From contig CACONH010000002.1 in the NCBI GenBank assembly GCA_902628495.1, positions 62,001 to 126,000 on the forward strand: a stretch of 64,000 nucleotides of DNA. Direction: 5' to 3'. This document shows, piece after piece, positions 1 through 64,000 of the stretch (position 1 is the first letter of the stretch; the number at the start of each line of letters is the position of its first letter). The translations under genes were made by a program, and so were the position numbers. The notes under the pieces were generated by a model. It made no database searches and was not told the DNA's origin. It saw only the letters and a program-made list of their open reading frames with translations. Origin of the DNA: an uncultured Pelagibacteraceae bacterium. GTDB taxonomy: Bacteria; Pseudomonadota; Alphaproteobacteria; Pelagibacterales; Pelagibacteraceae.

Positions 1-294
1 GTAAAACACTATGGGGGTAAATCAGATACTGTTTATGGATTAGCTGGACTTGGAGATTTATATGTAAGCGCAGTTGGTGGAAGAAATAGTCAAATGGGAA
101 AATACTTAGGCGAAGGATATCTATACAAAGAAGCTAAAAAGAAATTTATGGACGAAGTTACTGTTGAAGGAGCGGAACTTGCAATTGAAGTAGGAAAAAA
201 ATTAAAACAAGACTTAAATGAAAAAGATTTTCCTCTTATGTTAAGCATTATTGAGTGTATTTGTGAAAATAAAAAATTAGAAATCAGTTGGTGA
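1..294 (+). CDS. GpsA-like NAD(P)-glycerol-3-phosphate dehydrogenase, C-terminal part (5' truncated)
   Basis: The reading frame is open from the first base, so only the last 97 codons of the gene are present. The visible part begins VKHYGGKSDTVYGLAGLGDL and continues with GRNSQMGKYLGEG. This resembles the C-terminal substrate domain of GpsA-type dehydrogenases (GLAGLGDLxxT...SRNxxxGxxLG), which interconvert sn-glycerol-3-phosphate and dihydroxyacetone phosphate in the cytoplasm for phospholipid synthesis. The NAD-binding Rossmann half lies outside the window. The family signature is inexact (VSAVGGRNSQ where TCTSxxSRN is usual), so a related dehydrogenase with another substrate is possible. 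It sits 21 bp before a glutathione-synthesis operon on the same strand. Confidence 0.7.
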   Translation, partial: VKHYGGKSDTVYGLAGLGDLYVSAVGGRNSQMGKYLGEGYLYKEAKKKFMDEVTVEGAELAIEVGKKLKQDLNEKDFPLMLSIIECICENKKLEISW

Positions 295-315
295 TATTTT
301 AATTAATCTTTAATC

Positions 316-1110
316 ATGACAATTAAATTATTAATAGTTGAAGGAAACCTACAAGAGGAAAATCAAAATTTTAAAAACGCTGGTATTCAAACACATACAG
401 AAAGTTTAAAAGATAGTCTTGCTTACATCACTAAAGATATCGAAATAGATGTTGTTAATCCATCTGCTAATCCTAAAATTTTTGAAAATATTGGAAATTT
501 AGAAAAATATGATGGAACAGTGTGGGGTGGTAGTAGTTTAAATATTTACAATAATACTGATGAAATTAAGAGACAAATAATGTTCATGAAAGAATGTCAA
601 AAAAAAATAAAAAAAATTTTAGCAATTTGTTGGGGCATGCAAGTTGCTGTGGTTGCAGCCGGTGGAGAGGTTAAAAAATCATCTAATGGATCTCATATAG
701 GTATTGCTTTTGATATTGAATTAAACCCTAATGGTCAAAGACATCCTATCTACAAAGGTAAAAAAAATAAATTTTGCTCACCAGCTTTTAATTTTGATGA
801 AGTTGTTACTCTACCAAAAGATGCGATTTTATTAGCCTCAAATAATATCAATAAAATTTCAAGCATATCTTTTAATCATGAAAAAAGTGAAATATGGGGA
901 ATTCAGTATCATCCAGAGATTAAATACGAAAAAATGATAGAATTAATTAAATTTAGAAAAGATAGATTAATAAATCAAAGAAAAGCTTTTAAATCATATG
1001 ATGAAATCGATCATCATATAAGTTTGATAAAAAATGAATTATCAAAATCTGAAATAAATCATAGAATGATAGAGTTAAAGAACTGGCTAGGTAGCATAAA
1101 TGGAAATTAA
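316..1110 (+). CDS. class I glutamine amidotransferase (GMP synthase-like) in the glutathione operon
   Basis: This 264-aa protein has the class I glutamine amidotransferase fold. The oxyanion strand is near YDGTVWGG, the Cys nucleophile is in ILAICWGMQ at about residue 98, and the catalytic His/Glu pair is in WGIQYHPE. There is no synthase domain, so it is a stand-alone amidotransferase or hydrolase. Its end overlaps the gshA start by 11 bp, so it is probably co-translated with glutathione synthesis. By inference it could act on gamma-glutamyl compounds, since such folds also occur in gamma-glutamyl hydrolases and in Dug3-like glutathione degradation. The substrate cannot be told from sequence alone. 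Confidence 0.8.
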   Translation: MTIKLLIVEGNLQEENQNFKNAGIQTHTESLKDSLAYITKDIEIDVVNPSANPKIFENIGNLEKYDGTVWGGSSLNIYNNTDEIKRQIMFMKECQKKIKKILAICWGMQVAVVAAGGEVKKSSNGSHIGIAFDIELNPNGQRHPIYKGKKNKFCSPAFNFDEVVTLPKDAILLASNNINKISSISFNHEKSEIWGIQYHPEIKYEKMIELIKFRKDRLINQRKAFKSYDEIDHHISLIKNELSKSEINHRMIELKNWLGSINGN

Positions 1111-2356
1111 ATCTAAAAATGACATTATAGATTATTTTGCATCAGGTATTAAACAAGATGAATTAATAGGTGTGGAGAATGAGCAGTTTTTATTCAATGT
1201 TAAAACAAACAAAAGAGCTGAATATGAAAATATTAAAAGATTATTTAAAATTTTTATAACTAAATTTGGTTGGCAAGAAATTAAAGAAAATGAAAATTTA
1301 ATAGGGTTAAAATATAATGGTAAATCAATATCGCTAGAGCCTGGAAATCAAATTGAGTTATCAGGGGATAAATTAAAAAATATTCATGAGGTTTGTGTAG
1401 AGTTACACAATTTTCAAAAAGAATTAGACTCAGCTTGTTTTGATACTAATTTAACAAATATGGCAACAGGGTACGATCCTGTGACTAAATTAAAGGACGC
1501 ACCCAATAATCCGAAAGAAAGATATAAAATAATGACAAATGAAATGCCAAAAGGTGGCGAGCTAAGTTTGAATATGATGTATCAAACATCTGGAACACAA
1601 GTAAATATGGACTATAGCTCTGAAGAAGATTTTAAAAAAAAATTTAAGTTGATGTGCTACTTAACACCTTTAACAATTGGTATATTTGCTAATTCAGCTG
1701 TATATGAAAACAGAGCAAGTGGTTATTTATCTTACCGTGCAAAAGTCTGGCAAAATACAGCAAGAGCAGGTCTACCAAAAATATTTTTAGAAAACATGGA
1801 TTTTGAAAAATATGCAGATTTTATTATTAAATTTCCTTTATTGTTTATTGAAAAAAATAACTCTTACCATTATGGGGGTGACCAAACATTCAAAGACTTT
1901 ATGGAGGGAAATTTACAATCAAACAAATCCATACCGACTGATAAGGACCTTGGACTGCATTTAAGTACAATATTTACCGAGGTAAGATTAAAAAAATATT
2001 TAGAGGTTAGATCAATAGATGAGTGCGAATGGGATTGTCATTGCGCAGGGCCTGCATTTTATACAGGTTTAATTTACGGGAATTTAGAAGAGTCTTTAGA
2101 CGTAATAAAAAAATGGGACCAAAGTGAAATTTTAAATGCATATTATGACTCACCTAAAAAAGGTTTAAATACACAAATAAATAATAAAACCATTTTAGAA
2201 TGGGGTAAAATTTTCTTAGATATTTCAAAAGATGGTTTAAAAAAAAGAAAATATATAAATAGCAATAATCAAGATGAGACAGTTTTTTTAAAAAATGTTG
2301 AAAATATACTAAATGAAAAAAAAACTAGAGCCGAAAAGGTATTGGAAAAATTATAA
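1100..2356 (+). CDS. gshA: glutamate-cysteine ligase, plant/alphaproteobacterial type
   Basis: This enzyme joins L-glutamate and L-cysteine using ATP, the first step of glutathione synthesis, in the cytoplasm. The 418-aa protein carries family blocks GVENEQFLF near the start (ATP/Mg-binding glutamates), NSAVYENRASGYLSYRAKVW in the middle, and GLHLSTIFTEVRLKKYLEVR later. These match the GCS2 type found in plants and alphaproteobacteria rather than the E. coli type. It is slightly shorter than most relatives (about 450 aa). It overlaps the upstream amidotransferase by 11 bp and ends 2 bp before gshB, so the three genes form one operon. The assignment is strengthened by the neighbouring gshB. 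Confidence 0.88.
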   Translation: MEIKSKNDIIDYFASGIKQDELIGVENEQFLFNVKTNKRAEYENIKRLFKIFITKFGWQEIKENENLIGLKYNGKSISLEPGNQIELSGDKLKNIHEVCVELHNFQKELDSACFDTNLTNMATGYDPVTKLKDAPNNPKERYKIMTNEMPKGGELSLNMMYQTSGTQVNMDYSSEEDFKKKFKLMCYLTPLTIGIFANSAVYENRASGYLSYRAKVWQNTARAGLPKIFLENMDFEKYADFIIKFPLLFIEKNNSYHYGGDQTFKDFMEGNLQSNKSIPTDKDLGLHLSTIFTEVRLKKYLEVRSIDECEWDCHCAGPAFYTGLIYGNLEESLDVIKKWDQSEILNAYYDSPKKGLNTQINNKTILEWGKIFLDISKDGLKKRKYINSNNQDETVFLKNVENILNEKKTRAEKVLEKL

Positions 2357-2358
2357 AT

Positions 2359-3294
2359 ATGTCCGAAAAAATATTAGCAATACAAGGTAACTCTTTTAAA
2401 AATCTCAACATTATCACAGACACAACATATTTTTTAGCTCTTGAGGCACAAAGAAGAAATTATAAGATTTACTGGTATGAGACAAAAGATATAAATTTTG
2501 TAAATTCTAAATTGGTTGCTAATATCTGCCATATTAGATTTTTAGAAAATAATAAAACTTATTTTAAAATTATATCAAAAAAGAAGTTTGAATTAAAAAA
2601 ATCAAAAGTTATATTTATAAGGCAAAATCCACCTTTCAATATGGATTATGTAACTTCTACATTATTCTTAGATACTATAAAAAATAGCGTAAAGATAGTT
2701 AATGACCCAACCTCTATCAGAAATATATCTGAAAAATTATTTTCAATTAATTTTAAAAAGCTTATGCCACCAACAATTTTCACTAAAAACTTAGATGAGA
2801 TTAAAAAATTTATAAAAATTAACAAAAAAATTGTACTAAAGCCTATACATGGATATGCAGGAAAAGACATAATTTATATTAACGGCATAACAAATATAAA
2901 AAAGATTAGTCAATATTTAAAAAAAATTGGTCATGTTATGGCCCAAAAATATTTACCAGGAATTAAATACGGCGATAAAAGAGTTTTTATAATTAACGGG
3001 AAGATTAAAGGTGCAATAAGCCGTGTACCTTCCTCTAATTCAATTTTATCAAATTTATCCCAAGGGGGCAAAGCTGTAAAAACTACTCTTAGCAATAAAG
3101 AGATTAACGTTTCAAATCAAGTAGCTAAAGTCTTAAAAAAAAATGGAATATTTTTTGCAGGTATAGATCTAGTTTCTGGATATTTAATTGGTGATATAAA
3201 TGTAACATCACCAACAGGGCTTCCTCAATTTAAAGAATTAACAGGAGTTAATCTTGCAAAAAATTATTGGGACGAGCTAGAAAAATTAAAATAA
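2359..3294 (+). CDS. gshB: glutathione synthase
   Basis: This enzyme adds glycine to gamma-glutamylcysteine with ATP to give glutathione. The 311-aa protein has the ATP-grasp plan of Gsh[19 protein letters not shown] (ATP-binding Lys and glycine-rich loop), [28 protein letters not shown], and a metal/product end [17 protein letters not shown] matching the family INVTSPTxxxE signature. It follows gshA by 2 bp. Its last 9 bp overlap the convergent fhs gene, leaving no room for a conventional terminator. Residues and context agree, so confidence is high. Confidence 0.92.
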
Positions 3295-4974
3295 ACCTTC
3301 TACCTGACCCTTTTTATTTAATTTAATTTTGTCTGCAGCAGGAATCTTCGGCAACCCTGGCATAGTCATAATTGATCCACATATCACAACAATAAATTCT
3401 GCTCCAGAAGATAATCTTACGTCTCTAATTGGTATTTCATGATTTGTTGGTGCACCCTTTAATTTTGGATCAGTAGAAAAACTATATTGAGTTTTTGCTA
3501 CACAAACTGGAAAATTTTTGAACCCATTATTTTCAAATGTCTTTAATTTTTGTTTAATCTCTTCAGTTGCTGTAATTTTGTCAGCTCTATATATTTCTTT
3601 TGCAACAATCTCAATTTTTTCCCACAAGCTTTTATTATCGTTATACAAGAGTTTAAATTTTTGTTTTTTCGAATTATTACACACTCGTACAACTTTTTTT
3701 GCTAAATCAACTGTTCCTGCTCCACCTTCTTCCCAGTGTTTACAATTACTAACTTCAACATTTAAATTTTTACAAAAATCTATTATTGTTTGTATTTCTT
3801 TTTTAGTATCTAAAACGAAATGATTAATTGCAACTATAGGCTCTATGCCAAATTTTTTAGTATTATTTATATGTCTGTCTAAATTTGATAATCCTTTTTT
3901 TAAAGCATCAATATTCTCAGTTTTTAAATTTTCTTTTTCTACACCGCCATGCATTTTTAAAGCACGAACTGTGGCAACTATTACAATACAACTTGGTTTT
4001 ATATTTGCTTTTCTACATTTAATATCCAAAAATTTTTCAGCACCAAGGTCAGCGCCGAAACCTGCCTCAGTTACTACGTATTTAGATAACTTTAAAGCTG
4101 ACTTAGTTGCTATCACTGAATTACATCCGTGAGCAATATTAGCAAACGGTCCTCCATGAATTATAGCCGGATTATGCTCTAGACTTTGGGTAACATTTGG
4201 CCTAATTGCTTCTTTGAGAAGTACTGTCATTGGACCTTGAGCATTTAAGTGTTTTGCATAAACTGGATTATTATTTTTGTCATATGCAATTGTAATGTTT
4301 CCAATTCTTTTTTCTAAATCAGACAAATCATTAGATAAACAGAAAATTGCCATCACTTCAGATGCCACAGTAATGTCAAAACCATCTTCTCTAGCAAAAT
4401 CCTTAGCTACTCCTTTAGTATTTATATCTATAAATCTTAAAGCCCGATCGTTCATATCTACAACTCTTTTCCAAACAATTTTTTTCTCATCAATGTTAAG
4501 TTTATTCCCCCAATAAATATGATTATCGATTAAAGCTGACAAAAGATTATGAGCAGATGTAATAGCATGAAAGTCGCCAGTAAAGTGAAGATTTATTTGT
4601 TCCATAGGAACTACCTGTGCATTACCACCTCCAGCCGCACCTCCCTTCATTCCAAAAGAGGGGCCAAGACTAGGTTCTCTCAAACATACAATAGATTTTT
4701 TTCCAATTTTATTTAATCCATCATTTAGACCAACAGATGTTGTAGTTTTGCCTTCCCCAGCTGGGGTTGGAGTGATTGCTGTGACGAGAATAAGATGACC
4801 ATCCTTTTTTTTTTTAAGTTTATCCAAGAATTCAAAATTTATTTTAGCTATGTGTCTTCCCATTGGACTAAAAGCTTTTGGGTTATCAGGAACATTTATT
4901 TTTTTTAAAATTTTTGAGATTGGTTTTAATTTACAATTTCTTGCAATCTCTATATCAGATTTAAATTTTTTCAT
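3286..4974 (-). CDS. fhs: formate-tetrahydrofolate ligase
   Basis: Fhs interconverts formate + THF + ATP and 10-formyl-THF + ADP + Pi. In methylated-compound oxidisers it can run toward formate and ATP, closing C1 oxidation. The 562-aa protein has normal family length and the P-loop-like [13 protein letters not shown] at about residues 68-80, the glycine-rich [13 protein letters not shown], and [20 protein letters not shown]. The window also encodes two GcvT-fold proteins and a MetF-like reductase that feed the folate C1 pool, so a role in C1 oxidation is plausible. It converges on gshB with a 9 bp overlap. Confidence 0.96.
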
Positions 4975-5068
4975 TACTTGGTTTTTTATGGGTGTTTATA
5001 CTTTATTTGTCTACTTTAAAAGAAATATTTATAATGGACATTTAATTACATAATACATATCTTATGTG

Positions 5069-6178
5069 ATGAAAAAAAATTTCCGTTTTTTCGATAATAG
5101 ACAAAAATATTTACTTTTTGTTACCACCACTAATGAAAAAAATAAAATTGCTGATGCCTTAAAGCCAATTGTTCAAAATTTAAAACCTAAAAATCCTGCA
5201 CTTAAAGTTTTTGATGCTGGTATGGGAGATGGGTCTTTACTTATGAACGTAATGAGACAATGTCATCAAAAAATGCCCAACATTCCTTTGCTGGTTTCAA
5301 CAAAAGAAATTAGTATGGAAGATGTTAGACTTGGTTTAGAAAAACTTCCAGATAGATTTGCTGAACATAAAAATACTGTTTTTGTGATATCAAATTTAAA
5401 TTATGTTGAATCTACTTCTTTAAAATCTAGAAATATCAAAAAACAAAAAAAGATGAATTGGAAAGTTGTAAAACTTAGAGGAAATTCATCTTTAGATTTT
5501 TCAAATCAATTAAGAAAACTTAATCAAGAATTCCTAGCGAAAAAATGGCAAGTTGAAACAAATCCTAAAACTGGCACATCAACTTACAAAGAACCATCAG
5601 TAATAGTAATCTATAGAAAAGATCAAGAATTTGTTCTTAAGAATGTAATTCCACAAAAAAATAATGGCAAAACTGATTATGATCTAATTATTGCATCACA
5701 ACCTTATCGATCGAGAGTTTCTGCTGAAAAAAAAGTAAAGTATGTGATTGATCCAATGTTAAAATCTTTAGCTAAAAAAGGAAAATTAGTTGTAGTGCAC
5801 GCATGTGGTGGAGATCCAGGCAATAAGATAATTAAAAAGTTGTGGCCAAAAGAAAATCCTTTCCCTTACCTATATTCCTCAATTGAAAAATATATAAAAT
5901 CTAATACAGAAAAATCATTTTTAAAAACTTTGAAATTTCATAAAGTAAAAAAAATTAGTTATGTTTTAAGAGCTCTTCCAAATGAAATAAGCGGTGGTAT
6001 TGCTACCTCTTTAATTTTTTCAGCTTGGAATGCAGCAGTATATGTTAATCAAATGACAGATGAACAAATTTTTAAAGTACAAAGATCAAAAAATTACCAA
6101 AAAATAGTTCAACAAGTAGTAAATAAATATAAAGGCTTATATTTTAATAATGAACTATTCATAATAGAAAAAAAATAA
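5069..6178 (+). CDS. unknown protein with a SAM-methyltransferase-like N-terminal motif
   Basis: This is a 369-aa protein of unknown function. ALKVFDAGMGDGSLLMNVM (about residues 46-64) looks like motif I of Rossmann-fold SAM-dependent methyltransferases. A second block, YDLIIASQPYRSR followed by LAKKGKLVVVHACGGDPGN, resembles motif IV and the later beta-strands of that fold. It has no signal peptide or membrane segment. ATG at 5069 directly follows an in-frame GTG at 5066; I prefer the ATG. It diverges from fhs across about 95 bp, so the two may share a regulatory region. The methyl acceptor, if any, cannot be told. Confidence 0.55.
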   Translation: MKKNFRFFDNRQKYLLFVTTTNEKNKIADALKPIVQNLKPKNPALKVFDAGMGDGSLLMNVMRQCHQKMPNIPLLVSTKEISMEDVRLGLEKLPDRFAEHKNTVFVISNLNYVESTSLKSRNIKKQKKMNWKVVKLRGNSSLDFSNQLRKLNQEFLAKKWQVETNPKTGTSTYKEPSVIVIYRKDQEFVLKNVIPQKNNGKTDYDLIIASQPYRSRVSAEKKVKYVIDPMLKSLAKKGKLVVVHACGGDPGNKIIKKLWPKENPFPYLYSSIEKYIKSNTEKSFLKTLKFHKVKKISYVLRALPNEISGGIATSLIFSAWNAAVYVNQMTDEQIFKVQRSKNYQKIVQQVVNKYKGLYFNNELFIIEKK

Positions 6179-6189
6179 TCAATTAACTT

Positions 6190-6645
6190 TTAAAGTTTTA
6201 GGGACATGTAACATGAGTTTGGATCGTCTACGTAATGGCTGAAAGGTTTACATTCTGTAAATCCTGAATTTTTAAATAATTTACGAGCTGGTAGAAAAAA
6301 TTCACCTGACCCTGTTTCGACACTGATTTTTTGAATATTTAATTGTCGAGATTTTTCAATAAGAACTTTAATAATTTTTTTTCCATTGCCTTTATTTCTA
6401 AAAGGATCAGCAACACGAATTGATTTAAGTTCGCCATGCTTAGGATCTAAAAATTTTAAAGCTCCACAACCGATCAACTCATCATTTTCATATATACTCC
6501 AAAATTTAATGCTTTTGTCTTGCAAACCTTGAATATCTAGTACGTGAGTACTTCCCTCAGGAGAAACTGATCTTAATTCGATAAAATGTTTTTTTAAAAG
6601 TTGATTAACTTCAGGATTATTAAAATTACCTTCAATTGTGTTCAT
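6190..6645 (-). CDS. GNAT-family N-acetyltransferase
   Basis: This 151-aa cytoplasmic protein has the GNAT acetyl-CoA core. The strand ELIGCGALKFLDPKHGELKSIRV leads into the pyrophosphate-binding loop RNKGNGKKII, and the tail strand KNSGFTECKPFSHYVDDPNSCYMSLKL is typical of YhbS/putative-acetyltransferase members. The acceptor is not evident. It lies 45 bp downstream of the metallo-hydrolase on the same strand and may be the last gene of the purEK transcript. Confidence 0.8.
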   Translation of the reverse strand: MNTIEGNFNNPEVNQLLKKHFIELRSVSPEGSTHVLDIQGLQDKSIKFWSIYENDELIGCGALKFLDPKHGELKSIRVADPFRNKGNGKKIIKVLIEKSRQLNIQKISVETGSGEFFLPARKLFKNSGFTECKPFSHYVDDPNSCYMSLKL

Positions 6646-6690
6646 ATTAATTGAATATCTATATTGAATATTTGATTTATCAAATAAAAA

Positions 6691-7731
6691 TTAATCTAAT
6701 ATTTCTTGCAGGGGTCTTATTTCTCCAATTTTAAAAATAATGGCATCTTTTTTTTGAAAACCATAATTTTCTGCATTATTCTTAAAACGAATAGGAGGTT
6801 CCATAATAGGTTCTAAAGAAAGTACAAAAGTACCCCAGTGAGTTCCTATTACTTTTTTGCTTTTAAGATCCTTTGCAACTTGTAAAGCCTCTTCTGGATT
6901 TGTATGGTAAATAGATTTTTCAAACATCGGTCTAAAGTCATATGCACCTATATTAATCATTGTAAGATCAACTGGACCAAATTTTTCACCAAGTTTTTTA
7001 TATATTTGTCCATAACCAGTATCACACGCAAATAGTATTTTTTTATTTTTATATTCTATTAAAAAATTTCCCCAAAGTGTTTTATTAGTATCAGTCAAAC
7101 TTCTTTTTGACCAATGAACAGCTGGTAGCAATGTTATTTTTAAATCTTTTACTTGAGTTGTTTGAAACCAATCAAGCTCATTAACTTTTTTATAATTATA
7201 TTTAGTAAAATATTTACCCAATTTAAGAGGCACAATAACATCCGCATCTTTATAAGGAAACTTTCTGATTGTTGCTGTATCTTGATGGTCATAGTGGTTA
7301 TGCGTAAGTAGAAATAAATCCACTTTAGGAATCTCGTTTAAACTTAAAGCTGGATCAACATATCTTTTTGGGCCAAATATTAATGGTCCTGCATTTTTAG
7401 AAAAAACCGGATCAGTTATAATAGTTGTATTTCCAAGTTTTATTAAAAAAGTAGCATGTCCAATCCACCCAATGTAATCTTTATCTTTGTACAGTTCTAA
7501 ATTTTTTAAAACCTCATTTTTATTTAAAACATGGCTTTTTGGTACGGTCATGTCTAATTTTTTTTTCTCTTTATTAAACGTACTCCAAGACCATTTTACT
7601 TTTCCAGAACGTTCTGGCGAGCCTTCGGGATTTTTAAATGTACCGTTAGATTGATGATGTGAAGGTTTATTTTCCATTGCTATACTGGTTGTAATAATAA
7701 TTAAAAATAAAATGAATAAAAATTTTTTCAT
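6691..7731 (-). CDS. exported metallo-beta-lactamase-fold hydrolase, NAPE-PLD/UlaG-like
   Basis: The 346-aa protein begins with a signal-like stretch (KKFLFILFLIIITTSIA), so it is probably periplasmic or membrane-attached. The metal site is visible as LLTHNHYDHQD (HxHxDH), followed by PAVHWSKR, FACDTGYG and GTHWGTF. The order, and the early GWIGHATFLIKLGNTTIITDPVFS, match the NAPE-phospholipase-D/UlaG-like branch, which includes phosphodiesterases and lactonases. The substrate is unknown. Its start overlaps the purK stop by 4 bp (ATGA), so it is translationally coupled to purine genes without an obvious metabolic link. Confidence 0.82.
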   Translation of the reverse strand: MKKFLFILFLIIITTSIAMENKPSHHQSNGTFKNPEGSPERSGKVKWSWSTFNKEKKKLDMTVPKSHVLNKNEVLKNLELYKDKDYIGWIGHATFLIKLGNTTIITDPVFSKNAGPLIFGPKRYVDPALSLNEIPKVDLFLLTHNHYDHQDTATIRKFPYKDADVIVPLKLGKYFTKYNYKKVNELDWFQTTQVKDLKITLLPAVHWSKRSLTDTNKTLWGNFLIEYKNKKILFACDTGYGQIYKKLGEKFGPVDLTMINIGAYDFRPMFEKSIYHTNPEEALQVAKDLKSKKVIGTHWGTFVLSLEPIMEPPIRFKNNAENYGFQKKDAIIFKIGEIRPLQEILD

Positions 7732-8777
7732 TTATTTTCAATTATAGTTAAGTGTCCCATTTTCCTTTTAGGTTTAATTTGTTTTTTTAAATAATCAAAA
7801 AAAAATTCTTTTTGATTGTATCTTTTGTTTCTGTAATTATTTATTTCATCACCAATAATATTTATCATTTTTGCATTGCATATTTTTTCTAGTTTAATTT
7901 TTTCTAATCCACAAACAGCCCTGATATGATTTTCAAATTGACTAATATTATAGGCATTTATAGTTAAATGACCTGAATTATGAACTCTTGGTGCAATTTC
8001 ATTTACATATAAATTTTGATCTTTATCTATAAAAAATTCAACACATAAAGTTCCAACATACTGAAGTTCTTCAGAAATAAGTTTAGCCCATTCTTGAGAT
8101 TTTTTAAAATGAGCCAAATTAATTTGAGCTGGAATAGTTGAATGTTTTAAAATTTGTTCTTCGTGCAGGTTCTCTATTGGTTCATAAATTTCGTAATTAT
8201 CTTTTGAAAATCTTGTAATTACCACGGAAATTTCTTTTTCTAGATTTACTAATTTTTCTAGTACAAATTCTCTATCAAAGCTAATTTTATGATTATCTAA
8301 ATCTTCCAAATTATTTAATTTATATTGACCCTTACCATCGTACCCAAGTGTAGAGGTTTTTAGTATTCCAGGTAACAAATTTTTATTTTTTTTTATGTCA
8401 CTTTCATTAACAATTTTTTCAAATTTTGTAGTTTTTATATTATTTTTAATTAGAAAATTTTTTTCTGAGTATCTGTGTTGAACAATTTTGTTTACTTCTG
8501 GGTTAGGATCTACTTTTTTAACTTTGTTTAATTTTGACAAAACATCATAAGGAATATTTTCAAATTCATAGGTTATTTTATCTACCATTGAAGTAAACTT
8601 TGCTAAATTTTCCTCATTGTCATATTTAGAACAAATAAAGTGATCTGCAAAATGTTTTGCTGGCGAGTCCTCATCGTCACTAATAACTACTGTATTTATA
8701 TTTATATTCTTTGCCGCCGCGCAAAGTAAAGATCCTAGTTGGCCTCCACCAATTATACCTAAAGAAATTTTACTCAT
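7728..8777 (-). CDS. purK: N5-carboxyaminoimidazole ribonucleotide synthase
   Basis: PurK uses ATP and bicarbonate to carboxylate aminoimidazole ribonucleotide in purine synthesis. The 349-aa ATP-grasp protein begins GIIGGGQLGSLL, the usual PurK start. It contains GILKTSTLGYDGKGQY (ATP lid) and LYVNEIAPRVHNSGHLT, the family metal-binding signature NExAPRxHNSGH. It lies 1 bp from purE and overlaps the downstream hydrolase by 4 bp. Confidence 0.94.
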   Translation of the reverse strand: MSKISLGIIGGGQLGSLLCAAAKNININTVVISDDEDSPAKHFADHFICSKYDNEENLAKFTSMVDKITYEFENIPYDVLSKLNKVKKVDPNPEVNKIVQHRYSEKNFLIKNNIKTTKFEKIVNESDIKKNKNLLPGILKTSTLGYDGKGQYKLNNLEDLDNHKISFDREFVLEKLVNLEKEISVVITRFSKDNYEIYEPIENLHEEQILKHSTIPAQINLAHFKKSQEWAKLISEELQYVGTLCVEFFIDKDQNLYVNEIAPRVHNSGHLTINAYNISQFENHIRAVCGLEKIKLEKICNAKMINIIGDEINNYRNKRYNQKEFFFDYLKKQIKPKRKMGHLTIIENK

Positions 8778-8778
8778 T

Positions 8779-9270
8779 CTATTTAGGTTTTTTTTTTACT
8801 GATTTTGATTGTTTTAATCTGAACTTTAATAATGAATTTTTAACCTTTTTATTTTGAAGTCCAATAATTGATGCAGCATAAAGTCCAGCATTGATTGCAC
8901 CATCTTTACCGATTGCAACTGTACCAACAGGGATACCTTTTGGCATCTGAACTATTGATAAAAGACTGTCCATACCTTTTAATTTTTTAGACTCAATTGG
9001 AACTCCAATAACTGGAATACTAGTCAAAGATGCAACCATACCAGGAAGATGAGCAGAACCACCAGCTCCTGCAATTATCACAGAGTAATTATTTCTTTCA
9101 ACATTTTTAGCAAATTCAAACATTCTTTTTGGGGTTCTATGTGCTGAAACTATTTTTACATCACATTTTATACTAAAGCTTTGAAGAACTTTTTTTGAAT
9201 ACTTCATAGTAGAATAATCTGATTGACTACCCATTATAATTGCTACTTTATTTAATTTTTTATTACTCAT
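8779..9270 (-). CDS. purE: N5-CAIR mutase
   Basis: PurE moves the carboxyl group of N5-CAIR to give CAIR, the step after PurK. The 163-aa protein has the class I signatures IIMGSQSDYSTMK, SAHRTPKRM with the catalytic His, and GAGGSAHLPGMVA. A basic tail of about 15 residues (KQSKSVKKKPK) follows the normal end of the family. It is the first gene of a purE-purK-hydrolase operon and diverges from the M19 dipeptidase with a 47 bp gap. Confidence 0.95.
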   Translation of the reverse strand: MSNKKLNKVAIIMGSQSDYSTMKYSKKVLQSFSIKCDVKIVSAHRTPKRMFEFAKNVERNNYSVIIAGAGGSAHLPGMVASLTSIPVIGVPIESKKLKGMDSLLSIVQMPKGIPVGTVAIGKDGAINAGLYAASIIGLQNKKVKNSLLKFRLKQSKSVKKKPK

Positions 9271-9317
9271 TTATCTTTTAATATCAAAAAATTATCTACT
9301 AATATATAACTATTGTC

Positions 9318-10283
9318 ATGAATTTCAAAATTGACAATTTACAATACTGCAAATGGAACAGATCTGTTTTTGAGATTAATAGAGAAGCTAATTTAGATGC
9401 TGTGCATGTGACAGTGGTTTATCATGAAGATTTTGATGAATTTAAAAAGAGACTTTTAGAGTGGAAAGAAAATTTTGAGGAAAACAAAGATTTAATTTTT
9501 TTAGGTAAAAACTACAAAGATATTGAAAAAGCAAAAAATGAAAATAAAACAGCAATTTTTTTTGGTTTCCAGAACTGTTCACCAATTGAGGATGATATAA
9601 ATTTAATTGAAAAGATTTATGAGCATGGTTGTAGATTTATGCAACTCACTTATAATAATCAGTCTTTATTAGCATCAGGATGTTATGAAAAAAACGACGG
9701 AGGGGTTACTAATTTTGGAAGAGAGGCAATTAAAGAAATGAATAGATTAGGAATTGTTGTTGATATGTCCCACTCAGGAGAAAAAAGTACTTATGATGCA
9801 ATTGACTTGAGCCAAAAACCTATCGCGATTACACATGCTAATCCATCTTTTTGGCATCAAACTAAAAGAAGTAAGTCTGACGATCTTCTTAAAACATTGT
9901 CAAAGAGTGGTGGTATGTTAGGTCTATCACTTTATCCACATCATTTAAAAGATGGAACAAATTGTTCACTAGATAGTTTTTGCGAAATGGTAGCAAGATT
10001 AGCAGACATCATAGGAATTAAAAACATTGGTATTGGCTCAGATCTTTGTTTAAATCAGCCCGATAGTGTTGTTGAGTGGATGAGAAATGGAACATGGACA
10101 AAGTCAAAAAATTTAGGAGAGGGATCAAAAACCAATCAAGGATTTCCTGATCAACCTGAATGGTTTAAAGATGCTAGAGGATTTAATAATATTGAAAATG
10201 GACTTAAAAAAGTTGGTTTTGATAACAATGATATTAATGCAATACTAGGCAACAATTGGTTTAATTTTTATAAAGAAATATAA
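9318..10283 (+). CDS. membrane dipeptidase-like (peptidase family M19)
   Basis: This 321-aa protein resembles renal-dipeptidase-type zinc hydrolases. Family features include FFGFQNCSPIEDD, CRFMQLTYNNQSLLASGCYE, GIVVDMSHSGEKS (metal-binding His) and PIAITHANPSF, then IGIGSDL and an end ILGNNWFNFYKEI matching the ILGxNxLR signature. It lacks a signal peptide, so it is probably cytoplasmic. M19 enzymes cleave dipeptides and D-amino-acid-containing compounds. It heads an operon with three uncharacterised genes spaced 1 bp or overlapping, so the whole set may process one specific amide or amino compound. Confidence 0.88.
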   Translation: MNFKIDNLQYCKWNRSVFEINREANLDAVHVTVVYHEDFDEFKKRLLEWKENFEENKDLIFLGKNYKDIEKAKNENKTAIFFGFQNCSPIEDDINLIEKIYEHGCRFMQLTYNNQSLLASGCYEKNDGGVTNFGREAIKEMNRLGIVVDMSHSGEKSTYDAIDLSQKPIAITHANPSFWHQTKRSKSDDLLKTLSKSGGMLGLSLYPHHLKDGTNCSLDSFCEMVARLADIIGIKNIGIGSDLCLNQPDSVVEWMRNGTWTKSKNLGEGSKTNQGFPDQPEWFKDARGFNNIENGLKKVGFDNNDINAILGNNWFNFYKEI

Positions 10284-10284
10284 A

Positions 10285-11946
10285 ATGCAAATTGAATTAA
10301 GAGATCCAAAAAAAATTATGAAACTCTCAAGATTGGGTTCATTCCATCAATCAAAATTATCATTTTTAAGATCTTTCCTAAGAGAATTTAAGGACTGGGA
10401 TTACAAAAGAGACATGTTTGATTTAGATGAAAATGGACATGGCGTTGCTGTTTATTCTTTTAAAAAAAAAACTAGAAATTATTCATTAATTTGTTTTTCA
10501 AATAAAATTGATGATCACGAAAGATCAGATAGAGTTATTGCTACTAAATGGGATGCAAGCTTTACACTCTTTGATGGTGTGCCTACTAAAAAAGATATTG
10601 ATAGATTAAAACAAAATGTACCAAAACAAGAAATTGGTAGAATGACTTATAAAGAATTAACTTTATCAAGAGCCAATAAATCATTAAGAGCTTTTAATTA
10701 TGTAGTCGACTGTTTATCAAATGGAAAACAACCAGATAAAAGTACCATAGGCAAAATTGGATACCTATACAGAACTACTGCAGTATATGGCTCAGGAAAA
10801 TTTGGTTTAGCAGACAGATTTAGAATTAAAGACAGACCAGAAATAGTTGGTCCTTTTAGATTAGAAATGATGTTAGTTTATTTTGTAAGACAATTTACTT
10901 TTGATCAAGTTAATCATATTGCTAAATCAAAGAGCCCTAAATCAGCAGTCGAATTGGATAAAAATATATGTAGAAGTTTGGGCATAGGTAATTCCACAGG
11001 TTTAGGTATGGCACCATTTATAATAAATCATCCAACTTTATTAAATAATTGGATAACTGCGAGGGAAGTTGCATTAAAAAAGATTAGGGAGTTAAAAAGA
11101 ATTAATATTAACGATTATAGATATTTTTTAGATTGTTTAAAAAAGTCTCTCAAGAATATTTTTTCTTGGGAAACAGATAGTGATTATCAAAAAAAAAAGA
11201 TACAAAATTTAAAAGATGATTTAAAGAAAGTAACAGATTTCTTAGATACAAATTATTCTGAAAAAAAAGATTATTTTTTCAATGAATTTTATTTATGGGC
11301 TGAGGAGAACTTAAGTGAAGAGGGCATTGAATATATAGTTTCAATGTTAATGGAGCCCTTTGATAAGATAACAGAACCTCTGATTGCAACAATGAGTTCA
11401 AATGAAGATGAATATTTCAATATCCCAACTCATAAAACTGTTAGAGAGTTAGTAAATATTTTAGAAAAATATTATGGAAATTTAATAAAGATCGATTTTA
11501 ATAAAAATGAAAATAACCAAAATTTTTGGTTTATTTCACAAAATAAAGAAGAGCCAAGAATTGCAAATAGATTTGAGGAACAAGGATCTGAATTAGAACA
11601 ACCGCTTGCAATAGCAAGAGATATAAATCAATTATATTTTAGAGCTACAAATTTTAAACAAAGTTTGCCGGTAAGTAGATTTTTAGCAGATAATAATGAT
11701 CTAAGACATGTGGTTAGGAGAGCTTTTCTAATTGAAAAATTCCCATATTCAGAGATACAAGATAATACAATCGGACACAAATTAATCCCAATTGACATGC
11801 TAAGACTTAAGTTATCTTTCTTTGGTGCTTGTAAATTTGACCCAAGATCAGACAAGTGGTTAAGGATTTGTATGTTTCAAGGAGCTCCTTTGCCAGAGGA
11901 TTTAAATAATTTTAAAGATAATTGGATTTATAATTCTTTAAACTAA
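10285..11946 (+). CDS. conserved protein of unknown function in the M19/DUF3726 operon
   Basis: This is a 553-aa protein that I cannot place in a named family. It is soluble, with no signal peptide or membrane helix, and rich in charged residues. It contains distinctive blocks such as RSDRVIATKWDASFTLFDG, LYRTTAVYGSGKFGLADR and GIGNSTGLGMAPFIINHP, the last glycine-rich and nucleotide-loop-like. An acidic helical stretch runs around residues 270-320. It starts 1 bp after the M19 stop and overlaps the DUF3726 start by one base (TAATG), so translation is tightly coupled. Function may be a ligase or transferase acting before or after the dipeptidase, but this is only an inference from context. 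Confidence 0.6.
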   Translation: MQIELRDPKKIMKLSRLGSFHQSKLSFLRSFLREFKDWDYKRDMFDLDENGHGVAVYSFKKKTRNYSLICFSNKIDDHERSDRVIATKWDASFTLFDGVPTKKDIDRLKQNVPKQEIGRMTYKELTLSRANKSLRAFNYVVDCLSNGKQPDKSTIGKIGYLYRTTAVYGSGKFGLADRFRIKDRPEIVGPFRLEMMLVYFVRQFTFDQVNHIAKSKSPKSAVELDKNICRSLGIGNSTGLGMAPFIINHPTLLNNWITAREVALKKIRELKRININDYRYFLDCLKKSLKNIFSWETDSDYQKKKIQNLKDDLKKVTDFLDTNYSEKKDYFFNEFYLWAEENLSEEGIEYIVSMLMEPFDKITEPLIATMSSNEDEYFNIPTHKTVRELVNILEKYYGNLIKIDFNKNENNQNFWFISQNKEEPRIANRFEEQGSELEQPLAIARDINQLYFRATNFKQSLPVSRFLADNNDLRHVVRRAFLIEKFPYSEIQDNTIGHKLIPIDMLRLKLSFFGACKFDPRSDKWLRICMFQGAPLPEDLNNFKDNWIYNSLN

Positions 11947-12557
11947 TGAGATCATTAAGCGAAATTGATACACTATCTAAAAGAGCTTCCAAAGGTATAG
12001 GTTTTTCATGGGGAATCTCTGAGGAAATTGGAAAATCTATAAAACTGATGGAGATGTTTGGGTTACCAGGTTTAAAAAATCTTAATAACTACTTTAAAGT
12101 CATAAAAAAAAGTCAGTTTCAAAATATTAGCTTAATTACAGAGACAAATATTTCAAACAAAATTCCTTACTGTCCTTTAATAACAGGTATAAACTTTATG
12201 GATCAAATTCATTCTTTGGAAAAATACAATAAAATAATTTTTAACAATATGGCTTATCCAATATTGTTAATACCATTTATTTCAAGATCTTCAGAAATAA
12301 TCGGAAAAAGATTAAGCCTTAAAGTTGAAAATGAAACTTTTTTACTTAATTTTAATCAGTCTATACATTTAAAAAGTAACTTGAGTAATTTAAAAGATAA
12401 AGTTGAAGTATTAGAAATAGAATTTTTAAAAAACGAAAATACTTTTGATGAAAAAGATTGGGAAGAGTTATATAAAATATCTGAAGAAACTTTCGTTAAA
12501 GAAAATGAAAGCTTAAAAAATACTGCTGCAGGAGCTGGCTTGACAGATAATGACTAA
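11946..12557 (+). CDS. DUF3726-family protein
   Basis: This 203-aa protein begins MRSLSEIDTLSKRASKGIGFSWGISEEIGKS, which fits the DUF3726 pattern (LSLNEIExxxxKAARGAGxxWGxAEEAG) as I remember it. The family has no known function. No catalytic motif is apparent to me. It starts inside the stop of the 553-aa gene and overlaps the following 53-aa ORF by 8 bp, so it is a middle gene of the operon. Confidence 0.68.
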   Translation: MRSLSEIDTLSKRASKGIGFSWGISEEIGKSIKLMEMFGLPGLKNLNNYFKVIKKSQFQNISLITETNISNKIPYCPLITGINFMDQIHSLEKYNKIIFNNMAYPILLIPFISRSSEIIGKRLSLKVENETFLLNFNQSIHLKSNLSNLKDKVEVLEIEFLKNENTFDEKDWEELYKISEETFVKENESLKNTAAGAGLTDND

Positions 12558-12711
12558 AGAAAACAGCATCAACGATTATACTGAAGAGTCATTAGATGAT
12601 TTATGTGAAGAATGTAAAAAAAGCGATGAAAGTGTTGCCCATAACTTAATACTTACAGGCTTTAAAATTTGTAAATCTTGTAGAGTATCTAAAACAATAT
12701 TCCCAATTTAA
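12550..12711 (+). CDS. 53-aa zinc-ribbon-like small protein
   Basis: An ATG at 12550 opens a 53-codon frame inside the end of the DUF3726 gene (8 bp overlap). The protein has two CxxC pairs, LCEEC at residues 18-22 and CKSC at 41-44, about 18 residues apart, the spacing of a small zinc ribbon. The middle is hydrophobic (NLILTGFKI). The overlap and the paired cysteines argue that it is a real last gene of the M19 operon. Its stop overlaps the convergent Yip1 gene by 4 bp. It may serve as a metal-binding accessory subunit. Confidence 0.62.
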   Translation: MTKENSINDYTEESLDDLCEECKKSDESVAHNLILTGFKICKSCRVSKTIFPI

Positions 12712-13253
12712 GTTACATTACTTATTGGCAAGGTATCCATTCTACTCATTACAAAAGACACTGATAATATAGCTAATATCAAAAATGATAAAAATATTAT
12801 TCCAAAAGATTTAAAATTAGATTTTAATTGCAGAACTTCCCTTGTAGAAATTATAAGAGATGCAAAAATCCATAGTTGTGTTAGAAATATAATTGGCATT
12901 ACCATAGTTGGCGTAATAGCAAAAAATCTTAGTAGGCCAGGGGCATGCGCGAAACCCACTGCTATTAGTATTTTTTTAAATGGAACTTTAGAATCTCTGT
13001 CTGGAAAAAGTTTTACTCCAATTACAAATATAAATATTGCCCAAACGAACCAAGTAAAAATAGCAGTGATCGCAGATAAACCGATCGATGTTTTGTAAAA
13101 TACGTTTGCAGCTATAGCCCCGGCAACTCCATCCAAAACCATAACTAGTGCCGCAAAATATATCGCTGCTTCACCAAAACTCTTACTCTCTCTATAAAGA
13201 TTTTTATCGAGTTTGATTGATCTAAATACGATACTTAAAAATTGTGCAAACAT
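12708..13253 (-). CDS. Yip1-domain integral membrane protein
   Basis: This 181-aa protein has about five hydrophobic segments and the layout of bacterial YIP1-family membrane proteins. It has an N-terminal amphipathic part, FGEAAIYFAALVMVLDGVAGAI, a WFVWAIFIFVIGVKLFP helix, and the conserved IAVGFAHAPGLLRFFA block. Function in bacteria is unknown. Its ATG overlaps the stop of a 33-aa membrane peptide gene upstream (TAATG), indicating coupled translation. Confidence 0.72.
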   Translation of the reverse strand: MFAQFLSIVFRSIKLDKNLYRESKSFGEAAIYFAALVMVLDGVAGAIAANVFYKTSIGLSAITAIFTWFVWAIFIFVIGVKLFPDRDSKVPFKKILIAVGFAHAPGLLRFFAITPTMVMPIIFLTQLWIFASLIISTREVLQLKSNFKSFGIIFLSFLILAILSVSFVMSRMDTLPISNVT

Positions 13254-13354
13254 TACTTTTTATTTTTTTTTTCAATAAATGAAACTATTAAAGGAAATAT
13301 TAACAAAATAATAGCAATAATAATACTTGCAATTATTATGACAATTTTTGTCAT
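13253..13354 (-). CDS. 33-aa single-pass membrane peptide coupled to the Yip1 gene
   Basis: On the minus strand an ATG at 13354 opens a 33-codon frame whose TAA shares one base with the ATG of the Yip1 gene. The product is MTK, a hydrophobic helix of about 24 residues rich in Ile, then a Lys-rich tail (EKKNKK). The layout predicts one membrane span with the basic tail inside. The 1-base stop/start overlap is the main evidence for translation. It could be a leader for coupling or a subunit of the Yip1 protein; homology was not checked. Confidence 0.5.
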   Translation of the reverse strand: MTKIVIIIASIIIAIILLIFPLIVSFIEKKNKK

Positions 13355-13380
13355 AAAAACATTAAATAGCTTTTAACAAT

Positions 13381-14790
13381 CTACTTCGAAACTTCTCTAG
13401 TATTAGGATTGTAAGATTCTGTAAAAGGTATATCTACAACAACTGCATCAACAGGATTACTTCCTTTTTCACAATATTTTTTTGGTAAGTGAACTTTGAA
13501 TTTGTCACCCACATTACCTTTAGGAAATCCATTTTTGTTAATCGTTCCATCATATGGAACGTAACCCATTGCAATATTTGTACCTTTTTCTGGATGATAC
13601 CAAGGCGATGTAACAAAACCTACCGGGTTTTTTCCATCTTTTGATATTAGCCAAAAATCTGGAGCATACTCTTCAATTGGTTTTCCACCTAGTTCCATAC
13701 CGACTAATTGAAGTTTATAAGGTTTTTGTCCATTTAATAATTCTTTCTTCATATTTTCTAGAGATTCTTTACCAATGTAATCTCCCTTTTTAGCCCATTC
13801 ACCTTTTCCAGATAATGAAACTTGATAGCCTAAATTACATTGAAATGGATTATGTTCATTGTCCATATCCTGACCCCAAGATAAAATTCCAGCTTGAATT
13901 CTTCTGTGATGCGCAGGGGCGATAACCATTAACTTATGTTTTTTACCTGCTTTTAAAACTGCGTTCCACATATCTTCAGCATATAAAGTTGCGTCTCTTA
14001 AATATATTTCATAACCTGCTTCACCAGAAAATCCAGATTGAGAAATTACACAACTTCTTCCACCGACTTTAGCTTCAGCTAATCCATAAAAAGGCATATT
14101 ATCTAAATCAACTTGTTTACCAATTAAGTCATTCATCAAAGCTTTTGATTTTGGACCTTGGATTTGCACAGGACACGCATCTATTTCGTCTATCTCAACA
14201 TTAAATCTTTTATCTGCATTTACTCCTTGTAGATATAAACCTATATCACTATCTGATAAACTAAACCAAAACTCATCTTGTGAAATTCTTAATAATATTG
14301 GATCATTAAGAACTCCGCCTTTATAATTACAAAGAATTACATATCTAGCTCTCATCGGTGAAATTTTAGTTGCATCTCTTGTAATTACATAATCAGTAAA
14401 TTTTTCTGCATCAGGACCTTTAACTCTAATTTGTCTCTCAACTGCAACATTCCACATTGTAACGTGATTTTTAATTGCTTTATACTCAACCATCGCTCCA
14501 CCCTTTTCAGGTCTTACATATCCACGAGGATGATAAATTCTATTATAAACAGTTGCTCTCCAGCATCCTGCTTTCATTGATAGGTGCCAATACGGAGATT
14601 TTCTTACTCTTGTTGACATTAATAATTCTACTTTTGTTGGTCCGCTTTGTCTTAAATTATACGGAACATGCCTGTCCGATTGATCTACTTTTGTGTTATG
14701 AGAAACTTTTGAATAATCAACTTTTTCAATTATTCTGCTTGGTGATAATTTGCTTTTGGACTTTTTAGCTTTTTTTCTTTTTTTAGGCAT
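13381..14790 (-). CDS. GcvT-fold, DmdA-like folate-dependent methyltransferase/demethylase
   Basis: This 469-aa protein belongs to the aminomethyltransferase (GcvT) superfamily. From STRVRKSPYW onward it aligns by eye with SAR11 DmdA: VYN near the N-terminus, NHVTMWNVAVERQI, WFSLSDSDIG, IQGPKSKALM, SGFSGEAGYEIY. The GYExY residues are present. It differs from true DmdA (about 369 aa) by a roughly 50-residue Lys/Ser-rich N-terminal extension and by Phe where, as I recall, DmdA has Trp before the GYE block. I therefore do not call it DmdA. It overlaps the upstream MetF-like gene by 8 bp, consistent with moving a methyl group from a substrate to THF and oxidising it. The methyl donor is unknown. 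Confidence 0.78.
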   Translation of the reverse strand: MPKKRKKAKKSKSKLSPSRIIEKVDYSKVSHNTKVDQSDRHVPYNLRQSGPTKVELLMSTRVRKSPYWHLSMKAGCWRATVYNRIYHPRGYVRPEKGGAMVEYKAIKNHVTMWNVAVERQIRVKGPDAEKFTDYVITRDATKISPMRARYVILCNYKGGVLNDPILLRISQDEFWFSLSDSDIGLYLQGVNADKRFNVEIDEIDACPVQIQGPKSKALMNDLIGKQVDLDNMPFYGLAEAKVGGRSCVISQSGFSGEAGYEIYLRDATLYAEDMWNAVLKAGKKHKLMVIAPAHHRRIQAGILSWGQDMDNEHNPFQCNLGYQVSLSGKGEWAKKGDYIGKESLENMKKELLNGQKPYKLQLVGMELGGKPIEEYAPDFWLISKDGKNPVGFVTSPWYHPEKGTNIAMGYVPYDGTINKNGFPKGNVGDKFKVHLPKKYCEKGSNPVDAVVVDIPFTESYNPNTREVSK

Positions 14791-15511
14791 AGTTATTTTC
14801 CTTTAGCCAGTTGTTGGTTTCCTTAAGCCCACCAAATGTATAGATATGAAAATGTTTCGTATGCTCTTTTATTTTATCTACAAGATCATTTGGGTCTTTT
14901 GGTTTTAATAAATCAATTGCCTTACTAAAATTTGATTTAATAAAGTTAATAGAATTTTTTGCTCCTACAATATTAGCAAATTTAATTAAACTTGATATTT
15001 TCATAGGTCCAGTAATTCCAACATGAACTGGGACAGTCTGTTTAGAAATAAAGTCAATAATTGGCTCCGGCTGCATTAACCATTGGGTTACTATGTAGTC
15101 CGCGTAAGGCTTTTTATCAATCATAGCTTTTTCTAACACTTCGTCGGATATATCAGGACTCCCCTCTGGATGTCCAGCAATTCCTATCTTCATTTTCTCA
15201 AAATAACCAGTCTCCAAAAGCTGGAATGAACTATCAAATTTACCCATGGGCTCTCTTCCACCACCTATTACTAAAGCCTGTTTGACACCTCCATCTTTAC
15301 ACATATTTACATATTCTTTGAGTTGTGCCTCATCCGCCATCGACCTTGCAGGAAAATGGGGAACAGGGTTGAACCCTTTTTTAACCAAATTAATTGCTTG
15401 TTGAGCGGTTTCTCTAAAATCGCCACCTGGTAGCATTGTGATATAAACATCTTTTAGTGCTGGCAAGGTATCTAAATTTGAATTGGGTCCAATTTCTATA
15501 GAAAAATTCAT
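14783..15511 (-). CDS. methylenetetrahydrofolate reductase-like protein (short MetF)
   Basis: The 242-aa protein is a MetF-type TIM barrel: it begins NFSIEIGPN (the active-site Glu region), then VYITMLPGG, FNPVPHFPARSMADEAQL, QALVIGGGREPMG, KIGIAGHPEGSPD and YIVTQWLMQPEP, all expected in order. It is shorter than E. coli MetF (about 296 aa). MetF interconverts 5-methyl-THF and 5,10-methylene-THF with flavin. Its 8 bp overlap with the GcvT-like demethylase suggests that it oxidises methyl-THF made by its partner, rather than serving only methionine synthesis. It is the promoter-proximal gene of the pair. Confidence 0.85.
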   Translation of the reverse strand: MNFSIEIGPNSNLDTLPALKDVYITMLPGGDFRETAQQAINLVKKGFNPVPHFPARSMADEAQLKEYVNMCKDGGVKQALVIGGGREPMGKFDSSFQLLETGYFEKMKIGIAGHPEGSPDISDEVLEKAMIDKKPYADYIVTQWLMQPEPIIDFISKQTVPVHVGITGPMKISSLIKFANIVGAKNSINFIKSNFSKAIDLLKPKDPNDLVDKIKEHTKHFHIYTFGGLKETNNWLKENNYA

Positions 15512-15640
15512 TCGGCGATCATTATTTATTTTAAATTATCTGTCTATATAAATATTGAGGTCATAAGGTCAGATTTAGAGGCCCAATTTTACATATATAA
15601 ATGTTAAAATTTATCTATTATATAAGTCTAAAATTTACTT

Positions 15641-16054
15641 ATGAAAATAATACTAATAATGGGTCTTCCTGGAGCAGGCAAAACAACCTTGGCTGATGAA
15701 CTAGCACCCATGTTAAAGGCTAAAAGACTTAACGCAGATGAAGTTAGGAAGGCTGCAAATGACTGGGACTTTTCACCAGAGGGAAGAACTAGACAAGCAA
15801 AAAGAATGGCAGACTTTGCTTTAAAGTTAAAAGAAGAGGGTAATTTTGTTATTGCAGATTTTATTTGTCCAACACCAAAGGCAAGAAGTTTGTTTCCAGC
15901 AGATTATACAGTTTGGGTTGATACTATTCAAAAAGGTAGATTTGAAGACACTAATCAGATGTTCGTAAAACCTGAAAAATATGACTTCCATGTAACTTCA
16001 CAGGATGCTAAAAATTGGGCACCTAAAATATTTGAACAATTAAATAAACTGTAA
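15641..16054 (+). CDS. CysC-like P-loop kinase
   Basis: This 137-aa cytoplasmic protein has Walker A GLPGAGKTT at residues 8-16, then LNADEVRK...WDFSPEGRTRQAKRMADFA and ADFICP. These correspond to the LDGDNVR, R..NIRR and TAFISP blocks of adenylylsulfate kinase. It is shorter than CysC (about 200 aa). No CysD, CysN or CysH is beside it, so assimilatory sulfate reduction is not indicated; the acceptor may be another nucleotide or a surface sugar. It overlaps the next gene by one base (TAATG) and lies in a cluster with a surface protein and a nucleotidyltransferase. Confidence 0.72.
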   Translation: MKIILIMGLPGAGKTTLADELAPMLKAKRLNADEVRKAANDWDFSPEGRTRQAKRMADFALKLKEEGNFVIADFICPTPKARSLFPADYTVWVDTIQKGRFEDTNQMFVKPEKYDFHVTSQDAKNWAPKIFEQLNKL

Positions 16055-18345
16055 TGTCTCTCATAAGAAAAATAATCTTATTTATTTTTTTTACATTGTT
16101 TCCGTTTTCACATTCATTTGCAAATGTGGTTACATTAGTGGATGAATTTCAAATCAGTAATGGTCTTGAGGACACCACAGTTAGAGCCGGACTTGAAACT
16201 AACACTGATAGAGAAGTTGGAGGTGTGCAGTTTAACGACGATGGTACAAAAATGTTTGTAAGATTTTTTAGAGACGAAGATAGCGGCGAAGGTAGATTGG
16301 ATTATAGTTTCATTGATGAATATAACCTATCCATTCCTTTTGATGCCTCTTCAGGTACTTACGCAGGAGACGATGAAAGGTGTGAATTAGATCATGATAC
16401 CGGTATAGCCCACGAACCATTCGACTTACATTTTAGCAGCGATGGAATGAAATTTTATGTAGCTAACCGTTATGTTTTAGCTAATGGCCAGGACGAAAAT
16501 TTTGTTTATAGATTTGACCTTACTGCACCTTACGATGTTTCTACTTGTTCTTATGCACAAAGAACTGAAAATTTAGGAAACTTTATAAATGGAAGTCAAT
16601 CTGGAGATTCACCAAATGCTCTTGGAAATAAACACAACCGTCTTCAAGGTGTTTCACTTAGTAATGATGGAAAAAAAATGTTTACTCTTATGAGTTATGG
16701 TCATGTTTTAGAATATGATTTATCCACTGCATTTGATGTTACAACTTTTTCGCTTAATGTTAACGGTGGAATGGACTTGTCTTCAAATACAAGCAATCCT
16801 CAGTCGATAGAATTTAATGCAGATGGCACAAGAATTTTTATTGCTAATCACGGTTCAACTACAATAACGCAAGTTTCTCTAGATGCACCTTTTGATACAT
16901 CCTCATTTACCGTTGATGGCGAAGTAAGCTTTGTTAATACAACTCTTGGAAATCTTAGACAGATAAGAACATTAACATTCAGTAACAGCGGTTTAATAAT
17001 GTATATTGGAAACGATGATTCTAATCCTGCTACTCATCCTGTTGATAAAGTTTTTGAATATAATTTAGCTTGTCCTTTTGATATTATTGGTGGTAATTGT
17101 CCTTCGATTACAGAGAATAGTGACCGAACTGGAATGGCAGAGGCTCAGGTAGAACTCGCAAATAGAACAATAGATTTATCAACAAAGTCTGTTCTAAATA
17201 GATTAAAGTGGATTAGAAGAAATAAAGATAAGCAAAATTTATCTAATCAAAATATAAAGTTAAACTTTTCTAATACCTTAATATCTTCATTATCAGAATT
17301 ACCCATATCATCTTTTAAAAAGGTATCTACAACTAAAAATAATGTCAAATCAAACAAGAATTATTTTTATTGGAGCGAAGGGGGTATTTCCATCGGAAGA
17401 ACAGGTGATACTAGTATTTCATCCAATAAAGAAATAAATGTAAAATCCTTAACTTTTGGTTTTGATAAATTTAAGGATGATTATGGCATAGAGGGAATTG
17501 CCTTTAGGTTTGGCGGTGATGGCGTTGACGTTGGAAATGCTGGTAGCAAACTAGATTCTAATACATACAATTTCCTATACTATAATACGACACCTATTGA
17601 GGATGATACAAAATTTATAGATAAAGTTTTTGGTATTGGAAAAATAAAATCGGATATAATTACTATTGTTGATGGTAGAAAAATAACTGCAGATAGGATA
17701 GGAAATCAAGCGTTTGGAACCTTTAAACTTAAAAATGAAATTAAGAAAAATAATTTAATTCTAATTCCTTCTGCACAATTTGATTTTGGTCATACAATTT
17801 TGCGTGGTTACGCAGAAACTGGAGTTGGAGCTATAGATGTAGAAGACCAACATGTAAGAACTAAGAATTTGAGAGCAACTATTGCAGTATATGAAGATCT
17901 ATCAAATGATAAATATGAGTTTAAGCGACACGGTAAATTAGAATATTTAGCTGATGTTGATCGTTCATCTGACTTTAAATATAGATATGTTTCTGACGGA
18001 GATACTTCTTTTTCTGAAAAATTACATACAGGAGCGTTACATAATATTAATGCTGAGGTTGGTTTGGATATAGTTTTTTCAAATAATTATAGTATTTTTT
18101 TGATTTATGAAAGAAACCAAGCAATAGATTATGGGCATACTGATAATTTGTACATTGCTTTAGGATATTTACCATATGAAGGAGCCGAGTATGCTTTCAC
18201 AATTAATGGATCAGAAAATCTTTTATCAAATTTAGAATTTAAAAAAAATGTTAATGGATTAAATCTAAGCTTTAATGTTAAAGATGATATCACAAATTTA
18301 GGAGATAACAGAGAAGCTAATATTGTATTAAATAAAGTCTTTTAA
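16054..18345 (+). CDS. autotransporter-like outer-membrane protein with beta-propeller passenger
   Basis: The 763-aa protein has a signal peptide (residues 1-24, ending SHSFA). Residues 25-345 hold repeated blades of the form FNDDGTKMFV/FSSDGMKFYV/LSNDGKKMFT/FNADGTRIFI, each followed by an EYDLS..FDVST-like strand, indicating a beta-propeller. A Lys/Asn-rich linker follows to about 430. The last 300 residues alternate like an autotransporter beta-barrel and end in a terminal Phe (VLNKVF), as outer-membrane proteins do. It is probably displayed on the cell surface; ligand unknown. It starts in the stop codon of the CysC-like gene. Surface proteins of this kind are often strain-variable. Confidence 0.72.
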   Translation: MSLIRKIILFIFFTLFPFSHSFANVVTLVDEFQISNGLEDTTVRAGLETNTDREVGGVQFNDDGTKMFVRFFRDEDSGEGRLDYSFIDEYNLSIPFDASSGTYAGDDERCELDHDTGIAHEPFDLHFSSDGMKFYVANRYVLANGQDENFVYRFDLTAPYDVSTCSYAQRTENLGNFINGSQSGDSPNALGNKHNRLQGVSLSNDGKKMFTLMSYGHVLEYDLSTAFDVTTFSLNVNGGMDLSSNTSNPQSIEFNADGTRIFIANHGSTTITQVSLDAPFDTSSFTVDGEVSFVNTTLGNLRQIRTLTFSNSGLIMYIGNDDSNPATHPVDKVFEYNLACPFDIIGGNCPSITENSDRTGMAEAQVELANRTIDLSTKSVLNRLKWIRRNKDKQNLSNQNIKLNFSNTLISSLSELPISSFKKVSTTKNNVKSNKNYFYWSEGGISIGRTGDTSISSNKEINVKSLTFGFDKFKDDYGIEGIAFRFGGDGVDVGNAGSKLDSNTYNFLYYNTTPIEDDTKFIDKVFGIGKIKSDIITIVDGRKITADRIGNQAFGTFKLKNEIKKNNLILIPSAQFDFGHTILRGYAETGVGAIDVEDQHVRTKNLRATIAVYEDLSNDKYEFKRHGKLEYLADVDRSSDFKYRYVSDGDTSFSEKLHTGALHNINAEVGLDIVFSNNYSIFLIYERNQAIDYGHTDNLYIALGYLPYEGAEYAFTINGSENLLSNLEFKKNVNGLNLSFNVKDDITNLGDNREANIVLNKVF

Positions 18346-18385
18346 TTTTAATTAATAAGAATAAACTCAAACATAAGGAGTATAT

Positions 18386-18760
18386 ATGAGTTATCAGTGG
18401 GATAATAAAAAACCAACAGCACAAATGTTAGGACGTTGGCAACCTTTTCATGATGGTCATTATGCTTTGTTTGAGGAAATAATAAAAAAAACAGGACAAG
18501 TTTGCATTCAAATAAGAGATGTGCAAGGAGTTGATGATAATCCTTTTGATTTTGAAACAGTAAAAAAGAAAATTGAAGAAAGATTAAACCCAAAGTTTGA
18601 GGGACGATTTAAAATAGTGTTGGTACCCAATATAACAAATATTTGTTATGGACGAGGGGTTGGATATAAAATTGAGGAAATAGTATTACCAGAGGATATT
18701 CAAAAAATCTCTGCAACAAATATTAGGAAAAAAATGCGTGAAGATGGAGAGCTTGAGTAA
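18386..18760 (+). CDS. cytidylyltransferase-family nucleotidyltransferase
   Basis: This 124-aa protein begins with GRWQPFHDGHYALFEEI, the (H/G)xGH nucleotide-binding motif of the cytidylyltransferase/NMN-adenylyltransferase superfamily. It ends with ISATNIRKKMRE, the ISxTxIR motif. It is shorter than NadM or CoaD (about 160-170 aa), so the substrate is uncertain. A good Shine-Dalgarno (AAGGAG, about 7 nt before ATG) supports the start. It lies between the surface protein and an ECH-family gene 2 bp downstream. Together with the CysC-like kinase it could activate a small group for surface modification; this is inference. Confidence 0.75.
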   Translation: MSYQWDNKKPTAQMLGRWQPFHDGHYALFEEIIKKTGQVCIQIRDVQGVDDNPFDFETVKKKIEERLNPKFEGRFKIVLVPNITNICYGRGVGYKIEEIVLPEDIQKISATNIRKKMREDGELE

Positions 18761-18762
18761 TA

Positions 18763-19536
18763 ATGTCAGTTCTTTTAAAAGATCTAGGAAATGGTATTAA
18801 AAGTGTAATTATAAATGACCCAAAGACTTATAATTCACTTTCTTTTAAAACATTAGGATCTTTAATAAAGATATTTAAAAAATTAAATAACGATAACAAA
18901 ACTCATGTCATTATAATAAGTGGAAATGGAAAAGGATTTAGTGCTGGTCACAATTTAAAAGAAGTTAAAGGTTTAAAAGTAAGATCCAAATATTTAAAAC
19001 TATTTAATTTATGTTCTAAATTAATGATTGATATAGTTGAATGTAGAAAACCCGTTATTGCAAAAGTTCATGGATCAGCATACGCAGCTGGATGTCAGCT
19101 AGCTGCTAGTTGTGACTTAACTTATTGTTCGACAGATGCAAAATTTGCAACACCAGGTGTAAATATAGGTTTATTTTGTAGCACTCCCATGGTTGCAGTA
19201 AGTAGAAAAATCAACAGAAAAAGAATGATGAAAATGCTTTTAACAGGTGAACCAATAAACGCAAAATATGCAAAAGAAATTGGCTTAATAAATGATTACT
19301 ATCCAAAATCTAAACTAAACAAAAAAGTTCTAGAAGTTGCTAAAGTCATTTCATCTAAATCAAATGCTTCAATTAGAATTGGAAAAAAAGCTTTCTACAA
19401 ACAATTAGAGATGCCACTAAAACAAGCCTACACTTATACAAGCAAGATGATGACTCTAAATATGATGAAACAAGATGCAAAAGAGGGGATTTCAGCGTTT
19501 TTAGGAAAAAGATCTCCCAAATGGAAAAATAAATAA
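18763..19536 (+). CDS. crotonase-fold protein, ECHDC3-like, lacking both usual catalytic Glu
   Basis: The 257-aa protein has the enoyl-CoA hydratase/isomerase fold, with GKGFSAGHNLKE forming the first oxyanion loop. HGSAYAAGCQLAASCDL and FATPGVNIGLFCSTP fit the ECHDC3-like branch. In crotonase the acid/base glutamates lie in GGxCELA and PExxxG; here the first position is Gln (GCQLAA) and the second block is PGVNIGL with no Glu. Simple hydratase activity is therefore doubtful, and a hydrolase, isomerase or non-catalytic role is possible. It starts 2 bp after the nucleotidyltransferase and overlaps the next gene by one base. Confidence 0.85.
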   Translation: MSVLLKDLGNGIKSVIINDPKTYNSLSFKTLGSLIKIFKKLNNDNKTHVIIISGNGKGFSAGHNLKEVKGLKVRSKYLKLFNLCSKLMIDIVECRKPVIAKVHGSAYAAGCQLAASCDLTYCSTDAKFATPGVNIGLFCSTPMVAVSRKINRKRMMKMLLTGEPINAKYAKEIGLINDYYPKSKLNKKVLEVAKVISSKSNASIRIGKKAFYKQLEMPLKQAYTYTSKMMTLNMMKQDAKEGISAFLGKRSPKWKNK

Positions 19537-19997
19537 TGCAGGAGATAGAAAATATTTTAAAAAATTCAAAAACAATTGCAATGATTGGAGTTAGTTCTTT
19601 AAAAGAAAAAGAGGATAGAACAAACTTAAAAAGAAAACCTTCAACAATTGTTATGAAATATATGCAAGACTTTGGCTACAAAGTTATTCCAGTCAATCCA
19701 TTTGCAGTGGGAGAAATAATTCATGGTGAGAAAGTAGTGGCTAAACTAAGTGATATAAATGAAAAGATAGATATAGTTAATGTTTTTAGACCATCTAAAG
19801 AAACTCCTGGAATAGCAGAGGATGCAGTTAAAATTAACGCTAAAGTTTTATGGTTACAGTATGGAATTAAAAATGACGCAGCAGAGAAAATAGCTAATGA
19901 TGCAAAAATCAAGTATATTTCTAATCGCTGCATTAAACAGGATTATCAAAATATTTTTCAAAAAGTTAATCCAGTTTTTCCAGCATTAAAAAATTAA
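19536..19997 (+). CDS. CoA-binding-domain protein (YccU-like)
   Basis: This 153-aa protein is a stand-alone CoA-binding Rossmann domain: TIAMIGVSSLKEKEDRTNLKRKPSTIVMKYMQDFGYKVIPVNP near the start, then DIVNVFRPSKETPGIAEDAVKINAKVLWLQYGIKN, and C in SNRCIKQDY. The same fold forms the N-terminus of acetyl-CoA synthetase (ADP-forming) and succinyl-CoA synthetase alpha. Its role in bacteria is not established. It overlaps the ECH-like gene by one base (TAATG), which suggests shared acyl-CoA handling. Confidence 0.86.
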   Translation: MQEIENILKNSKTIAMIGVSSLKEKEDRTNLKRKPSTIVMKYMQDFGYKVIPVNPFAVGEIIHGEKVVAKLSDINEKIDIVNVFRPSKETPGIAEDAVKINAKVLWLQYGIKNDAAEKIANDAKIKYISNRCIKQDYQNIFQKVNPVFPALKN

Positions 19998-20009
19998 ACA
20001 ACCCATAAA

Positions 20010-20582
20010 ATGCTGAGAATATTTTTAGTTTCAATTTTGCTTTTTAATACCAACGTTTTTGCTGAAGATTTAAAAAAAGTTTACTTTGGTGGAGGATGTT
20101 TTTGGTGTATGGAAGAGTCTTTTGATAAAGTCGTAGGAGTAAAAGATGTAATTTCTGGATATTCTGGAGGTACAACAAAAAATCCAACATATAAAGAAGT
20201 AACCTACGGAAATACAGGACATTTTGAAGTAGTTGAAATTGTCTATGACAGTAAAATAACAAACTTTGAAAATTTACTAAATGTCTTTTGGAAAAATATT
20301 GATCCTTTCGATAAGGCAGGTCAATTTTGTGACAAAGGATATAGCTACAGATCAGTTGCGTTTTATCAAAATCAAGAGCAAAAAAAATTAATAGAAAAAA
20401 GAATCAAAGAAATTGAGACTCAGTATAATAAAAGTGTAGTAACTTATGTTAGAAATTTTGATAAGTTCTATAAAGCTGAAGATTACCACCAAAATTATTA
20501 TCAAACTAATTTTATTAACTACTTACTTTATAAAAAGGGTTGTGGTAGAGAGAATAGACTAGATCAGATCTGGAAAAAATGA
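20010..20582 (+). CDS. msrA: peptide-methionine (S)-S-oxide reductase, exported
   Basis: MsrA reduces methionine-S-sulfoxide in proteins. The 190-aa protein carries the active-site GGCFWCMEESF after an N-terminal signal-like stretch (MLRIFLVSILLFNTNVFA), so it likely works in the periplasm. Further family blocks are GYSGG, YEVTYGNTGHFEVVEI-like text (here YKEVTYGNTGHFEVV), and FDKAGQFCDKGYSYRSVAFY. The gene ends in a 4 bp overlap (ATGA) with a flavodoxin-fold oxidoreductase. Confidence 0.94.
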   Translation: MLRIFLVSILLFNTNVFAEDLKKVYFGGGCFWCMEESFDKVVGVKDVISGYSGGTTKNPTYKEVTYGNTGHFEVVEIVYDSKITNFENLLNVFWKNIDPFDKAGQFCDKGYSYRSVAFYQNQEQKKLIEKRIKEIETQYNKSVVTYVRNFDKFYKAEDYHQNYYQTNFINYLLYKKGCGRENRLDQIWKK

Positions 20583-21148
20583 AAAATATTTTTATTGTTT
20601 ACGGCCACTACAATCAAAATTCATTTAACGCAGCTATAAAGAATAGATTTACAGAAGCTGCTCAAAAAAAAGGACACACAGTTGATTGTGTAGATTTATA
20701 TAAAGAGAAGTTCAACCCAGTTTATGCAGGTGAGAAACCTGATGAAGTAGTTTTAGATCATCAAAAGAGAATTGATAAATCAGATGTAATAGTTTTAGTA
20801 GCACCTATTTGGAACTATAGAATGCCAGCAATTGTAGAGGGTTGGATTGATAAAGTCCTTTCTCCACCTTGGGCATTTACATTTAAAAAATTATTTGGAA
20901 ATTACGGTTACCCAAAAGGAAATTTAAAAGGAAAAAAAGTTGTTATTTTTTGTACTTACGGCTCACCAAGATTTGCAGTTACAACTTTCTTTTTAAACAT
21001 GCCTATAAGACGATTAAAAAGAGGAGTTTTTTTTATTTGTGGTATCAAAGATGTGATTTACAAAAGATATTTTGAAGTTCCATTCGTTTCAGATGAAAAA
21101 AGAAAAAAATATTTAAAAGATGTAGAAAGTACTGCTACTAGTTTATAA
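20579..21148 (+). CDS. NAD(P)H-dependent flavodoxin-fold oxidoreductase (quinone reductase/KefG-like)
   Basis: The 189-aa protein begins NIFIVYGHYNQNSFNAAIK, the FMN-binding start of the NAD(P)H dehydrogenase (quinone) family. It contains VLVAPIWNYRMPAIVEGWIDKVLSPPWAF, the family hallmark, and KKVVIFCTYGSP. Such enzymes perform two-electron reduction of quinones in the cytoplasm. It overlaps msrA by 4 bp, so the two may form an oxidative-stress unit, although msrA is exported. Confidence 0.85.
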   Translation: MKNIFIVYGHYNQNSFNAAIKNRFTEAAQKKGHTVDCVDLYKEKFNPVYAGEKPDEVVLDHQKRIDKSDVIVLVAPIWNYRMPAIVEGWIDKVLSPPWAFTFKKLFGNYGYPKGNLKGKKVVIFCTYGSPRFAVTTFFLNMPIRRLKRGVFFICGIKDVIYKRYFEVPFVSDEKRKKYLKDVESTATSL

Positions 21149-21149
21149 T

Positions 21150-21620
21150 TTATTTTTTTAACTTGTTTGAAAACTTTAAATTCTCAGAATTAAATTTTGA
21201 TGAGTTTTCTTTGATATATTGATCCATAATTTTTAATTTTTCATCTTCAAACTCTGCAACTTTTCTTTGATTTAAATCAACATATAATGACAAAACTTCA
21301 ATTGTTGATGCAAGATATTTTTTTTCTTTGTGTACCATTTCAAGCTTATATTGAAGTCTTTTTTTATCGTGATCAAAAAAAATTAAGTTAACATCTACAT
21401 CTTCTCCTTCTTTTACTTCTTGATTATAAGTAATATGAGACTCCACAACCATTGTGCTTTTTTTTGTAGTTTTTGCAGATTCTTCCCCCATTTGAAACTT
21501 GTTCATTAATATTTCTGCACCAAATAAATCAAATATTAAAACGTAGTATGCGACATTCATGTGCCCATTATAATCAGTCCAATCCTTAATTATTTTTTTT
21601 GATGTTAAATAAAGAGTCAT
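21150..21620 (-). CDS. 4HBT/hot-dog thioesterase
   Basis: This 156-aa protein has a hot-dog fold start, VKDWTDYNGHMNVAYYVLIFD (here IIKDWTDYNGHMN...), with the Asp-x-x-x-His-Met-Asn signature seen in acyl-CoA thioesterases, including those near carnitine genes. Hydrolysis of a short or medium acyl-CoA is likely; the substrate is not known. It converges with the preceding gene with 1 bp between them. Confidence 0.82.
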   Translation of the reverse strand: MTLYLTSKKIIKDWTDYNGHMNVAYYVLIFDLFGAEILMNKFQMGEESAKTTKKSTMVVESHITYNQEVKEGEDVDVNLIFFDHDKKRLQYKLEMVHKEKKYLASTIEVLSLYVDLNQRKVAEFEDEKLKIMDQYIKENSSKFNSENLKFSNKLKK

Positions 21621-21660
21621 TTTTTCTTAAATTTATATCTAAATATTATATTATAAAATT

Positions 21661-22131
21661 ATGAGATTTAATATTTTTAAAAAATTTTTTTTTATAATCA
21701 TTTTTTTCAATACAAACTTTTCTTATGCAGAAATTTTGAAACCCAATATTTCCATTTTGCCATCTGAAGTTGTCAAAATACAATTAAGTAGTTTACAAAA
21801 TAACAATTCTCCTAGTATAGACTCTGGGATTTTACAAACTTGGGAATTCGCACATCCAAAAAATAAAAGTTTTACTGGTCCTTATGATAAATTTAAAAAT
21901 ATGATTAAAAAAGACTCATATTCAATCTTAATTAATCATAAGTCGCATGAAGTAAAAGAGATGTTTAAAAATGAAAACGTTGCAACATATGAAGTAGTTA
22001 TTTTAGGAAAAGATAAAAAATTTTATAAATTTAAGTGGCAGGTAGAAAAGTATAATAAAGAAGGGCCACTTAAAAATTGTTGGTTAACGACAGCTGTTTT
22101 AGTACCAAAAGTGTTAGGCTCTTCCGTTTAA
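21661..22131 (+). CDS. exported DUF4864-like protein
   Basis: The 156-aa protein starts with a signal peptide (hydrophobic FFFIIIFFNTNFSYA, cleavage near residue 24). The mature part has ILPSEVVKIQLSSLQNN, AFAHP-like EFAHPKNKSFTGPYDKFKNMIK, and YKFKWQVEKYNKEGPLKNCWLTTAVL, fitting my memory of DUF4864, a small SnoaL/NTF2-like periplasmic family. Function is unknown. Divergent from the thioesterase; ends 4 bp into a convergent small gene. Confidence 0.6.
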   Translation: MRFNIFKKFFFIIIFFNTNFSYAEILKPNISILPSEVVKIQLSSLQNNNSPSIDSGILQTWEFAHPKNKSFTGPYDKFKNMIKKDSYSILINHKSHEVKEMFKNENVATYEVVILGKDKKFYKFKWQVEKYNKEGPLKNCWLTTAVLVPKVLGSSV

Positions 22132-22370
22132 TTGTTCTCAGCTGGTTTAACTTTACCATTTTCCATCTTTGGAGGTGTATACTTTGTATCAGGGAGAAAA
22201 CTACCATCGAACCTGAAGTAAACCAAAGTTAAAATTAAAAGTATTAAGCTTGTTAGAGAAAGTGCTAAGAAAGGTATTTTTTTATCTGATAGTTTAAAAG
22301 CAAATTTAATTAAATAAAAAGTTATAAAAGGAGCTAAAATACTCAGTATAATTAATATTTTTTTTGTCAT
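22128..22370 (-). CDS. small membrane protein, possibly DUF6111-like
   Basis: This 80-aa protein has two hydrophobic helices (about residues 4-25 and 34-53) followed by a polar tail ending FLPDTKYTPPKMENGKVKPAENN. The tail resembles the YxPPxxxxGxxxPG ending I associate with DUF6111 proteins of alphaproteobacteria, but this recall is weak. It overlaps the convergent DUF4864-like gene by 4 bp. No function can be proposed. Confidence 0.5.
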   Translation of the reverse strand: MTKKILIILSILAPFITFYLIKFAFKLSDKKIPFLALSLTSLILLILTLVYFRFDGSFLPDTKYTPPKMENGKVKPAENN

Positions 22371-22422
22371 AGTGCGTCATTAGAATTATATATTAAAATC
22401 CCTATTTTGGTAATTTCACAAA

Positions 22423-22626
22423 ATGTCTAAGCCTCCTTTTTATTTAAGAATTCCAATTTTAATGGCTATACTTTGCCTACCACCTATTGGTGCAACCCAA
22501 ATTGGATGGTATTTTTGGGGTAAAGCAGTGGGTCTTAATTGTGGAATGATTGTAGGTGCTATCAGCGTTACTGTGGCAGGTTACCTTATGTATATAAAAG
22601 ACTGGCGAGACTTTGAGGATGATTAG
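22423..22626 (+). CDS. 67-aa small inner-membrane protein, unknown
   Basis: The 67-aa product has two hydrophobic spans separated by a short loop (IPILMAILCLPPIGATQIGWYFW and CGMIVGAISVTVAGYLMYI) and an acidic tail, DWRDFEDD. I do not recognise a family. It precedes the dimethylglycine dehydrogenase gene by 46 bp on the same strand, and might share its transcript. Start ATG at 22423 is the only good one. Confidence 0.5.
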   Translation: MSKPPFYLRIPILMAILCLPPIGATQIGWYFWGKAVGLNCGMIVGAISVTVAGYLMYIKDWRDFEDD

Positions 22627-22672
22627 CAAAAATTATGTTTCGTAAATTATCAAAATTTAGTAAAACCATACT

Positions 22673-25105
22673 GTGAAATCTAAATCTAAAGTAGTTGTTG
22701 TTGGTGGTGGCGTAGTAGGAGTTAGCGCACTATATCATTTAGCAAAAAAAGGTTGGTCGGATGTTGTTCTAGTCGAAAGAAAAGAACTAACTTCAGGATC
22801 GACTTGGCATGCAGCAGGATTATTACCTTTATTCAACATGAGCTATTCGGTTGGTCAATTACATAAATACGCAGTTAACTTGTACGGTAAGTTAGAGGAA
22901 GAGACGGGAAAAAATGTAGGCTTCAGTAGAGTATCAAATATTAGACTTGCAAACAATAAAGATAGAATGGATGAATATTTTCAGTACGCAGGTGTTGCAC
23001 AAACAATTGGTGTTGATGTAAAATTTTTAACTCCAGATCAAGTAAAAGAAATTTGGCCACTATGTAATACATCTGATTTAGTTGGGGCTATTCAACATCC
23101 TGAAGATGGTTACATTCAACCTGCAGATTTAACACAAGCTTTGGCTACAGGAGCAAGAAACAGAGGTGCAGAAATTTATAGAAACACAACAGTTGTAGGA
23201 ATTAAACAAACTAAGAATGGTTGGGTTGTTGAAACAGATAAAGGATCAATAGAGTGTGAGCATGTAATTTCTTGTTCAGGAAATTTTGCAAGACAAACTG
23301 GTAAAATGGTAGGATTAGATATTCCTGTTATACCAGTAGAACACCAATACATCGTTACAGAACCTCATCCAGAAATTCAAAAAAGAAAAAAAGAAGGTTT
23401 ACCTGAAATGGGAGTTTTAAGAGACAGTGACAGCAGATGGTATATGAGAGAAGAAGCAGGGGGATTAATTTTAGGTCCATATGAAGATGGAGCTCCAGCA
23501 TGTTATGTTAATGGACCATCTAAAGAGTCTGAATATGAATTATTTCAAGAGGATTTAGATAGACTAGCACCTCATATAGAGGGGGCGATACACAGAGTTC
23601 CAGCTTTTGGTGAAGTTGGAGTCAAGAAAGTTTATAATGGTGCAATTTGTTATACGCCTGATGGAAATCCAATTGTTGGTCCAGCTTGGGGATTAAAAAA
23701 TTTTTGGATTAATGAGGGACATAGTTTTGGAATAACTGCAGCTGGAGGAGCAGGTTGGCAATTAGCCGAGTGGATTGTTGATGGAGAACCTACAATTGAT
23801 ATGCTTGGTGTTGAACCAAGAAGATATGGAGATTATTGCTCTAAATCATATTTGATTAAAAAGAATGAAGAGGCTTATAGCCATGTTTTTATAAATCACT
23901 TCCCAGATGAAGAAAGACCAGCAGCAAGACCTCTAAGAACAGCTCCGTGTTACGATAGAATGAAAAATTTAGGTGCTGTGTTTGGTCAAAAATTTGGTTG
24001 GGAGAGACCGAATTTTTTTGCAACAGATGGAATGGAACAAAAAGACGATTGGTCGTTTAGAAGATCTAAATGGTTCAGTGCTATAGAAAAAGAATGCAAG
24101 AACGTAAGAGAAAATGTTGGCCTTCTAGATATGACGGCTTTTGCAAAATGTAGAATAAAAGGACCTGGTGCTGAGGCTTTTTTAGATAAGCTTGTAGCAA
24201 ATAAATTACCAAAAAAAATTGGAAGAATTAACCTTTGCCACGCACTAAATACAAAAGGTGGAGTTCACTCAGAATTTACAATCATGAGAGAGTCTGAAAC
24301 AAGTTTTTATCTAGTTTCTGCTGGTGCTTTTCAAAGATTAGACCACGATTGGATTTTAAAATGGATGCCAAATGATGGATCTGTTCAATTTGAAAATTTA
24401 ACAAATAGCAATGGTGTTCTTGTTGTTGCAGGGCCAAAAGCCAGAGAACTAATGCAAAAAGTTTCAAAAGATGATTTTTCAAATGAAAACTTTAAATGGT
24501 TAAGCTCTAAAATGGTTGATGTAGGTTACGCACCTGTAAATGCAATGAGGGTGAATTTTGTCGGAGAGCTTGGATGGGAACTTCATCATCCAATTGAATA
24601 TCAAAATCATATTTTTGATAAATTAATGGAAGCTGGAAAAGATTTAGGAATTAAACCTTTTGGTATCAGAGCTATGAATAGTTTAAGAGTTGAAAAATCA
24701 TACAAACTGGTTGGTACAGAATTATCTATCGAATACTCGCCTTATGAAAGTGGTTTAGATAGATTCATTCATCCAAATAAAGGAAGCTTTATAGGTTTAG
24801 AAGCTTTAAACAAGTGGAGAGAAAAGGGATTTAATAATAAATTAGTTACATTAGAAATTCATAATCCAAAAGATGCAGATGTTCTTGGAAACAATCCTAT
24901 TTATGAAAATGGAAGCGTTATTGGAAGAGCAACAGGTGGTGACTACGGTTTTAGATTAGGTAAATCAATTGCACTAGGCATGGTTAAACCAGAGCTTGGT
25001 AATGTAGGACAAAAATTAAAAGTTGAAATTTTAGGTGAAAAATATGATGCAACCATTCTGGAAGAAAGTCCTTATGATCCAGAAAATAAATTATTGAGAG
25101 CATGA
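22673..25105 (+). CDS. FAD-dependent dimethylglycine/sarcosine dehydrogenase-type demethylase
   Basis: This 810-aa protein joins an N-terminal FAD domain ([18 protein letters not shown] at about residue 6) with a C-terminal GcvT folate domain from about residue 430. STWHAAGLL holds the His that typically binds FAD covalently in dimethylglycine and sarcosine dehydrogenases. These remove N-methyl groups and pass the C1 unit to THF and electrons to ETF. The start is a GTG; no in-frame ATG lies upstream. It overlaps etfB by 4 bp (ATGA), a strong sign that the ETF made next is its acceptor. Dimethylglycine versus sarcosine cannot be separated by eye. Confidence 0.9.
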
Positions 25106-25854
25106 TGAAAATATTAGTAGCTGTAAAAAGAGTAATTGATTATAACGTCCAAGTTAGAGTAAAGGATGATGGAACTGGTGTTGTAACTGATAATGTCAAG
25201 ATGTCTACTAATCCACCAGATGATAATGCAATCGAAGAAGCGGTAAAGATAAAAGAGTCAGGTAAAGCTAAAGAGGTTGTGGCTATTACAATCGGAGATG
25301 ATAAAGCACAAGAAACAGTTAGAAAAGCTCTTGCTGTAGGAGCGGACAGAGGAATTCATGTTAAAGTTGATGGAATAGTTGAACCATTAGCTGTTTCTAA
25401 AATATTAAAAAAGATAGTCGAAAAAGAAAATCCAGATTTAGTTTTTATGGGAAAACAAGCAATTGATGATGATTGTAATCAAACAGGTCAAATGTTAGCT
25501 GCAATATTAAATTGGCCCCAAGCAACTTTTGCTTCAAAAATTGAGGTTAAGGAAAAATCTTTAGAGGTTACTAGAGAAATTGATGAAGGTTTAGAAACAA
25601 TTGAAGTAAACATACCTGCGATTGTAACCTGCGATCTAAGACTTAATGAACCAAGATACGCATCTTTACCAAATATTATGAAGGCAAAGAAAAAACCTTT
25701 AGAACAATTAAATGCATCTGATTTAGGGGTTGATACTAAAGCGAGAATCGAGCAAATTAAAGTAGAAGAACCGCCAAAAAGAAAAGCTGGTATAAAAGTC
25801 GCAAGTGTATCAGAATTGGTTCAAAAATTAAAAAATGAGGCTAAAGTAATATAA
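25102..25854 (+). CDS. etfB: electron transfer flavoprotein beta subunit
   Basis: EtfB (250 aa) pairs with EtfA to carry electrons from flavin dehydrogenases to the quinone pool. It begins [19 protein letters not shown] and contains [47 protein letters not shown] and [23 protein letters not shown], all family hallmarks including the ETF-beta signature. Two ATG codons (25102 and 25105) stand in tandem; either could start. It overlaps the upstream dehydrogenase by 4 bp and etfA by 1 bp. Confidence 0.96.
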
Positions 25855-26807
25855 TGTCAGTTTTATTAATAGCGGAACATAATAACACAGATCTTAGACC
25901 ATTTACTTTTAATGCAGCAACAGCCGCATCAAAAATAAATGCAGATTTACATGTTTTAGTTCTTGGTAACAAATCAGATAGTGTTGCAAAAGCTGCTAGC
26001 GAAATTCCATTGGTAAAAAAAGTGATCCATGTTGATAATGAAATATTTGATAATTTTACTGCTGAAAATTACACATCTACGATTTTAAAGCATGTAGATA
26101 GTTATTCACACATTGTTTGTTCAGCAAATACATTTGGAAAAAATTTAATGCCTAGAGTGGCAGCATTATTAGATACTTCACAAGTTAGCGATATAGTAAA
26201 TGTTATTTCTGAAGATACTTTTTTAAGACCAATTTATGCAGGTAATGCATTTGCAACTGTTAAAAGCACTGACAAAAAAAAATGTGTTACAATTAGACCA
26301 ACATCTTTTGATCCAGCACCTTCAACCGGGGGATCAGCAGAAATAGTTAAATCTGAGCCTGGAGATAAGTTTGAGAGTTCAAAATTTGTTAAGAGAGAGG
26401 AAATAAAATCTGATAGACCAGAATTAGGTACTGCAAGAGTTGTTATTTCTGGTGGAAGAGGAATGCAAAATTCAGATAACTTTAAATTGATTTCTGCAAT
26501 CGCAGATAAACTTAACGCAGCTATAGGTGCTTCAAGAGCAGCTGTTGATGCAGGTTATATCACTAACGATCATCAAGTAGGCCAAACTGGTAAAGTTGTT
26601 GTGCCTGATTTGTATATTGCAGTTGGAATATCTGGAGCGATCCAACACTTAGCCGGAATGAAAGAAAGTAAAGTAATCGTTGCAATCAACAAAGATGGAG
26701 AAGCTCCAATTTTTAGTGTTGCAGATTATGGATTAGAAGCAGATTTATTTGAAGCATTACCTCAATTTTTAGAAGAATTAAATAAACTCAATAGTATTCA
26801 AAAGTAA
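25854..26807 (+). CDS. etfA: electron transfer flavoprotein alpha subunit
   Basis: EtfA (317 aa) holds the FAD of ETF. The C-terminal FAD domain is clear: [60 protein letters not shown] and [19 protein letters not shown]. The N-terminal domain starts [13 protein letters not shown]. It overlaps etfB by one base (TAATG) and is 3 bp before the ETF-quinone oxidoreductase gene. Confidence 0.96.
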
Positions 26808-26810
26808 TTC

Positions 26811-28430
26811 ATGACTAGAGAAGTTATGGAATATGATGTTGTTATTGTTGGTGGAGGACCATCAGGACTAGCAACAGCAATAAAACTAAAACAATTAAAT
26901 TCTGAAATTAATGTTTGTGTTTTAGAAAAGGGAGCAGAAATTGGTTCCCATATTTTATCAGGAAATGTTTTTGAAACAAGAGCTTTGGATGAATTAATAC
27001 CTAACTGGAAAGAATTAAATTCACCAATAAAAACAAAAGTTACAAAAGAAAAATTTTTATTTCTTGGAAAAACAAAATCAATAAGTTGGCCAACATGGCT
27101 ACTGCCTAAAGTTCAACAAAATCATAAAAATTATATTATAAGTCTTGCAAATTTGTGTAGATGGTTAGCTGAACAAGCAGAGGCATTAAGTGTGGAAATA
27201 TTCCCAGGCTTTCCAGCTTCTGATATTTTGTATCATGAAGACGGATCTGTAAAAGGTGTTGTCACTCAAGACATGGGTTTAGATAAAAACGGAGAAAAAA
27301 AAGATAGCTACGAGCCTGGAATGGAGCTTCATGCAAAAGTGACTGTATTTGCCGAAGGCTGTAGAGGACACTTAGGAAAAAATTTAATTAAAAAATTTGA
27401 TTTAAGTAAAGGAAAAAATCCACAGCAGTACGGTATCGGTTTTAAAGAAATTTGGAAGGTAGATGAAAAAAATCATGAAGAAGGATTAGTTATGCACACC
27501 GCTGGTTGGCCATTAGACAATAATACATACGGTGGAAGTTTTGTTTATCATGCTGAAAACAAAGAAGTATATTTAGGATATGTAATTGGTTTAGATTATC
27601 AAAATCCTCATCTATCTCCATTTGATGAATTTCAAAGATTTAAAACACATCCTGCTATTTCAAAAATGCTTAATGGAGGTAAAAGAATTTCGTACGGTGC
27701 AAGAGCTTTAATTGAAGGGGGTATTCAAAGTTTACCAAGAATGTTTATGCCTGGCGCTTTATTAATTGGTTGTGATGCTGGTACTTTAAATATGCCTAAA
27801 ATAAAAGGTTCACACACAGCAATGAAAAGTGGTTTAATAGCAGCAGAAACAATAGTTGAGCATCTAAAAGATAAAAAAGATTTATCAATTTATGAGGAAA
27901 AATTCAAAAAAAGCTGGGCTTATGAAGAATTACATGCAGCAAGAAATGTTAAACCAAGCTTTAGTTGGGGTTTAATCTTAGGCATTATTTTTACCGGAAT
28001 TGATCAAATATTATTTAGAGGAAAGCTACCATTCACATTGAAACATAAGCATGCAGATCATGAAACTTTAAAACCAGCAAATAAAATGCCAGTTATAGAG
28101 TACCCAAAACCAGATAACATCTTAACTTTTGACAAAACTAGCTCTGTATATTTAACTGGAACAAATCACGAGGACAATCAGCCAGTCCATCTCCAGTTAA
28201 AAGATAAAGAATTACCAATAAAATATACTTTAGAAAAATACGATGAACCTGCTCAAAGATATTGTCCAGCAGGTGTTTACGAAGTTCAAAATGAAAACGG
28301 TTCACCGAAATTTGTAATAAATTCTCAGAATTGCATACATTGCAAGACATGTGATATCAAAGAACCATCCCAAAATATCACTTGGGTAACACCTGAAGGA
28401 AGTGGTGGTCCAAGATACGGGAATATGTAA
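26811..28430 (+). CDS. electron transfer flavoprotein-ubiquinone oxidoreductase
   Basis: This 539-aa protein passes electrons from reduced ETF to ubiquinone at the inner membrane. It starts with a Rossmann FAD motif, DVVIVGGGPSGLATAIKL. It has the family block GALLIGCDAGTLNMPKIKGSHTAMKSG and ends with the 4Fe-4S ligand region CIHCKTCDIKEPSQNITWVTPEGSGGPRYGNM-like (Cys in CIHCKTC plus an earlier Cys in RYCPAGVY). Length is normal. It completes the dehydrogenase-ETF-quinone route in one operon. It ends 1 bp before the convergent DUF2237 gene. Confidence 0.96.
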   Translation: MTREVMEYDVVIVGGGPSGLATAIKLKQLNSEINVCVLEKGAEIGSHILSGNVFETRALDELIPNWKELNSPIKTKVTKEKFLFLGKTKSISWPTWLLPKVQQNHKNYIISLANLCRWLAEQAEALSVEIFPGFPASDILYHEDGSVKGVVTQDMGLDKNGEKKDSYEPGMELHAKVTVFAEGCRGHLGKNLIKKFDLSKGKNPQQYGIGFKEIWKVDEKNHEEGLVMHTAGWPLDNNTYGGSFVYHAENKEVYLGYVIGLDYQNPHLSPFDEFQRFKTHPAISKMLNGGKRISYGARALIEGGIQSLPRMFMPGALLIGCDAGTLNMPKIKGSHTAMKSGLIAAETIVEHLKDKKDLSIYEEKFKKSWAYEELHAARNVKPSFSWGLILGIIFTGIDQILFRGKLPFTLKHKHADHETLKPANKMPVIEYPKPDNILTFDKTSSVYLTGTNHEDNQPVHLQLKDKELPIKYTLEKYDEPAQRYCPAGVYEVQNENGSPKFVINSQNCIHCKTCDIKEPSQNITWVTPEGSGGPRYGNM

Positions 28431-28431
28431 T

Positions 28432-28806
28432 TTAAGATAAGTCTATTGCGTATTTTTTTAAAGTTTCAATTGGAATAAGTTTCAAAGTATTTTCGTGAGT
28501 TCTTTTTAAAAATATAGGACATCCTTTGTTTGCATCAATTGCTCTTGCATACCAACTTGCACAAACACACCAGCAATCACCATCTTTTAAACCAGGAAAT
28601 CCAAATTCTGGATGAGGAGTTATTAAATCATTACCAGCATCTTTGCACCAATTTAAAAATTCATTAGATACTTTTGCACAAACTGTATGAACACCTTTAT
28701 CATTTTCATCTGTATTACAGCATCCATCTCTATACCAACCAGTTAATGGATTTGATGAGCACAATTCAAGATCCTCACCTAAAACGTTTTTTTGTTTTTT
28801 AGTCAT
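28432..28806 (-). CDS. DUF2237-family protein
   Basis: From ATG at 28806 the product is 124 aa; a TTG at 28821 gives five more residues but I prefer the ATG. It is cysteine-rich: LCSSNPLTGWYRDGCCNT, GVHTVCAKV, WCKDAGNDL, and GDCWCVCASWYARA. These are the DUF2237 hallmarks as I remember them. Function is unknown. Its start overlaps the end of the upstream 2OG oxygenase by 8 bp. Confidence 0.82.
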   Translation of the reverse strand: MTKKQKNVLGEDLELCSSNPLTGWYRDGCCNTDENDKGVHTVCAKVSNEFLNWCKDAGNDLITPHPEFGFPGLKDGDCWCVCASWYARAIDANKGCPIFLKRTHENTLKLIPIETLKKYAIDLS

Positions 28807-29419
28807 GAAAAACGTCAGCAACTTTTTTATCTAATTCAACATTAAAAGAGAATGATCTTCTTTCGCCATCAACGACAAAAGGATATGCAGTATGCATAAG
28901 GTAGTTTGGAAATAATATTAAATCACCAACTTTTGGTACATGATTATAAATACTTTTATTTAAAAACATTCTAGAACCATTTATAAAATCTATAGTTCCA
29001 TTAGTTTTCTTTTTCTTTTTACTAAAATTTAAGTTTTTTGGTATTTTAAGATATCCTACACCAGATATATTTCCATCATGGTAATGAACTGGGTTGTATT
29101 CATTTTTAAATTGTCTTACCACCCAAAAATTTTTAATATTTATTTTATTGGTTGATTTATTAATTGTGCTTTTTAAATAATTTTTTACTTTTTCATGAAT
29201 AAACTTTTTAAGTTTTTTATTAATAAAATTTTTGGAAAGCTCAATCTCTTGATATACTTCACCAACTAATTTTTTAGAATAATCTTTTTTTTTAGATTTT
29301 TTTTCGTTTAATATGATTCTTTCGACCTCTTGATTAATATCGCTTACAACTTTTTTGCTAAGTTTTATTTTTGCTAATTTAGGACCAAAAGGACTTATTA
29401 TATTAATTTTTTTTGACAT
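28799..29419 (-). CDS. putative 2-oxoglutarate/Fe(II) dioxygenase
   Basis: This 206-aa protein has VHYHDGNISGVGYLK (HxD iron ligands), then VPKVGDLILFPNYLMHTAYPF with the distal His, and GERRSFSFNVE with the 2OG-binding Arg. That is the layout of the TIGR02466-like putative 2OG-Fe(II) oxygenases. The N-terminal half is Lys-rich. Its substrate is unknown. It overlaps hisI by one base and DUF2237 by 8 bp. Confidence 0.72.
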   Translation of the reverse strand: MSKKINIISPFGPKLAKIKLSKKVVSDINQEVERIILNEKKSKKKDYSKKLVGEVYQEIELSKNFINKKLKKFIHEKVKNYLKSTINKSTNKINIKNFWVVRQFKNEYNPVHYHDGNISGVGYLKIPKNLNFSKKKKKTNGTIDFINGSRMFLNKSIYNHVPKVGDLILFPNYLMHTAYPFVVDGERRSFSFNVELDKKVADVFHD

Positions 29420-29907
29420 TATATTTTAGTTGGATTTGGTCGACCTTTATAAACAACTTCAGGATCAAATTTCTTTTCTTTTTCTTCAAATTTCATTTTT
29501 ATCTCTCTAGCATTATCTATTTTTCCTAGAGGTACGGATCTATAAAAACATGATCTATATCCAACATGGCAACTTGATCCTGATCCAATATCTACAGTTA
29601 ACCATACAGCATCTTGATCATCGTCAATTCTAACTTCAATAACTTTTTGCACAAAACCACTTGTTTTACCTTTGTGCCAAATTTGATTTCTTGATCTGCT
29701 CCAATAGTGAGCTTCTTTAGTTTCAATTGTTTTTTTTAAAGCTTCTACATTCATATAACCATGCATTAATATTTCTTTTGTCTTTGAACATGTTGTGATG
29801 ACTGGAATTAATCCATCATTATCAAATTTAGGGGACAATAAATTTCCCTCTTCAATATCTGTGACATTTTCTCTTTTTTTAAACATATTTTCAGAAGTAT
29901 TTAGCAC
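29419..29907 (-). CDS. hisI: phosphoribosyl-AMP cyclohydrolase
   Basis: HisI opens the purine ring of phosphoribosyl-AMP in histidine synthesis. The 162-aa protein shows family blocks EILMHGYMNVEAL, EAHYWSRSRNQIWHKGKTSG, IDDDQDAVWLTVD and the zinc Cys block SCHVGYRSCFYR. It is somewhat long at both ends. There are no other his genes around, so it stands apart from the main his genes. It heads a minus-strand transcript with the 2OG oxygenase and DUF2237. Confidence 0.93.
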   Translation of the reverse strand: MLNTSENMFKKRENVTDIEEGNLLSPKFDNDGLIPVITTCSKTKEILMHGYMNVEALKKTIETKEAHYWSRSRNQIWHKGKTSGFVQKVIEVRIDDDQDAVWLTVDIGSGSSCHVGYRSCFYRSVPLGKIDNAREIKMKFEEKEKKFDPEVVYKGRPNPTKI

Positions 29908-29963
29908 ATAAAAGATTATAATAAATATTTTAAAAAGGTTAAATTATATATATAACTATCGCG

Positions 29964-30575
29964 ATGAAATTAGTTAAAGAACAAAATAAGCCATTAAATA
30001 ATAACGAAGTATCGGATAAAGAAGCTGAAGAAGCTTATATCAAAATATTAAAATGGATAGGGGAAGATCCAAGCAGAGAAGGTTTATTAGAAACACCTAA
30101 AAGAGTTTTAAAAGCATATAGAGAATATTTTAAAGGCTACCAGGAAGATCCTAATAAAATACTAAGCAAAACTTTTGGTGATGTAGAGGGATACAACGAT
30201 ATGGTAATACAAAAAAATATATCAGTTCAGAGCCATTGCGAACATCACATGGCACCGATTTTAGGAATTGCACATGTGGCTTACATGCCAAATGAAAGAG
30301 TTGTAGGTTTAAGTAAACTTGCAAGAGTTGTAGAAGTTTTTTCAAGAAGAATGCAAACTCAAGAAAGATTAACAAAACAAATTGCAACAACCTTGATGGA
30401 TTCTTTACAGGCTAAAGGAGTAGCCGTTACAATAAACGCAACTCATCAATGTATGACAACTAGAGGAATTAAAAAGGAACAAGCCACAACTATAACTAAT
30501 TATTATTTAGGTAAATTTAAAGACGACCTAGCTTGTCAAAATAGATATCTAAGATTTATTAGTAGCAAGATCTAA
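29964..30575 (+). CDS. folE: GTP cyclohydrolase I
   Basis: FolE converts GTP to 7,8-dihydroneopterin triphosphate, the first step of folate synthesis. The 203-aa protein has GEDPSREGLLETPKRVLKAY, SHCEHHMAPILGIAHVAYMP (zinc Cys and His) and HQCMTTRGIKK (second zinc Cys), all in the expected order. It diverges from hisI with a 56 bp gap and is 17 bp upstream of the AcuI-like gene. Its folate product supports the C1 enzymes elsewhere in the window. Confidence 0.96.
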   Translation: MKLVKEQNKPLNNNEVSDKEAEEAYIKILKWIGEDPSREGLLETPKRVLKAYREYFKGYQEDPNKILSKTFGDVEGYNDMVIQKNISVQSHCEHHMAPILGIAHVAYMPNERVVGLSKLARVVEVFSRRMQTQERLTKQIATTLMDSLQAKGVAVTINATHQCMTTRGIKKEQATTITNYYLGKFKDDLACQNRYLRFISSKI

Positions 30576-30592
30576 TAAATTAAAAAAAAGTA

Positions 30593-31594
30593 ATGTCTGA
30601 TAATTTTAAAGCATTAATCGTAAATCAAGAGGGTGAAAAGTTTTCAAGAGAAATTAAAACTATAGAGAAATCATTTTTAAAACATGGTGATGTTTTAGTT
30701 AAAGTTGATTATTCTACATTAAATTTTAAAGATGCTTTAATTTTAAAAAATGGGGCAAGATTAGTTAAAGAATTTCCACATATTCCAGGTATTGATTTTT
30801 CAGGTACAGTAGTTGAAAGTAAAAGTGAAAAATTTAAAGAGGGCGATGAAATAATTCAAACTGGCTGGAGAGTTGGTGAAATTTACTTTGGTGGATATTC
30901 TCAATTTGCAAAAGTAAATTCAAATTTTTTGGTAAAAAAACCTAAAGGAATTACATCGAGACAAGCGATGATGTTAGGTACTGCTGGCATGACAGCAATC
31001 CAATGTGCTTTTACGACTAAACAAACTAGAGAAGTTTTACTACTTGGAGAAAAAGTAAATGATGTAATTGTTACCGGAGCCTCTGGTGGAGTTGGTAGTA
31101 TTGCAGTCATGATACTCAGTAAAATGGGTTGCAATGTAACAGCCGCAACAACAAAACCAAATGAAGAATATCTTAAATCACTAGGTGCGAAAAATATAAT
31201 AAAATCAAGTGATTTAGATAAAGAGGCTAGACCGCTGGATAAAGGATTGTACGATGGTGCAGTTGATACAGTTGGTGGAAATATTTTAGCTAACATTCTG
31301 TCTCATGTTAAGCCAAATGGAATAGTTGCAGCGTGTGGAAATGCATCAAGTATAAAATTAAATACTACTGTAATGCCTTTTATCATAAGAGGTGTAAAAC
31401 TTTGGGGTATCGACTCTGTAAGTGTATCTATAAAGAGAAGAAAATTCCTGTGGGATGAAGTTTCAAAACTTGTAGATTTCGATTTACTTGACAAGTCCAT
31501 TAAAGAGATAAGTCTCGAACAACTTTTAGTTGAATATTCAAAAATGCTTGAAGGCAAAACTTCTGGAAGATACATTATTAATGTTAATAAATAA
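30593..31594 (+). CDS. YhdH/AcuI-type medium-chain reductase (acryloyl-CoA reductase-like)
   Basis: The 333-aa protein is a zinc-free MDR enzyme: FSREIKTIEKSFLKHGDVLVKVDYSTLNFKDAL at the N-terminus, PHIPGIDFSGTVVES, and the NADP loop VTGASGGVGSIAVMIL. VDTVGGNILANIL follows. The YhdH/AcuI branch reduces acryloyl-CoA to propionyl-CoA, detoxifying acrylate from DMSP cleavage. That role fits a marine alphaproteobacterium but is inferred. It overlaps the downstream LysR gene by one base (TAATG). Confidence 0.85.
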   Translation: MSDNFKALIVNQEGEKFSREIKTIEKSFLKHGDVLVKVDYSTLNFKDALILKNGARLVKEFPHIPGIDFSGTVVESKSEKFKEGDEIIQTGWRVGEIYFGGYSQFAKVNSNFLVKKPKGITSRQAMMLGTAGMTAIQCAFTTKQTREVLLLGEKVNDVIVTGASGGVGSIAVMILSKMGCNVTAATTKPNEEYLKSLGAKNIIKSSDLDKEARPLDKGLYDGAVDTVGGNILANILSHVKPNGIVAACGNASSIKLNTTVMPFIIRGVKLWGIDSVSVSIKRRKFLWDEVSKLVDFDLLDKSIKEISLEQLLVEYSKMLEGKTSGRYIINVNK

Positions 31595-32484
31595 TGGATT
31601 GGGACAAGCTAAAAATATTTCACGCAGTTGCAGAAGCTGGTAGTTTTACAAGCGCAACAGTTAATCTAAATCTCAGTCAATCAGCAATCAGTAGACAAAT
31701 TCAGGCTTTAGAAGAAGATCTTAAAGTTAAGCTTTTTGAGAGACACGCAAGAGGTCTTACTTTAACGGAAAATGGTGAGTATGTATTTAAAACTGCCCAT
31801 GAAGTAATCAGTAAGCTTAAAGAGGTTGAAACTTCACTCGGAGATCAAAAAAATAAACCAAGCGGTAAATTGACTGTCACCACCGTTGTAAGTTTTGGAA
31901 CAACATGGCTAACTCCAAGAATTCAAGAATTCATGCAATTAAATCCAGACATAGAAGTCGAGCTTATTTTTGACGATAAAGAACTAGATTTAAGCACAAG
32001 ACAAGCAGATATTGGTATTTTTATGAGAAGACCAAAACAACTAAATTATATACAAAAAAAGTTGATAGATATAAATTACCACATTTACGGTTCTCCAAAA
32101 TATTTGGAAAAAAATGGTTTTCCGAAAAATACAAGTGACTTAAACAAACACTCTTTTATATCCTTTGGTAGAGGCGCTCCTTCACCAGTTTATAATCCTG
32201 ATTGGGCTTTAAAATTAGGTACAAAAGACAATAAAAAAAGGAAAACTGTGATGAAAGTTAATAGTGTTTATGGCTTATTGTTAGCTGTTCAAAGTGGAGT
32301 TGGATTAGCGGCCTTACCAGATTATATAACTGTAAATCAACCCAACATTGTAAAGGTTCTTCCAAATATTGAAGGTCCCATAACCGAGGCTCATTTTGTA
32401 TACCCTCAATCTATGAAAAATGTTGCAAGAGTTCAGGCTTTTAGAAACTTCCTATATAGCAAAATCTCCGAGTGGGAATTTTAA
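31594..32484 (+). CDS. LysR-family transcriptional regulator
   Basis: The 296-aa protein has an N-terminal winged HTH (MDWDKLKIFHAVAEAGSFTSATVNLNLSQSAISRQIQALEEDL-like, residues 1-45) and a periplasmic-binding-type effector domain from about residue 90. It overlaps the AcuI-like gene by one base, so it probably regulates that gene or its own operon; the usual divergent LysR layout is absent. The effector is unknown. Confidence 0.92.
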   Translation: MDWDKLKIFHAVAEAGSFTSATVNLNLSQSAISRQIQALEEDLKVKLFERHARGLTLTENGEYVFKTAHEVISKLKEVETSLGDQKNKPSGKLTVTTVVSFGTTWLTPRIQEFMQLNPDIEVELIFDDKELDLSTRQADIGIFMRRPKQLNYIQKKLIDINYHIYGSPKYLEKNGFPKNTSDLNKHSFISFGRGAPSPVYNPDWALKLGTKDNKKRKTVMKVNSVYGLLLAVQSGVGLAALPDYITVNQPNIVKVLPNIEGPITEAHFVYPQSMKNVARVQAFRNFLYSKISEWEF

Positions 32485-32492
32485 AAAATTAC

Positions 32493-32560
32493 TTGACCCC
32501 TGCGTCAATATATGCGATTGATAATCATTATCAGTGAGATTAATTCTCATTATCAATAGT
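32493..32560 (+). promoter_or_regulatory. promoter region with tandem Fur boxes before fbpA
   Basis: A perfect 6-1-6 Fur element GATAATCATTATC lies at 32520-32532, extendable to a 15-bp palindrome at 32519-32533. It is followed at 32535-32554 by a second, weaker element, TGAGATTAATTCTCATTATC. A candidate -35 TTGACC is at 32493-32498; the -10 is not resolved. The site is about 70 bp upstream of fbpA, so ferric-iron uptake is very likely repressed by Fur when iron is sufficient. Confidence 0.85.
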
Positions 32561-32603
32561 GCGGAAGTTAAATAAATAAATAAATAAAAGAAAAGGTAAC
32601 AAA

Positions 32604-33629
32604 ATGAAAAAACTTAGTTTGTATACGATACTTTTGACTTTTATTTCTAGCGTAACGATAGCTGCGGAAGTAAATATTTTCAATGCAAGACACTATAAAG
32701 CCGATGCAGAATTATATAGTAAATTTACGAATAAGACTGGAATAAAAGTTAATTTAATAAACGGAAAAGCTGGAGCTCTTGAAAAAAGAATGATCAAAGA
32801 GGGAGCAGACTCTTCAGCTGATCTTTATATTACAGCAGATGCTGGAAGATGCGGAGCATTTAAAGCTAAAGGAATGACCCAAGGTGGTTTGACTTCTGCT
32901 GCAATCAAAGCTGCAGTTCCATCTAACTTTAGAACTACACACTGGACTGGAATAGCTAAAAGAGCGAGAATAGTTTACTACGCACCAGACAGAGTTACAG
33001 GTGCTGAGTTATCAGGTTTAACTTATGAAAGTTTAGCTGATCCAAAATGGAAAGGTAGATTAGTAATCAGAAAATCAAGCAACATTTACAACAAATCTCT
33101 TGTAGCATCACTAGTTAAAAATAATGGTAAAGCTGCAACTGCAGAATGGGCAAAAGGCGTTGTTGCTAATATGGCTAGAACTCCAACTGGAAACGATAGA
33201 GCTCAAATTATGGCAGTAGCTGCTGGAGAGGCAGATATTGCTGTTGCGAATACATATTACTTAGCTCTAATGTTGTCAGGAAATAAAGGAGCAGAACAAC
33301 AAGCTGCTGCAAAAAAAGTAAAAGCTTTCTTTCCTAACCAAAACGACAGAGGAACGCACATGAATATCAGTTGTGCAGCTTTAGTAAAAGGTGCGCCTAA
33401 TAAGGCAAATGCTATTAAACTTGTAGAGTTTTTATTAACTCCAGAGGCTCAAGAACACTTTACGAATAATACTTTTGAGTTTCCAATGATAGATGGTGTT
33501 TCTCCAAGTCCACTAGTTGTAAACAATATAGGATTAGATTTTAAACAAGATCTAAAAACTAAAGTTTCAAGTTATGGAGCTAAACAAGCTGATGCATTAG
33601 AAGTAATGACAGCTGCTGGCTGGAAATAA
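32604..33629 (+). CDS. fbpA: ferric-iron ABC transporter, periplasmic binding protein
   Basis: This 341-aa protein has a signal peptide (MKKLSLYTILLTFISSVTIAA) and then EVNIFNARHYKADAELYSKFTNKTGIKV, the opening of FbpA/AfuA/IdiA iron-binding proteins. GEADIAVANTYYLALML holds the double Tyr that ligands Fe(III). It delivers iron to FbpB/FbpC encoded downstream. A tandem Fur box precedes it, and five TAAA repeats occupy the 5' UTR at 32569-32588. A strong hairpin between fbpA and fbpB suggests that fbpA is expressed at higher level. Confidence 0.94.
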   Translation: MKKLSLYTILLTFISSVTIAAEVNIFNARHYKADAELYSKFTNKTGIKVNLINGKAGALEKRMIKEGADSSADLYITADAGRCGAFKAKGMTQGGLTSAAIKAAVPSNFRTTHWTGIAKRARIVYYAPDRVTGAELSGLTYESLADPKWKGRLVIRKSSNIYNKSLVASLVKNNGKAATAEWAKGVVANMARTPTGNDRAQIMAVAAGEADIAVANTYYLALMLSGNKGAEQQAAAKKVKAFFPNQNDRGTHMNISCAALVKGAPNKANAIKLVEFLLTPEAQEHFTNNTFEFPMIDGVSPSPLVVNNIGLDFKQDLKTKVSSYGAKQADALEVMTAAGWK

Positions 33630-33630
33630 T

Positions 33631-33801
33631 ATGAAAGATAAAAAAGAATTTATTTCCGAAATTGATTATAATAAATCTTCTGTAGGATGCTCACCGTGTC
33701 TTTCAGAGTGTAAAAAAATCAATGAAAGAATAAATAAAAGGAATTTGTCTGATATTAAAGAGCAGGAGGTTCCGCACATCCTAAAGGTTTTTGATTTTTA
33801 G
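33631..33801 (+). CDS. 56-aa Cys-rich small protein between fbpA and fbpB
   Basis: ATG at 33631, one base after the fbpA stop, opens a 56-codon frame. The product is charged and contains a compact cysteine motif, GCSPCLSEC (residues 19-27, CxxCxxxC). It has no signal peptide or membrane helix. Position inside a Fur-controlled iron operon and the cysteine triplet suggest an iron- or Fe-S-related role, but this is inference. I know no family for it. It could instead be a fortuitous frame, although such a motif by chance is unlikely. Confidence 0.5.
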   Translation: MKDKKEFISEIDYNKSSVGCSPCLSECKKINERINKRNLSDIKEQEVPHILKVFDF

Positions 33802-33815
33802 ATAATTCCTTGATA

Positions 33816-33849
33816 ATATGCCCGTAGACTATCTCCTCTATGGGCATAT
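33816..33849 (+). other. strong stem-loop between fbpA and fbpB
   Basis: ATATGCCCGTAGA (33816-33828) pairs with TCTATGGGCATAT (33837-33849): 13 base pairs with one G-U, with an 8-nt loop. There is no run of T after it, so it is not a classical terminator. Such hairpins often protect the upstream binding-protein message from decay, or reduce readthrough into the permease genes. It sits 31 bp before the fbpB ATG. Confidence 0.75.
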
Positions 33850-33880
33850 CTAATTTCATGTTTATAAGGCGGATTATAAT

Positions 33881-35494
33881 ATGAAAAAAATTAACATTTG
33901 GTACTTAAGCTCTTTTCTCATTTCATTTGTAGTTTTAATTCCGATAATAACTGTTTCTTTCAGTTTTTTTGAGGAGACAACAGAATATTACGTAATTTTA
34001 AAAGAAACCTTTTTATTAGAATATATATATAATTCTGTAACTTTATTGTTTGGAGTTTTGTTCTTAACTTTTATCTTTGGAACTGGCACAGCTTATCTCG
34101 TTTCTTTTTATGATTTTCCAGGAAATAATTTTTTTAAATGGGCTTTAATACTATCTTTTGCTGTTCCTCCATATATTTACGCTTACTCTATTTTTGCTTT
34201 TTTTGATAATTATGGAACCGCTTTTACAATTCTTAAAAATTTATTTGGTGATGGAAATTACAATAAACACATACCTAAATTTAATGGAATGTTAGGAGCG
34301 ATACTATCACTATCTTTTTCTTTATTTGCCTATGTATATATTTTAGCCAGAGCGTCATTTTTATATCAATCTCAAAATTTAATTGATTTAAGTAAAAATT
34401 TAGGATTTTCTCAAACAAGAACTTTTTTACAGGTTATTTTACCCTCTGCGAGACCTGCAATAGTTGCCGGATTATCATTAGTTGCAATGGAAACATTGGC
34501 AGAATTTGGTGCTGTTGATTTCTTTTCCATAAACACTTTGACAACCGGAATTTATAATTCTTGGATAGCTTTTGATGATTTTGCCTTTGCGAATAGACTT
34601 TCATTTTTCCTATTATTATTTATTTTTGCTTTATTTGTTCTAGAAAATCTATCTAGAAAACAAGCAAAATTTCACTCAAACTCATCAAGTGGATTTAAAC
34701 AAAGAGAAAAATATAAATTAAGTGGAGGACAAAGTTTTTTAGCTTTTTTATTCTGTTTTATTATATTTTTCCTTAGCTTTGTATTCCCACTTAGCCAAAT
34801 GTTATATTGGACTATTATTTACTCGGATAATTTATTTGATTTAAAGATATTAAATCTTATTTATAATACGCTGTATCTTGCCTTTTTGTCATGTTTAGCA
34901 CTTATAATTTTTTCATTTATTTCTAACTATGGAATGAGGGTTTCAAAAAGCAAACCTTTAAATATTTTAAATACACTTTCGATTTCAGGTTATGCAATAC
35001 CAGGTGTAATTTTAGCAATTGCCTTCATTACATTTATTTCGTGGTTTGATAACAGTATTGTAAAATTACTTGGATTTGACTCCATTAAAAAAGTATTTTT
35101 TGGTTCAATATTAGGTTTAGTTATAGTTTATTTTATTAGATTTTATTCGCTAGCATGCAATGGAATAAAATCTGGTTATGAAAAGATAAACATCTCTGTA
35201 GATGAAAGCGCCTACTTACTTGGATATTCAAAATTAAAAACATTTATTAATGTGCATGTACCTTATTTAAGAAATTCGGTATTATTTGTTGTAATTTTGA
35301 TATCATTAGAAATAATCCGTGAATTACCTATTACGTTAATTTTAAGACCATTTAATTTTGAAACATTCGCCACAACTGCTTTTATATATGCATCTGAAGA
35401 TTTGTTAGAAGCAGCTGCAGCACCATCTTTATTTTTAATTTTAATTGCGAGTATATTTATTTTATCCACATCAAAGTTTATATTAAGAGATTAA
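33881..35494 (+). CDS. fbpB: ferric-iron ABC transporter, permease
   Basis: This 537-aa inner-membrane protein has about 12 helices and two binding-protein-dependent transport modules, the fused architecture of FbpB/AfuB/SfuB. EAA loops are visible around LIDLSKNLGFSQTRTFLQVILPSARPAIVAGL and VDESAYLLGYSKLKTFINVHVPYLRNSVLF. It follows the hairpin and ends directly before the ATPase gene (no gap). Confidence 0.9.
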   Translation: MKKINIWYLSSFLISFVVLIPIITVSFSFFEETTEYYVILKETFLLEYIYNSVTLLFGVLFLTFIFGTGTAYLVSFYDFPGNNFFKWALILSFAVPPYIYAYSIFAFFDNYGTAFTILKNLFGDGNYNKHIPKFNGMLGAILSLSFSLFAYVYILARASFLYQSQNLIDLSKNLGFSQTRTFLQVILPSARPAIVAGLSLVAMETLAEFGAVDFFSINTLTTGIYNSWIAFDDFAFANRLSFFLLLFIFALFVLENLSRKQAKFHSNSSSGFKQREKYKLSGGQSFLAFLFCFIIFFLSFVFPLSQMLYWTIIYSDNLFDLKILNLIYNTLYLAFLSCLALIIFSFISNYGMRVSKSKPLNILNTLSISGYAIPGVILAIAFITFISWFDNSIVKLLGFDSIKKVFFGSILGLVIVYFIRFYSLACNGIKSGYEKINISVDESAYLLGYSKLKTFINVHVPYLRNSVLFVVILISLEIIRELPITLILRPFNFETFATTAFIYASEDLLEAAAAPSLFLILIASIFILSTSKFILRD

Positions 35495-36550
35495 ATGAAA
35501 AATATTTTTGAAATAAAAAATGCAACCTTCACAGTTGATGGAAGTGAAAAAGTGAAAAATGTCTCTTTTTCAATTGAAAATGAAGGGGATATAATTTGTT
35601 TGTTGGGACCTTCTGGAATTGGTAAAACTACATTATTGAGAACAATAGCAGGTTTAGAAAAAATTAACAAAGGTGAAATTTTTTTAAAAGGTAAATTATT
35701 ATCGTCAAAGGATTGTCATATAGAACCAGAGAATAGAAATATATCTTTATCGTTTCAAGATAATTGTCTATTTCCTCACTATTCTGTTGAAAAAAATATA
35801 AAAATAGCTGTAGATAAAAATAAAAATAAAAAAAAAAAGATAATCCCAGAATTTTTAATAAAGTTATTAGATTTAAATCATGTTTTAAAAAAGTTTCCTC
35901 ATCAAATTAGTGCTGGCGAGGCACAAAGGGTTTCCTTAGCAAGATCACTTGTTTATGAACCTGACTTGCTACTTTTAGATGAACCATTATCCAATATTGA
36001 CCAAAGCTTTAAAGAAGATATCCAAATTCAGTTAAAAAAAATTCTAAAAAATTTGAAGATAACAACAATTGTGGTAACACATGACTCCTATGAAGCTTTT
36101 TACTTAGGCGATAAATGCGGTATTATTTTAAATGAAAGTTTAAAGCAATTTGATGATCCTTATAAGGTATATCATTATCCAAATTCTGTTGAAATAGTAA
36201 AATTTTTAAAAAGAGGCATTTTAATTTCTGCAAAAGTTTTAGATGATAACAGTTTAGAAAATGAAGAATTAGGCATTATAAAAGGTAAATTTGTAAAGTC
36301 TTTTCCAGTTGGATCTAATGTTAAGCTTTTATTACAGCCTGAGGATTTAATCCATGATGATAAAAGTAACTTAAAATTTGATGTTATCGACCGAAGATTT
36401 AAAGGTACGAATTTTATTTATACTCTAAGAACAAATAAAGGAGATTTAATACCTGTTTTTGTTCACTCCCATCATATCCACAAACATGAAATTGATGATA
36501 AATTTGGTATTAAAAACCCAATATATATTGATCATATTGTTTGTTTTTAA
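35495..36550 (+). CDS. fbpC: ferric-iron ABC transporter, ATP-binding protein
   Basis: The 351-aa ATPase shows Walker A GPSGIGKTTLLRTIAG, the Q-loop SFQDNCLFPHYSV, the signature ISAGEAQRVSLARSL (a variant of LSGGQ), Walker B LLLLDEPLSNID, and the H-loop VVTHDS. A C-terminal domain with a TOBE-like end matches FbpC. It starts at the base after the fbpB stop. It ends 5 bp before the convergent regulator gene. Confidence 0.93.
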   Translation: MKNIFEIKNATFTVDGSEKVKNVSFSIENEGDIICLLGPSGIGKTTLLRTIAGLEKINKGEIFLKGKLLSSKDCHIEPENRNISLSFQDNCLFPHYSVEKNIKIAVDKNKNKKKKIIPEFLIKLLDLNHVLKKFPHQISAGEAQRVSLARSLVYEPDLLLLDEPLSNIDQSFKEDIQIQLKKILKNLKITTIVVTHDSYEAFYLGDKCGIILNESLKQFDDPYKVYHYPNSVEIVKFLKRGILISAKVLDDNSLENEELGIIKGKFVKSFPVGSNVKLLLQPEDLIHDDKSNLKFDVIDRRFKGTNFIYTLRTNKGDLIPVFVHSHHIHKHEIDDKFGIKNPIYIDHIVCF

Positions 36551-36555
36551 AATCA

Positions 36556-38250
36556 TTATTTATCGCTAACATAAACAGATACACCACGAGAATTTATATC
36601 TACATCAAACTTTTTGTGAAGAGGCGGAAAAGCTCTCTGAGAACAATCTAATCTATCGCAAGTCCTGCAGGATACACCAATAGGTAATTCAGATTTTTTG
36701 TCGTTTAAGTCTAAATTTTCTGTATAAACAAATTCTTTAGCATATTTTGCCTCACAACCTAAACCTATAGACAGCATACTTTTTTTTTGGCCATATCTTC
36801 CAACTCCTTTTTCAACAGTCTTAGCTATACAGACGTATTTTTCTCCATTAGTCATTTTGCTCACAGCTGCTTGAATTACACCAGGTCTAGAAAATGCGGA
36901 ATAAACATTCCATCTCGGACATGCTCCACCATAACGTGGTATTTCAATACCAGATAGAGAAAATCTTTTAGATATATTTCCTGCCACATCAACTCTTAAA
37001 AAATGAAAAGGAATACCAGGTAGATTTGGATCCTGCAAACACGTAACCCTGTGAGCAACTTGTTCAAAAGAAGTTGCAAATGTATTTTGTAGTAATTCTA
37101 AATCATATTTTAATTCTTTGCATTCTTTATGAAATAATTTGTAAGGCATTAATATTGCAGCTCCACAATAATTTAAAAGAGCCACTCTAGTTAATTTTTT
37201 TGATTCATTTGTTGGAAATTTAAAAGTAGACAAATATTCTTCAATTTCACTGGAAGCACCTTCTTGAGCAATTTGAGCAGCGGCATGTAATTTTTTTGTT
37301 TCAAGAGACAGGTAGTCAGATAATAATAATTCTTTTTTATCAGTTTTGTAAATTTTTGAAAAAGGTTTACTTTCCTCAGGTATAATATCTATAACTTTAA
37401 TTCCGTAGTCTTTTTTTAATAAATCACATAATGCTACGTATCGAGTTCTATTATTTTGTTTAATCTTTTCAAAAACTAGATTAGCAAAATTTTCTAATTT
37501 GGAAAAAAAATTGTTGTTATCCTGTAGAAAATCTGACACTACCTCCCCTGGAAAAGCTGCTTTTCTACTATCAATTATTTTTCCTGAAATATTTTCTACT
37601 TTACTAACAATTTCATGGTCTTTTTGTCTAAAATTGTCACCTAACTTCACCAATGCTTTAGCAATTTTAGGATTAGAATTTACTAAATCTTTAACTTCAG
37701 GCCCTAAAATATCTAAATCTTCAAATAATTCATCACTTAATAGTTCTGAAATGTTATTTTCAAGATTTAAATCGGATTTACTAGTTAAGTCATCTAGATT
37801 TAATTTTAATTCTTTGCAAACTCTTATCACTAGATCACCATCAATTCTTCTTTTTCCGCTTTCAATTAAATTTAAATAACTCGGAGAGATGCCTAATTCT
37901 GTGGCAAGTTTATTAGCTTGAATTCCAAGTTGTCTTCTAAAAGCTTTTATCTTTGGGCCAATCTTTAAATTTAGTTCATTAATTTTTTCTTTTGATGAAA
38001 AATTTGCGATTGCTTTTTTAGAATTATTAATATCTCTTTCCATATCTAAAGAAATGTCCGAGAAATCAATTCTGAGTTCTTGACTTATTTTAAGCAAAAG
38101 ATCACCATCAATTTTTCGTTTGCCACTTTCAATAAGATTTAAATAACTTGGAGATATATTGATTTGTTGAGCTAATTTTTTAGCCTGCAAACCGAGCTTT
38201 TTTCTATATTCTCTAATTTTAAGCCCTATTTCTTTATCAAAATTATTCAT
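36556..38250 (-). CDS. ScfR/RamB-like XRE regulator with a duplicated HTH
   Basis: This 564-aa regulator has two adjacent Cro/CI helix-turn-helix units, residues about 5-70 and 75-140, with near-identical cores (SPYLNLIESGKRKIDGDL and SPSYLNLIESGKRRIDGDL-type). After these come an ImmA/IrrE-like region in which the usual HExxH is not visible (HAAAQIAQ instead), and a C-terminal DUF2083-like domain with SCRTCDRLDCSQRAFPP. This plan, minus the HTH duplication, is that of ScfR/RamB short-chain acyl-CoA regulators (about 470 aa), which control isocitrate lyase and related genes. It diverges from aceA across a palindrome-rich gap. Confidence 0.85.
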   Translation of the reverse strand: MNNFDKEIGLKIREYRKKLGLQAKKLAQQINISPSYLNLIESGKRKIDGDLLLKISQELRIDFSDISLDMERDINNSKKAIANFSSKEKINELNLKIGPKIKAFRRQLGIQANKLATELGISPSYLNLIESGKRRIDGDLVIRVCKELKLNLDDLTSKSDLNLENNISELLSDELFEDLDILGPEVKDLVNSNPKIAKALVKLGDNFRQKDHEIVSKVENISGKIIDSRKAAFPGEVVSDFLQDNNNFFSKLENFANLVFEKIKQNNRTRYVALCDLLKKDYGIKVIDIIPEESKPFSKIYKTDKKELLLSDYLSLETKKLHAAAQIAQEGASSEIEEYLSTFKFPTNESKKLTRVALLNYCGAAILMPYKLFHKECKELKYDLELLQNTFATSFEQVAHRVTCLQDPNLPGIPFHFLRVDVAGNISKRFSLSGIEIPRYGGACPRWNVYSAFSRPGVIQAAVSKMTNGEKYVCIAKTVEKGVGRYGQKKSMLSIGLGCEAKYAKEFVYTENLDLNDKKSELPIGVSCRTCDRLDCSQRAFPPLHKKFDVDINSRGVSVYVSDK

Positions 38251-38350
38251 GTAAATTTTGTAAATTTAAATTTACAAAAAATTACTTAGATTTACAAGTA
38301 AAATCAACATTTTTGTAGATTTTGTAAATATTGTAAATTATAAAGATTGT
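38251..38350. promoter_or_regulatory. operator array between the ScfR-like gene and the aceA side
   Basis: A perfect 24-bp palindrome at 38256-38279, starting 5 bp before the regulator ATG, is built from TTTTGTAAATTT and its complement. More copies of the half-site follow: TTTACAA at 38291, TTTGTAAAT at 38321-38329, and TTGTAAAT at 38331-38338. RamB-type regulators bind TTTGCAAA-like sites, so TTTGTAAA is a plausible relative. Autoregulation plus aceA control is likely. Confidence 0.75.
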
Positions 38351-38512
38351 ATGGAAAACAAAAACAAATCAAAAAACCAAGTAAATAAGGCTTTAAATCA
38401 ACATGCAACTAATGACAATGATAACAGCTCAGGTATTTATTTAAGAGATGATCACTGTGATTGGGGTTCTAGCGGTATGAACGAGTTTACTAACGAGTAT
38501 AATAGTAACTAG
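38351..38512 (+). CDS. 53-aa Asn-rich ORF between the regulator and aceA
   Basis: ATG at 38351 follows the operator array and opens 53 codons ending TAG at 38512, 39 bp before aceA. The product is hydrophilic, very rich in Asn, Lys and Ser, with an acidic GIYLRDDHCDWGSSG block in the middle that looks conserved rather than random. No SD stands out. It may be a small protein co-regulated with aceA, or a leader. No family recognised. Confidence 0.42.
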   Translation: MENKNKSKNQVNKALNQHATNDNDNSSGIYLRDDHCDWGSSGMNEFTNEYNSN

Positions 38513-38551
38513 TTTATTGAAGTCTAAATTATTAAAGGAATTTTCTAATAT

Positions 38552-39829
38552 ATGAGCTCAGAGTCTAAGGTATCTTATCAACTTAAACGATTTACAGGAA
38601 TTAAAAGAGATTACACTCCCGAAGAAGTAGAAAGGTTGAGAGGTTCAATTAAGATAGAATATTCGATGTGCAAACATCAATCCCAGAAACTTTGGGAATT
38701 ATTAAACAGTGAACCATATGTAAATACATTAGGGTCTTTGTCAGGAAATCATGCTGTTCAGCATGCTAAAGCAGGTCTAAAAGCAATTTATCTAAGTGGT
38801 TGGCAGGTTGCAGCAGATGCTAATAGTGCTGGAGAAATGTATCCTGACCAGTCTTTGTATCCTTATGATAGTGCACCAAAATTAGTTGAATCTATGAACA
38901 ACGCATTATTAAGAGCTGATCAAATTCAACATATGGAAATTAAAGACGGTCAAATGAAATCAAAAGATAGAGTTGATTACATGCTACCAATAATAGCTGA
39001 CGGTGAAGCTGGATTTGGTGGACCACTCAATGTTTTTGAGTTAGCAAAAAAATTTATAAAAGCTGGTGCTGCAGGAGTTCATTTCGAGGACCAGCTAGCA
39101 AGTGAGAAAAAATGCGGACATATGGGAGGAAAAGTTTTAGTTCCAACAAGCTCAATGATAAAAAATTTAAAAGCAGCTAGATTAGCTGCCGATATTGCTG
39201 ATGTTCCTTTAATAATTTTAGCAAGAACAGACGCAAATGCAGCAAAATTAATTACGAACGATCATGATGAAAATGATAAACCCTTTTTAACTGGTGAAAG
39301 ATCACCAGAAGGATTTTATTACGTTAAGCATGGAATTGATCAAGCTATATCAAGAGGACTTGCTTACGCACCTTACTCTGACTTAATTTGGTGCGAAACA
39401 GCAACTCCAAATTTAGAGGAAGCAAAAAAATTCGCAGATGCAATTCATGATAAATTTCCGGGCAAATTACTAGCTTATAATTGCTCACCATCTTTTAATT
39501 GGAAAAAACATTTGTCAGACTCTGAAATTGCAACTTTCCAGCAAAAAATTAGTGCGATGGGATATAAATTTCAATTCATCACACTTGCGGGCTTTCATAC
39601 ACAAAATATTGCAATTTTTGAATTAGCAGAAAAGTACAAAAAAGAAGGCATGACCGCATATTCAAGAATACAAGAGCAAGAATTTGCTAGAGAAAAAGAT
39701 GGATACACTAGTGTAAAACATCAAAGAGAAGTTGGAACATCATATTTTGATGCTGTTTCAAATACTATTAGTGGTGGAAAAAGTTCTACAACCGCTATGG
39801 AAGGCTCAACAGAAAAAGAACAATTCTAA
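38552..39829 (+). CDS. aceA: isocitrate lyase
   Basis: AceA splits isocitrate into glyoxylate and succinate, opening the glyoxylate shunt. The 425-aa protein carries the catalytic [52 protein letters not shown], and [15 protein letters not shown], all family hallmarks. SD AAAGGA at about 38535. It is preceded by the operator array of a ScfR-like regulator. No malate synthase gene is in the window. Confidence 0.96.
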
Positions 39830-39869
39830 ATTAGTTATTTACAATCAAAAAATATTTATATAATTTGCT

Positions 39870-39931
39870 TTATGGGGTGCTGTTATAGCTGAGAAATACC
39901 CATTGAACCTGTCCGGTAATTCAGAAAGGGA
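39870..39931 (+). ncRNA. minimal TPP riboswitch
   Basis: The conserved thi-box elements occur in order: GGGGTGCT at 39874, CTGAGAAATACC at 39889-39900, TTGAACCTG at 39903-39911, and the 3' strand ending CAGAAAGGGA at 39922-39931. P3 is cut to a 3-bp hairpin (GCT...AGC). The Shine-Dalgarno AAAGGG lies inside the 3' strand, 4 nt from the thiV ATG, so control of translation is likely: TPP binding would hide the SD. Confidence 0.92.
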
Positions 39932-39934
39932 TAA

Positions 39935-41365
39935 ATGGAACAACAAAATATTTTAAACCCAACATCTGCTATCGCACTAATTTTATTAATTAGTTTTTCT
40001 TTTGTCCTGGTTGGTTTTTTTTACTCAAAAAAATTCAAAGGTTTAAACAATTACCTGGTAGCTGACGGATCAGTTGGAACATTCTCATTAACATGTAGCC
40101 TAGTAGCCTCAGCTTTAGGTACTTGGATTTTATTTGGTCCTGCATCAGCTGCAACGTGGGGTGGGATTGGTGCGGTTATTGGCTATTCACTCGGAACTGC
40201 GTTTCCCTTATTTGCAATTATTTTTATTGGAAAAATATTTAGAAATTCTTACCCGAATGCAAAAACTTTAATTGAAGTGATTAGATTAAGGTTTGGAAAA
40301 CATATATTTAAGTTGATCTTGATTTTATCTATATTTTACATGACTATTTTTTTGATTGCAGAGGTTACAGCTGTATCTATTTTAATAAATTATATTTCAG
40401 GAACGAAATTATGGATAACTGCTTTAATAGTTATTTCTAGTTCACTTTTATATACATTATATGGTGGTTTAAGAGCTTCAATATTCACTGACAATATTCA
40501 ATTTATAATTTTTATATTATTATTGTTAATAGCTTTTTCTTATTTATTTGCATTTAACACAAACGAATTTAGTTTTGAATTTATAAATAAAAATAAGCCA
40601 AATTTATTAAGCAAAAATTATATACCTAACTTTACCGCAGGCTTAACATTCTTCATTGCTGTTGCGGCTACCAATCTTTTTCACCAAGGTAATTGGCAAA
40701 GAGTTTATGCTGCAAAAAATAATGATGTTTTAAAAAAGAGTTTGTTATTTTCCTTTTTAATTATAATCCCCATTGTATATATGATGGGTTTCACAGGATT
40801 AGTATCTGTATCTAAAAATTTGAATGTAACCCCTGATCTTGCCTTTTTTTCCTTATTATTAAATAAAGAGATACCCGCCTTGTCTATTGTAGTTATTGTG
40901 CTGGGTATATCTTTGACTATAAGCAGTATAGATACACTTATAAATGCTATATCTAGCCTTATAATAGTAGATGGAAAAAAAATTTTAAGTTCTAATAAAG
41001 ATTACTTAAAATTATCTAGAAATATAATTATAGGGCTTTCTTTTATTGCTTTATATATCGCCTCAAAAGGATTTAGTATCTTGTATCTATTTTTGTTAGC
41101 TGACTTGTTTTGTTGTGCAGCGGTTTTAAGTATATTTTATAGTTTTTTCTCAAAATCATTTAGTGAAAAAACAGTTTATATCTCAATTGTAGTAGGGTTG
41201 TTAGGAGGTATATTGCTATTTCCAAGTCCTGATTTTTCAAAAAGTATCTTAGTTGGCATTCTATTTCCTACTACCTATTTCCCAGAATTTGTAACACAAT
41301 CTCTTTTATTTCTCTCGTTTATAGCGGCAACATTTCTTCCAGTTTTGACTTGGAAAGTAAAGTAA
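39935..41365 (+). CDS. thiV: sodium/solute symporter, putative thiamin-precursor (HMP) importer
   Basis: This 476-aa SSS-family protein has about 13 membrane helices; TLIEVIRLRFGKH and TALIVISSSLLYTLYGGLRASIFTDNIQF are typical SSS blocks. The TPP riboswitch abutting its start identifies it as the SAR11 ThiV-type candidate for 4-amino-5-hydroxymethyl-2-methylpyrimidine uptake (established for the group on genomic and physiological grounds). It ends 18 bp before rseP. The substrate is inferred from regulation. Confidence 0.88.
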   Translation: MEQQNILNPTSAIALILLISFSFVLVGFFYSKKFKGLNNYLVADGSVGTFSLTCSLVASALGTWILFGPASAATWGGIGAVIGYSLGTAFPLFAIIFIGKIFRNSYPNAKTLIEVIRLRFGKHIFKLILILSIFYMTIFLIAEVTAVSILINYISGTKLWITALIVISSSLLYTLYGGLRASIFTDNIQFIIFILLLLIAFSYLFAFNTNEFSFEFINKNKPNLLSKNYIPNFTAGLTFFIAVAATNLFHQGNWQRVYAAKNNDVLKKSLLFSFLIIIPIVYMMGFTGLVSVSKNLNVTPDLAFFSLLLNKEIPALSIVVIVLGISLTISSIDTLINAISSLIIVDGKKILSSNKDYLKLSRNIIIGLSFIALYIASKGFSILYLFLLADLFCCAAVLSIFYSFFSKSFSEKTVYISIVVGLLGGILLFPSPDFSKSILVGILFPTTYFPEFVTQSLLFLSFIAATFLPVLTWKVK

Positions 41366-41383
41366 ATATATTATTATATAAGT

Positions 41384-42493
41384 ATGTTTGAATTCGTTTT
41401 ACCTTTTATAATATTAATCATAGTTGTAGTTTTTGTTCATGAATATGGACATTATTATTTTGCACGAAGGTACGGTGTAGGTGTAACAGACTTTTCTATT
41501 GGTTTTGGTAAAGAGTTATTTGGATGGAACGATAAATCAGGCACTCGTTGGAAAGTATGCTGGATTCCTTTAGGAGGTTATGTAAAATTTTTTGGAGATA
41601 GAAATGTTTTTTCTCAAGCAGATCGTGATGAAATTTTAAAAAAGTATAATGAAAAAGATAGAGAAAAACTCTTTACCTTAAAACCGTTATATCAAAGGGC
41701 ATGGATTGTTTTTGGGGGTCCACTTGCTAACTTTATATTAGCTATATTTATATTTTTAATGATAAATATCTTTGTTGGAAAAGATTTTACTCCAGCTATG
41801 ATAAGTGAGGTCACTAAAGATAGCCCAGCACAAGTAGCTGGATTAAAAAAGAATGACATAATATTGTCTATCGATGACAATAAAGTTAAGAGTATTTTAG
41901 ATGTATCTAAATTTATAACCTTATCAACATCAGATTTCATTGACTTTAAAGTTTCACGGTATGACCAAGAAATAAATGTAAAAGTAAAACCTAATTTTGT
42001 AGAGACTGAGGACAATCTAGGAAATAAGATCAAAAAAAGGATGGTTGGCATTCAACTTTCACCTTACAAAGATACTGTCAATCACCAAAAACTAGGGCCA
42101 GTTAAAGCTCTGTATTATTCTGTTACCGAGGTATATTTTGTGACAACTTCAACACTTAAATATTTAGGTACTATTATTACTGGAAAAGGTGATAGTTCAC
42201 AGCTTGGTGGACCAATAAGAATTGCAAAAATTTCAGGACAAGTTGCAGAATTTGGAATTGTACCGTTTTTGAGCATGATGGCTTATATATCTATAAGTTT
42301 AGGTTTAATTAATCTTTTTCCAATCCCGCTTTTAGACGGAGGTCATTTAATGTTTTACGGAATTGAAAAAATTCTTGGAAGACCTTTAACACAAAAAACT
42401 CAGGAAGGTTTTTTTCGAATCGGAATGTTTTTATTGTTATCCCTAATGTTTTTTGCAACTTTCAATGATCTTAAGGATTTAGGCCTATTTTAA
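41384..42493 (+). CDS. rseP: site-2 protease, RIP metalloprotease
   Basis: The 369-aa inner-membrane protease has HEYGH at residues 19-23, the zinc/catalytic motif in the first helix, a PDZ domain (about 125-200; KDSPAQVAGLKKNDIILSIDD) and the third-ligand motif IPLLDGGHL near residue 315. It cleaves membrane-bound anti-sigma factors or signal peptides. It lies apart from the usual dxr-rseP-bamA neighbourhood; its linkage to thiV is probably incidental. Confidence 0.93.
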   Translation: MFEFVLPFIILIIVVVFVHEYGHYYFARRYGVGVTDFSIGFGKELFGWNDKSGTRWKVCWIPLGGYVKFFGDRNVFSQADRDEILKKYNEKDREKLFTLKPLYQRAWIVFGGPLANFILAIFIFLMINIFVGKDFTPAMISEVTKDSPAQVAGLKKNDIILSIDDNKVKSILDVSKFITLSTSDFIDFKVSRYDQEINVKVKPNFVETEDNLGNKIKKRMVGIQLSPYKDTVNHQKLGPVKALYYSVTEVYFVTTSTLKYLGTIITGKGDSSQLGGPIRIAKISGQVAEFGIVPFLSMMAYISISLGLINLFPIPLLDGGHLMFYGIEKILGRPLTQKTQEGFFRIGMFLLLSLMFFATFNDLKDLGLF

Positions 42494-42503
42494 AGGCTTT
42501 TTT
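42481..42503 (+). terminator. Rho-independent terminator at the rseP end
   Basis: AGGCCT (42481-42486) can pair with AGGCTT (42494-42499; one G-U) across a 7-nt loop, followed by a T-run to 42503. The stem overlaps the rseP stop codon. The stem is short, so the call is moderate. Confidence 0.5.
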
Positions 42504-42537
42504 AAACATCAAAAAAATCAATAAATTCAACGTTTTT

Positions 42538-42559
42538 TTAACACTACATATTGTGTTAA
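42538..42559. promoter_or_regulatory. inverted repeat upstream of the HU gene
   Basis: TTAACAC (42538-42544) and GTGTTAA (42553-42559) form an inverted repeat with an 8-bp spacer, about 80 bp before the HU start. It has no U-run and could be an operator or a 5' UTR stem. No regulator is suggested by sequence alone. Confidence 0.45.
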
Positions 42560-42640
42560 GAACCAAATTAAACACTAAAAAAAAGCTTGATTTATAAAGG
42601 ATTTTGTTAACTATGGAAACAATCTAATACCGGAGCTAAA

Positions 42641-42916
42641 ATGAACAAGAAACAACTAGTCGCTAAATTAGCTGGTTCTTTAAACCAAAGTAAAGCTGAT
42701 GCTGAGCGAACATTTGACACCATAACTAACACTATTTTAGATGCATTAAAAAATGATGATTCAGTAAAAATAGCAGGTTTTGGTACTTATAAAGTTGCTA
42801 AAAGAAAAGCTAGAATTGGTCGAAATCCAAGAACAGGAGAACAAATCCAAATCGCAGCTTCTCAAAAGGTAAAATTTTTACCTGCAAAAGCACTTAAAGA
42901 AATATTTAATAAATAG
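42641..42916 (+). CDS. HU-family DNA-binding protein
   Basis: The 91-aa nucleoid protein has LVAKLAGSLNQSKADAERTFDTI (dimerisation helices) and the arm GFGTYKVAKRKARIGRNPRTGEQIQI with the conserved RNPxTG. It binds and bends DNA. SD CGGAG is 7 nt from the ATG. A strong terminator follows, so it is monocistronic. Confidence 0.95.
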   Translation: MNKKQLVAKLAGSLNQSKADAERTFDTITNTILDALKNDDSVKIAGFGTYKVAKRKARIGRNPRTGEQIQIAASQKVKFLPAKALKEIFNK

Positions 42917-42930
42917 ATATTTCCTCTAGA

Positions 42931-42966
42931 CAGCCTTTATTAATTGAGAGTTAATAAAGGCTGTTT
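42931..42966 (+). terminator. Rho-independent terminator after HU
   Basis: CAGCCTTTATTAA (42931-42943) pairs perfectly with TTAATAAAGGCTG (42951-42963) around a 7-nt loop, followed by TTTC. It lies 14 bp after the HU stop. Confidence 0.88.
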
Positions 42967-43059
42967 CTATATGCATAAACTGCATACCTATTTTTTACAA
43001 ACAACATTAGATTTTATTTAATTTTTTTTTATAAAAAAATTTTAACTAATTGGAGGTTT

Positions 43060-44352
43060 ATGAAAAATAATTTTAAATATTTAATTTTAACAGTTTTAAG
43101 TTTATTACTTTTTACTGTAAATACTTATGCTGAGAGTAGCATTTCAGCTGAAGGACAATACATTTTCAATTCTCTAGCATTTTATATAGGTGGAGTGTTG
43201 GTTGCATTTATGGCCGCAGGATTTTGCATGCTAGAATGTGGATTAGTAACAAATAAAAGTGTTTCAACTATTGCCGCGAAAAATGTTGGAAAATTTGCAA
43301 TTTGCTCAATAGTTTTTTTTCTAGTCGGATATAATCTGGCTTACGGGATATCCGAGGGCGGTTATATAGGAAAATTAAAGATATGGAGCGAAGGTTCTAA
43401 ATTAGGGACAGGTTATTCAGATAGTTCGGATTGGTTTTTTCAAACAATGTTTGTATGTGCAACTGTCTCTATAGTATCAGGAGCAGTAGCTGAAAGAATT
43501 AAAATTTGGCCATTTTTTGTTTTTGCTGTTTTAATGTCAGGGTTGATTTATCCAATTTCAATGGGCTGGCAATGGGGAGGTGGCTGGTTAGCTGCGCAAG
43601 GCTTTTCTGATTTTGCTGGATCTACAATCGTTCATGCATGCGGTGGAGCAGCTGCTCTAGCAGGAGTTATTGTTTTAGGTGCTAGAACAGGCAGATTCTC
43701 AGGATCAGGTAATAAAATGATTATGGTCCCATTTGCTGCTTCAAGTATTCCATTAACAACATTGGGAACATTTTTACTTTGGTTTGGTTGGTTTGGATTT
43801 AATGGCTTTAGTCAGTTAGCAATGGGCACATTTAATGATGTGACGGCAATTTCAAAAATTGCAGTAAATACTCATTTGGCAGGAGCTGCTGGAACAGTTA
43901 CAGGTGCTATTTTATCAAGATTGTTAGGTGGAAAAACCGATGTTATAATGATGTTAAATGGAGCTTTAGCAGGTTTAGTAGCAATAACGGCAGAGCCTTT
44001 AGCGCCCACACCAGGTTTTGCAATTGTTATTGGTTCTATCGGATCAGTAATAATGTATTTTGGTACAAAAATGTTGGAAAATTTTGGACTTGATGATGTT
44101 GTTGGTGCAATACCGGTACATATGTTTGCAGGTATATTTGGGACATTGGTTGTACCATTAACTAATAAAAGTACAGCATTTAGTACTCAATTTACCGGAA
44201 CTTTATCAGTTTGTGTTTTCAGCTTTATACTTTCATATATTATCTTTAAATCAATGAAGGCAACTATTGGTTTAAGAATTAGTAAAGAAGCAGAGAAGCT
44301 TGGCACAGACAAAGCAGAAGTAGGTGTAGTAGCTTACGCAATAAGAGATTAA
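43060..44352 (+). CDS. amt: ammonium transporter
   Basis: This 430-aa Amt-family channel moves ammonium through the inner membrane. It has a signal peptide (ending TYAES) and 11 helices. Family blocks are FFLVGYNLAYGISEGGY, QTMFVCATVSIVSGAVAERIKIW, DFAGSTIVHACGGAAALAG with the first pore His, and DDVVGAIPVHMFAGIFGT with the second. A strong SD (TTGGAGG) precedes the ATG. No glnK is adjacent. A bifacial terminator follows. Confidence 0.96.
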   Translation: MKNNFKYLILTVLSLLLFTVNTYAESSISAEGQYIFNSLAFYIGGVLVAFMAAGFCMLECGLVTNKSVSTIAAKNVGKFAICSIVFFLVGYNLAYGISEGGYIGKLKIWSEGSKLGTGYSDSSDWFFQTMFVCATVSIVSGAVAERIKIWPFFVFAVLMSGLIYPISMGWQWGGGWLAAQGFSDFAGSTIVHACGGAAALAGVIVLGARTGRFSGSGNKMIMVPFAASSIPLTTLGTFLLWFGWFGFNGFSQLAMGTFNDVTAISKIAVNTHLAGAAGTVTGAILSRLLGGKTDVIMMLNGALAGLVAITAEPLAPTPGFAIVIGSIGSVIMYFGTKMLENFGLDDVVGAIPVHMFAGIFGTLVVPLTNKSTAFSTQFTGTLSVCVFSFILSYIIFKSMKATIGLRISKEAEKLGTDKAEVGVVAYAIRD

Positions 44353-44380
44353 CTAACTCTCCCTCAAAGTTAACGTTATA

Positions 44381-44408
44381 AAGGGCCTCTAAATAGAGGC
44401 CCTTTTTT
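44381..44408 (+). terminator. Rho-independent terminator after amt
   Basis: AAGGGCCTCT (44381-44390) pairs perfectly with AGAGGCCCTT (44395-44404) around a 4-nt AAAT loop, followed by TTTT. It ends at the stop side of the convergent cutA gene. Confidence 0.93.
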
Positions 44409-44721
44409 ATACAGTCGAACTATTTATCCATTTTAAAAATTCTTTGTTGCCCCCTAAGATTTTTGTAAAGACAACACAAGGAATATCATAAGAATGTTTT
44501 TTTTTTACTTCTGAAATTATTTTTGTCTGATTTTTCTTTGTCGTTTTTCCTATTATAATCACTTCTTTTGCTTTACTAATCTTATTATTCCATAAAAAAA
44601 CAGATTTGATATTGTTAAAAATGTTAGCACAAGCTACTAATCTTTTTTTAACTAAGGTTGAAGCAATTTTTACAGCCTCTTTATGATTTTTTGTTGTAAT
44701 GTAAAATAATATTTGCATCAA
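44407..44721 (-). CDS. cutA: CutA-family protein
   Basis: This 104-aa protein matches CutA: ILFYITTKNHKEAVKIASTLVKKRLVACANIF and the end SYDIPCVVFTKILGGNKEFLKWINSST, following the family SYExPEI...N..YLxWI plan. CutA is a trimeric protein linked to divalent-cation tolerance, although its biochemical role is unsettled. It overlaps the upstream glycosyltransferase-like gene by 4 bp. Confidence 0.87.
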   Translation of the reverse strand: MMQILFYITTKNHKEAVKIASTLVKKRLVACANIFNNIKSVFLWNNKISKAKEVIIIGKTTKKNQTKIISEVKKKHSYDIPCVVFTKILGGNKEFLKWINSSTV

Positions 44722-45710
44722 TTTATTTTGTTATCTTCCCACAATTTTTTTATATCTATGAAAGGAGACAAACCATAGCTTGAATTGACATTAGTAAGAT
44801 GTACTGAAAGCGTTTTTATTGGTGAAATGCCTAGCTCATTTATCAAAATTTCATTAATATATTTTTCAAAAGGGTCGTGTCTTTTTTCACAAGTCTTTAT
44901 TAAATTATCCCAATATTTTTCAAGCATTTTTTTAGAAATCATAAAGGTACATAAAATTTTTTGGACTGTTCTCCAGTGTTGATTACTACCTATTAAAATA
45001 TTTGTTTTTTCATTAGACATATAATTAAAAGGATAGTCACAAGGACAAATTATAATATCTTTTTCAATTTGTGAGCTTACCCTTTCATAAGTATTGATCA
45101 TGTCGGTTAAAGAATTTTCAAAATGTAAATAATCGTCTTCTACAAAATAAATTAAATCGCTATTTTCTTTTTTTGCAGTTTCGAAACATTTTAATAAGCT
45201 AGATAAATTTGAAAATGTTTGATCATTTGTATTCTCAAATATTTTTCCCTTATGCTCCTCTTTTTTGTTATTTATAATTAAATATTTTGAGTGGTTTCTA
45301 TTTAAAACATCTTTAATTTTATTTAAATTATCTGATTTAGAATTGTCATCAATAATCAGTAAGTTAACGTTAATTGATGAATTCTCTTTTTTAAGTCGGT
45401 TAATAGATTTTATTAATGAAAACAAACATCTTAATACATATTCGATTTTGGGTTCTTCAAAAACTCTCTTTTTGTTTTGGTCCCAAATGTCTATGTTAGA
45501 ATTAGTCCTAAATATAATTGACAAATTTTTAATTTTTTTCGTTAATTTTACTTCACCTAAAGGAAGAATTATTGACTTGTCTTTATTAGATAATTTTTCA
45601 TCAAGACTTTTTTCAAGAGTTGGTGAGTAAAATTCGTTTTGATCTATTAATTCGTAACCTACTAACTTAGATATTTTTATAAATAATTTTTTAAAGATGT
45701 TTTTTTTCAT
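44718..45710 (-). CDS. glycosyltransferase-like protein, unknown
   Basis: From ATG at 45710 the product is 330 aa; the frame is open 27 bp further up, but I prefer this start. VNLLIIDDNSK resembles a GT-A (family 2) nucleotide-binding strand, and LIYFVEDDYLH resembles the DxD metal site. RHDPFEKYINEIL follows. There is no membrane segment. It could act on surface sugars; acceptor unknown. It overlaps cutA by 4 bp. Confidence 0.55.
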   Translation of the reverse strand: MKKNIFKKLFIKISKLVGYELIDQNEFYSPTLEKSLDEKLSNKDKSIILPLGEVKLTKKIKNLSIIFRTNSNIDIWDQNKKRVFEEPKIEYVLRCLFSLIKSINRLKKENSSINVNLLIIDDNSKSDNLNKIKDVLNRNHSKYLIINNKKEEHKGKIFENTNDQTFSNLSSLLKCFETAKKENSDLIYFVEDDYLHFENSLTDMINTYERVSSQIEKDIIICPCDYPFNYMSNEKTNILIGSNQHWRTVQKILCTFMISKKMLEKYWDNLIKTCEKRHDPFEKYINEILINELGISPIKTLSVHLTNVNSSYGLSPFIDIKKLWEDNKIN

Positions 45711-45739
45711 TTTTTTTGATATTAACAGATTACACATAT

Positions 45740-46123
45740 ATGACTAATAAATCATCACAAGATCTAGTTAATAATGCATTAAAAGAAATTAAAACTATTA
45801 CAAGCAATGAGGCTGCAAAATTGTTTAAGGAAAATAAATGTAATTTAATCGATATTAGAGATATTAGAGAACTAGAAAGAGATGGAAGAGTAAAAAATTC
45901 CCTTCATATTCCCAGAGGTATGTTAGAATTTTGGATGGATCCATCTAGTCCATATTATAAACAAGGAAAAATCGATCCATCAAAAGAAACAATATTGTTT
46001 TGTGCAGCTGGTTTAAGATCTGCTCTTGCCACTAAAACTTTACAAGACATGGGTTTTAAAAATGTGTCTCATGTTGATGGTGGTTTTAGTAATATTAAAG
46101 CAAGCGATTTTGAAATTATTTAA
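45740..46123 (+). CDS. rhodanese-domain protein
   Basis: From ATG at 45740 the product is 127 aa. It has a single rhodanese domain: NLIDIRDIRELERDGRVKNSLHIPRG, and the active-site loop LFCAAGLRSA with its Cys, followed by LQDMGFKNVSHVDGGF. Such proteins carry persulfide sulfur, although the donor and acceptor are unknown here. It converges with the DsbA-like gene with 8 bp overlap. Confidence 0.9.
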   Translation: MTNKSSQDLVNNALKEIKTITSNEAAKLFKENKCNLIDIRDIRELERDGRVKNSLHIPRGMLEFWMDPSSPYYKQGKIDPSKETILFCAAGLRSALATKTLQDMGFKNVSHVDGGFSNIKASDFEII

Positions 46124-46700
46124 TTGCCTCATCAATTACATAATCTAATCTGTCTTGTCCCCAATAAATTTTATTATTATAAAAAAAAGTCGGAGCGCCA
46201 AAAATTTTTTTGGAAAAAGCTTCATCGGTGAGCAGCTTTAGCTTTTCTTTAGTCTCCCTTTTCTCAATATCTAAAAGAAATTTATCAACATCAATATTTA
46301 TTTCTTTTAATTTTTTTTCAAAAATACTTCTATCTGATAAATCTAAATTTAACTGCCAGTAGGATTCAAAAAAAGTATCTATATATTTTTCAAGTAAATT
46401 ATCCTTTAAAACTAATGTTCCCCTCATTAAATATAAAGAATTAATAGGAAATTTTTCGTTAAAATGAAAATTGATACCAAGTTTCTTTGAAATCATTTCA
46501 CAATCTTGAATCATAAATTCGTTTTTATGACCAATAAATGCATTCGCGGTTATTCCAGCTAATTTGTGCAAACCACCTAAAAGCATCGGTTTGTATAAAA
46601 AATTAATATTTTTATCATTCTTTAATTTCTTAATTTTTTTGTGGGCAATGTATGTATACGGACTTGAAAAATCGTAATAAAACTGAATTTCTTTAATCAT
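46116..46700 (-). CDS. DsbA-fold 2-hydroxychromene-2-carboxylate isomerase-like protein
   Basis: From ATG at 46700 the product is 194 aa. FYYDFSSPYTYIAHKKI is the HCCA-isomerase/GST-kappa opening, and KPMLLGGLHKLAG and FGAPTFFYNNKIYWGQDRLDYV match later blocks. These enzymes use glutathione, which the window can make. There is no CxxC thioredoxin motif. Substrate unknown. It overlaps the ABA4-like gene by 8 bp. Confidence 0.85.
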   Translation of the reverse strand: MIKEIQFYYDFSSPYTYIAHKKIKKLKNDKNINFLYKPMLLGGLHKLAGITANAFIGHKNEFMIQDCEMISKKLGINFHFNEKFPINSLYLMRGTLVLKDNLLEKYIDTFFESYWQLNLDLSDRSIFEKKLKEINIDVDKFLLDIEKRETKEKLKLLTDEAFSKKIFGAPTFFYNNKIYWGQDRLDYVIDEAIK

Positions 46701-47166
46701 ACAATGATAATTTTTTTGCAAAAAAGATTCTTATCAGCCAGTATATAAATAGTCCAATAGGACCTATAAAATATGTAATCAATAGTGGAAAAAAAACTAA
46801 AAATTTTGACATAGAAAATTTTAAACTATCACTTACAATCCAAGCACCACAAAATAAATTTATCGCTAAAAAATGGCACCAAAACATAATTAAAAAACCT
46901 GTTTCAGAAAATAACCCAGACAGTTGTTCCAAACCTAGATAAAGATTAAAATTATTCTTAAAATCAAATTCTGTTAGAAAAAAGTAATATAATAAATAAG
47001 CATAAACAAATGAAAAAATCATAAATGGAAATATTGACCTAACCATATATTTACTTACACCTGAGCTTGGGAAAAATAATAGCACTATCCAAAAAGGCAA
47101 AACACCTAAATTCAACCATAAGTAAATCATTGGAACTGTGAAGAAGTTATTAATTTGTTCAATCAT
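46693..47166 (-). CDS. ABA4-like (DUF4281) membrane protein
   Basis: This 157-aa protein has four hydrophobic helices. LEQLSGLFSETGFLIMFWCHFLAINLFCGAWIVSDSL and the end FIGPIGLFIYWLIRIF match the plan of the plant/cyanobacterial ABA4 family as I remember it. Plant ABA4 is linked to neoxanthin synthesis, but the bacterial role is unknown; I do not infer carotenoid work here. It overlaps the DsbA-like gene by 8 bp and diverges from recX. Confidence 0.62.
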   Translation of the reverse strand: MIEQINNFFTVPMIYLWLNLGVLPFWIVLLFFPSSGVSKYMVRSIFPFMIFSFVYAYLLYYFFLTEFDFKNNFNLYLGLEQLSGLFSETGFLIMFWCHFLAINLFCGAWIVSDSLKFSMSKFLVFFPLLITYFIGPIGLFIYWLIRIFFAKKLSLYD

Positions 47167-47194
47167 TAAAGTTTATAATATATTAAAAATTAAA

Positions 47195-47758
47195 ATGATT
47201 CCTATAAAAAATAAAAAAAAGAGTTTTGAAGATACAGTTCATGAGATGAGAGATTTTTCAATGAAGTATATTGAAAAGTATGCTCCATCAAAGCAGCAAT
47301 TAAGGACTTATTTACTTAAAAAATATTTGAAATTTGGAGCCGTAGGGATAAAAAAAAATGAAATTAAAGATTTAATTGATGTAGTCCTGAGCGATCTTGA
47401 AAACTCTAAATATTTAAATGACAAATTTTATTCTAATAGTAAAGCAAAAAATCTTATTCAAAGAGGTAGCTCAATTAACAAGATAAGAAATTATTTAATG
47501 TCAAAAGGTATCAATCAAAAATTTGTTAAGGAAACTTTAGACAAAATAAAAGATGAAAATGAAGATCAAGATTTTTTTTCTGCGTTAAAGGTGTGTAAAA
47601 AAAGAAGAATTGGCCCATGTAGAGTAGAGGACAATAGACCGTTATTTTATAAAAAAGATATTGCAGTTTTAGCAAGAAATGGTTTTGATTTTGATACATC
47701 AAAACGAGTTATGGATCTTTCTAAAGAAGAGTACGAGAAAATCACTCGTCTTTTTTAG
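47195..47758 (+). CDS. recX: RecX-family regulator
   Basis: From ATG at 47195 the product is 187 aa. RecX hallmarks are helical repeats: AMKYIEKYAPSKQQLRTYLLKK-like, LIDVVLSDLENSKYLNDKFYSNSKAKNLIQRGSSINKIRNYLMSKGI, and ALKVCKKRRIGP near the end. RecX modulates RecA filaments. recA itself is not in the window. Its 3' end overlaps a convergent 49-aa ORF by 17 bp. Confidence 0.8.
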   Translation: MIPIKNKKKSFEDTVHEMRDFSMKYIEKYAPSKQQLRTYLLKKYLKFGAVGIKKNEIKDLIDVVLSDLENSKYLNDKFYSNSKAKNLIQRGSSINKIRNYLMSKGINQKFVKETLDKIKDENEDQDFFSALKVCKKRRIGPCRVEDNRPLFYKKDIAVLARNGFDFDTSKRVMDLSKEEYEKITRLF

Positions 47759-47891
47759 CTTTCTTATTTTTTTCTATTAAATAATAATCAATTTTTGATT
47801 TAATAAAATTTTTAACTATTACAAAGACAATTAAGCCAAAAATTGATACGCTAACAATTATAATTAAGATAATTCTAAGTTGTTCACTCAT
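47742..47891 (-). CDS. 49-aa single-pass membrane protein after the CysQ-like gene
   Basis: ATG at 47891 opens a 49-codon minus-strand frame that overlaps the end of the CysQ-like gene by 8 bp. The product has MSEQLR, a helix of about 20 residues (IILIIIVSVSIFGLIVFVIV), and a Lys-rich tail with KNKKAKKDE. The overlap suggests translational coupling. It ends within the convergent recX gene. No family recognised. Confidence 0.52.
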   Translation of the reverse strand: MSEQLRIILIIIVSVSIFGLIVFVIVKNFIKSKIDYYLIEKNKKAKKDE

Positions 47892-48666
47892 TATTTAGCA
47901 ATCTTGCACTTTTTACAACTAAACTTGGATTTTTAAAATCCTTTTTTCCATAAAATATTTCATTTCCATTCATGTCTTTTAATGAACCTCCGGCATTTCT
48001 TAATATTGCATCACCTGCTGCTATATCCCATTCAGAAGCCCTAGGGTCTGCAACATATAAGTCAAATTCCCCAGAGGCAATAACGCAAAACTTATAAGAA
48101 CTTTTCATTTTTGTTATTTTTTTTATGTTATAGTTATTGTGAATGTTTTTTATTTCTCCTTTAATATTATCAGAGTAAACAAGAGCACTTAGTTCTTTAT
48201 TTTTAGAATTGGCACCAGAATCTAATTTCGTTTCTACATTATTTTTTAATTCAAAACTATTATTGACACCAAAAGTATAAAATAATCTTTTTTTTGCCGG
48301 TGCATTAATAATCGCTATATCAGGTTTTTTATTAATAATTAAACCAGCGTTTAAAGTAAATTCTTCTTTATTATTTAAATAGTCATATGTTCCATCTATT
48401 GGATCTATCAACCAAAAAGTTGATAGATTATTAGAGTTTTTATTGTCAGATACTTCTTCTGAAACAATAGGAATTTCAGGAGTTATTTCCTTTAGTTTAT
48501 TAGTTATTATTTTATTGACCTCTAAATCTCCATTAGTAACAGGAGTATTATCATCCTTTATAATTTTCTTTAAACCCTTTTCTCTTAATTCAAGAGCAAT
48601 ATCTCCAGCATTAATAAAAGTTTTGATTAATTCATAAATTATTTTTTTTTTTAATTTATCTTCCAT
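47884..48666 (-). CDS. CysQ-like 3'(2'),5'-bisphosphate nucleotidase
   Basis: This 260-aa protein is in the inositol-monophosphatase superfamily: PVTNGDLEVNKII, IPIVSEE (metal Glu), WLIDPIDGTYDY (metal DPIDGT), and the later ASEWDIAAGDAILRNAGG. The CysQ branch (PAP phosphatase) fits SDSEWD-like spacing best, although inositol phosphatase cannot be excluded. It overlaps the DUF3553 gene by 11 bp at its start. Confidence 0.85.
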   Translation of the reverse strand: MEDKLKKKIIYELIKTFINAGDIALELREKGLKKIIKDDNTPVTNGDLEVNKIITNKLKEITPEIPIVSEEVSDNKNSNNLSTFWLIDPIDGTYDYLNNKEEFTLNAGLIINKKPDIAIINAPAKKRLFYTFGVNNSFELKNNVETKLDSGANSKNKELSALVYSDNIKGEIKNIHNNYNIKKITKMKSSYKFCVIASGEFDLYVADPRASEWDIAAGDAILRNAGGSLKDMNGNEIFYGKKDFKNPSLVVKSARLLNNE

Positions 48667-48835
48667 TTGATTTTAATTTAGTTAACTCAACTATATTTGA
48701 ATTTATTACTTTTTTACCTACATTTTCAAAATTAACTGTGACTTTCCCTTTGATAATAGATTGTACTTGCCCGATTCCCCACTCTTTTTGTTTAGGATTA
48801 ACTACTTTGTCACCTGGCTCAAAATCTAAAATCAT
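48656..48835 (-). CDS. 59-aa DUF3553 protein
   Basis: ATG at 48835 opens a 59-codon minus-strand frame. The product, LDFEPGDKVVNPKQKEWGIG, then QVQSIIKGKVTVNFENVGKKVI, follows the DUF3553 pattern (PGDxVxxPxxxxWGxGxVQ...VTVNFExxGxK), a small beta-barrel like those in UvrD/CarD tails. It overlaps the CysQ-like ATG by 11 bp. Possible role is DNA or protein binding; unproved. Confidence 0.78.
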   Translation of the reverse strand: MILDFEPGDKVVNPKQKEWGIGQVQSIIKGKVTVNFENVGKKVINSNIVELTKLKSNGR

Positions 48836-48877
48836 ATAGTTTAACTTATAATAGAAAAAAGTATAATTTCCAAACTT

Positions 48878-49993
48878 ATGAAAAATATTTTAAACTCTCT
48901 TGGATTTGAAAAGAGCCCAAAAGATACAACTGTAGTTGTTGCAATGTCAGGTGGGGTAGATTCTTCTACTGTTGCAGGTATGATGAAAAGGGAAGGTTAT
49001 AACGTAATTGGGATCACACTGAAGTTATATGATGATAATAAAGAAGTAGCTGCTTCAAAAACTTGTTGCTCAGGTCAAGATATATTTGATGCAAAAAGGG
49101 TAGCTAACAAATTAAATATTGAACACAAAATTTTGTATTATCAAAATAAGTTTAAGGAGGGTGTAATAGACAACTTTGTAGACAGCTATCTAAAAGGAGA
49201 AACTCCTATTCCATGTGTTCAATGTAATAAGACTGTAAAGTTTAATGATTTATTTCAAGAGTCATTAAATATTAAAGCAGATGCTTTAGTTACTGGCCAT
49301 TATGTTAAAAGTATAACAAAAGATAATCAAACGGAAATGTATAGAGCCATTGATACAAACAGAGACCAAAGTTACTTTTTATTCAACACTACTAGAGATC
49401 AATTAAATTTTTTAAGATTTCCTCTAGGAAATTTATTAAAAAAAGAAACTAGAGAAATAGCACAAAAACTTCAATTAAATGTTGCAGATAAACCAGATAG
49501 CCAAGATATTTGCTTCGTTCCCAATGGTGATTATGTGTCAGTTATTCAAAAATTTAGACCTGATGCATTTAAAAAAGGGAATATAAAAAATTCTTTAGGT
49601 AAAGTCCTAGGAGTACATGATGGGATTGTAAATTTTACTATTGGTCAAAGAAGGGGAATTAAAATTGCAGCAAAAGAGCCGTTATATGTAATTGATATAA
49701 ATTCTGATAAAAATGAAATAATTGTTGGTGAAAAAAAAGAATTAATAAAAAAAGACATTAATTTAAAAAACTTAAATCTTTTAGCTGATAAGAAATATTT
49801 TGATGAAAATATTTTTGTAAAAGTAAGATCTACAGGCAAACTTTTAAAATCTAAATTAAATTTAAATGATGACAAAACTTCTTTAACACTATTAGAAGAT
49901 GAGTATGGTATTTCACCAGGACAAGCATGTGTTTTTTATAAAAAAGATATAGATGGTGATAGAGTTTTAGGCGGAGGCTGGATTACTCGATAA
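48878..49993 (+). CDS. mnmA: tRNA-specific 2-thiouridylase
   Basis: MnmA makes the 2-thio group of wobble uridine 34 in Lys/Glu/Gln tRNAs. The 371-aa protein has PP-loop [17 protein letters not shown] (about residues 20-36), the catalytic-cysteine block [13 protein letters not shown], and [16 protein letters not shown] with the second Cys. FTIGQRRG and SPGQACVFY are in place. It is divergent from DUF3553/CysQ and meets the 229-aa membrane gene head-on with no gap. Confidence 0.95.
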
Positions 49994-50683
49994 TTAGCTT
50001 TGCTTTTTCCACATAAAGAAAGTTAATACGTAAAATAATATAACACCTAGAAAAAAGTCCCACTCTAATGCATGCTTAATATGCTTATTACCTGGCATAC
50101 TCACTATCGGGATGCTTACTATCATTACAAAAACTAAAATTGATACTAAAATAGCTTTTAATTTTAAGAATTTTAAATTTATAAAACTTAATAATTTATT
50201 TTTGATTGAGTACAACGTAATCACTAAATAAGCCTGGGCTACTACTTCAAAAATAATAAAAACTAACATTATTACTCTTCTGAATAATTTATAGAGATCA
50301 TAATCAAATTTAATACCTAAAAAAATTGAGTGAATGATTAAACAGATAGCTGAACCAATACCAAATATTAAAATTTTTCCTAAATTTTTATGCTCTCCAT
50401 GAACGTTTAAAATAATTTTTTTAATATACAGCCAATATTTTATCAATAAGTACGCCGTCAAAAACATGGCAGGTTTAAAAATTAAGTATGTTGGAAAAAC
50501 CCTAGCTGTTCTACTTATTGAGGCCCCTCCATCAATATACGGAATTGTATTATGTATTATATGTTCTTTGTTTGGAAATAGTTCATGAAAGTTTGTTATT
50601 AGTATTAGACAAATGTTTATCGCAAAAAAGGGAACTATAAAAATCCATATACTTATGGATTTGACTTTATTTATGGTATCCAT
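49994..50683 (-). CDS. membrane protein, possibly Frag1/DRAM/Sfk1-like
   Basis: The 229-aa protein has about six helices. The block IPYIDGGASISRTARVFPTY after the first helix and EWDFFLGVILFYVLTFFMW at the end recall the Frag1/PGAP2/Sfk1 family (ISDTGxxPPE..F; EY.....F). The match is loose. Its neighbour 11 bp upstream is a 27-aa basic ORF on the same strand. No function can be assigned. Confidence 0.5.
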   Translation of the reverse strand: MDTINKVKSISIWIFIVPFFAINICLILITNFHELFPNKEHIIHNTIPYIDGGASISRTARVFPTYLIFKPAMFLTAYLLIKYWLYIKKIILNVHGEHKNLGKILIFGIGSAICLIIHSIFLGIKFDYDLYKLFRRVIMLVFIIFEVVAQAYLVITLYSIKNKLLSFINLKFLKLKAILVSILVFVMIVSIPIVSMPGNKHIKHALEWDFFLGVILFYVLTFFMWKKQS

Positions 50684-50694
50684 TTTGAGTAGAA

Positions 50695-50778
50695 TTATTT
50701 TTTCTTATTTTTTTTTCTAGCTCTTCTTTTTTTTGATCCCATCTTTCTTCTACCACGATGTTTTTTTGGGTATCCCAT
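50695..50778 (-). CDS. 27-aa highly basic peptide, possibly a small ribosomal protein
   Basis: ATG at 50778 opens 27 codons on the minus strand, preceded by a well-spaced SD (GGAG, 7 nt). Ten Lys and six Arg make up 16 of 27 residues, with a GRRKMGSKKRRARKK core. This recalls bS22/AURKAIP1-COX24 small ribosomal proteins (RRKKMxxHKxKKxxxRTR), but the resemblance could simply reflect composition. The SD and the lack of a competing frame argue that it is translated. Confidence 0.5.
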   Translation of the reverse strand: MGYPKKHRGRRKMGSKKRRARKKNKKK

Positions 50779-50854
50779 AATTTTTCTCCATATATTATTT
50801 TATTGACTTATATGAGGGATATAGCATTGTCATATTTAGTTATCAAATTTTTTT

Positions 50855-52030
50855 ATGGTTTATTCATTCAAAACTTTTTTAAAACATACAGCTAAAGATT
50901 TCTATAATCAGTCAGTAAATCCTCCAGTTGTTAGAGCATCTACAATTTTGTTTAAGTCTCTTAATGACATTAGAAAAACTCAAAAAAAACACTTAAAAGA
51001 TCCTACTGGAGGCCATTTTGATTATGGAAGGCAAGGAACTTCGACAACACATGCATTATCAAAAATTTTAACTAAATTAGAGGAATCATATCATGTTTTC
51101 CTAACACCAACTGGTTTTGGTTCCGTTTTTCTTGCAATGTTTAGTGTAGTAAGACCTGGAGATGAAATTCTGGTTTCTGATCCAGTGTACAGTCCTACGA
51201 GAATACTAACTCAGGATTTTTTCAAAGATTTTAATATTAAAGCTATATTTTATAATCCAAGAGATTTGTCCACTTTAAAAAAAAATATAACAAAAAAAAC
51301 AAAATTAATATTTGTTGAAAATCCAGGCAGTAACACGTTTGAATTTCAAGATCTTTCAAAAATAATCTCTATTGCTAAAAAAAATAAAATTTTTACAGCT
51401 ATGGATAATACATGGGGAACACCATATTTTATTAAACCTATCAAACTTGGATTTGATATGGCCATTGTTTCAGCTACTAAATATTATTCTGGTCATTCTG
51501 ATGTAATGGGAGGAAGTTTGGCAGTTAATAAAAGAGTATTTAAATATGTTCAAAAAGCAGAAAAAATTTCTGGCTTGAGAATGTCACCAGATGATGCTTA
51601 CTTGATAATAAGAGGTATAAGAACTTTAGATACTAGGTTGGATAGACACGAGTTAAATACTAAAAAAATTGCTTCCTTTTTAAGCAAACATAAAAAGATT
51701 ACAGTTTTGTATCCTTACAAAAAAGGAACTAAAGACTATAAGATGTGGAAAAAATATTATAAAGGTTCCTCTGGTCTAATGGGCCTCAAAATCAAATCTA
51801 AAAATAAAATGTCAATCGACAGATTTGTAAATTCATTAAAATTGTTTGGTTATGGATACAGTTGGGGAGGTTTTGAAAGTTTAGCTTTACATCAAGAAAT
51901 TAGAGAACAAGGCAAAAGAAAATATTTAAATTTATCTAAGGATGAGCACATTGTAAGATTACATATTGGTCTAGAAGACCCAAAAGATTTGATAAGCGAT
52001 TTAAAAAGATCATTAAAATTTATTAAATGA
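50855..52030 (+). CDS. cystathionine beta-lyase-like PLP enzyme
   Basis: This 391-aa protein belongs to the Cys/Met metabolism PLP family. It has FDYGRQGTSTTHALSKILTKLE, TAMDNTWGTPYFIKPIKLGFD and the PLP Lys in ISATKYYSGHSDVMGG-like (here VSATKYYSGHSDVMGG). SxGVESL appears as WGGFESLAL near the end. It fits cystathionine beta-lyase (MetC), which makes homocysteine for methionine; other C-S lyases in this family are possible. It overlaps the MFS gene by 4 bp. Confidence 0.86.
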   Translation: MVYSFKTFLKHTAKDFYNQSVNPPVVRASTILFKSLNDIRKTQKKHLKDPTGGHFDYGRQGTSTTHALSKILTKLEESYHVFLTPTGFGSVFLAMFSVVRPGDEILVSDPVYSPTRILTQDFFKDFNIKAIFYNPRDLSTLKKNITKKTKLIFVENPGSNTFEFQDLSKIISIAKKNKIFTAMDNTWGTPYFIKPIKLGFDMAIVSATKYYSGHSDVMGGSLAVNKRVFKYVQKAEKISGLRMSPDDAYLIIRGIRTLDTRLDRHELNTKKIASFLSKHKKITVLYPYKKGTKDYKMWKKYYKGSSGLMGLKIKSKNKMSIDRFVNSLKLFGYGYSWGGFESLALHQEIREQGKRKYLNLSKDEHIVRLHIGLEDPKDLISDLKRSLKFIK

Positions 52031-53244
52031 GCTCAGAAAAGTTCATAAAAAGTAATTTAGCATTAGTTACTTTAATTGCTGCATCACTTGTAGTTTTTAT
52101 ATCTTTAAGTGTAAGACAAGTGTTTGGCATGTTCTTCATGGACTTTAATGCAGATCTAGGAATTACTAACACTGAATTTGGTTTAGCTATTGGAATACAA
52201 ATGTTAGGCTGGGGTTTATCTGGCCCGGTTTTTGGAGCAATTGCTGATAAATATGGTGGGCATAAAGCTATATCTTTAGCTTTTGTGTTTTATATTATTG
52301 GTATCTACTTTTTGTATAATGGTCCTAATACAGGAATTTACTTTCAAATTTGGTTAGGTGTTCTCGTTGGAATTGGATGTGGCGGAACAGCTATAAGCAT
52401 ACCAATGTCGATTGTTGGTAAGCATTTTCCATTATCAAATAGAACTATCGCGATGAGTATTGTAACGGCAGTAGGGTCATTTGGATATTTTTTATCGCCA
52501 TTATTTACAAATTATTCACTTGGAAATTATGGATGGGTACAAACATTATTTTATTTCATGTTATTTTTGTCGTTGGGTTTTCTGATATCATTTTTTGTTC
52601 GTTCGCCTCAAATAAATGAAACAAAAGATGGAGGCAGTCAGTCAACCATTGAAGCTTTAAGTGAAGCTTTTAGATATAAAAGTTATTTATTACTTTTGTC
52701 TGGCTTTTTTGTTTGTGGTTTTCATATAACATTAGTAGGAACTCACGTTCCCAAATATGTAATTGATAGAGGTCTGGAGGATTGGACTGCTGCAATGATA
52801 TTATCTTTGATAGGGTTATTTAATATCTTCGGATCACTTATGAGTGGTTATCTTTGTACAAAAAGAAAAAAGAAAACAATTTTAAGTATAATTTATTTCT
52901 TAAGAGGTGTTTCAATATGTTTGTTTATTTTCTTGCCACCTAGCACTTTAGGTTCAATTTTTTTTGGGGCAAGCTTTGGTATTTTGTGGCTTTCAACTGT
53001 TCCCGCAACAAGTGGGATAGTTGCACATATTTTTGGAACAAAGTATCTGGGATTATTGTATGGATTAGTTTTTTTAAGCCATCAAATTGGATCATTCTTT
53101 GGAGCTTATCTTGGAGGATTATTTTATGATTTGTATGGCTCTTATGACTATGCGTGGTATTTGGCAATTGCATTATCAATTTTTGCAGGTTTAATACACT
53201 TACCAATTAAAGAGCAAGCTATTGAGAGATTACAAAAAGCATAA
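52027..53244 (+). CDS. MFS transporter
   Basis: This 405-aa protein has 12 helices. The MFS loop 2-3 motif is GAIADKYGGHKAI, and the family block SVRQVFGMFFMDFNADLGITNTEFGLAIG is typical of monocarboxylate/oxalate-type MFS members. Substrate unknown. It starts within the metC-like stop (ATGA), and its last 23 bp overlap the pabB-like start. Confidence 0.85.
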   Translation: MSSEKFIKSNLALVTLIAASLVVFISLSVRQVFGMFFMDFNADLGITNTEFGLAIGIQMLGWGLSGPVFGAIADKYGGHKAISLAFVFYIIGIYFLYNGPNTGIYFQIWLGVLVGIGCGGTAISIPMSIVGKHFPLSNRTIAMSIVTAVGSFGYFLSPLFTNYSLGNYGWVQTLFYFMLFLSLGFLISFFVRSPQINETKDGGSQSTIEALSEAFRYKSYLLLLSGFFVCGFHITLVGTHVPKYVIDRGLEDWTAAMILSLIGLFNIFGSLMSGYLCTKRKKKTILSIIYFLRGVSICLFIFLPPSTLGSIFFGASFGILWLSTVPATSGIVAHIFGTKYLGLLYGLVFLSHQIGSFFGAYLGGLFYDLYGSYDYAWYLAIALSIFAGLIHLPIKEQAIERLQKA

Positions 53245-54436
53245 ACTAAGATTTAGTCCTTATCTGGAAAAACTATATCAATCCGATAAGCCAATGATTA
53301 TTTATAAATTCGGAAATAAGTATAAGATTTTTACAGATTTCTCAAAAAAAATAATACTTAATAATTCAAATATAAAAAGTTTTTTACGAAGTTTTTCAAA
53401 TAAAAAATATAAAAAAGAGCAGGATTTATTTATAGGTTTTTTTGGATACGAAATATTGTGTAATCTATTAAATATAAGATTAAAAAACCAGAAAAAAACT
53501 AATTTTTATAAAGGAGTTTTTTATAAACCAGAGACTGTAATTACAATATCTGATAAAGTAAAAATCTCATCAAATATTAAACAAAATAAATTTAATAATA
53601 AATTCAATCAAACGAAGATTTTAAGTCCTTTTAAAATAAATACTGATTTCAATAAATATAAAAGAATTTTTAATTTATTTTCAAAAAAAATTAAACAGGG
53701 TGAAACTTATCAAATTAAAATTTGTACAAAATATAAAAATAATTCAGTAATTAATCCAGTTAATTTTTTCTGGAAGTTAATGAAAGTAAATTCATCGCCT
53801 GAATCTTTTATGATAAGAGATAAAAACTATTCAATTGTCAGCTGTTCCCCAGAAACTTTGATTGAAAAAAAAGGCTTAAAATTAAAAACAAAACCAATAG
53901 CTGGAACTTTGAAAAAAAACTCAAAGCTCAATAAATCAAAAGCACTTAGTTTTTTTAAGAACAATAATAAAGAAACAAAAGAACATAATATGATAGTTGA
54001 TATGGAAAGAAATGATTTATCAAGAATTTGCAAACCAGGAACCGTGAAGATAACAAGGAAAAAATATGTTGAGGAATATAAACATCTTTTTCACTATGTG
54101 ACCACGATAGAAGGTAATTTAAGAAAAAAAATAAAATTAATAAATATTATTAAATCAATGATGCCAGGTGGATCTGTAATAGGTTGCCCTAAAATTAGAA
54201 CATTAGAATTACTTAATAGCCAAGAAAAAGAAGATAGAAACATATTTACTGGGAGTTTTGGATTTATTAAGTTTAACGAAGATTTGCGTTTTAATATAAT
54301 AATTAGATCAATTTTAAATTTTCAAAACAAATCTGAAATATCAGCTGCATCTGGAGTTGTGTTAGAAAGTTCTCCTAAAAAAGAATTTAATGAAAATTTT
54401 ATAAAAGCAAAATCTTTGTTGGAATTATTTAAATGA
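53222..54436 (+). CDS. pabB: chorismate-utilising enzyme, PabB-type (aminodeoxychorismate synthase I)
   Basis: The 404-aa protein has the chorismate-binding fold: QGETYQIKICTKY, SCSPETLIEKK, HNMIVDMERNDLSRIC, HYVTTIEGNL, SMMPGGSVIGCPKIRTLELL and SAASGVVLESSP. It makes 4-amino-4-deoxychorismate with PabA. The motif is PIAGT; classical PabB has PIKGT, where the Lys attacks chorismate, while anthranilate synthase has Ala. Context (PabA and PabC beside it) favours PabB. The start lies 23 bp inside the MFS gene. Confidence 0.8.
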   Translation: MRDYKKHKLRFSPYLEKLYQSDKPMIIYKFGNKYKIFTDFSKKIILNNSNIKSFLRSFSNKKYKKEQDLFIGFFGYEILCNLLNIRLKNQKKTNFYKGVFYKPETVITISDKVKISSNIKQNKFNNKFNQTKILSPFKINTDFNKYKRIFNLFSKKIKQGETYQIKICTKYKNNSVINPVNFFWKLMKVNSSPESFMIRDKNYSIVSCSPETLIEKKGLKLKTKPIAGTLKKNSKLNKSKALSFFKNNNKETKEHNMIVDMERNDLSRICKPGTVKITRKKYVEEYKHLFHYVTTIEGNLRKKIKLINIIKSMMPGGSVIGCPKIRTLELLNSQEKEDRNIFTGSFGFIKFNEDLRFNIIIRSILNFQNKSEISAASGVVLESSPKKEFNENFIKAKSLLELFK

Positions 54437-54990
54437 TTTATATTATTGATCACCAAGACTCATTTACGTGGAACGTTGTACATCAATTTGCAGAATTTGA
54501 AGAAGTATATTGCTCAGACTATTTCAATTTAAATTTAAAATTACTAAAAAAATCAGATGTAATAGTTTTCTCTCCTGGTCCTGGCTCGCCCAAAGATTAT
54601 CCAGAGACTTCGAAAATATATAAATTATTTAAAGGTAAAAAAAAAATTATAGGTATATGTTTAGGATTTCAATTAATATTGTTTAATGAAGGAGGAATAA
54701 TTAAACAACAGAACAATATTTATCACGGCTATCAGTCAAAAGTTAAAGTTAATAATAAAAGTAAAATATTTCAAAAAAATAAAATATTTAAGATTGGAAG
54801 ATATCATTCATTAAAATTACATGAGCCCTTTAAATCTAATAATATTGATATAACTATGCGTTGTACAAAATCAAATACTCCAATGGCTTTTGAAGATAAC
54901 TTTAATAAAGTTTATGGATTTCAATTTCATCCAGACTCATTCTTAACCGAAAATGGCAAATTTTTTATTAAAAAAATCTTATCATATTAA
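54433..54990 (+). CDS. pabA: aminodeoxychorismate synthase amidotransferase subunit
   Basis: This 185-aa class I amidotransferase has IDHQDSFTWNVVHQF at the start, VFSPGPGSPKDYP, the nucleophile IIGICLGFQLIL, and the end VYGFQFHPDSFLTENGK where the family has FHPEs. It supplies ammonia to PabB. It overlaps pabB by 4 bp and pabC by 38 bp. In SAR11-type genomes a TrpG role is also possible. Confidence 0.86.
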   Translation: MIYIIDHQDSFTWNVVHQFAEFEEVYCSDYFNLNLKLLKKSDVIVFSPGPGSPKDYPETSKIYKLFKGKKKIIGICLGFQLILFNEGGIIKQQNNIYHGYQSKVKVNNKSKIFQKNKIFKIGRYHSLKLHEPFKSNNIDITMRCTKSNTPMAFEDNFNKVYGFQFHPDSFLTENGKFFIKKILSY

Positions 54991-55702
54991 TAATCTTAAA
55001 ATTTCAAAATTTAAGGATTTATGGGGATCACATGGTGTGTTCACGACAATAAGACTTGTTGGTAAACCAGGTAAATTAGTTTTATTTAATAATCACTTTA
55101 AAAACCTAATTAAATCTTTAAAAAAATATAAGATTTATTCCAAACATGTTGAACAGAATATTAAAACTCTAATAAGAACAAATATAAGAAATAATTTAAA
55201 ATATAATCATTTGTTTAGAATTGCCTTAACAAAAAAATTAATTTCAATTTCTATTCGTAAAAGATCCAACCTTTCAAATAATTTTGAATTAAAGGTTTTA
55301 AATTATAAGAGAACTGATCCTAAATACAAAAATTTACAATATAAATATATTCTAAAAAAATTGAATTTATATGATGCTACGAAAGTGGATATATTATTAG
55401 TTTATAAAAAAAAGGTTCTTGAGACTTGTACATCTAATTTATTACTTATTAAAAATAATAAATATTATTCACCAAAAAATAATTGCTATATCGGAAACAC
55501 AATTAATTTTTTAAGAAAAAGAATAAAAGTAAATTTTAAAGATATAAATTTAAAAGATATACATAAATTCGATGAAATTTTGCTGATAGGGTCAGGTAAA
55601 GGTGTTACACCAGTAAAATTTATAAAAAAGTATAAATGGAAATATAAAAGTCTGAATGGGTTTAATAAAATTAGAAAATATCTAAAAATAGTAAATTTAT
55701 AA
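54953..55702 (+). CDS. pabC: class IV aminotransferase, aminodeoxychorismate lyase-like
   Basis: The 249-aa protein is a PLP fold-type IV enzyme: GSHGVFTTIRLVGKPG at the start, YKYILKKLNLYDATKVDILL with the likely PLP Lys, and VLETCTSNLLLIKNNKYYSP with the conserved Glu/Asn. PabC makes 4-aminobenzoate from aminodeoxychorismate. D-amino-acid or branched-chain aminotransferase is an alternative, but the pabBA context favours PabC. It overlaps pabA by 38 bp, so a later start is possible. Confidence 0.78.
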   Translation: MANFLLKKSYHINNLKISKFKDLWGSHGVFTTIRLVGKPGKLVLFNNHFKNLIKSLKKYKIYSKHVEQNIKTLIRTNIRNNLKYNHLFRIALTKKLISISIRKRSNLSNNFELKVLNYKRTDPKYKNLQYKYILKKLNLYDATKVDILLVYKKKVLETCTSNLLLIKNNKYYSPKNNCYIGNTINFLRKRIKVNFKDINLKDIHKFDEILLIGSGKGVTPVKFIKKYKWKYKSLNGFNKIRKYLKIVNL

Positions 55703-55703
55703 A

Positions 55704-56102
55704 ATGAATAATCCAAATAATCCTTGTATATTTTGTTCTATAAGAAAAAATGAATTAATTTTTGAAAATAATTTCGCTTACGCATCAAGTGATAGCTATC
55801 CTGTATCTAAATTTCACTCATTAGTAGTACCTAAAAGATGTATTAAAAATTACTTTGAATTAAACGACGAAGAGGTTTTGGCTTGCAACGATTTAATCAA
55901 AAAACTTAAACAAAAAATTATATCAGAAGATGACACTGTAAAAGGCTTTAATATTGGAACAAATGTAGGAACAGCAGCAGGTCAATCCGTTTTTCATTGC
56001 CATATTCATGTGATTCCTAGAAGAGAGGGTGATGTTAAAAATCCTCAAGGAGGTGTTCGTAGTGTTATTCCCTCTAAACAGCACTATATAAGAAAAAAAT
56101 AA
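55704..56102 (+). CDS. HIT-family hydrolase
   Basis: This 132-aa protein has CIFCSIRKNELIFENNFAYASSD at the start and the HIT triad VFHCHIHVIPRREGD (HxHxH). It hydrolyses dinucleoside polyphosphates or similar nucleotides. It starts 1 bp after the PabC-like gene and is probably the last gene of the pab operon. Confidence 0.92.
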   Translation: MNNPNNPCIFCSIRKNELIFENNFAYASSDSYPVSKFHSLVVPKRCIKNYFELNDEEVLACNDLIKKLKQKIISEDDTVKGFNIGTNVGTAAGQSVFHCHIHVIPRREGDVKNPQGGVRSVIPSKQHYIRKK

Positions 56103-56195
56103 AGATTTTAATAATTTAAAACCTTCATAATAGCGCTATATCACAGTTGAACTATTTTTTTAAGTATACTACTAATACATGATCTTTTAAAAATT

Positions 56196-56984
56196 ATGTT
56201 TACAACTAATCCATTTTCAATACTAGCGCAGACAGTTCCTTTAATAGCTATCCAGTTTTTTGTCATAATAATGATTGGTCTTGTCATTCTAGGAACCGTT
56301 CTTGATATGATACATAAAAAAAATGTAAAATATTTTTTTAACAACGCTAAAAAAGCAAAAAAAAATGCCAAAAGAGAACTAGGAAATGGAGAAAGAATAG
56401 CCGTAATTGCAAAAACAATAGTTCATGATATTGGAACAACTGCTGAGTTAGGTTTTGGCAAAAGAAGATTGGCGCATGTATTGGGCATGTATGGAACGAT
56501 TTTATTTTGGATTGGTTCTGGAGCAATGATTTTTTTTTATACAGGAATTGATACCCCAATTATATGGCCAATACTTTGGCACTTAGGAGCAATAATGACA
56601 TGCTTAGGCGGATATTGGTTTTGGTTATTTTTGCGGGTAGATGTTTCTGCAGAGGCTAATTCTGTTTTTAGAATCATAATGGCTGATCTCTTTGTATTAG
56701 CTTTACTTGCATCAGCAACCTTCGGTCTCGTATGGTCTTTTTTGCAGTTTAATAATTTTTCTGGATGGGACAATTTATTTCTAGTACTGTTTGCAGTATC
56801 TAATATAGTTTTATTTGGTGGAGTGTATTGGTCTAAGTTTGCTCACATGTTTTATAAACCAGGTGCGGCAATCCAAAAAAATTTAGCTGAGGCAGATGGT
56901 TCTAGAGATAATTTACCACCACCGGCTGATGCTCCAGAACAATTTGGGCTTGGTATAAAAAGAGAAGAGCCAAAACACTATTAA
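56196..56984 (+). CDS. aprM: AprM-like membrane anchor of APS reductase
   Basis: This 262-aa protein has five to six helices and conserved-looking His residues (LAHVLGMYG, WPILWHLGAIMTCLGGYW, WSKFAHMFY), consistent with a heme- or quinone-linked membrane subunit. Its position before aprB and aprA matches AprM of sulfur oxidisers, which exchanges electrons with the quinone pool. A short region (about 90 bp) separates it from the HIT gene. Assignment rests on order and topology. Confidence 0.8.
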   Translation: MFTTNPFSILAQTVPLIAIQFFVIIMIGLVILGTVLDMIHKKNVKYFFNNAKKAKKNAKRELGNGERIAVIAKTIVHDIGTTAELGFGKRRLAHVLGMYGTILFWIGSGAMIFFYTGIDTPIIWPILWHLGAIMTCLGGYWFWLFLRVDVSAEANSVFRIIMADLFVLALLASATFGLVWSFLQFNNFSGWDNLFLVLFAVSNIVLFGGVYWSKFAHMFYKPGAAIQKNLAEADGSRDNLPPPADAPEQFGLGIKREEPKHY

Positions 56985-57015
56985 TATGATAGAATTTAAA
57001 AAGGAGATAAAATAA

Positions 57016-57486
57016 ATGTCAACATTTGTATATATGACAAGATGCGATGGATGCGGACACTGCGTAGATATATGTCCTTCAGACATAATGCATATCGATA
57101 AAAATATAAGAAGAGCAAAAAATATAGAACCAAATTTTTGTTGGGAATGTTATTCTTGTGTGAAAGCATGTCCTAATCATGCAATAGACGTCAGAGGTTA
57201 TGCTGACTTTGCACCAATGGGTCACAGTGTTAGAGTTAGAAGAGAAGAAGAGAAGGGTACAATATCTTGGAAAATAAAATTTAGAAATGGAACAGAAAAA
57301 GATTTTGTCTCACCGATAACTACTAAACCTTGGGGAAAATATATTCCTAAACTAGCTGAAGGTGATAAACCTAATCAAGGAGAAATTAATTCTCAAATTC
57401 TTTATAATGAACCACATGGTTTAAATACTGATAAAGAATTACCAACTCTTGACAAAAGCTCCTTTAAAAAAGGAGTTTATTATTAA
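57016..57486 (+). CDS. aprB: adenylylsulfate reductase, beta subunit
   Basis: AprB (156 aa) carries two [4Fe-4S] clusters: RCDGCGHCVDICPSDIMHID and CWECYSCVKACPNHAIDVRGYADFAP. It passes electrons between AprA and the membrane. A near-ideal SD AAGGAG lies 9 nt before the ATG, suggesting high expression. It overlaps aprA by one base (TAATG). Confidence 0.95.
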   Translation: MSTFVYMTRCDGCGHCVDICPSDIMHIDKNIRRAKNIEPNFCWECYSCVKACPNHAIDVRGYADFAPMGHSVRVRREEEKGTISWKIKFRNGTEKDFVSPITTKPWGKYIPKLAEGDKPNQGEINSQILYNEPHGLNTDKELPTLDKSSFKKGVYY

Positions 57487-59345
57487 TGCCAAAAAACAAA
57501 ACTGTCTTTGAAGAGTGTGACGTATTGATTGTTGGCGGAGGAATGGCTGGTACTGGAGCTACTTTCGAGGCTAGACACTGGGGAAGAAATTTAAAAATAA
57601 TTTGTGTAGAAAAAGCAAACATCGATAGAAGCGGTGCCGTAGCACAAGGTCTTTACGCTATTAACTGTTATATGGGAATGCAGTGGGGAGAAAATCAACC
57701 TGAAGATCATGTGAGATATGCAAGAAATGATTTGATGGGATTAGTAAGAGAAGATCTTGGTTATGATATGGCAAGACACGTAGACTCAACTGTACATATG
57801 TTTGATGAGTGGGGTTTACCCATGATGAAAAATAAAGAAACTGGCAGATATCAAAGAGAAGGTAAATGGCAAATAATGATTCATGGCGAAAGTTATAAAC
57901 CTATAGTTGCTGAAGCAGCAAAAAAATCAGCAGATAAAATTTATAACAGAATTATGATTACTCATCTTTTAAAAGATGAAGAAAATGAAAATAGAATTGG
58001 TGGTGCAGTAGGGTTTAATATGAGAACAGGCGATTATCACGTGTTTAAATCAAAAACTGTTATAATTGCAGCTGGTGGCGCTTCTCACATTTTTAAACCT
58101 AGAGCTGTCGGCGAAGGCATGGGAAGAACATGGTATGCTCCTTGGAGCAACGGTTCAGCTTATGCTCTGCCAATAGCGGCAGGAGCAAAGATGACTCAAA
58201 TGGAAAACAGAATTGTTCTTTGTAGATTTAAAGATGGTTATGGTCCAGTTGGAGCTTATTTCCTTCATTTAAAAACTTATACACAGAATGCTAATGGTGA
58301 GAATTATGAAAAAAAATGGTATGATGCTACAAAAAAACTCGTTGGTGAATATATAGACCATCATCCCACACCAACATGTTTAAGAAATCATGCATTTATT
58401 CAGGAAGTAGCAGCTGGTGGTGGACCAATCCATATGGTGACAAAAGAAGCTTTCCAAGATCCTCATTTAGAAACAGTTGGATGGGAGAATTTTTTAGGAA
58501 TGACTGTTGGTCAAGCAGTTGTATGGGCTTCACAAAACATTGACCCAAAGTATACAAACCCTGAATTAACGACATCAGAACCTTATGTAATGGGTTCTCA
58601 CGCAACATGTTCTGGTGCATGGGTGAGTGGTCCAGAGGATATAGCTCCAGATGATTATTTTTGGGGATATAATAGAATGATGTCTGTAGAAGGTTTATTC
58701 GGAGCAGGTGACACGGTAGGTGGAAGTGCTCACAAATTTTCCTCAGGCTCATTTACAGAGGGTCGTTTAGCAGCAAAAGCAGCAGTAAAATATATTGAGG
58801 ATAAAAAAGCAAATAATATAAAAGTAAGTGAAAAACAATATAATGATTTAAAAGAGGTAATATATAAGCCTTTAGAAAATTACACAGTTGGTAGAAATGA
58901 AATTACTGGAGGAACAGTCTCACCAAGTTATATTTCTCCAATACAAGGCCTACAAAGATTGCAGAAAATTATGGATGAATACTGTGGTGGAATAACTAAT
59001 AATTACATGACAAATGATAATCTTCTCAAAAAAGGTCTTGAGCTATTAGATTGGCTCCAAGAAGATTTAGAAAATGTAGGGGCTGAGGATTACCATCAGT
59101 TAATGAGAGCATGGGAGTTAAAACATAGAACATTGACGTCTCAGTGTGTTACAGAACATACTTTATATAGAGAGGAAACTCGTTGGCCAGGGTACTATTA
59201 TAGAGGGGATCATATGAAACTTGATGATGAAAACTGGCATTGTTTAACTGTTTCTAGACGTGACCCAGAAACTGGCAAGTTCACCATGGAAAAAAAACCT
59301 GTTTATCACATAGTCGACGACAAAGAGAAGAAAAAAGCCTCTTAA
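57486..59345 (+). CDS. aprA: adenylylsulfate reductase, alpha subunit
   Basis: AprA (619 aa) is the FAD subunit that interconverts sulfite + AMP and APS. It has the FAD motif DVLIVGGGMAGTGATFEA, the substrate-channel text GAVAQGLYAINCYMGMQWGENQPEDHVRYARNDLMGL, and GSHATCSGAWVSGPEDIAP. In SAR11 the complex is thought to oxidise sulfite released from organic sulfur. The surrounding sulfonate genes agree with this. No sat gene is visible here. Confidence 0.96.
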   Translation: MPKNKTVFEECDVLIVGGGMAGTGATFEARHWGRNLKIICVEKANIDRSGAVAQGLYAINCYMGMQWGENQPEDHVRYARNDLMGLVREDLGYDMARHVDSTVHMFDEWGLPMMKNKETGRYQREGKWQIMIHGESYKPIVAEAAKKSADKIYNRIMITHLLKDEENENRIGGAVGFNMRTGDYHVFKSKTVIIAAGGASHIFKPRAVGEGMGRTWYAPWSNGSAYALPIAAGAKMTQMENRIVLCRFKDGYGPVGAYFLHLKTYTQNANGENYEKKWYDATKKLVGEYIDHHPTPTCLRNHAFIQEVAAGGGPIHMVTKEAFQDPHLETVGWENFLGMTVGQAVVWASQNIDPKYTNPELTTSEPYVMGSHATCSGAWVSGPEDIAPDDYFWGYNRMMSVEGLFGAGDTVGGSAHKFSSGSFTEGRLAAKAAVKYIEDKKANNIKVSEKQYNDLKEVIYKPLENYTVGRNEITGGTVSPSYISPIQGLQRLQKIMDEYCGGITNNYMTNDNLLKKGLELLDWLQEDLENVGAEDYHQLMRAWELKHRTLTSQCVTEHTLYREETRWPGYYYRGDHMKLDDENWHCLTVSRRDPETGKFTMEKKPVYHIVDDKEKKKAS

Positions 59346-59363
59346 GTTCTAACATTTACAAAT

Positions 59364-59714
59364 ATGAGTTTCACATCAAAATCAGATGAACAGATAATAG
59401 AAATTGCTAATCCAATTTGGCAAAATTTGATTAAGTCCTCAAATATGAAGGATTATGGCGGTTTTACCAAAGATTTTTCATCTCAAATGCTTTATGGAGC
59501 AAATGAAGTGGAGCTTGGCAAGCAATGGGCAAGCAACAAATTAATATGTAGTCTATCTAATGATTATAAGGCCTTTGGTTGCCTTAGAAGAGGATTACAC
59601 GTAACAGTTCTTTTTAAACAGAAAAGCACCACTGAAGAAGGAGAGTTTCTGGGAAGACTAGTTCTCGGAGAAGAAGGCGACTCAGTCAAAGTTTTTGGTG
59701 CAACGATTTTTTAA
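59364..59714 (+). CDS. unknown 116-aa protein in the apr operon
   Basis: The 116-aa product is soluble and has no named family that I can recall. Its blocks are NPIWQNLIKSSNMKDYGGFTKDFS, CSLSNDYKAFGCLRRGLHVTVLFKQ and GRLVLGEEGDSVKVFGATIF. The pattern of a helix followed by four or five strands would suit a small alpha+beta (SnoaL/NTF2-like) fold, which is a guess. It is 18 bp after aprA, so it is likely a conserved accessory gene of the operon. Confidence 0.5.
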   Translation: MSFTSKSDEQIIEIANPIWQNLIKSSNMKDYGGFTKDFSSQMLYGANEVELGKQWASNKLICSLSNDYKAFGCLRRGLHVTVLFKQKSTTEEGEFLGRLVLGEEGDSVKVFGATIF

Positions 59715-59756
59715 ATAAGACTTGATAAATATTCTTTCTGGGTGTACTTGATAAGT

Positions 59757-59906
59757 ATGCTTGAAAATTTAAATAAAACCCTAAACATCTTCAAGCTAAT
59801 AAAAAACTCTAAAATATTTTCATATATAAATGCTAAGTTTGTACTCTACATGGGTTTAGCAGCATATTGGGTAGTAATTCTTTCGAGTACATTTTTTGGA
59901 ATTTAA
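59757..59906 (+). CDS. 49-aa single-pass membrane protein in the apr operon
   Basis: ATG at 59757 opens a 49-codon frame ending TAA at 59906. The N-terminal half is polar (LENLNKTLNIFKLIKNSK), the C-terminal half is a membrane helix (FVLYMGLAAYWVVILSSTFFG). It lies between the 116-aa gene and the TauE exporter, where a gap of 237 bp would otherwise stand. It may be a small partner of AprM or the exporter. Confidence 0.5.
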   Translation: MLENLNKTLNIFKLIKNSKIFSYINAKFVLYMGLAAYWVVILSSTFFGI

Positions 59907-59951
59907 TAATCAAATAGTTAACTTCAAATATTTTCGGGATAATTAACAGTC

Positions 59952-61046
59952 ATGGAATTTTTTCTTCCAATAGCAGAAGTTTACGTAAGCCTGCCATTCA
60001 TATTTGTATTAAGCTTAGCAGTGGGAGTTTTGTCTGGTCTTTTTGGTGTTGGTGGTGGATTTTTAATGACGCCTTTTTTAATTTTTTTGGGAATTCCACC
60101 AGCTTATGCAGTGCCAAATGAGGCTAACAATATTTTAGGAACTTCTATATCAGGATCAACCACACATTATCTTAAAGGAACATTAGATTATAAAATGGGT
60201 TTGATGATAGTAGTTGGAGGAGTAGTTGGTACTGCCTTAGGAATTTATACTTTTAGTTATTTTCAAGATATCGGCAAAATTAATATCGTAATATCTCTTG
60301 CGTATATGTATATACTTGCAATCATTGGTACAATGATGCTTGTCCAGGGTGTCACAGAGATAGATAGAGCACGAAAAAAAATTGTAGTTAAGAAAAAATT
60401 ACACGATCATTATTGGTTTCACGGCTTACCATTTAGAATGAGATTTAAGAAATCAAAACTTTATGAAAGTGCATTTACTCCAATAGTAATTGGTTTTTTG
60501 GTAGGTTTTATTGCAGCAATATTAGGTGTTGGTGGAGCTTTTATTTTAGTTCCTGCAATGATTTATATAATTGGAATGCCTACAAAATTAATTCCAGGAA
60601 CATCTTTATTTGTAACAATTTTTGTAAGCGCAATAGTTACTGTATTGCATGCATTTAATTATGGAACTATTGATCTTATATTAGTTACAGTTTTAATTTT
60701 AGGTTCGATTTTAGGTGTACAAATTGGACAAAAACTTGGAGAAAGAGTTGATAGTTCACAATTCAAAACTATTTTAGCAGTTTTATTACTGTTGGTTGGT
60801 GTTGCAATTGCTTACGATACTTTTTTTGCAGCAGAAAATTTATCGGAAATATATAAATATTCCAAACCTCCGCTTGGGCCTGTTTCAGAATTTGTAAGAG
60901 ATTTATCTAAAAATGTTCCTTTTCTTTATGGTATGGCTTCAATAGTTTTAGCTCTGGGATTAGGTGTTGGAGCAGCAATTTTAAGAAAAATTTTGTCTAA
61001 ATTAAAAGATAAATATATTCCTAAGCCAACAATATCAACTAAGTAA
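59952..61046 (+). CDS. TauE/SafE-family sulfite exporter
   Basis: This 364-aa protein has about eight helices and the duplicated family blocks VGVLSGLFGVGGGFLMTPFLIFLGIP and VGFIAAILGVGGAFILVPAMIYIIGMP. The TauE/SafE family exports sulfite or organosulfur anions. Neighbouring aprMBA, suyAB and xsc point to sulfite as the cargo, a relief valve when Apr is saturated. It converges with suyB with 2 bp between them. Confidence 0.88.
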   Translation: MEFFLPIAEVYVSLPFIFVLSLAVGVLSGLFGVGGGFLMTPFLIFLGIPPAYAVPNEANNILGTSISGSTTHYLKGTLDYKMGLMIVVGGVVGTALGIYTFSYFQDIGKINIVISLAYMYILAIIGTMMLVQGVTEIDRARKKIVVKKKLHDHYWFHGLPFRMRFKKSKLYESAFTPIVIGFLVGFIAAILGVGGAFILVPAMIYIIGMPTKLIPGTSLFVTIFVSAIVTVLHAFNYGTIDLILVTVLILGSILGVQIGQKLGERVDSSQFKTILAVLLLLVGVAIAYDTFFAAENLSEIYKYSKPPLGPVSEFVRDLSKNVPFLYGMASIVLALGLGVGAAILRKILSKLKDKYIPKPTISTK

Positions 61047-61048
61047 TT

Positions 61049-62215
61049 TTAAGCGCTTCTATAAAGTTTAGTCATTACAAACTCTTTATGACCAAGTGCC
61101 TCTGCGCAAGTCAACCTACCATTAGCAACTTTAAGAGTTGCTTTTATTAATTCATCACCTGCTTGATCAAGATTCATTTCTCTAGATAATATTTTAGATA
61201 CATCAAGATCAATGTGTTCACTCATAGTTTTAGCAGTTAATGGATTTGCAGTTAATTTAATAACTGGCTCTATTGGATTTCCAATTATATTTCCTTGTCC
61301 TGTTGGAAATAAATGAATATTAAATCCGCCTGCTGCTTGAAGAGTTACACACTCAGCAGCTGCTGAGGATGTATCCATAAAATACAATCCTTTTCCCTTA
61401 CTTGGCTCTTCGGCAGGCTCGAGAACATCAATAAATTCTCTTGATCCAATTTTTTGAAAATTTCCAAAAGCTTTTTCTTCAATTGTAGTCAATCCTCCTG
61501 CAATATTACCTGCAGTGGGCTGACTTTCAGACAGATCATTAGTTGCTTCTTTTAAAATGAAATCGTTATACGAACTCCAAGTTTTCATAAATTTATCTTG
61601 AGCTTCTTTAGTTTTACCCCTTTTGGCACAAACATTTTCAGCACCCGTTAACTCTGATGTCTCTCCAAAACAAAGATGAACTCCTAAAGGTTCAAGTTTA
61701 TCCATTAAATTTCCTACTGTAGGATTTGATGCTAACCCCGATGTCGTATCAGACTCTCCACACTTAACAGAAATCCATAAATCACTTATAGGGCATTCCT
61801 CTCTTTGTTTTTCAGAGGCCCACATTGAGAATTCTTGAGCTTTCTTTGAAACTTTTGCAATTGTATCAATATCTCCAACACCCTCGATACTAAATCCTTC
61901 TACAGGCTTTCCAGTTTTTGCGATAGCATCTACAATTCTTTTTGTCCATTTAGGTTCTATACCTATAACTATGACAGCTGCAACGTTAGGATTTTTACCT
62001 GTTCCAATCATTGTTCTAAAATGTAATTCAAGATCAGCTCCAAATTGCAACCTTCCGTAAGAATGAGGCAAAGCAATAGTCCCTTTAATATTATTAGATA
62101 CAGCTTCTGCACATGCATTTGAAATATCATCAACCGGAAGAATAATTACATGATTTCTTGTACCCGCTCTTCCATTTTCTCTTTTGTAACCTAAAAAACT
62201 TTTTGGAATATCCAT
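61049..62215 (-). CDS. suyB: sulfolactate sulfo-lyase large subunit (UxaA family)
   Basis: SuyAB splits sulfolactate into pyruvate and sulfite. The protein from ATG at 62215 is 388 aa (a GTG 9 bp upstream is possible and would overlap suyA). It has [63 protein letters not shown] and [21 protein letters not shown]-like (here [19 protein letters not shown]). Galactarate or altronate dehydratase would look alike; the small SuyA-like gene beside it and the sulfonate setting decide. Confidence 0.82.
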
Positions 62216-62217
62216 TT

Positions 62218-62505
62218 TTACCACTTTTTTGTTTTTACATTATGCACATGAACATGGTCACCTTTTTTTATTGACTTAACTACTTTACCAATATCATGTC
62301 CATATTTTATAATTGTGTCACCTTCTTTAAAATCTTGTAAAGCAATTTTGTGTCCAAGGGGAATTTCTGCTTCAGATTTAATGTTATTTGAGGCGTCATT
62401 TTCCATGATCCAACAACCACAATCTTGGCCTTTAGTTACCTTTTCAACAACTATTACCCCAACATTGTCTTTTTTATCGTGGATTATTATGTCTGTTTTA
62501 GCCAT
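62218..62505 (-). CDS. suyA: sulfolactate sulfo-lyase small subunit (SAF domain)
   Basis: The 95-aa protein is a SAF-type domain: [22 protein letters not shown], then [46 protein letters not shown], ending in the VHVHN signature of the UxaA/SuyA N-terminal domain. Separate genes for this domain and the large one are the SuyA/SuyB layout. It diverges from xsc across about 80 bp. Confidence 0.85.
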
Positions 62506-62586
62506 TGTGACGATTTCTTAGTAGAAACTTTGTAAGAATTTATATATTAATCGTTCGATTGCAAACAAATTTTATTGAGTTTTTTT

Positions 62587-64000
62587 ATGACTAAAATGAC
62601 AACAGAAGAAGCTTTTATTAAAGTTCTTCAAATGCATGGAATTGAACACGCCTTCGGAATTATAGGTTCTGCTTTTATGCCTATTTCAGATTTATTTCCA
62701 AAAGCCGGTATAACATTCTGGGATGTAGCTCATGAGACAAACGGTGGATTGATTGCTGATGGTTACACAAGAGCTACTGGAAAAATGTCGATGGTGATAG
62801 CCCAAAATGGTCCGGGTATAACCGGATTAGTAACTCCGATTAAAACTGCTTACTGGAATCACACACCTCTATTAGTGGTTACACCACAAGCTGCAAACAA
62901 GACTATGGGCCAAGGAGGTTTTCAAGAAGTTGAACAAATGAATTTATTTAAAGATATGGTTTGCTATCAAGAAGAAGTAAGAGATCCATCTAGAATGGCA
63001 GAAGTTCTTAATAGAGTTATTGAAAAAGCATTTAGAGGCTCTGCACCTGCGCAAATTAATGTTCCAAGAGATTATTGGACACAAGTTATAGACATTGAAT
63101 TGCCACCTATTGTTAGATTTGAAAGACAGGGTGGGGGCAAAGAAGCAATCGAGAACGCGGCAAAACTTTTATCAAAAGCTAAATTTCCAGTAATTTTATC
63201 TGGAGCTGGAGTTGTTTTAGGTGGAGCAATTGATGAATGTAAAAAATTAGCTGAAAAATTGGACGCACCGGTTTGTAATGGTTATCAACATAATGATAGT
63301 TTTCCTGGAAGCCACCCTTTAGCTGTAGGACCCTTAGGATACAATGGATCTAAAGCTGCTATGGAATTAATATCTAAAGCAGATGTAGTACTAGCACTTG
63401 GTACCAGACTTAATCCTTTTTCAACATTACCAGGATATGGAATTGATTATTGGCCAAAGAAGGCAACAATAATTCAAGTGGATATGAATCCTGACAGAAT
63501 TGGTCTTACTAAAAAAGTTTCAGTTGGAATTTGTGGAGATGCCAAACAAGTAGCTCAACAGATTTTAGATAAACTTTCATCAGATGCAGGAAATACAGGC
63601 AGAGAAGAGAGAAAAAATTTAATTCATAAAACAAAATCTGCGTGGTTACAAACTTTATCTGGTTTAGATCATGAGGAGGACGATCCTGGAACAGTTTGGA
63701 ACAAAGAAGCAAGGGAAAGAGATAAAGATAGAATGTCACCAAGACAAGCATGGAGAGCAATTCAAGACGCTTTACCTCAAGATGCAATTATCTCTAGCGA
63801 TATAGGTAACAATTGCGCAATAGGAAATGCTTACCCAACTTTCGAAAAACCAAGAAAATATTTGGCACCTGGTTTATTTGGTCCTTGTGGATATGGTTTT
63901 CCAGCCATACTAGGCGCAAAAATCGGCTGTCCTGATACTCCAGTGGTAGGATTTGCAGGTGATGGAGCTTTTGGAATTAGTATGAACGAAATGAGCTCAT
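62587..64000 (+). CDS. xsc: sulfoacetaldehyde acetyltransferase, N-terminal 471 residues (3' truncated)
   Basis: Xsc converts sulfoacetaldehyde and phosphate to acetyl phosphate and sulfite using TPP. The frame is open from ATG at 62587 to the window end, and covers about 471 of roughly 590 codons. It begins TTEEAFIKVLQMHGIEHAFGIIGSAFMPISDLFPKAGI and continues with VAHETNGGLIADGYTRATGK (catalytic Glu), IAQNGPGITG, GGFQEVEQM and NVPRDYW, matching Xsc rather than acetolactate synthase. The TPP site GDGAFGISMNE is at the end. It is divergent from suyAB. Confidence 0.92.
   Translation, partial: MTKMTTEEAFIKVLQMHGIEHAFGIIGSAFMPISDLFPKAGITFWDVAHETNGGLIADGYTRATGKMSMVIAQNGPGITGLVTPIKTAYWNHTPLLVVTPQAANKTMGQGGFQEVEQMNLFKDMVCYQEEVRDPSRMAEVLNRVIEKAFRGSAPAQINVPRDYWTQVIDIELPPIVRFERQGGGKEAIENAAKLLSKAKFPVILSGAGVVLGGAIDECKKLAEKLDAPVCNGYQHNDSFPGSHPLAVGPLGYNGSKAAMELISKADVVLALGTRLNPFSTLPGYGIDYWPKKATIIQVDMNPDRIGLTKKVSVGICGDAKQVAQQILDKLSSDAGNTGREERKNLIHKTKSAWLQTLSGLDHEEDDPGTVWNKEARERDKDRMSPRQAWRAIQDALPQDAIISSDIGNNCAIGNAYPTFEKPRKYLAPGLFGPCGYGFPAILGAKIGCPDTPVVGFAGDGAFGISMNEMSS

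Follow-up and report, generated by a model that had tools for sequence, protein, structure and literature searches.

Here, we analysed a 64,000-nucleotide stretch of Pelagibacteraceae DNA, called the window below, whose assembly is 91.7% complete. At its centre of interest are two genes on the minus strand: metF (14783..15511), which encodes a short MetF of 242 aa and comes first, and a gene for a DmdA-like protein of 469 aa (13381..14790), which overlaps it by 8 bases; both open reading frames lie where the initial annotation had put them. Genome G026, from the same genus, has this pair too, again with an 8-base overlap (84% identity for the DmdA-like protein and 78% for MetF), and the DmdA of G026 is letter-identical over 368 residues to the solved DmdA of Ca. 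P. ubique (3tfh). In print, the counterpart of the DmdA-like gene, SAR11_1265, is an aminomethyltransferase with its substrate unassigned, adjoining metF (SAR11_1264). On the plus strand, the window encodes a dimethylglycine dehydrogenase (DMGDH) of 810 aa (22673..25105; Pfam DAO and GCV_T, the latter a folate domain of its own), which matches rat and human DMGDH over residues 2-799, i.e., nearly its whole length (E 5e-193 to 2e-192). It is followed by an ETF subunit, beta by order (25102..25854; PF01012), which is the probable electron acceptor of DMGDH, the ETF alpha subunit (25854..26807; PF00766) and ETF-ubiquinone oxidoreductase (26811..28430; PF05187, PF21162); an ETF cluster also adjoins DMGDH in loci L054, L070 and L073. 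A formate-THF ligase (Fhs), a late step of THF-linked methyl oxidation, is encoded on the minus strand at 3286..4974 (NF010030, 884 bits; cut-off 652). An Rfam scan of the window returned no family at gathering score and, thus, no riboswitch match, and scans of positions 13250-15700 gave 11 promoter hits against a shuffle mean of 10.9 and one terminator against 1.3.

Judged by its sequence, the DmdA-like protein is neither DmdA nor GcvT. The resemblance to DmdA seen in the initial annotation is genuine, as 3tfh is the closest solved structure both in sequence (E 1.3e-45, residues 56-368) and in comparison with the fold of the structure model (VIA Z 45.3, rmsd 1.9 Å, 369 residues, 29% identity); against 1wos, the model has a fold Z of 42.8. 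The pLDDT of the model rose from 67.9 with an alignment of 17 sequences to 88.7 with one of 64. The protein reaches the profile of the folate-binding domain PF01571 (140.5 bits, cut-off 25.6) and stays just under that of the C-terminal barrel PF08669 (24.2 bits, cut-off 25.9). It does not reach the DmdA equivalog NF009133 (239.6 bits, cut-off 410) or the GcvT profiles TIGR00528 (134.4 bits, cut-off 235.85) and NF001567 (155.4 bits, cut-off 300), whereas a true DmdA encoded elsewhere in the same genome scores 556.9 bits against the same 410-bit cut-off. In a quick tree of 82 rows, which has long outgroup branches and one short GcvT row (166 aa), the 26 DmdA rows form one group (SH-aLRT 100) and the 38 family rows another (SH-aLRT 94; 100 for the 37 rows without L069), so that the family lies neither inside DmdA nor with plain GcvT.

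The predicted difference from DmdA near the substrate site also holds. At the site of a tryptophan linked to DMSP interaction in the available text of a 2020 PeerJ paper (PMC7487153; W171 in its numbering, mapped here by alignment), the window protein has Phe254 (codon at 14029..14031, minus strand); this residue is Phe in 55/56 family rows and Trp in 4/4 DmdA rows. Moreover, 62 columns hold one residue in at least 90% of the family and a different residue in all four DmdA rows. The same available text describes a subclade of "non-DmdA" homologues with F at 171, i.e., at the same mapped site, which probably includes the family; this subclade was threaded there onto a DMGDH structure, and the available text gives no substrate for it. 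With DmdA, the family shares the R63, P66 and YN motifs and residues aligned with Asp163, Glu261 and Tyr263, and it would share redox-neutral methyl transfer to THF; it differs by an identity of only 26-31%, by an additional conserved N-terminal motif, by its linkage to DMGDH and MetF and by its range. DmdA has been described as most prevalent in Alphaproteobacteria, with the demethylation pathway confined to this class, while the family extends far beyond it.

The alignment to 3tfh begins at model residue 51. Thus, the extra N terminus of ∼50 residues in the initial annotation is real; it consists of two parts, the first of which, residues 1-34 (14689..14790, minus strand), contains 13 Lys and Arg residues. 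This lysine-rich tail is modelled with low confidence (mean pLDDT of 47-50 for residues 1-30) and varies within SAR11, from 3 Lys and Arg in 17 residues (L070) to 17 in 39 (L073). Residues 35-50 (14641..14688) form the motif VDQSDRxVPxNLRQSG, which is absent from DmdA and recurs in the 17-row alignment, where the outlier L069 has its second half only. The basic N terminus is, therefore, a variable SAR11 tail ahead of a conserved family motif and not a mark of function.

The short MetF scores 22.8 bits with PF02219, just under the cut-off of 24. The only solved relative found is the MTHFR 7xg9 (E 5.9e-35), which we take to come from Sphingobium SYK-6. The Glu of the N-terminal F(S/T)xE, presumably the counterpart of the catalytic Glu28 of Escherichia coli MetF, is present in 8/8 aligned MetF copies. 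MetF is the only PF02219 match in the assembly, in which we found no PF02574 protein (the domain of Bhmt, MmuM and the homocysteine module of MetH); the available text of a 2025 PNAS paper (Mausz 2025) identifies PF02574 as this MetH module and describes SAR11 as having neither MetE nor MetH. Together, these points make a biosynthetic role for MetF unlikely. Coupling to this MetF would imply that the DmdA-like protein generates methyl-THF rather than methylene-THF. The proposal in the initial annotation of a MetF-coupled, folate-dependent demethylase other than DmdA is, at the level of sequence, well supported by the separate clade and by the true DmdA elsewhere in the genome.

Besides SAR11, the family occurs in Actinomycetota, Gemmatimonadota, Acidobacteriota and haloarchaea, mostly at 60-75% identity, and its carriers include Marinobacter and Halomonas. 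To describe its gene neighbourhoods, we used the best-scoring 80 of 593 relatives, which are not a random sample; one family gene (L062) was found by tblastn. HIMB59-like genomes contribute 19 nearly identical loci to this set, and we therefore also report counts after removal of this block. DMGDH is present in 56 of the 80 loci, MetF in 42, SoxB in 25 and Fhs in 13 (a looser DMGDH count of 59/80 takes in weak matches to the SoxA C terminus); without the block, DMGDH is present in 37/61 and MetF in 23/61. By comparison, 20 control loci with true dmdA contain DMGDH in no case and MetF and Fhs once each. In the HIMB59-like loci L055-L057, soxBDAG, dmgdh, metF and the family gene form a single run, and in L129, MetF and Fhs share one frame. 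Four regions of haloarchaeal plasmids have MTHFR in 4/4, DMGDH-like genes in 3/4, Fhs in 2/4 and a BCCT transporter in 1/4. Outside the HIMB59 block, 14 of the 61 loci have none of DMGDH, MetF, SoxB and Fhs; eight of these are shorter than 15 kb owing to contig ends, L145 is truncated on one flank and five are complete (L087, L130, L132, L144 and L151). A BCCT seed matched in 6 of the 80 best-scoring loci and in 0/20 DmdA controls, and no transporter of clear substrate emerged when some neighbouring genes from Halomonas-, Aidingimonas- and actinobacterial loci were scanned with Pfam.

Two neighbourhoods have genes of purine metabolism: in L109, the gene pair adjoins purine-catabolism genes, and in L064, a purine-type permease adjoins the family gene. 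Purine N-demethylation was rejected, as the xanthine dehydrogenase seed from L109 matched in 1 of the 80 best-scoring family loci and the permease seed from L064 in 1/20 class loci, in each case the locus of origin.

Across 385 alphaproteobacterial genomes, the family is present in 19 and DMGDH in 133, including all 19 carriers (Fisher p 7e-10, in a test that ignores descent). In 6/19 carriers, DMGDH lies distant from the family gene or on a different contig, with the two best DMGDH matches per genome scored. By contrast, a full-length MttB/MtgB homologue (PF06253, E≤1e-150) is present in 1/19 carriers versus 76/114 DMGDH-positive non-carriers (p 3.5e-7, descent ignored), where the thresholds for PF06253 and DMGDH each also take in proteins of other substrates. 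At this threshold, PF06253 was not found in the other 18 carriers, and the window's genome has none; G494 carries both systems, and G441 has a partial PF06253 frame. Among 23 family-negative genomes picked by hand because their DMGDH matches ranked highest (≥60% identity across most of the protein), 16 have a PF06253 gene ≤5.5 kb from the DMGDH orthologue. G483 and the partial matches G395, G451, G506 and G549 were left out of this set; in the full table, G395, G451 and G483 are PF06253 positive and G506 and G549 negative. Among 60 Pelagibacteraceae genomes, the family is present in 27 and DMGDH in the same 27; here, descent confounds the co-occurrence, as DmdA also agrees with DMGDH in 54/60. 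At 1e-60, the family matches in 116/197 genomes, or 113 once G105, G116 and G122, whose best match is a 41% paralogue, are removed.

Altogether, we consider it likely that the DmdA-like protein is a THF-dependent, cobalamin-independent glycine betaine (GBT) demethylase and that MetF oxidises the methyl-THF formed. The methylated substrate that the initial annotation left open can, thus, be narrowed, as gene context, co-occurrence and replacement by MttB/MtgB homologues suggest GBT, with another quaternary amine as the residual candidate. In this model, the DmdA-like protein would bind THF and take one methyl group from GBT, yielding dimethylglycine and 5-methyl-THF in a step that requires neither cobalamin nor oxygen. 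MetF, from the same operon, would work in the oxidative direction and convert 5-methyl-THF to 5,10-methylene-THF; its further oxidation would fall to FolD, Fhs and formate dehydrogenase. Dimethylglycine would be the substrate of the ETF-linked dehydrogenase, whose gene lies 8 kb off, and sarcosine oxidase would act on sarcosine, with glycine as the end product. We infer that GBT donates the methyl group, that THF accepts it and that MetF works oxidatively; the DmdA/GcvT fold, the residues in common with DmdA, the separate clade, the cross-phylum linkage to DMGDH, MetF, SoxB and Fhs, the matched presence of DMGDH and the near-exclusion with MttB/MtgB homologues are computed observations. The Mtg system (MtgB, MtgC and MtgD), a multi-protein cobalamin system rather than a single folate enzyme, differs in fold from the DmdA-like protein. 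According to the available text of Mausz 2025, it is the B12-dependent route of GBT demethylation in Ruegeria (R. pomeroyi), with a MetF-type enzyme (MetF2) downstream. In the genomes compared here, PF06253 genes adjoin DMGDH; both systems would convert GBT and THF to dimethylglycine and 5-methyl-THF.

The substrate could instead be another quaternary ammonium or sulfonium osmolyte, e.g., carnitine, another amino-acid betaine or a homarine-like compound, with the dehydrogenase serving N-methyl products. DMGDH-like enzymes have several substrates, SoxB is present in only 25 of the 80 best-scoring loci, and L192-L194 contain related DmdA-like/DMGDH-like pairs whose substrate is unassigned. We nevertheless consider this reading unlikely, as the window partner matches mitochondrial DMGDH over residues 2-799, the same DMGDH orthologue is the one that adjoins PF06253 in the 16 of 23 chosen family-negative genomes, the HIMB59-like clusters encode both the DMGDH step and the SoxBDAG step, and in Ruegeria the Mtg system is described as demethylating GBT. 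A second DMSP demethylase is very unlikely: the nearest solved fold is DmdA, and DmdA over the cut-off co-occurs with the family beyond chance (9/19 carriers versus 22/114 DMGDH-positive non-carriers, p 0.016, descent ignored), but the NF009133 score, the separate clade, the Trp to Phe change at the DMSP-linked site, the DmdA that the genome already has and the presence of the family in Arthrobacter, Nocardioides and haloarchaea all speak against it. Even less probable is an ordinary one-carbon role, as a GcvT paralogue or a DMGDH helper with no methylated substrate of its own. DMGDH and SoxA do carry a related C-terminal folate domain, but the family is under the GcvT cut-offs and in its own clade, the DMGDH partner already has a folate domain, and MetF coupling would imply methyl- rather than methylene-THF. 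Thioethers are poorer methyl donors than onium compounds, and this counts against methylmercaptopropionate as the substrate. Removal of its methyl group, which is the second such step in DMSP degradation, was the speculation of the 2011 SAR11 paper based on closeness to DmdA, an abundance comparable to that of dmdA and the adjoining metF; we consider it the least probable, given that the linkage is to DMGDH, SoxB and Fhs and that DmdA over the cut-off was not found in 10/19 carriers of the class set. A LigM-like aromatic demethylase, suggested by protein length and the metF neighbour, was rejected on its scores: LigM and DesA are THF-dependent O-demethylases of the same superfamily, but their profiles give 31.7 and 44.4 bits against cut-offs of 580 and 800, and in the fold comparison the model has a Z of 25.1. 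Demethylation of methylated arsenic in SAR11 was dropped, as the 2019 mBio paper contains neither "metF" nor "GcvT". In the papers covered by our literature search, largely openly accessible journal articles, the substrate of the family was assigned nowhere beyond the 2011 speculation, and an earlier report elsewhere is possible.

We also lean toward a broader reading in which GBT demethylation by the family represents an unnamed class of cobalamin- and oxygen-independent enzyme, a single THF methyltransferase of DmdA/GcvT fold common to SAR11, HIMB59, halophilic Gammaproteobacteria, Actinomycetota, Gemmatimonadota, Acidobacteriota and haloarchaea. It would fill the slot of the B12-dependent Mtg system of Roseobacters, and in SAR11 this enzyme, rather than Bhmt, would feed the first GBT methyl group to energy metabolism. 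If so, GBT demethylation in the most numerous heterotrophs of the ocean would need no B12, a major route would escape surveys based on mtgC and bhmt, and soil and hypersaline datasets could be searched with the same marker gene. The 2011 question about the substrate of SAR11_1265 thereby becomes testable.

HTCC1062 oxidises GBT methyl groups according to the available text of the 2011 paper, and the predicted SAR11 route for GBT is Bhmt (SAR11_1173), which has been credited without experimental proof. Bhmt would likewise take the first step from GBT, but would pass the methyl group to methionine and not to THF. A PF02574 protein (E≤1e-10) was not found in 9/27 DMGDH-positive Pelagibacteraceae, including G051 (99% complete) and the window's genome, whose assembly has no Bhmt gene while the rest of the GBT route is present; G049 and G056, also among the nine, have one first-look candidate each that falls short of E 1e-10. 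The available text of Mausz 2025 reports no MtgC in Pelagibacteraceae. The bhmT gene is under a SAM-V riboswitch and is up 33.8-fold in sulfur-limited growth and 29.2-fold in control stationary phase; Bhmt is, thus, expressed and could share in GBT use where present. SAR11_1264/1265 mRNA drops to 0.10-0.20 in stationary phase whether or not sulfur is limiting, a change that carries no information on substrate. The 2011 paper postulated a role in GBT use for another aminomethyltransferase, SAR11_1303, encoded near GBT transporter genes.

Here, we propose that the 469-aa DmdA-like protein encoded next to MetF in the window is a THF-dependent demethylase and that glycine betaine (GBT) is quite probably its main methyl donor. 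Judging from its fold, the residues that it shares with DmdA and its gene context, the protein would convert GBT and THF to dimethylglycine and 5-methyl-THF. MetF would then turn 5-methyl-THF into 5,10-methylene-THF, a direction that we infer, and FolD, formate-THF ligase (Fhs) and formate dehydrogenase would complete the oxidation, a finish that belongs to the pathway described in a passage of the 2011 SAR11 paper (PMC3160333). Dimethylglycine dehydrogenase (DMGDH) with ETF, and sarcosine oxidase, would remove the other two GBT methyl groups. The proposed mechanism resembles DmdA in that one folate enzyme would carry out methyl transfer, and the Mtg system of Ruegeria in that the substrate is probably the same; by the tests made, the protein is a member of neither.

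The gene (13381-14790, minus strand) lies downstream of metF (14783-15511, minus strand; 242 aa), and the two ORFs share an 8-base overlap. The same overlap joins the adjoining pair in the genome G026, where DmdA has exactly the sequence of the P. ubique structure 3tfh across 368 residues; the MetF and DmdA-like gene of this genome are 78% and 84% identical to the window copies, and its DMGDH (89%) lies ∼5.4 kb from the pair. The coupling to MetF noted in the initial annotation holds in both genomes. Because G026 contains this overlapping pair, the window pair is firmly, though indirectly, identified as the counterpart of SAR11_1264 and SAR11_1265, which a passage of PMC3160333 describes as metF and as an aminomethyltransferase to which it assigns no substrate, speculating on a role concerning the second DMSP methyl group. 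The family has been seen before, there without an assigned substrate, and it is probably among the "non-DmdA" homologues of a 2020 PeerJ paper (PMC7487153), again without a substrate; in searches of open PMC papers, we saw no substrate assignment for it.

Several lines of evidence separate the family from DmdA. First, the protein scores 140.5 bits for the folate domain of GcvT (cut-off 25.6) and passes none of the specific cut-offs of the NCBIfam profiles that it matches, with, for example, 239.6 bits for DmdA (cut-off 410), 134.4 for GcvT (235.85) and 31.7 for LigM (580). The true dmdA that the initial annotation suggested looking for is present elsewhere in this SAR11 assembly (1.00 Mb, 17 contigs, 91.7% complete; window at C2:62001-126000), at C1:246766-247869 with 556.9 bits. 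Second, an 82-row tree places 38 family rows together (support 94, rising to 100 for 37 rows when the outlier L069 is left out) and 26 DmdA rows in a separate group (support 100). Third, as had been noticed from the sequence, the protein differs from DmdA near the substrate site, although the AlphaFold model (mean pLDDT 88.7; 64 sequences) has its nearest structural neighbour in DmdA (3tfh; VIA Z 45.3, 1.9 Å, 369 residues; Foldseek E 7.5e-40), followed by GcvT (Z 42.8). Phe254 stands at the position of a DMSP-linked Trp, W171 in the numbering of PMC7487153, a passage of which names it as key for DMSP interaction, and W197 of the 3tfh chain by alignment. SAR11 paralogues ∼38 to 42% identical to the window protein have Trp here in 4/4 rows. 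The N-terminal extension of ∼50 residues relative to DmdA is present and has two parts. Residues 1-34 form a Lys-rich tail that is poorly modelled and, because its length and charge vary among SAR11 genomes, is no functional signature. Residues 35-50 form a conserved family-wide motif, found in part in L069, and residues 31-50 are modelled with fair confidence (block mean pLDDT 71-73).

In the window, DMGDH (22673-25105) lies 8 kb from the pair, accompanied by two ETF subunits and ETF-QO, and Fhs lies 8 kb away on the opposite side. Over residues 2-799, this DMGDH aligns with the rat and human enzymes (E 5e-193 to 2e-192); its match to Arthrobacter dimethylglycine oxidase is weaker (E 5e-113). 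Among the best 80 of at least 593 family loci, tblastn hits filtered by length place at least one partner within 10 kb on either side in 66 (DMGDH 56, MetF 42, the sarcosine oxidase subunit SoxB 25, Fhs 13). Without 19 near-identical HIMB59-like loci, the count is 47 of 61 (DMGDH 37, MetF 23, SoxB 8, Fhs 13). In the HIMB59-like loci L055-L057, soxBDAG, dmgdh, metF and the family gene form a single run. For 16 class-set loci outside the window's taxonomic family, the counts are DMGDH 9, MetF 4 and SoxB 6, and for 20 true-DmdA control loci of the same class, treated identically, DMGDH 0, MetF 1 and Fhs 1. The sole MetF exception among these controls, L174 (G412:C4), has a MetF (46% to that of L067) adjoining true DmdA. 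MetF and Fhs share one open frame adjoining the family gene in L129 (9856-13890), possibly a fused enzyme for methyl-THF oxidation, and, judged by position, one long ORF in L138 and L146.

In a 385-genome class set, DMGDH (1e-150) is present in 19/19 carriers of the family gene versus 114/366 non-carriers (p 7e-10, kinship ignored). DMGDH is likewise present in every one of the 77 genomes that encode an MttB/MtgB-type protein (PF06253, 1e-150). Within the 133 genomes that have DMGDH, the family gene and PF06253 are nearly mutually exclusive: PF06253 occurs in 1/19 carriers versus 76/114 non-carriers (p 3.5e-7, kinship ignored), and 38 of these genomes have neither. The family gene is within 10 kb of DMGDH in 13/19 carriers (10 by coordinates; G226, G453 and G530 by loci L055-L057). 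All 23 family-negative genomes hand-chosen for the best DMGDH orthologues have PF06253, ≤0.5 kb from that DMGDH in 10 and ≤5.5 kb in 16. Given the near-exclusion and the shared DMGDH adjacency, one pathway slot appears to be filled by either protein. For Ruegeria, parts of PMC12478193 report that mutants show a need for MtgC and MtgD for growth on GBT and that proteomics ties MtgB to it.

Some observations count against GBT. The family gene is unlinked to DMGDH in 6/19 carriers, 14/61 loci have no partner (8 on short contigs, 1 cut on one side), one genome holds both the family gene and the PF06253 system, and the PF06253 and DMGDH thresholds are both broad. One locus, L109 of Aidingimonas, is in a purine cluster; there (1698-13647), the pair lies between genes for xanthine dehydrogenase, amidohydrolase and adenosine deaminase.

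The family gene occurs in 27 of 60 Pelagibacteraceae genomes, and DMGDH in exactly those 27; the two genes are separated by 0.8 to 14.9 kb in 18 of them and lie on different contigs in 9. DmdA presence agrees with DMGDH in 54/60; therefore, lifestyle and descent account for part of this match. According to passages of PMC3160333, HTCC1062 oxidises GBT methyl groups, and Bhmt would pass the first to methionine. PF02574 (Bhmt, MmuM) had no match at 1e-10 in 9/27 genomes, including the window's and G051 (99% complete). HTCC1062 bhmT has a SAM-V riboswitch and is up 33.8-fold in sulfur-limited growth, and also 29.2-fold in control stationary phase (part of PMC5069961), so that expression cannot separate a methionine from a catabolic role. 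PF02574 is also a module of MetH (passage of PMC12478193), and its absence thus means no MetH in the window's genome. Because SAR11 lacks MetE and MetH, as a passage of that source states, the operon MetF has no evident methionine role and is most likely oxidative; it is the one PF02219 match in the assembly, low-scoring, such that another divergent MetF could escape. By the PF02574 search, neither the window's genome nor G051, both Pelagibacter-type, shows a Bhmt, MmuM or MetH.

Beside the pair, a 181-aa protein (12708-13253, minus strand) without a match in a Pfam scan also adjoins it in L070 and L073. A 763-aa protein with an autotransporter beta-domain (16054-18345, plus strand) had no counterpart in gene clustering of the other loci compared. 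A second kind of DmdA-like paralogue, the ∼38 to 42% identical one with Trp at the site of Phe254, has no such match in the window's genome and occurs in L192 (6.9 kb), L193 (6574-7764), L194 (6.1 kb), L190, L191 and L195-L197; in L193 and L194, DMGDH-like genes (43% and 33%) flank it on both sides, making another putative demethylase pair, and L193 also has EamA transporters.

In the window's taxonomic family, 116/197 genomes match at 1e-60, or 113 after removal of three whose best match is a paralogue; 19/385 class-set genomes carry the gene at 1e-75, with identities of 49 to 81% outside that family. The best 80 of at least 593 relatives in the species-genome scan span Alphaproteobacteria, Gammaproteobacteria (Halomonas, Marinobacter, SAR86), Gemmatimonadota, Acidobacteriota, Actinomycetota (Arthrobacter, Nocardioides, Brevibacterium, Pseudonocardia) and others. 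Plasmid matches at 1e-80 are haloarchaeal in 16/16 records (57 to 66% identity to L063), and on haloarchaeal megaplasmids (L154-L157) the family gene lies amid differing sets of genes for MTHFR, FolD, Fhs, FolP, GlyA, FDH alpha and pabB.
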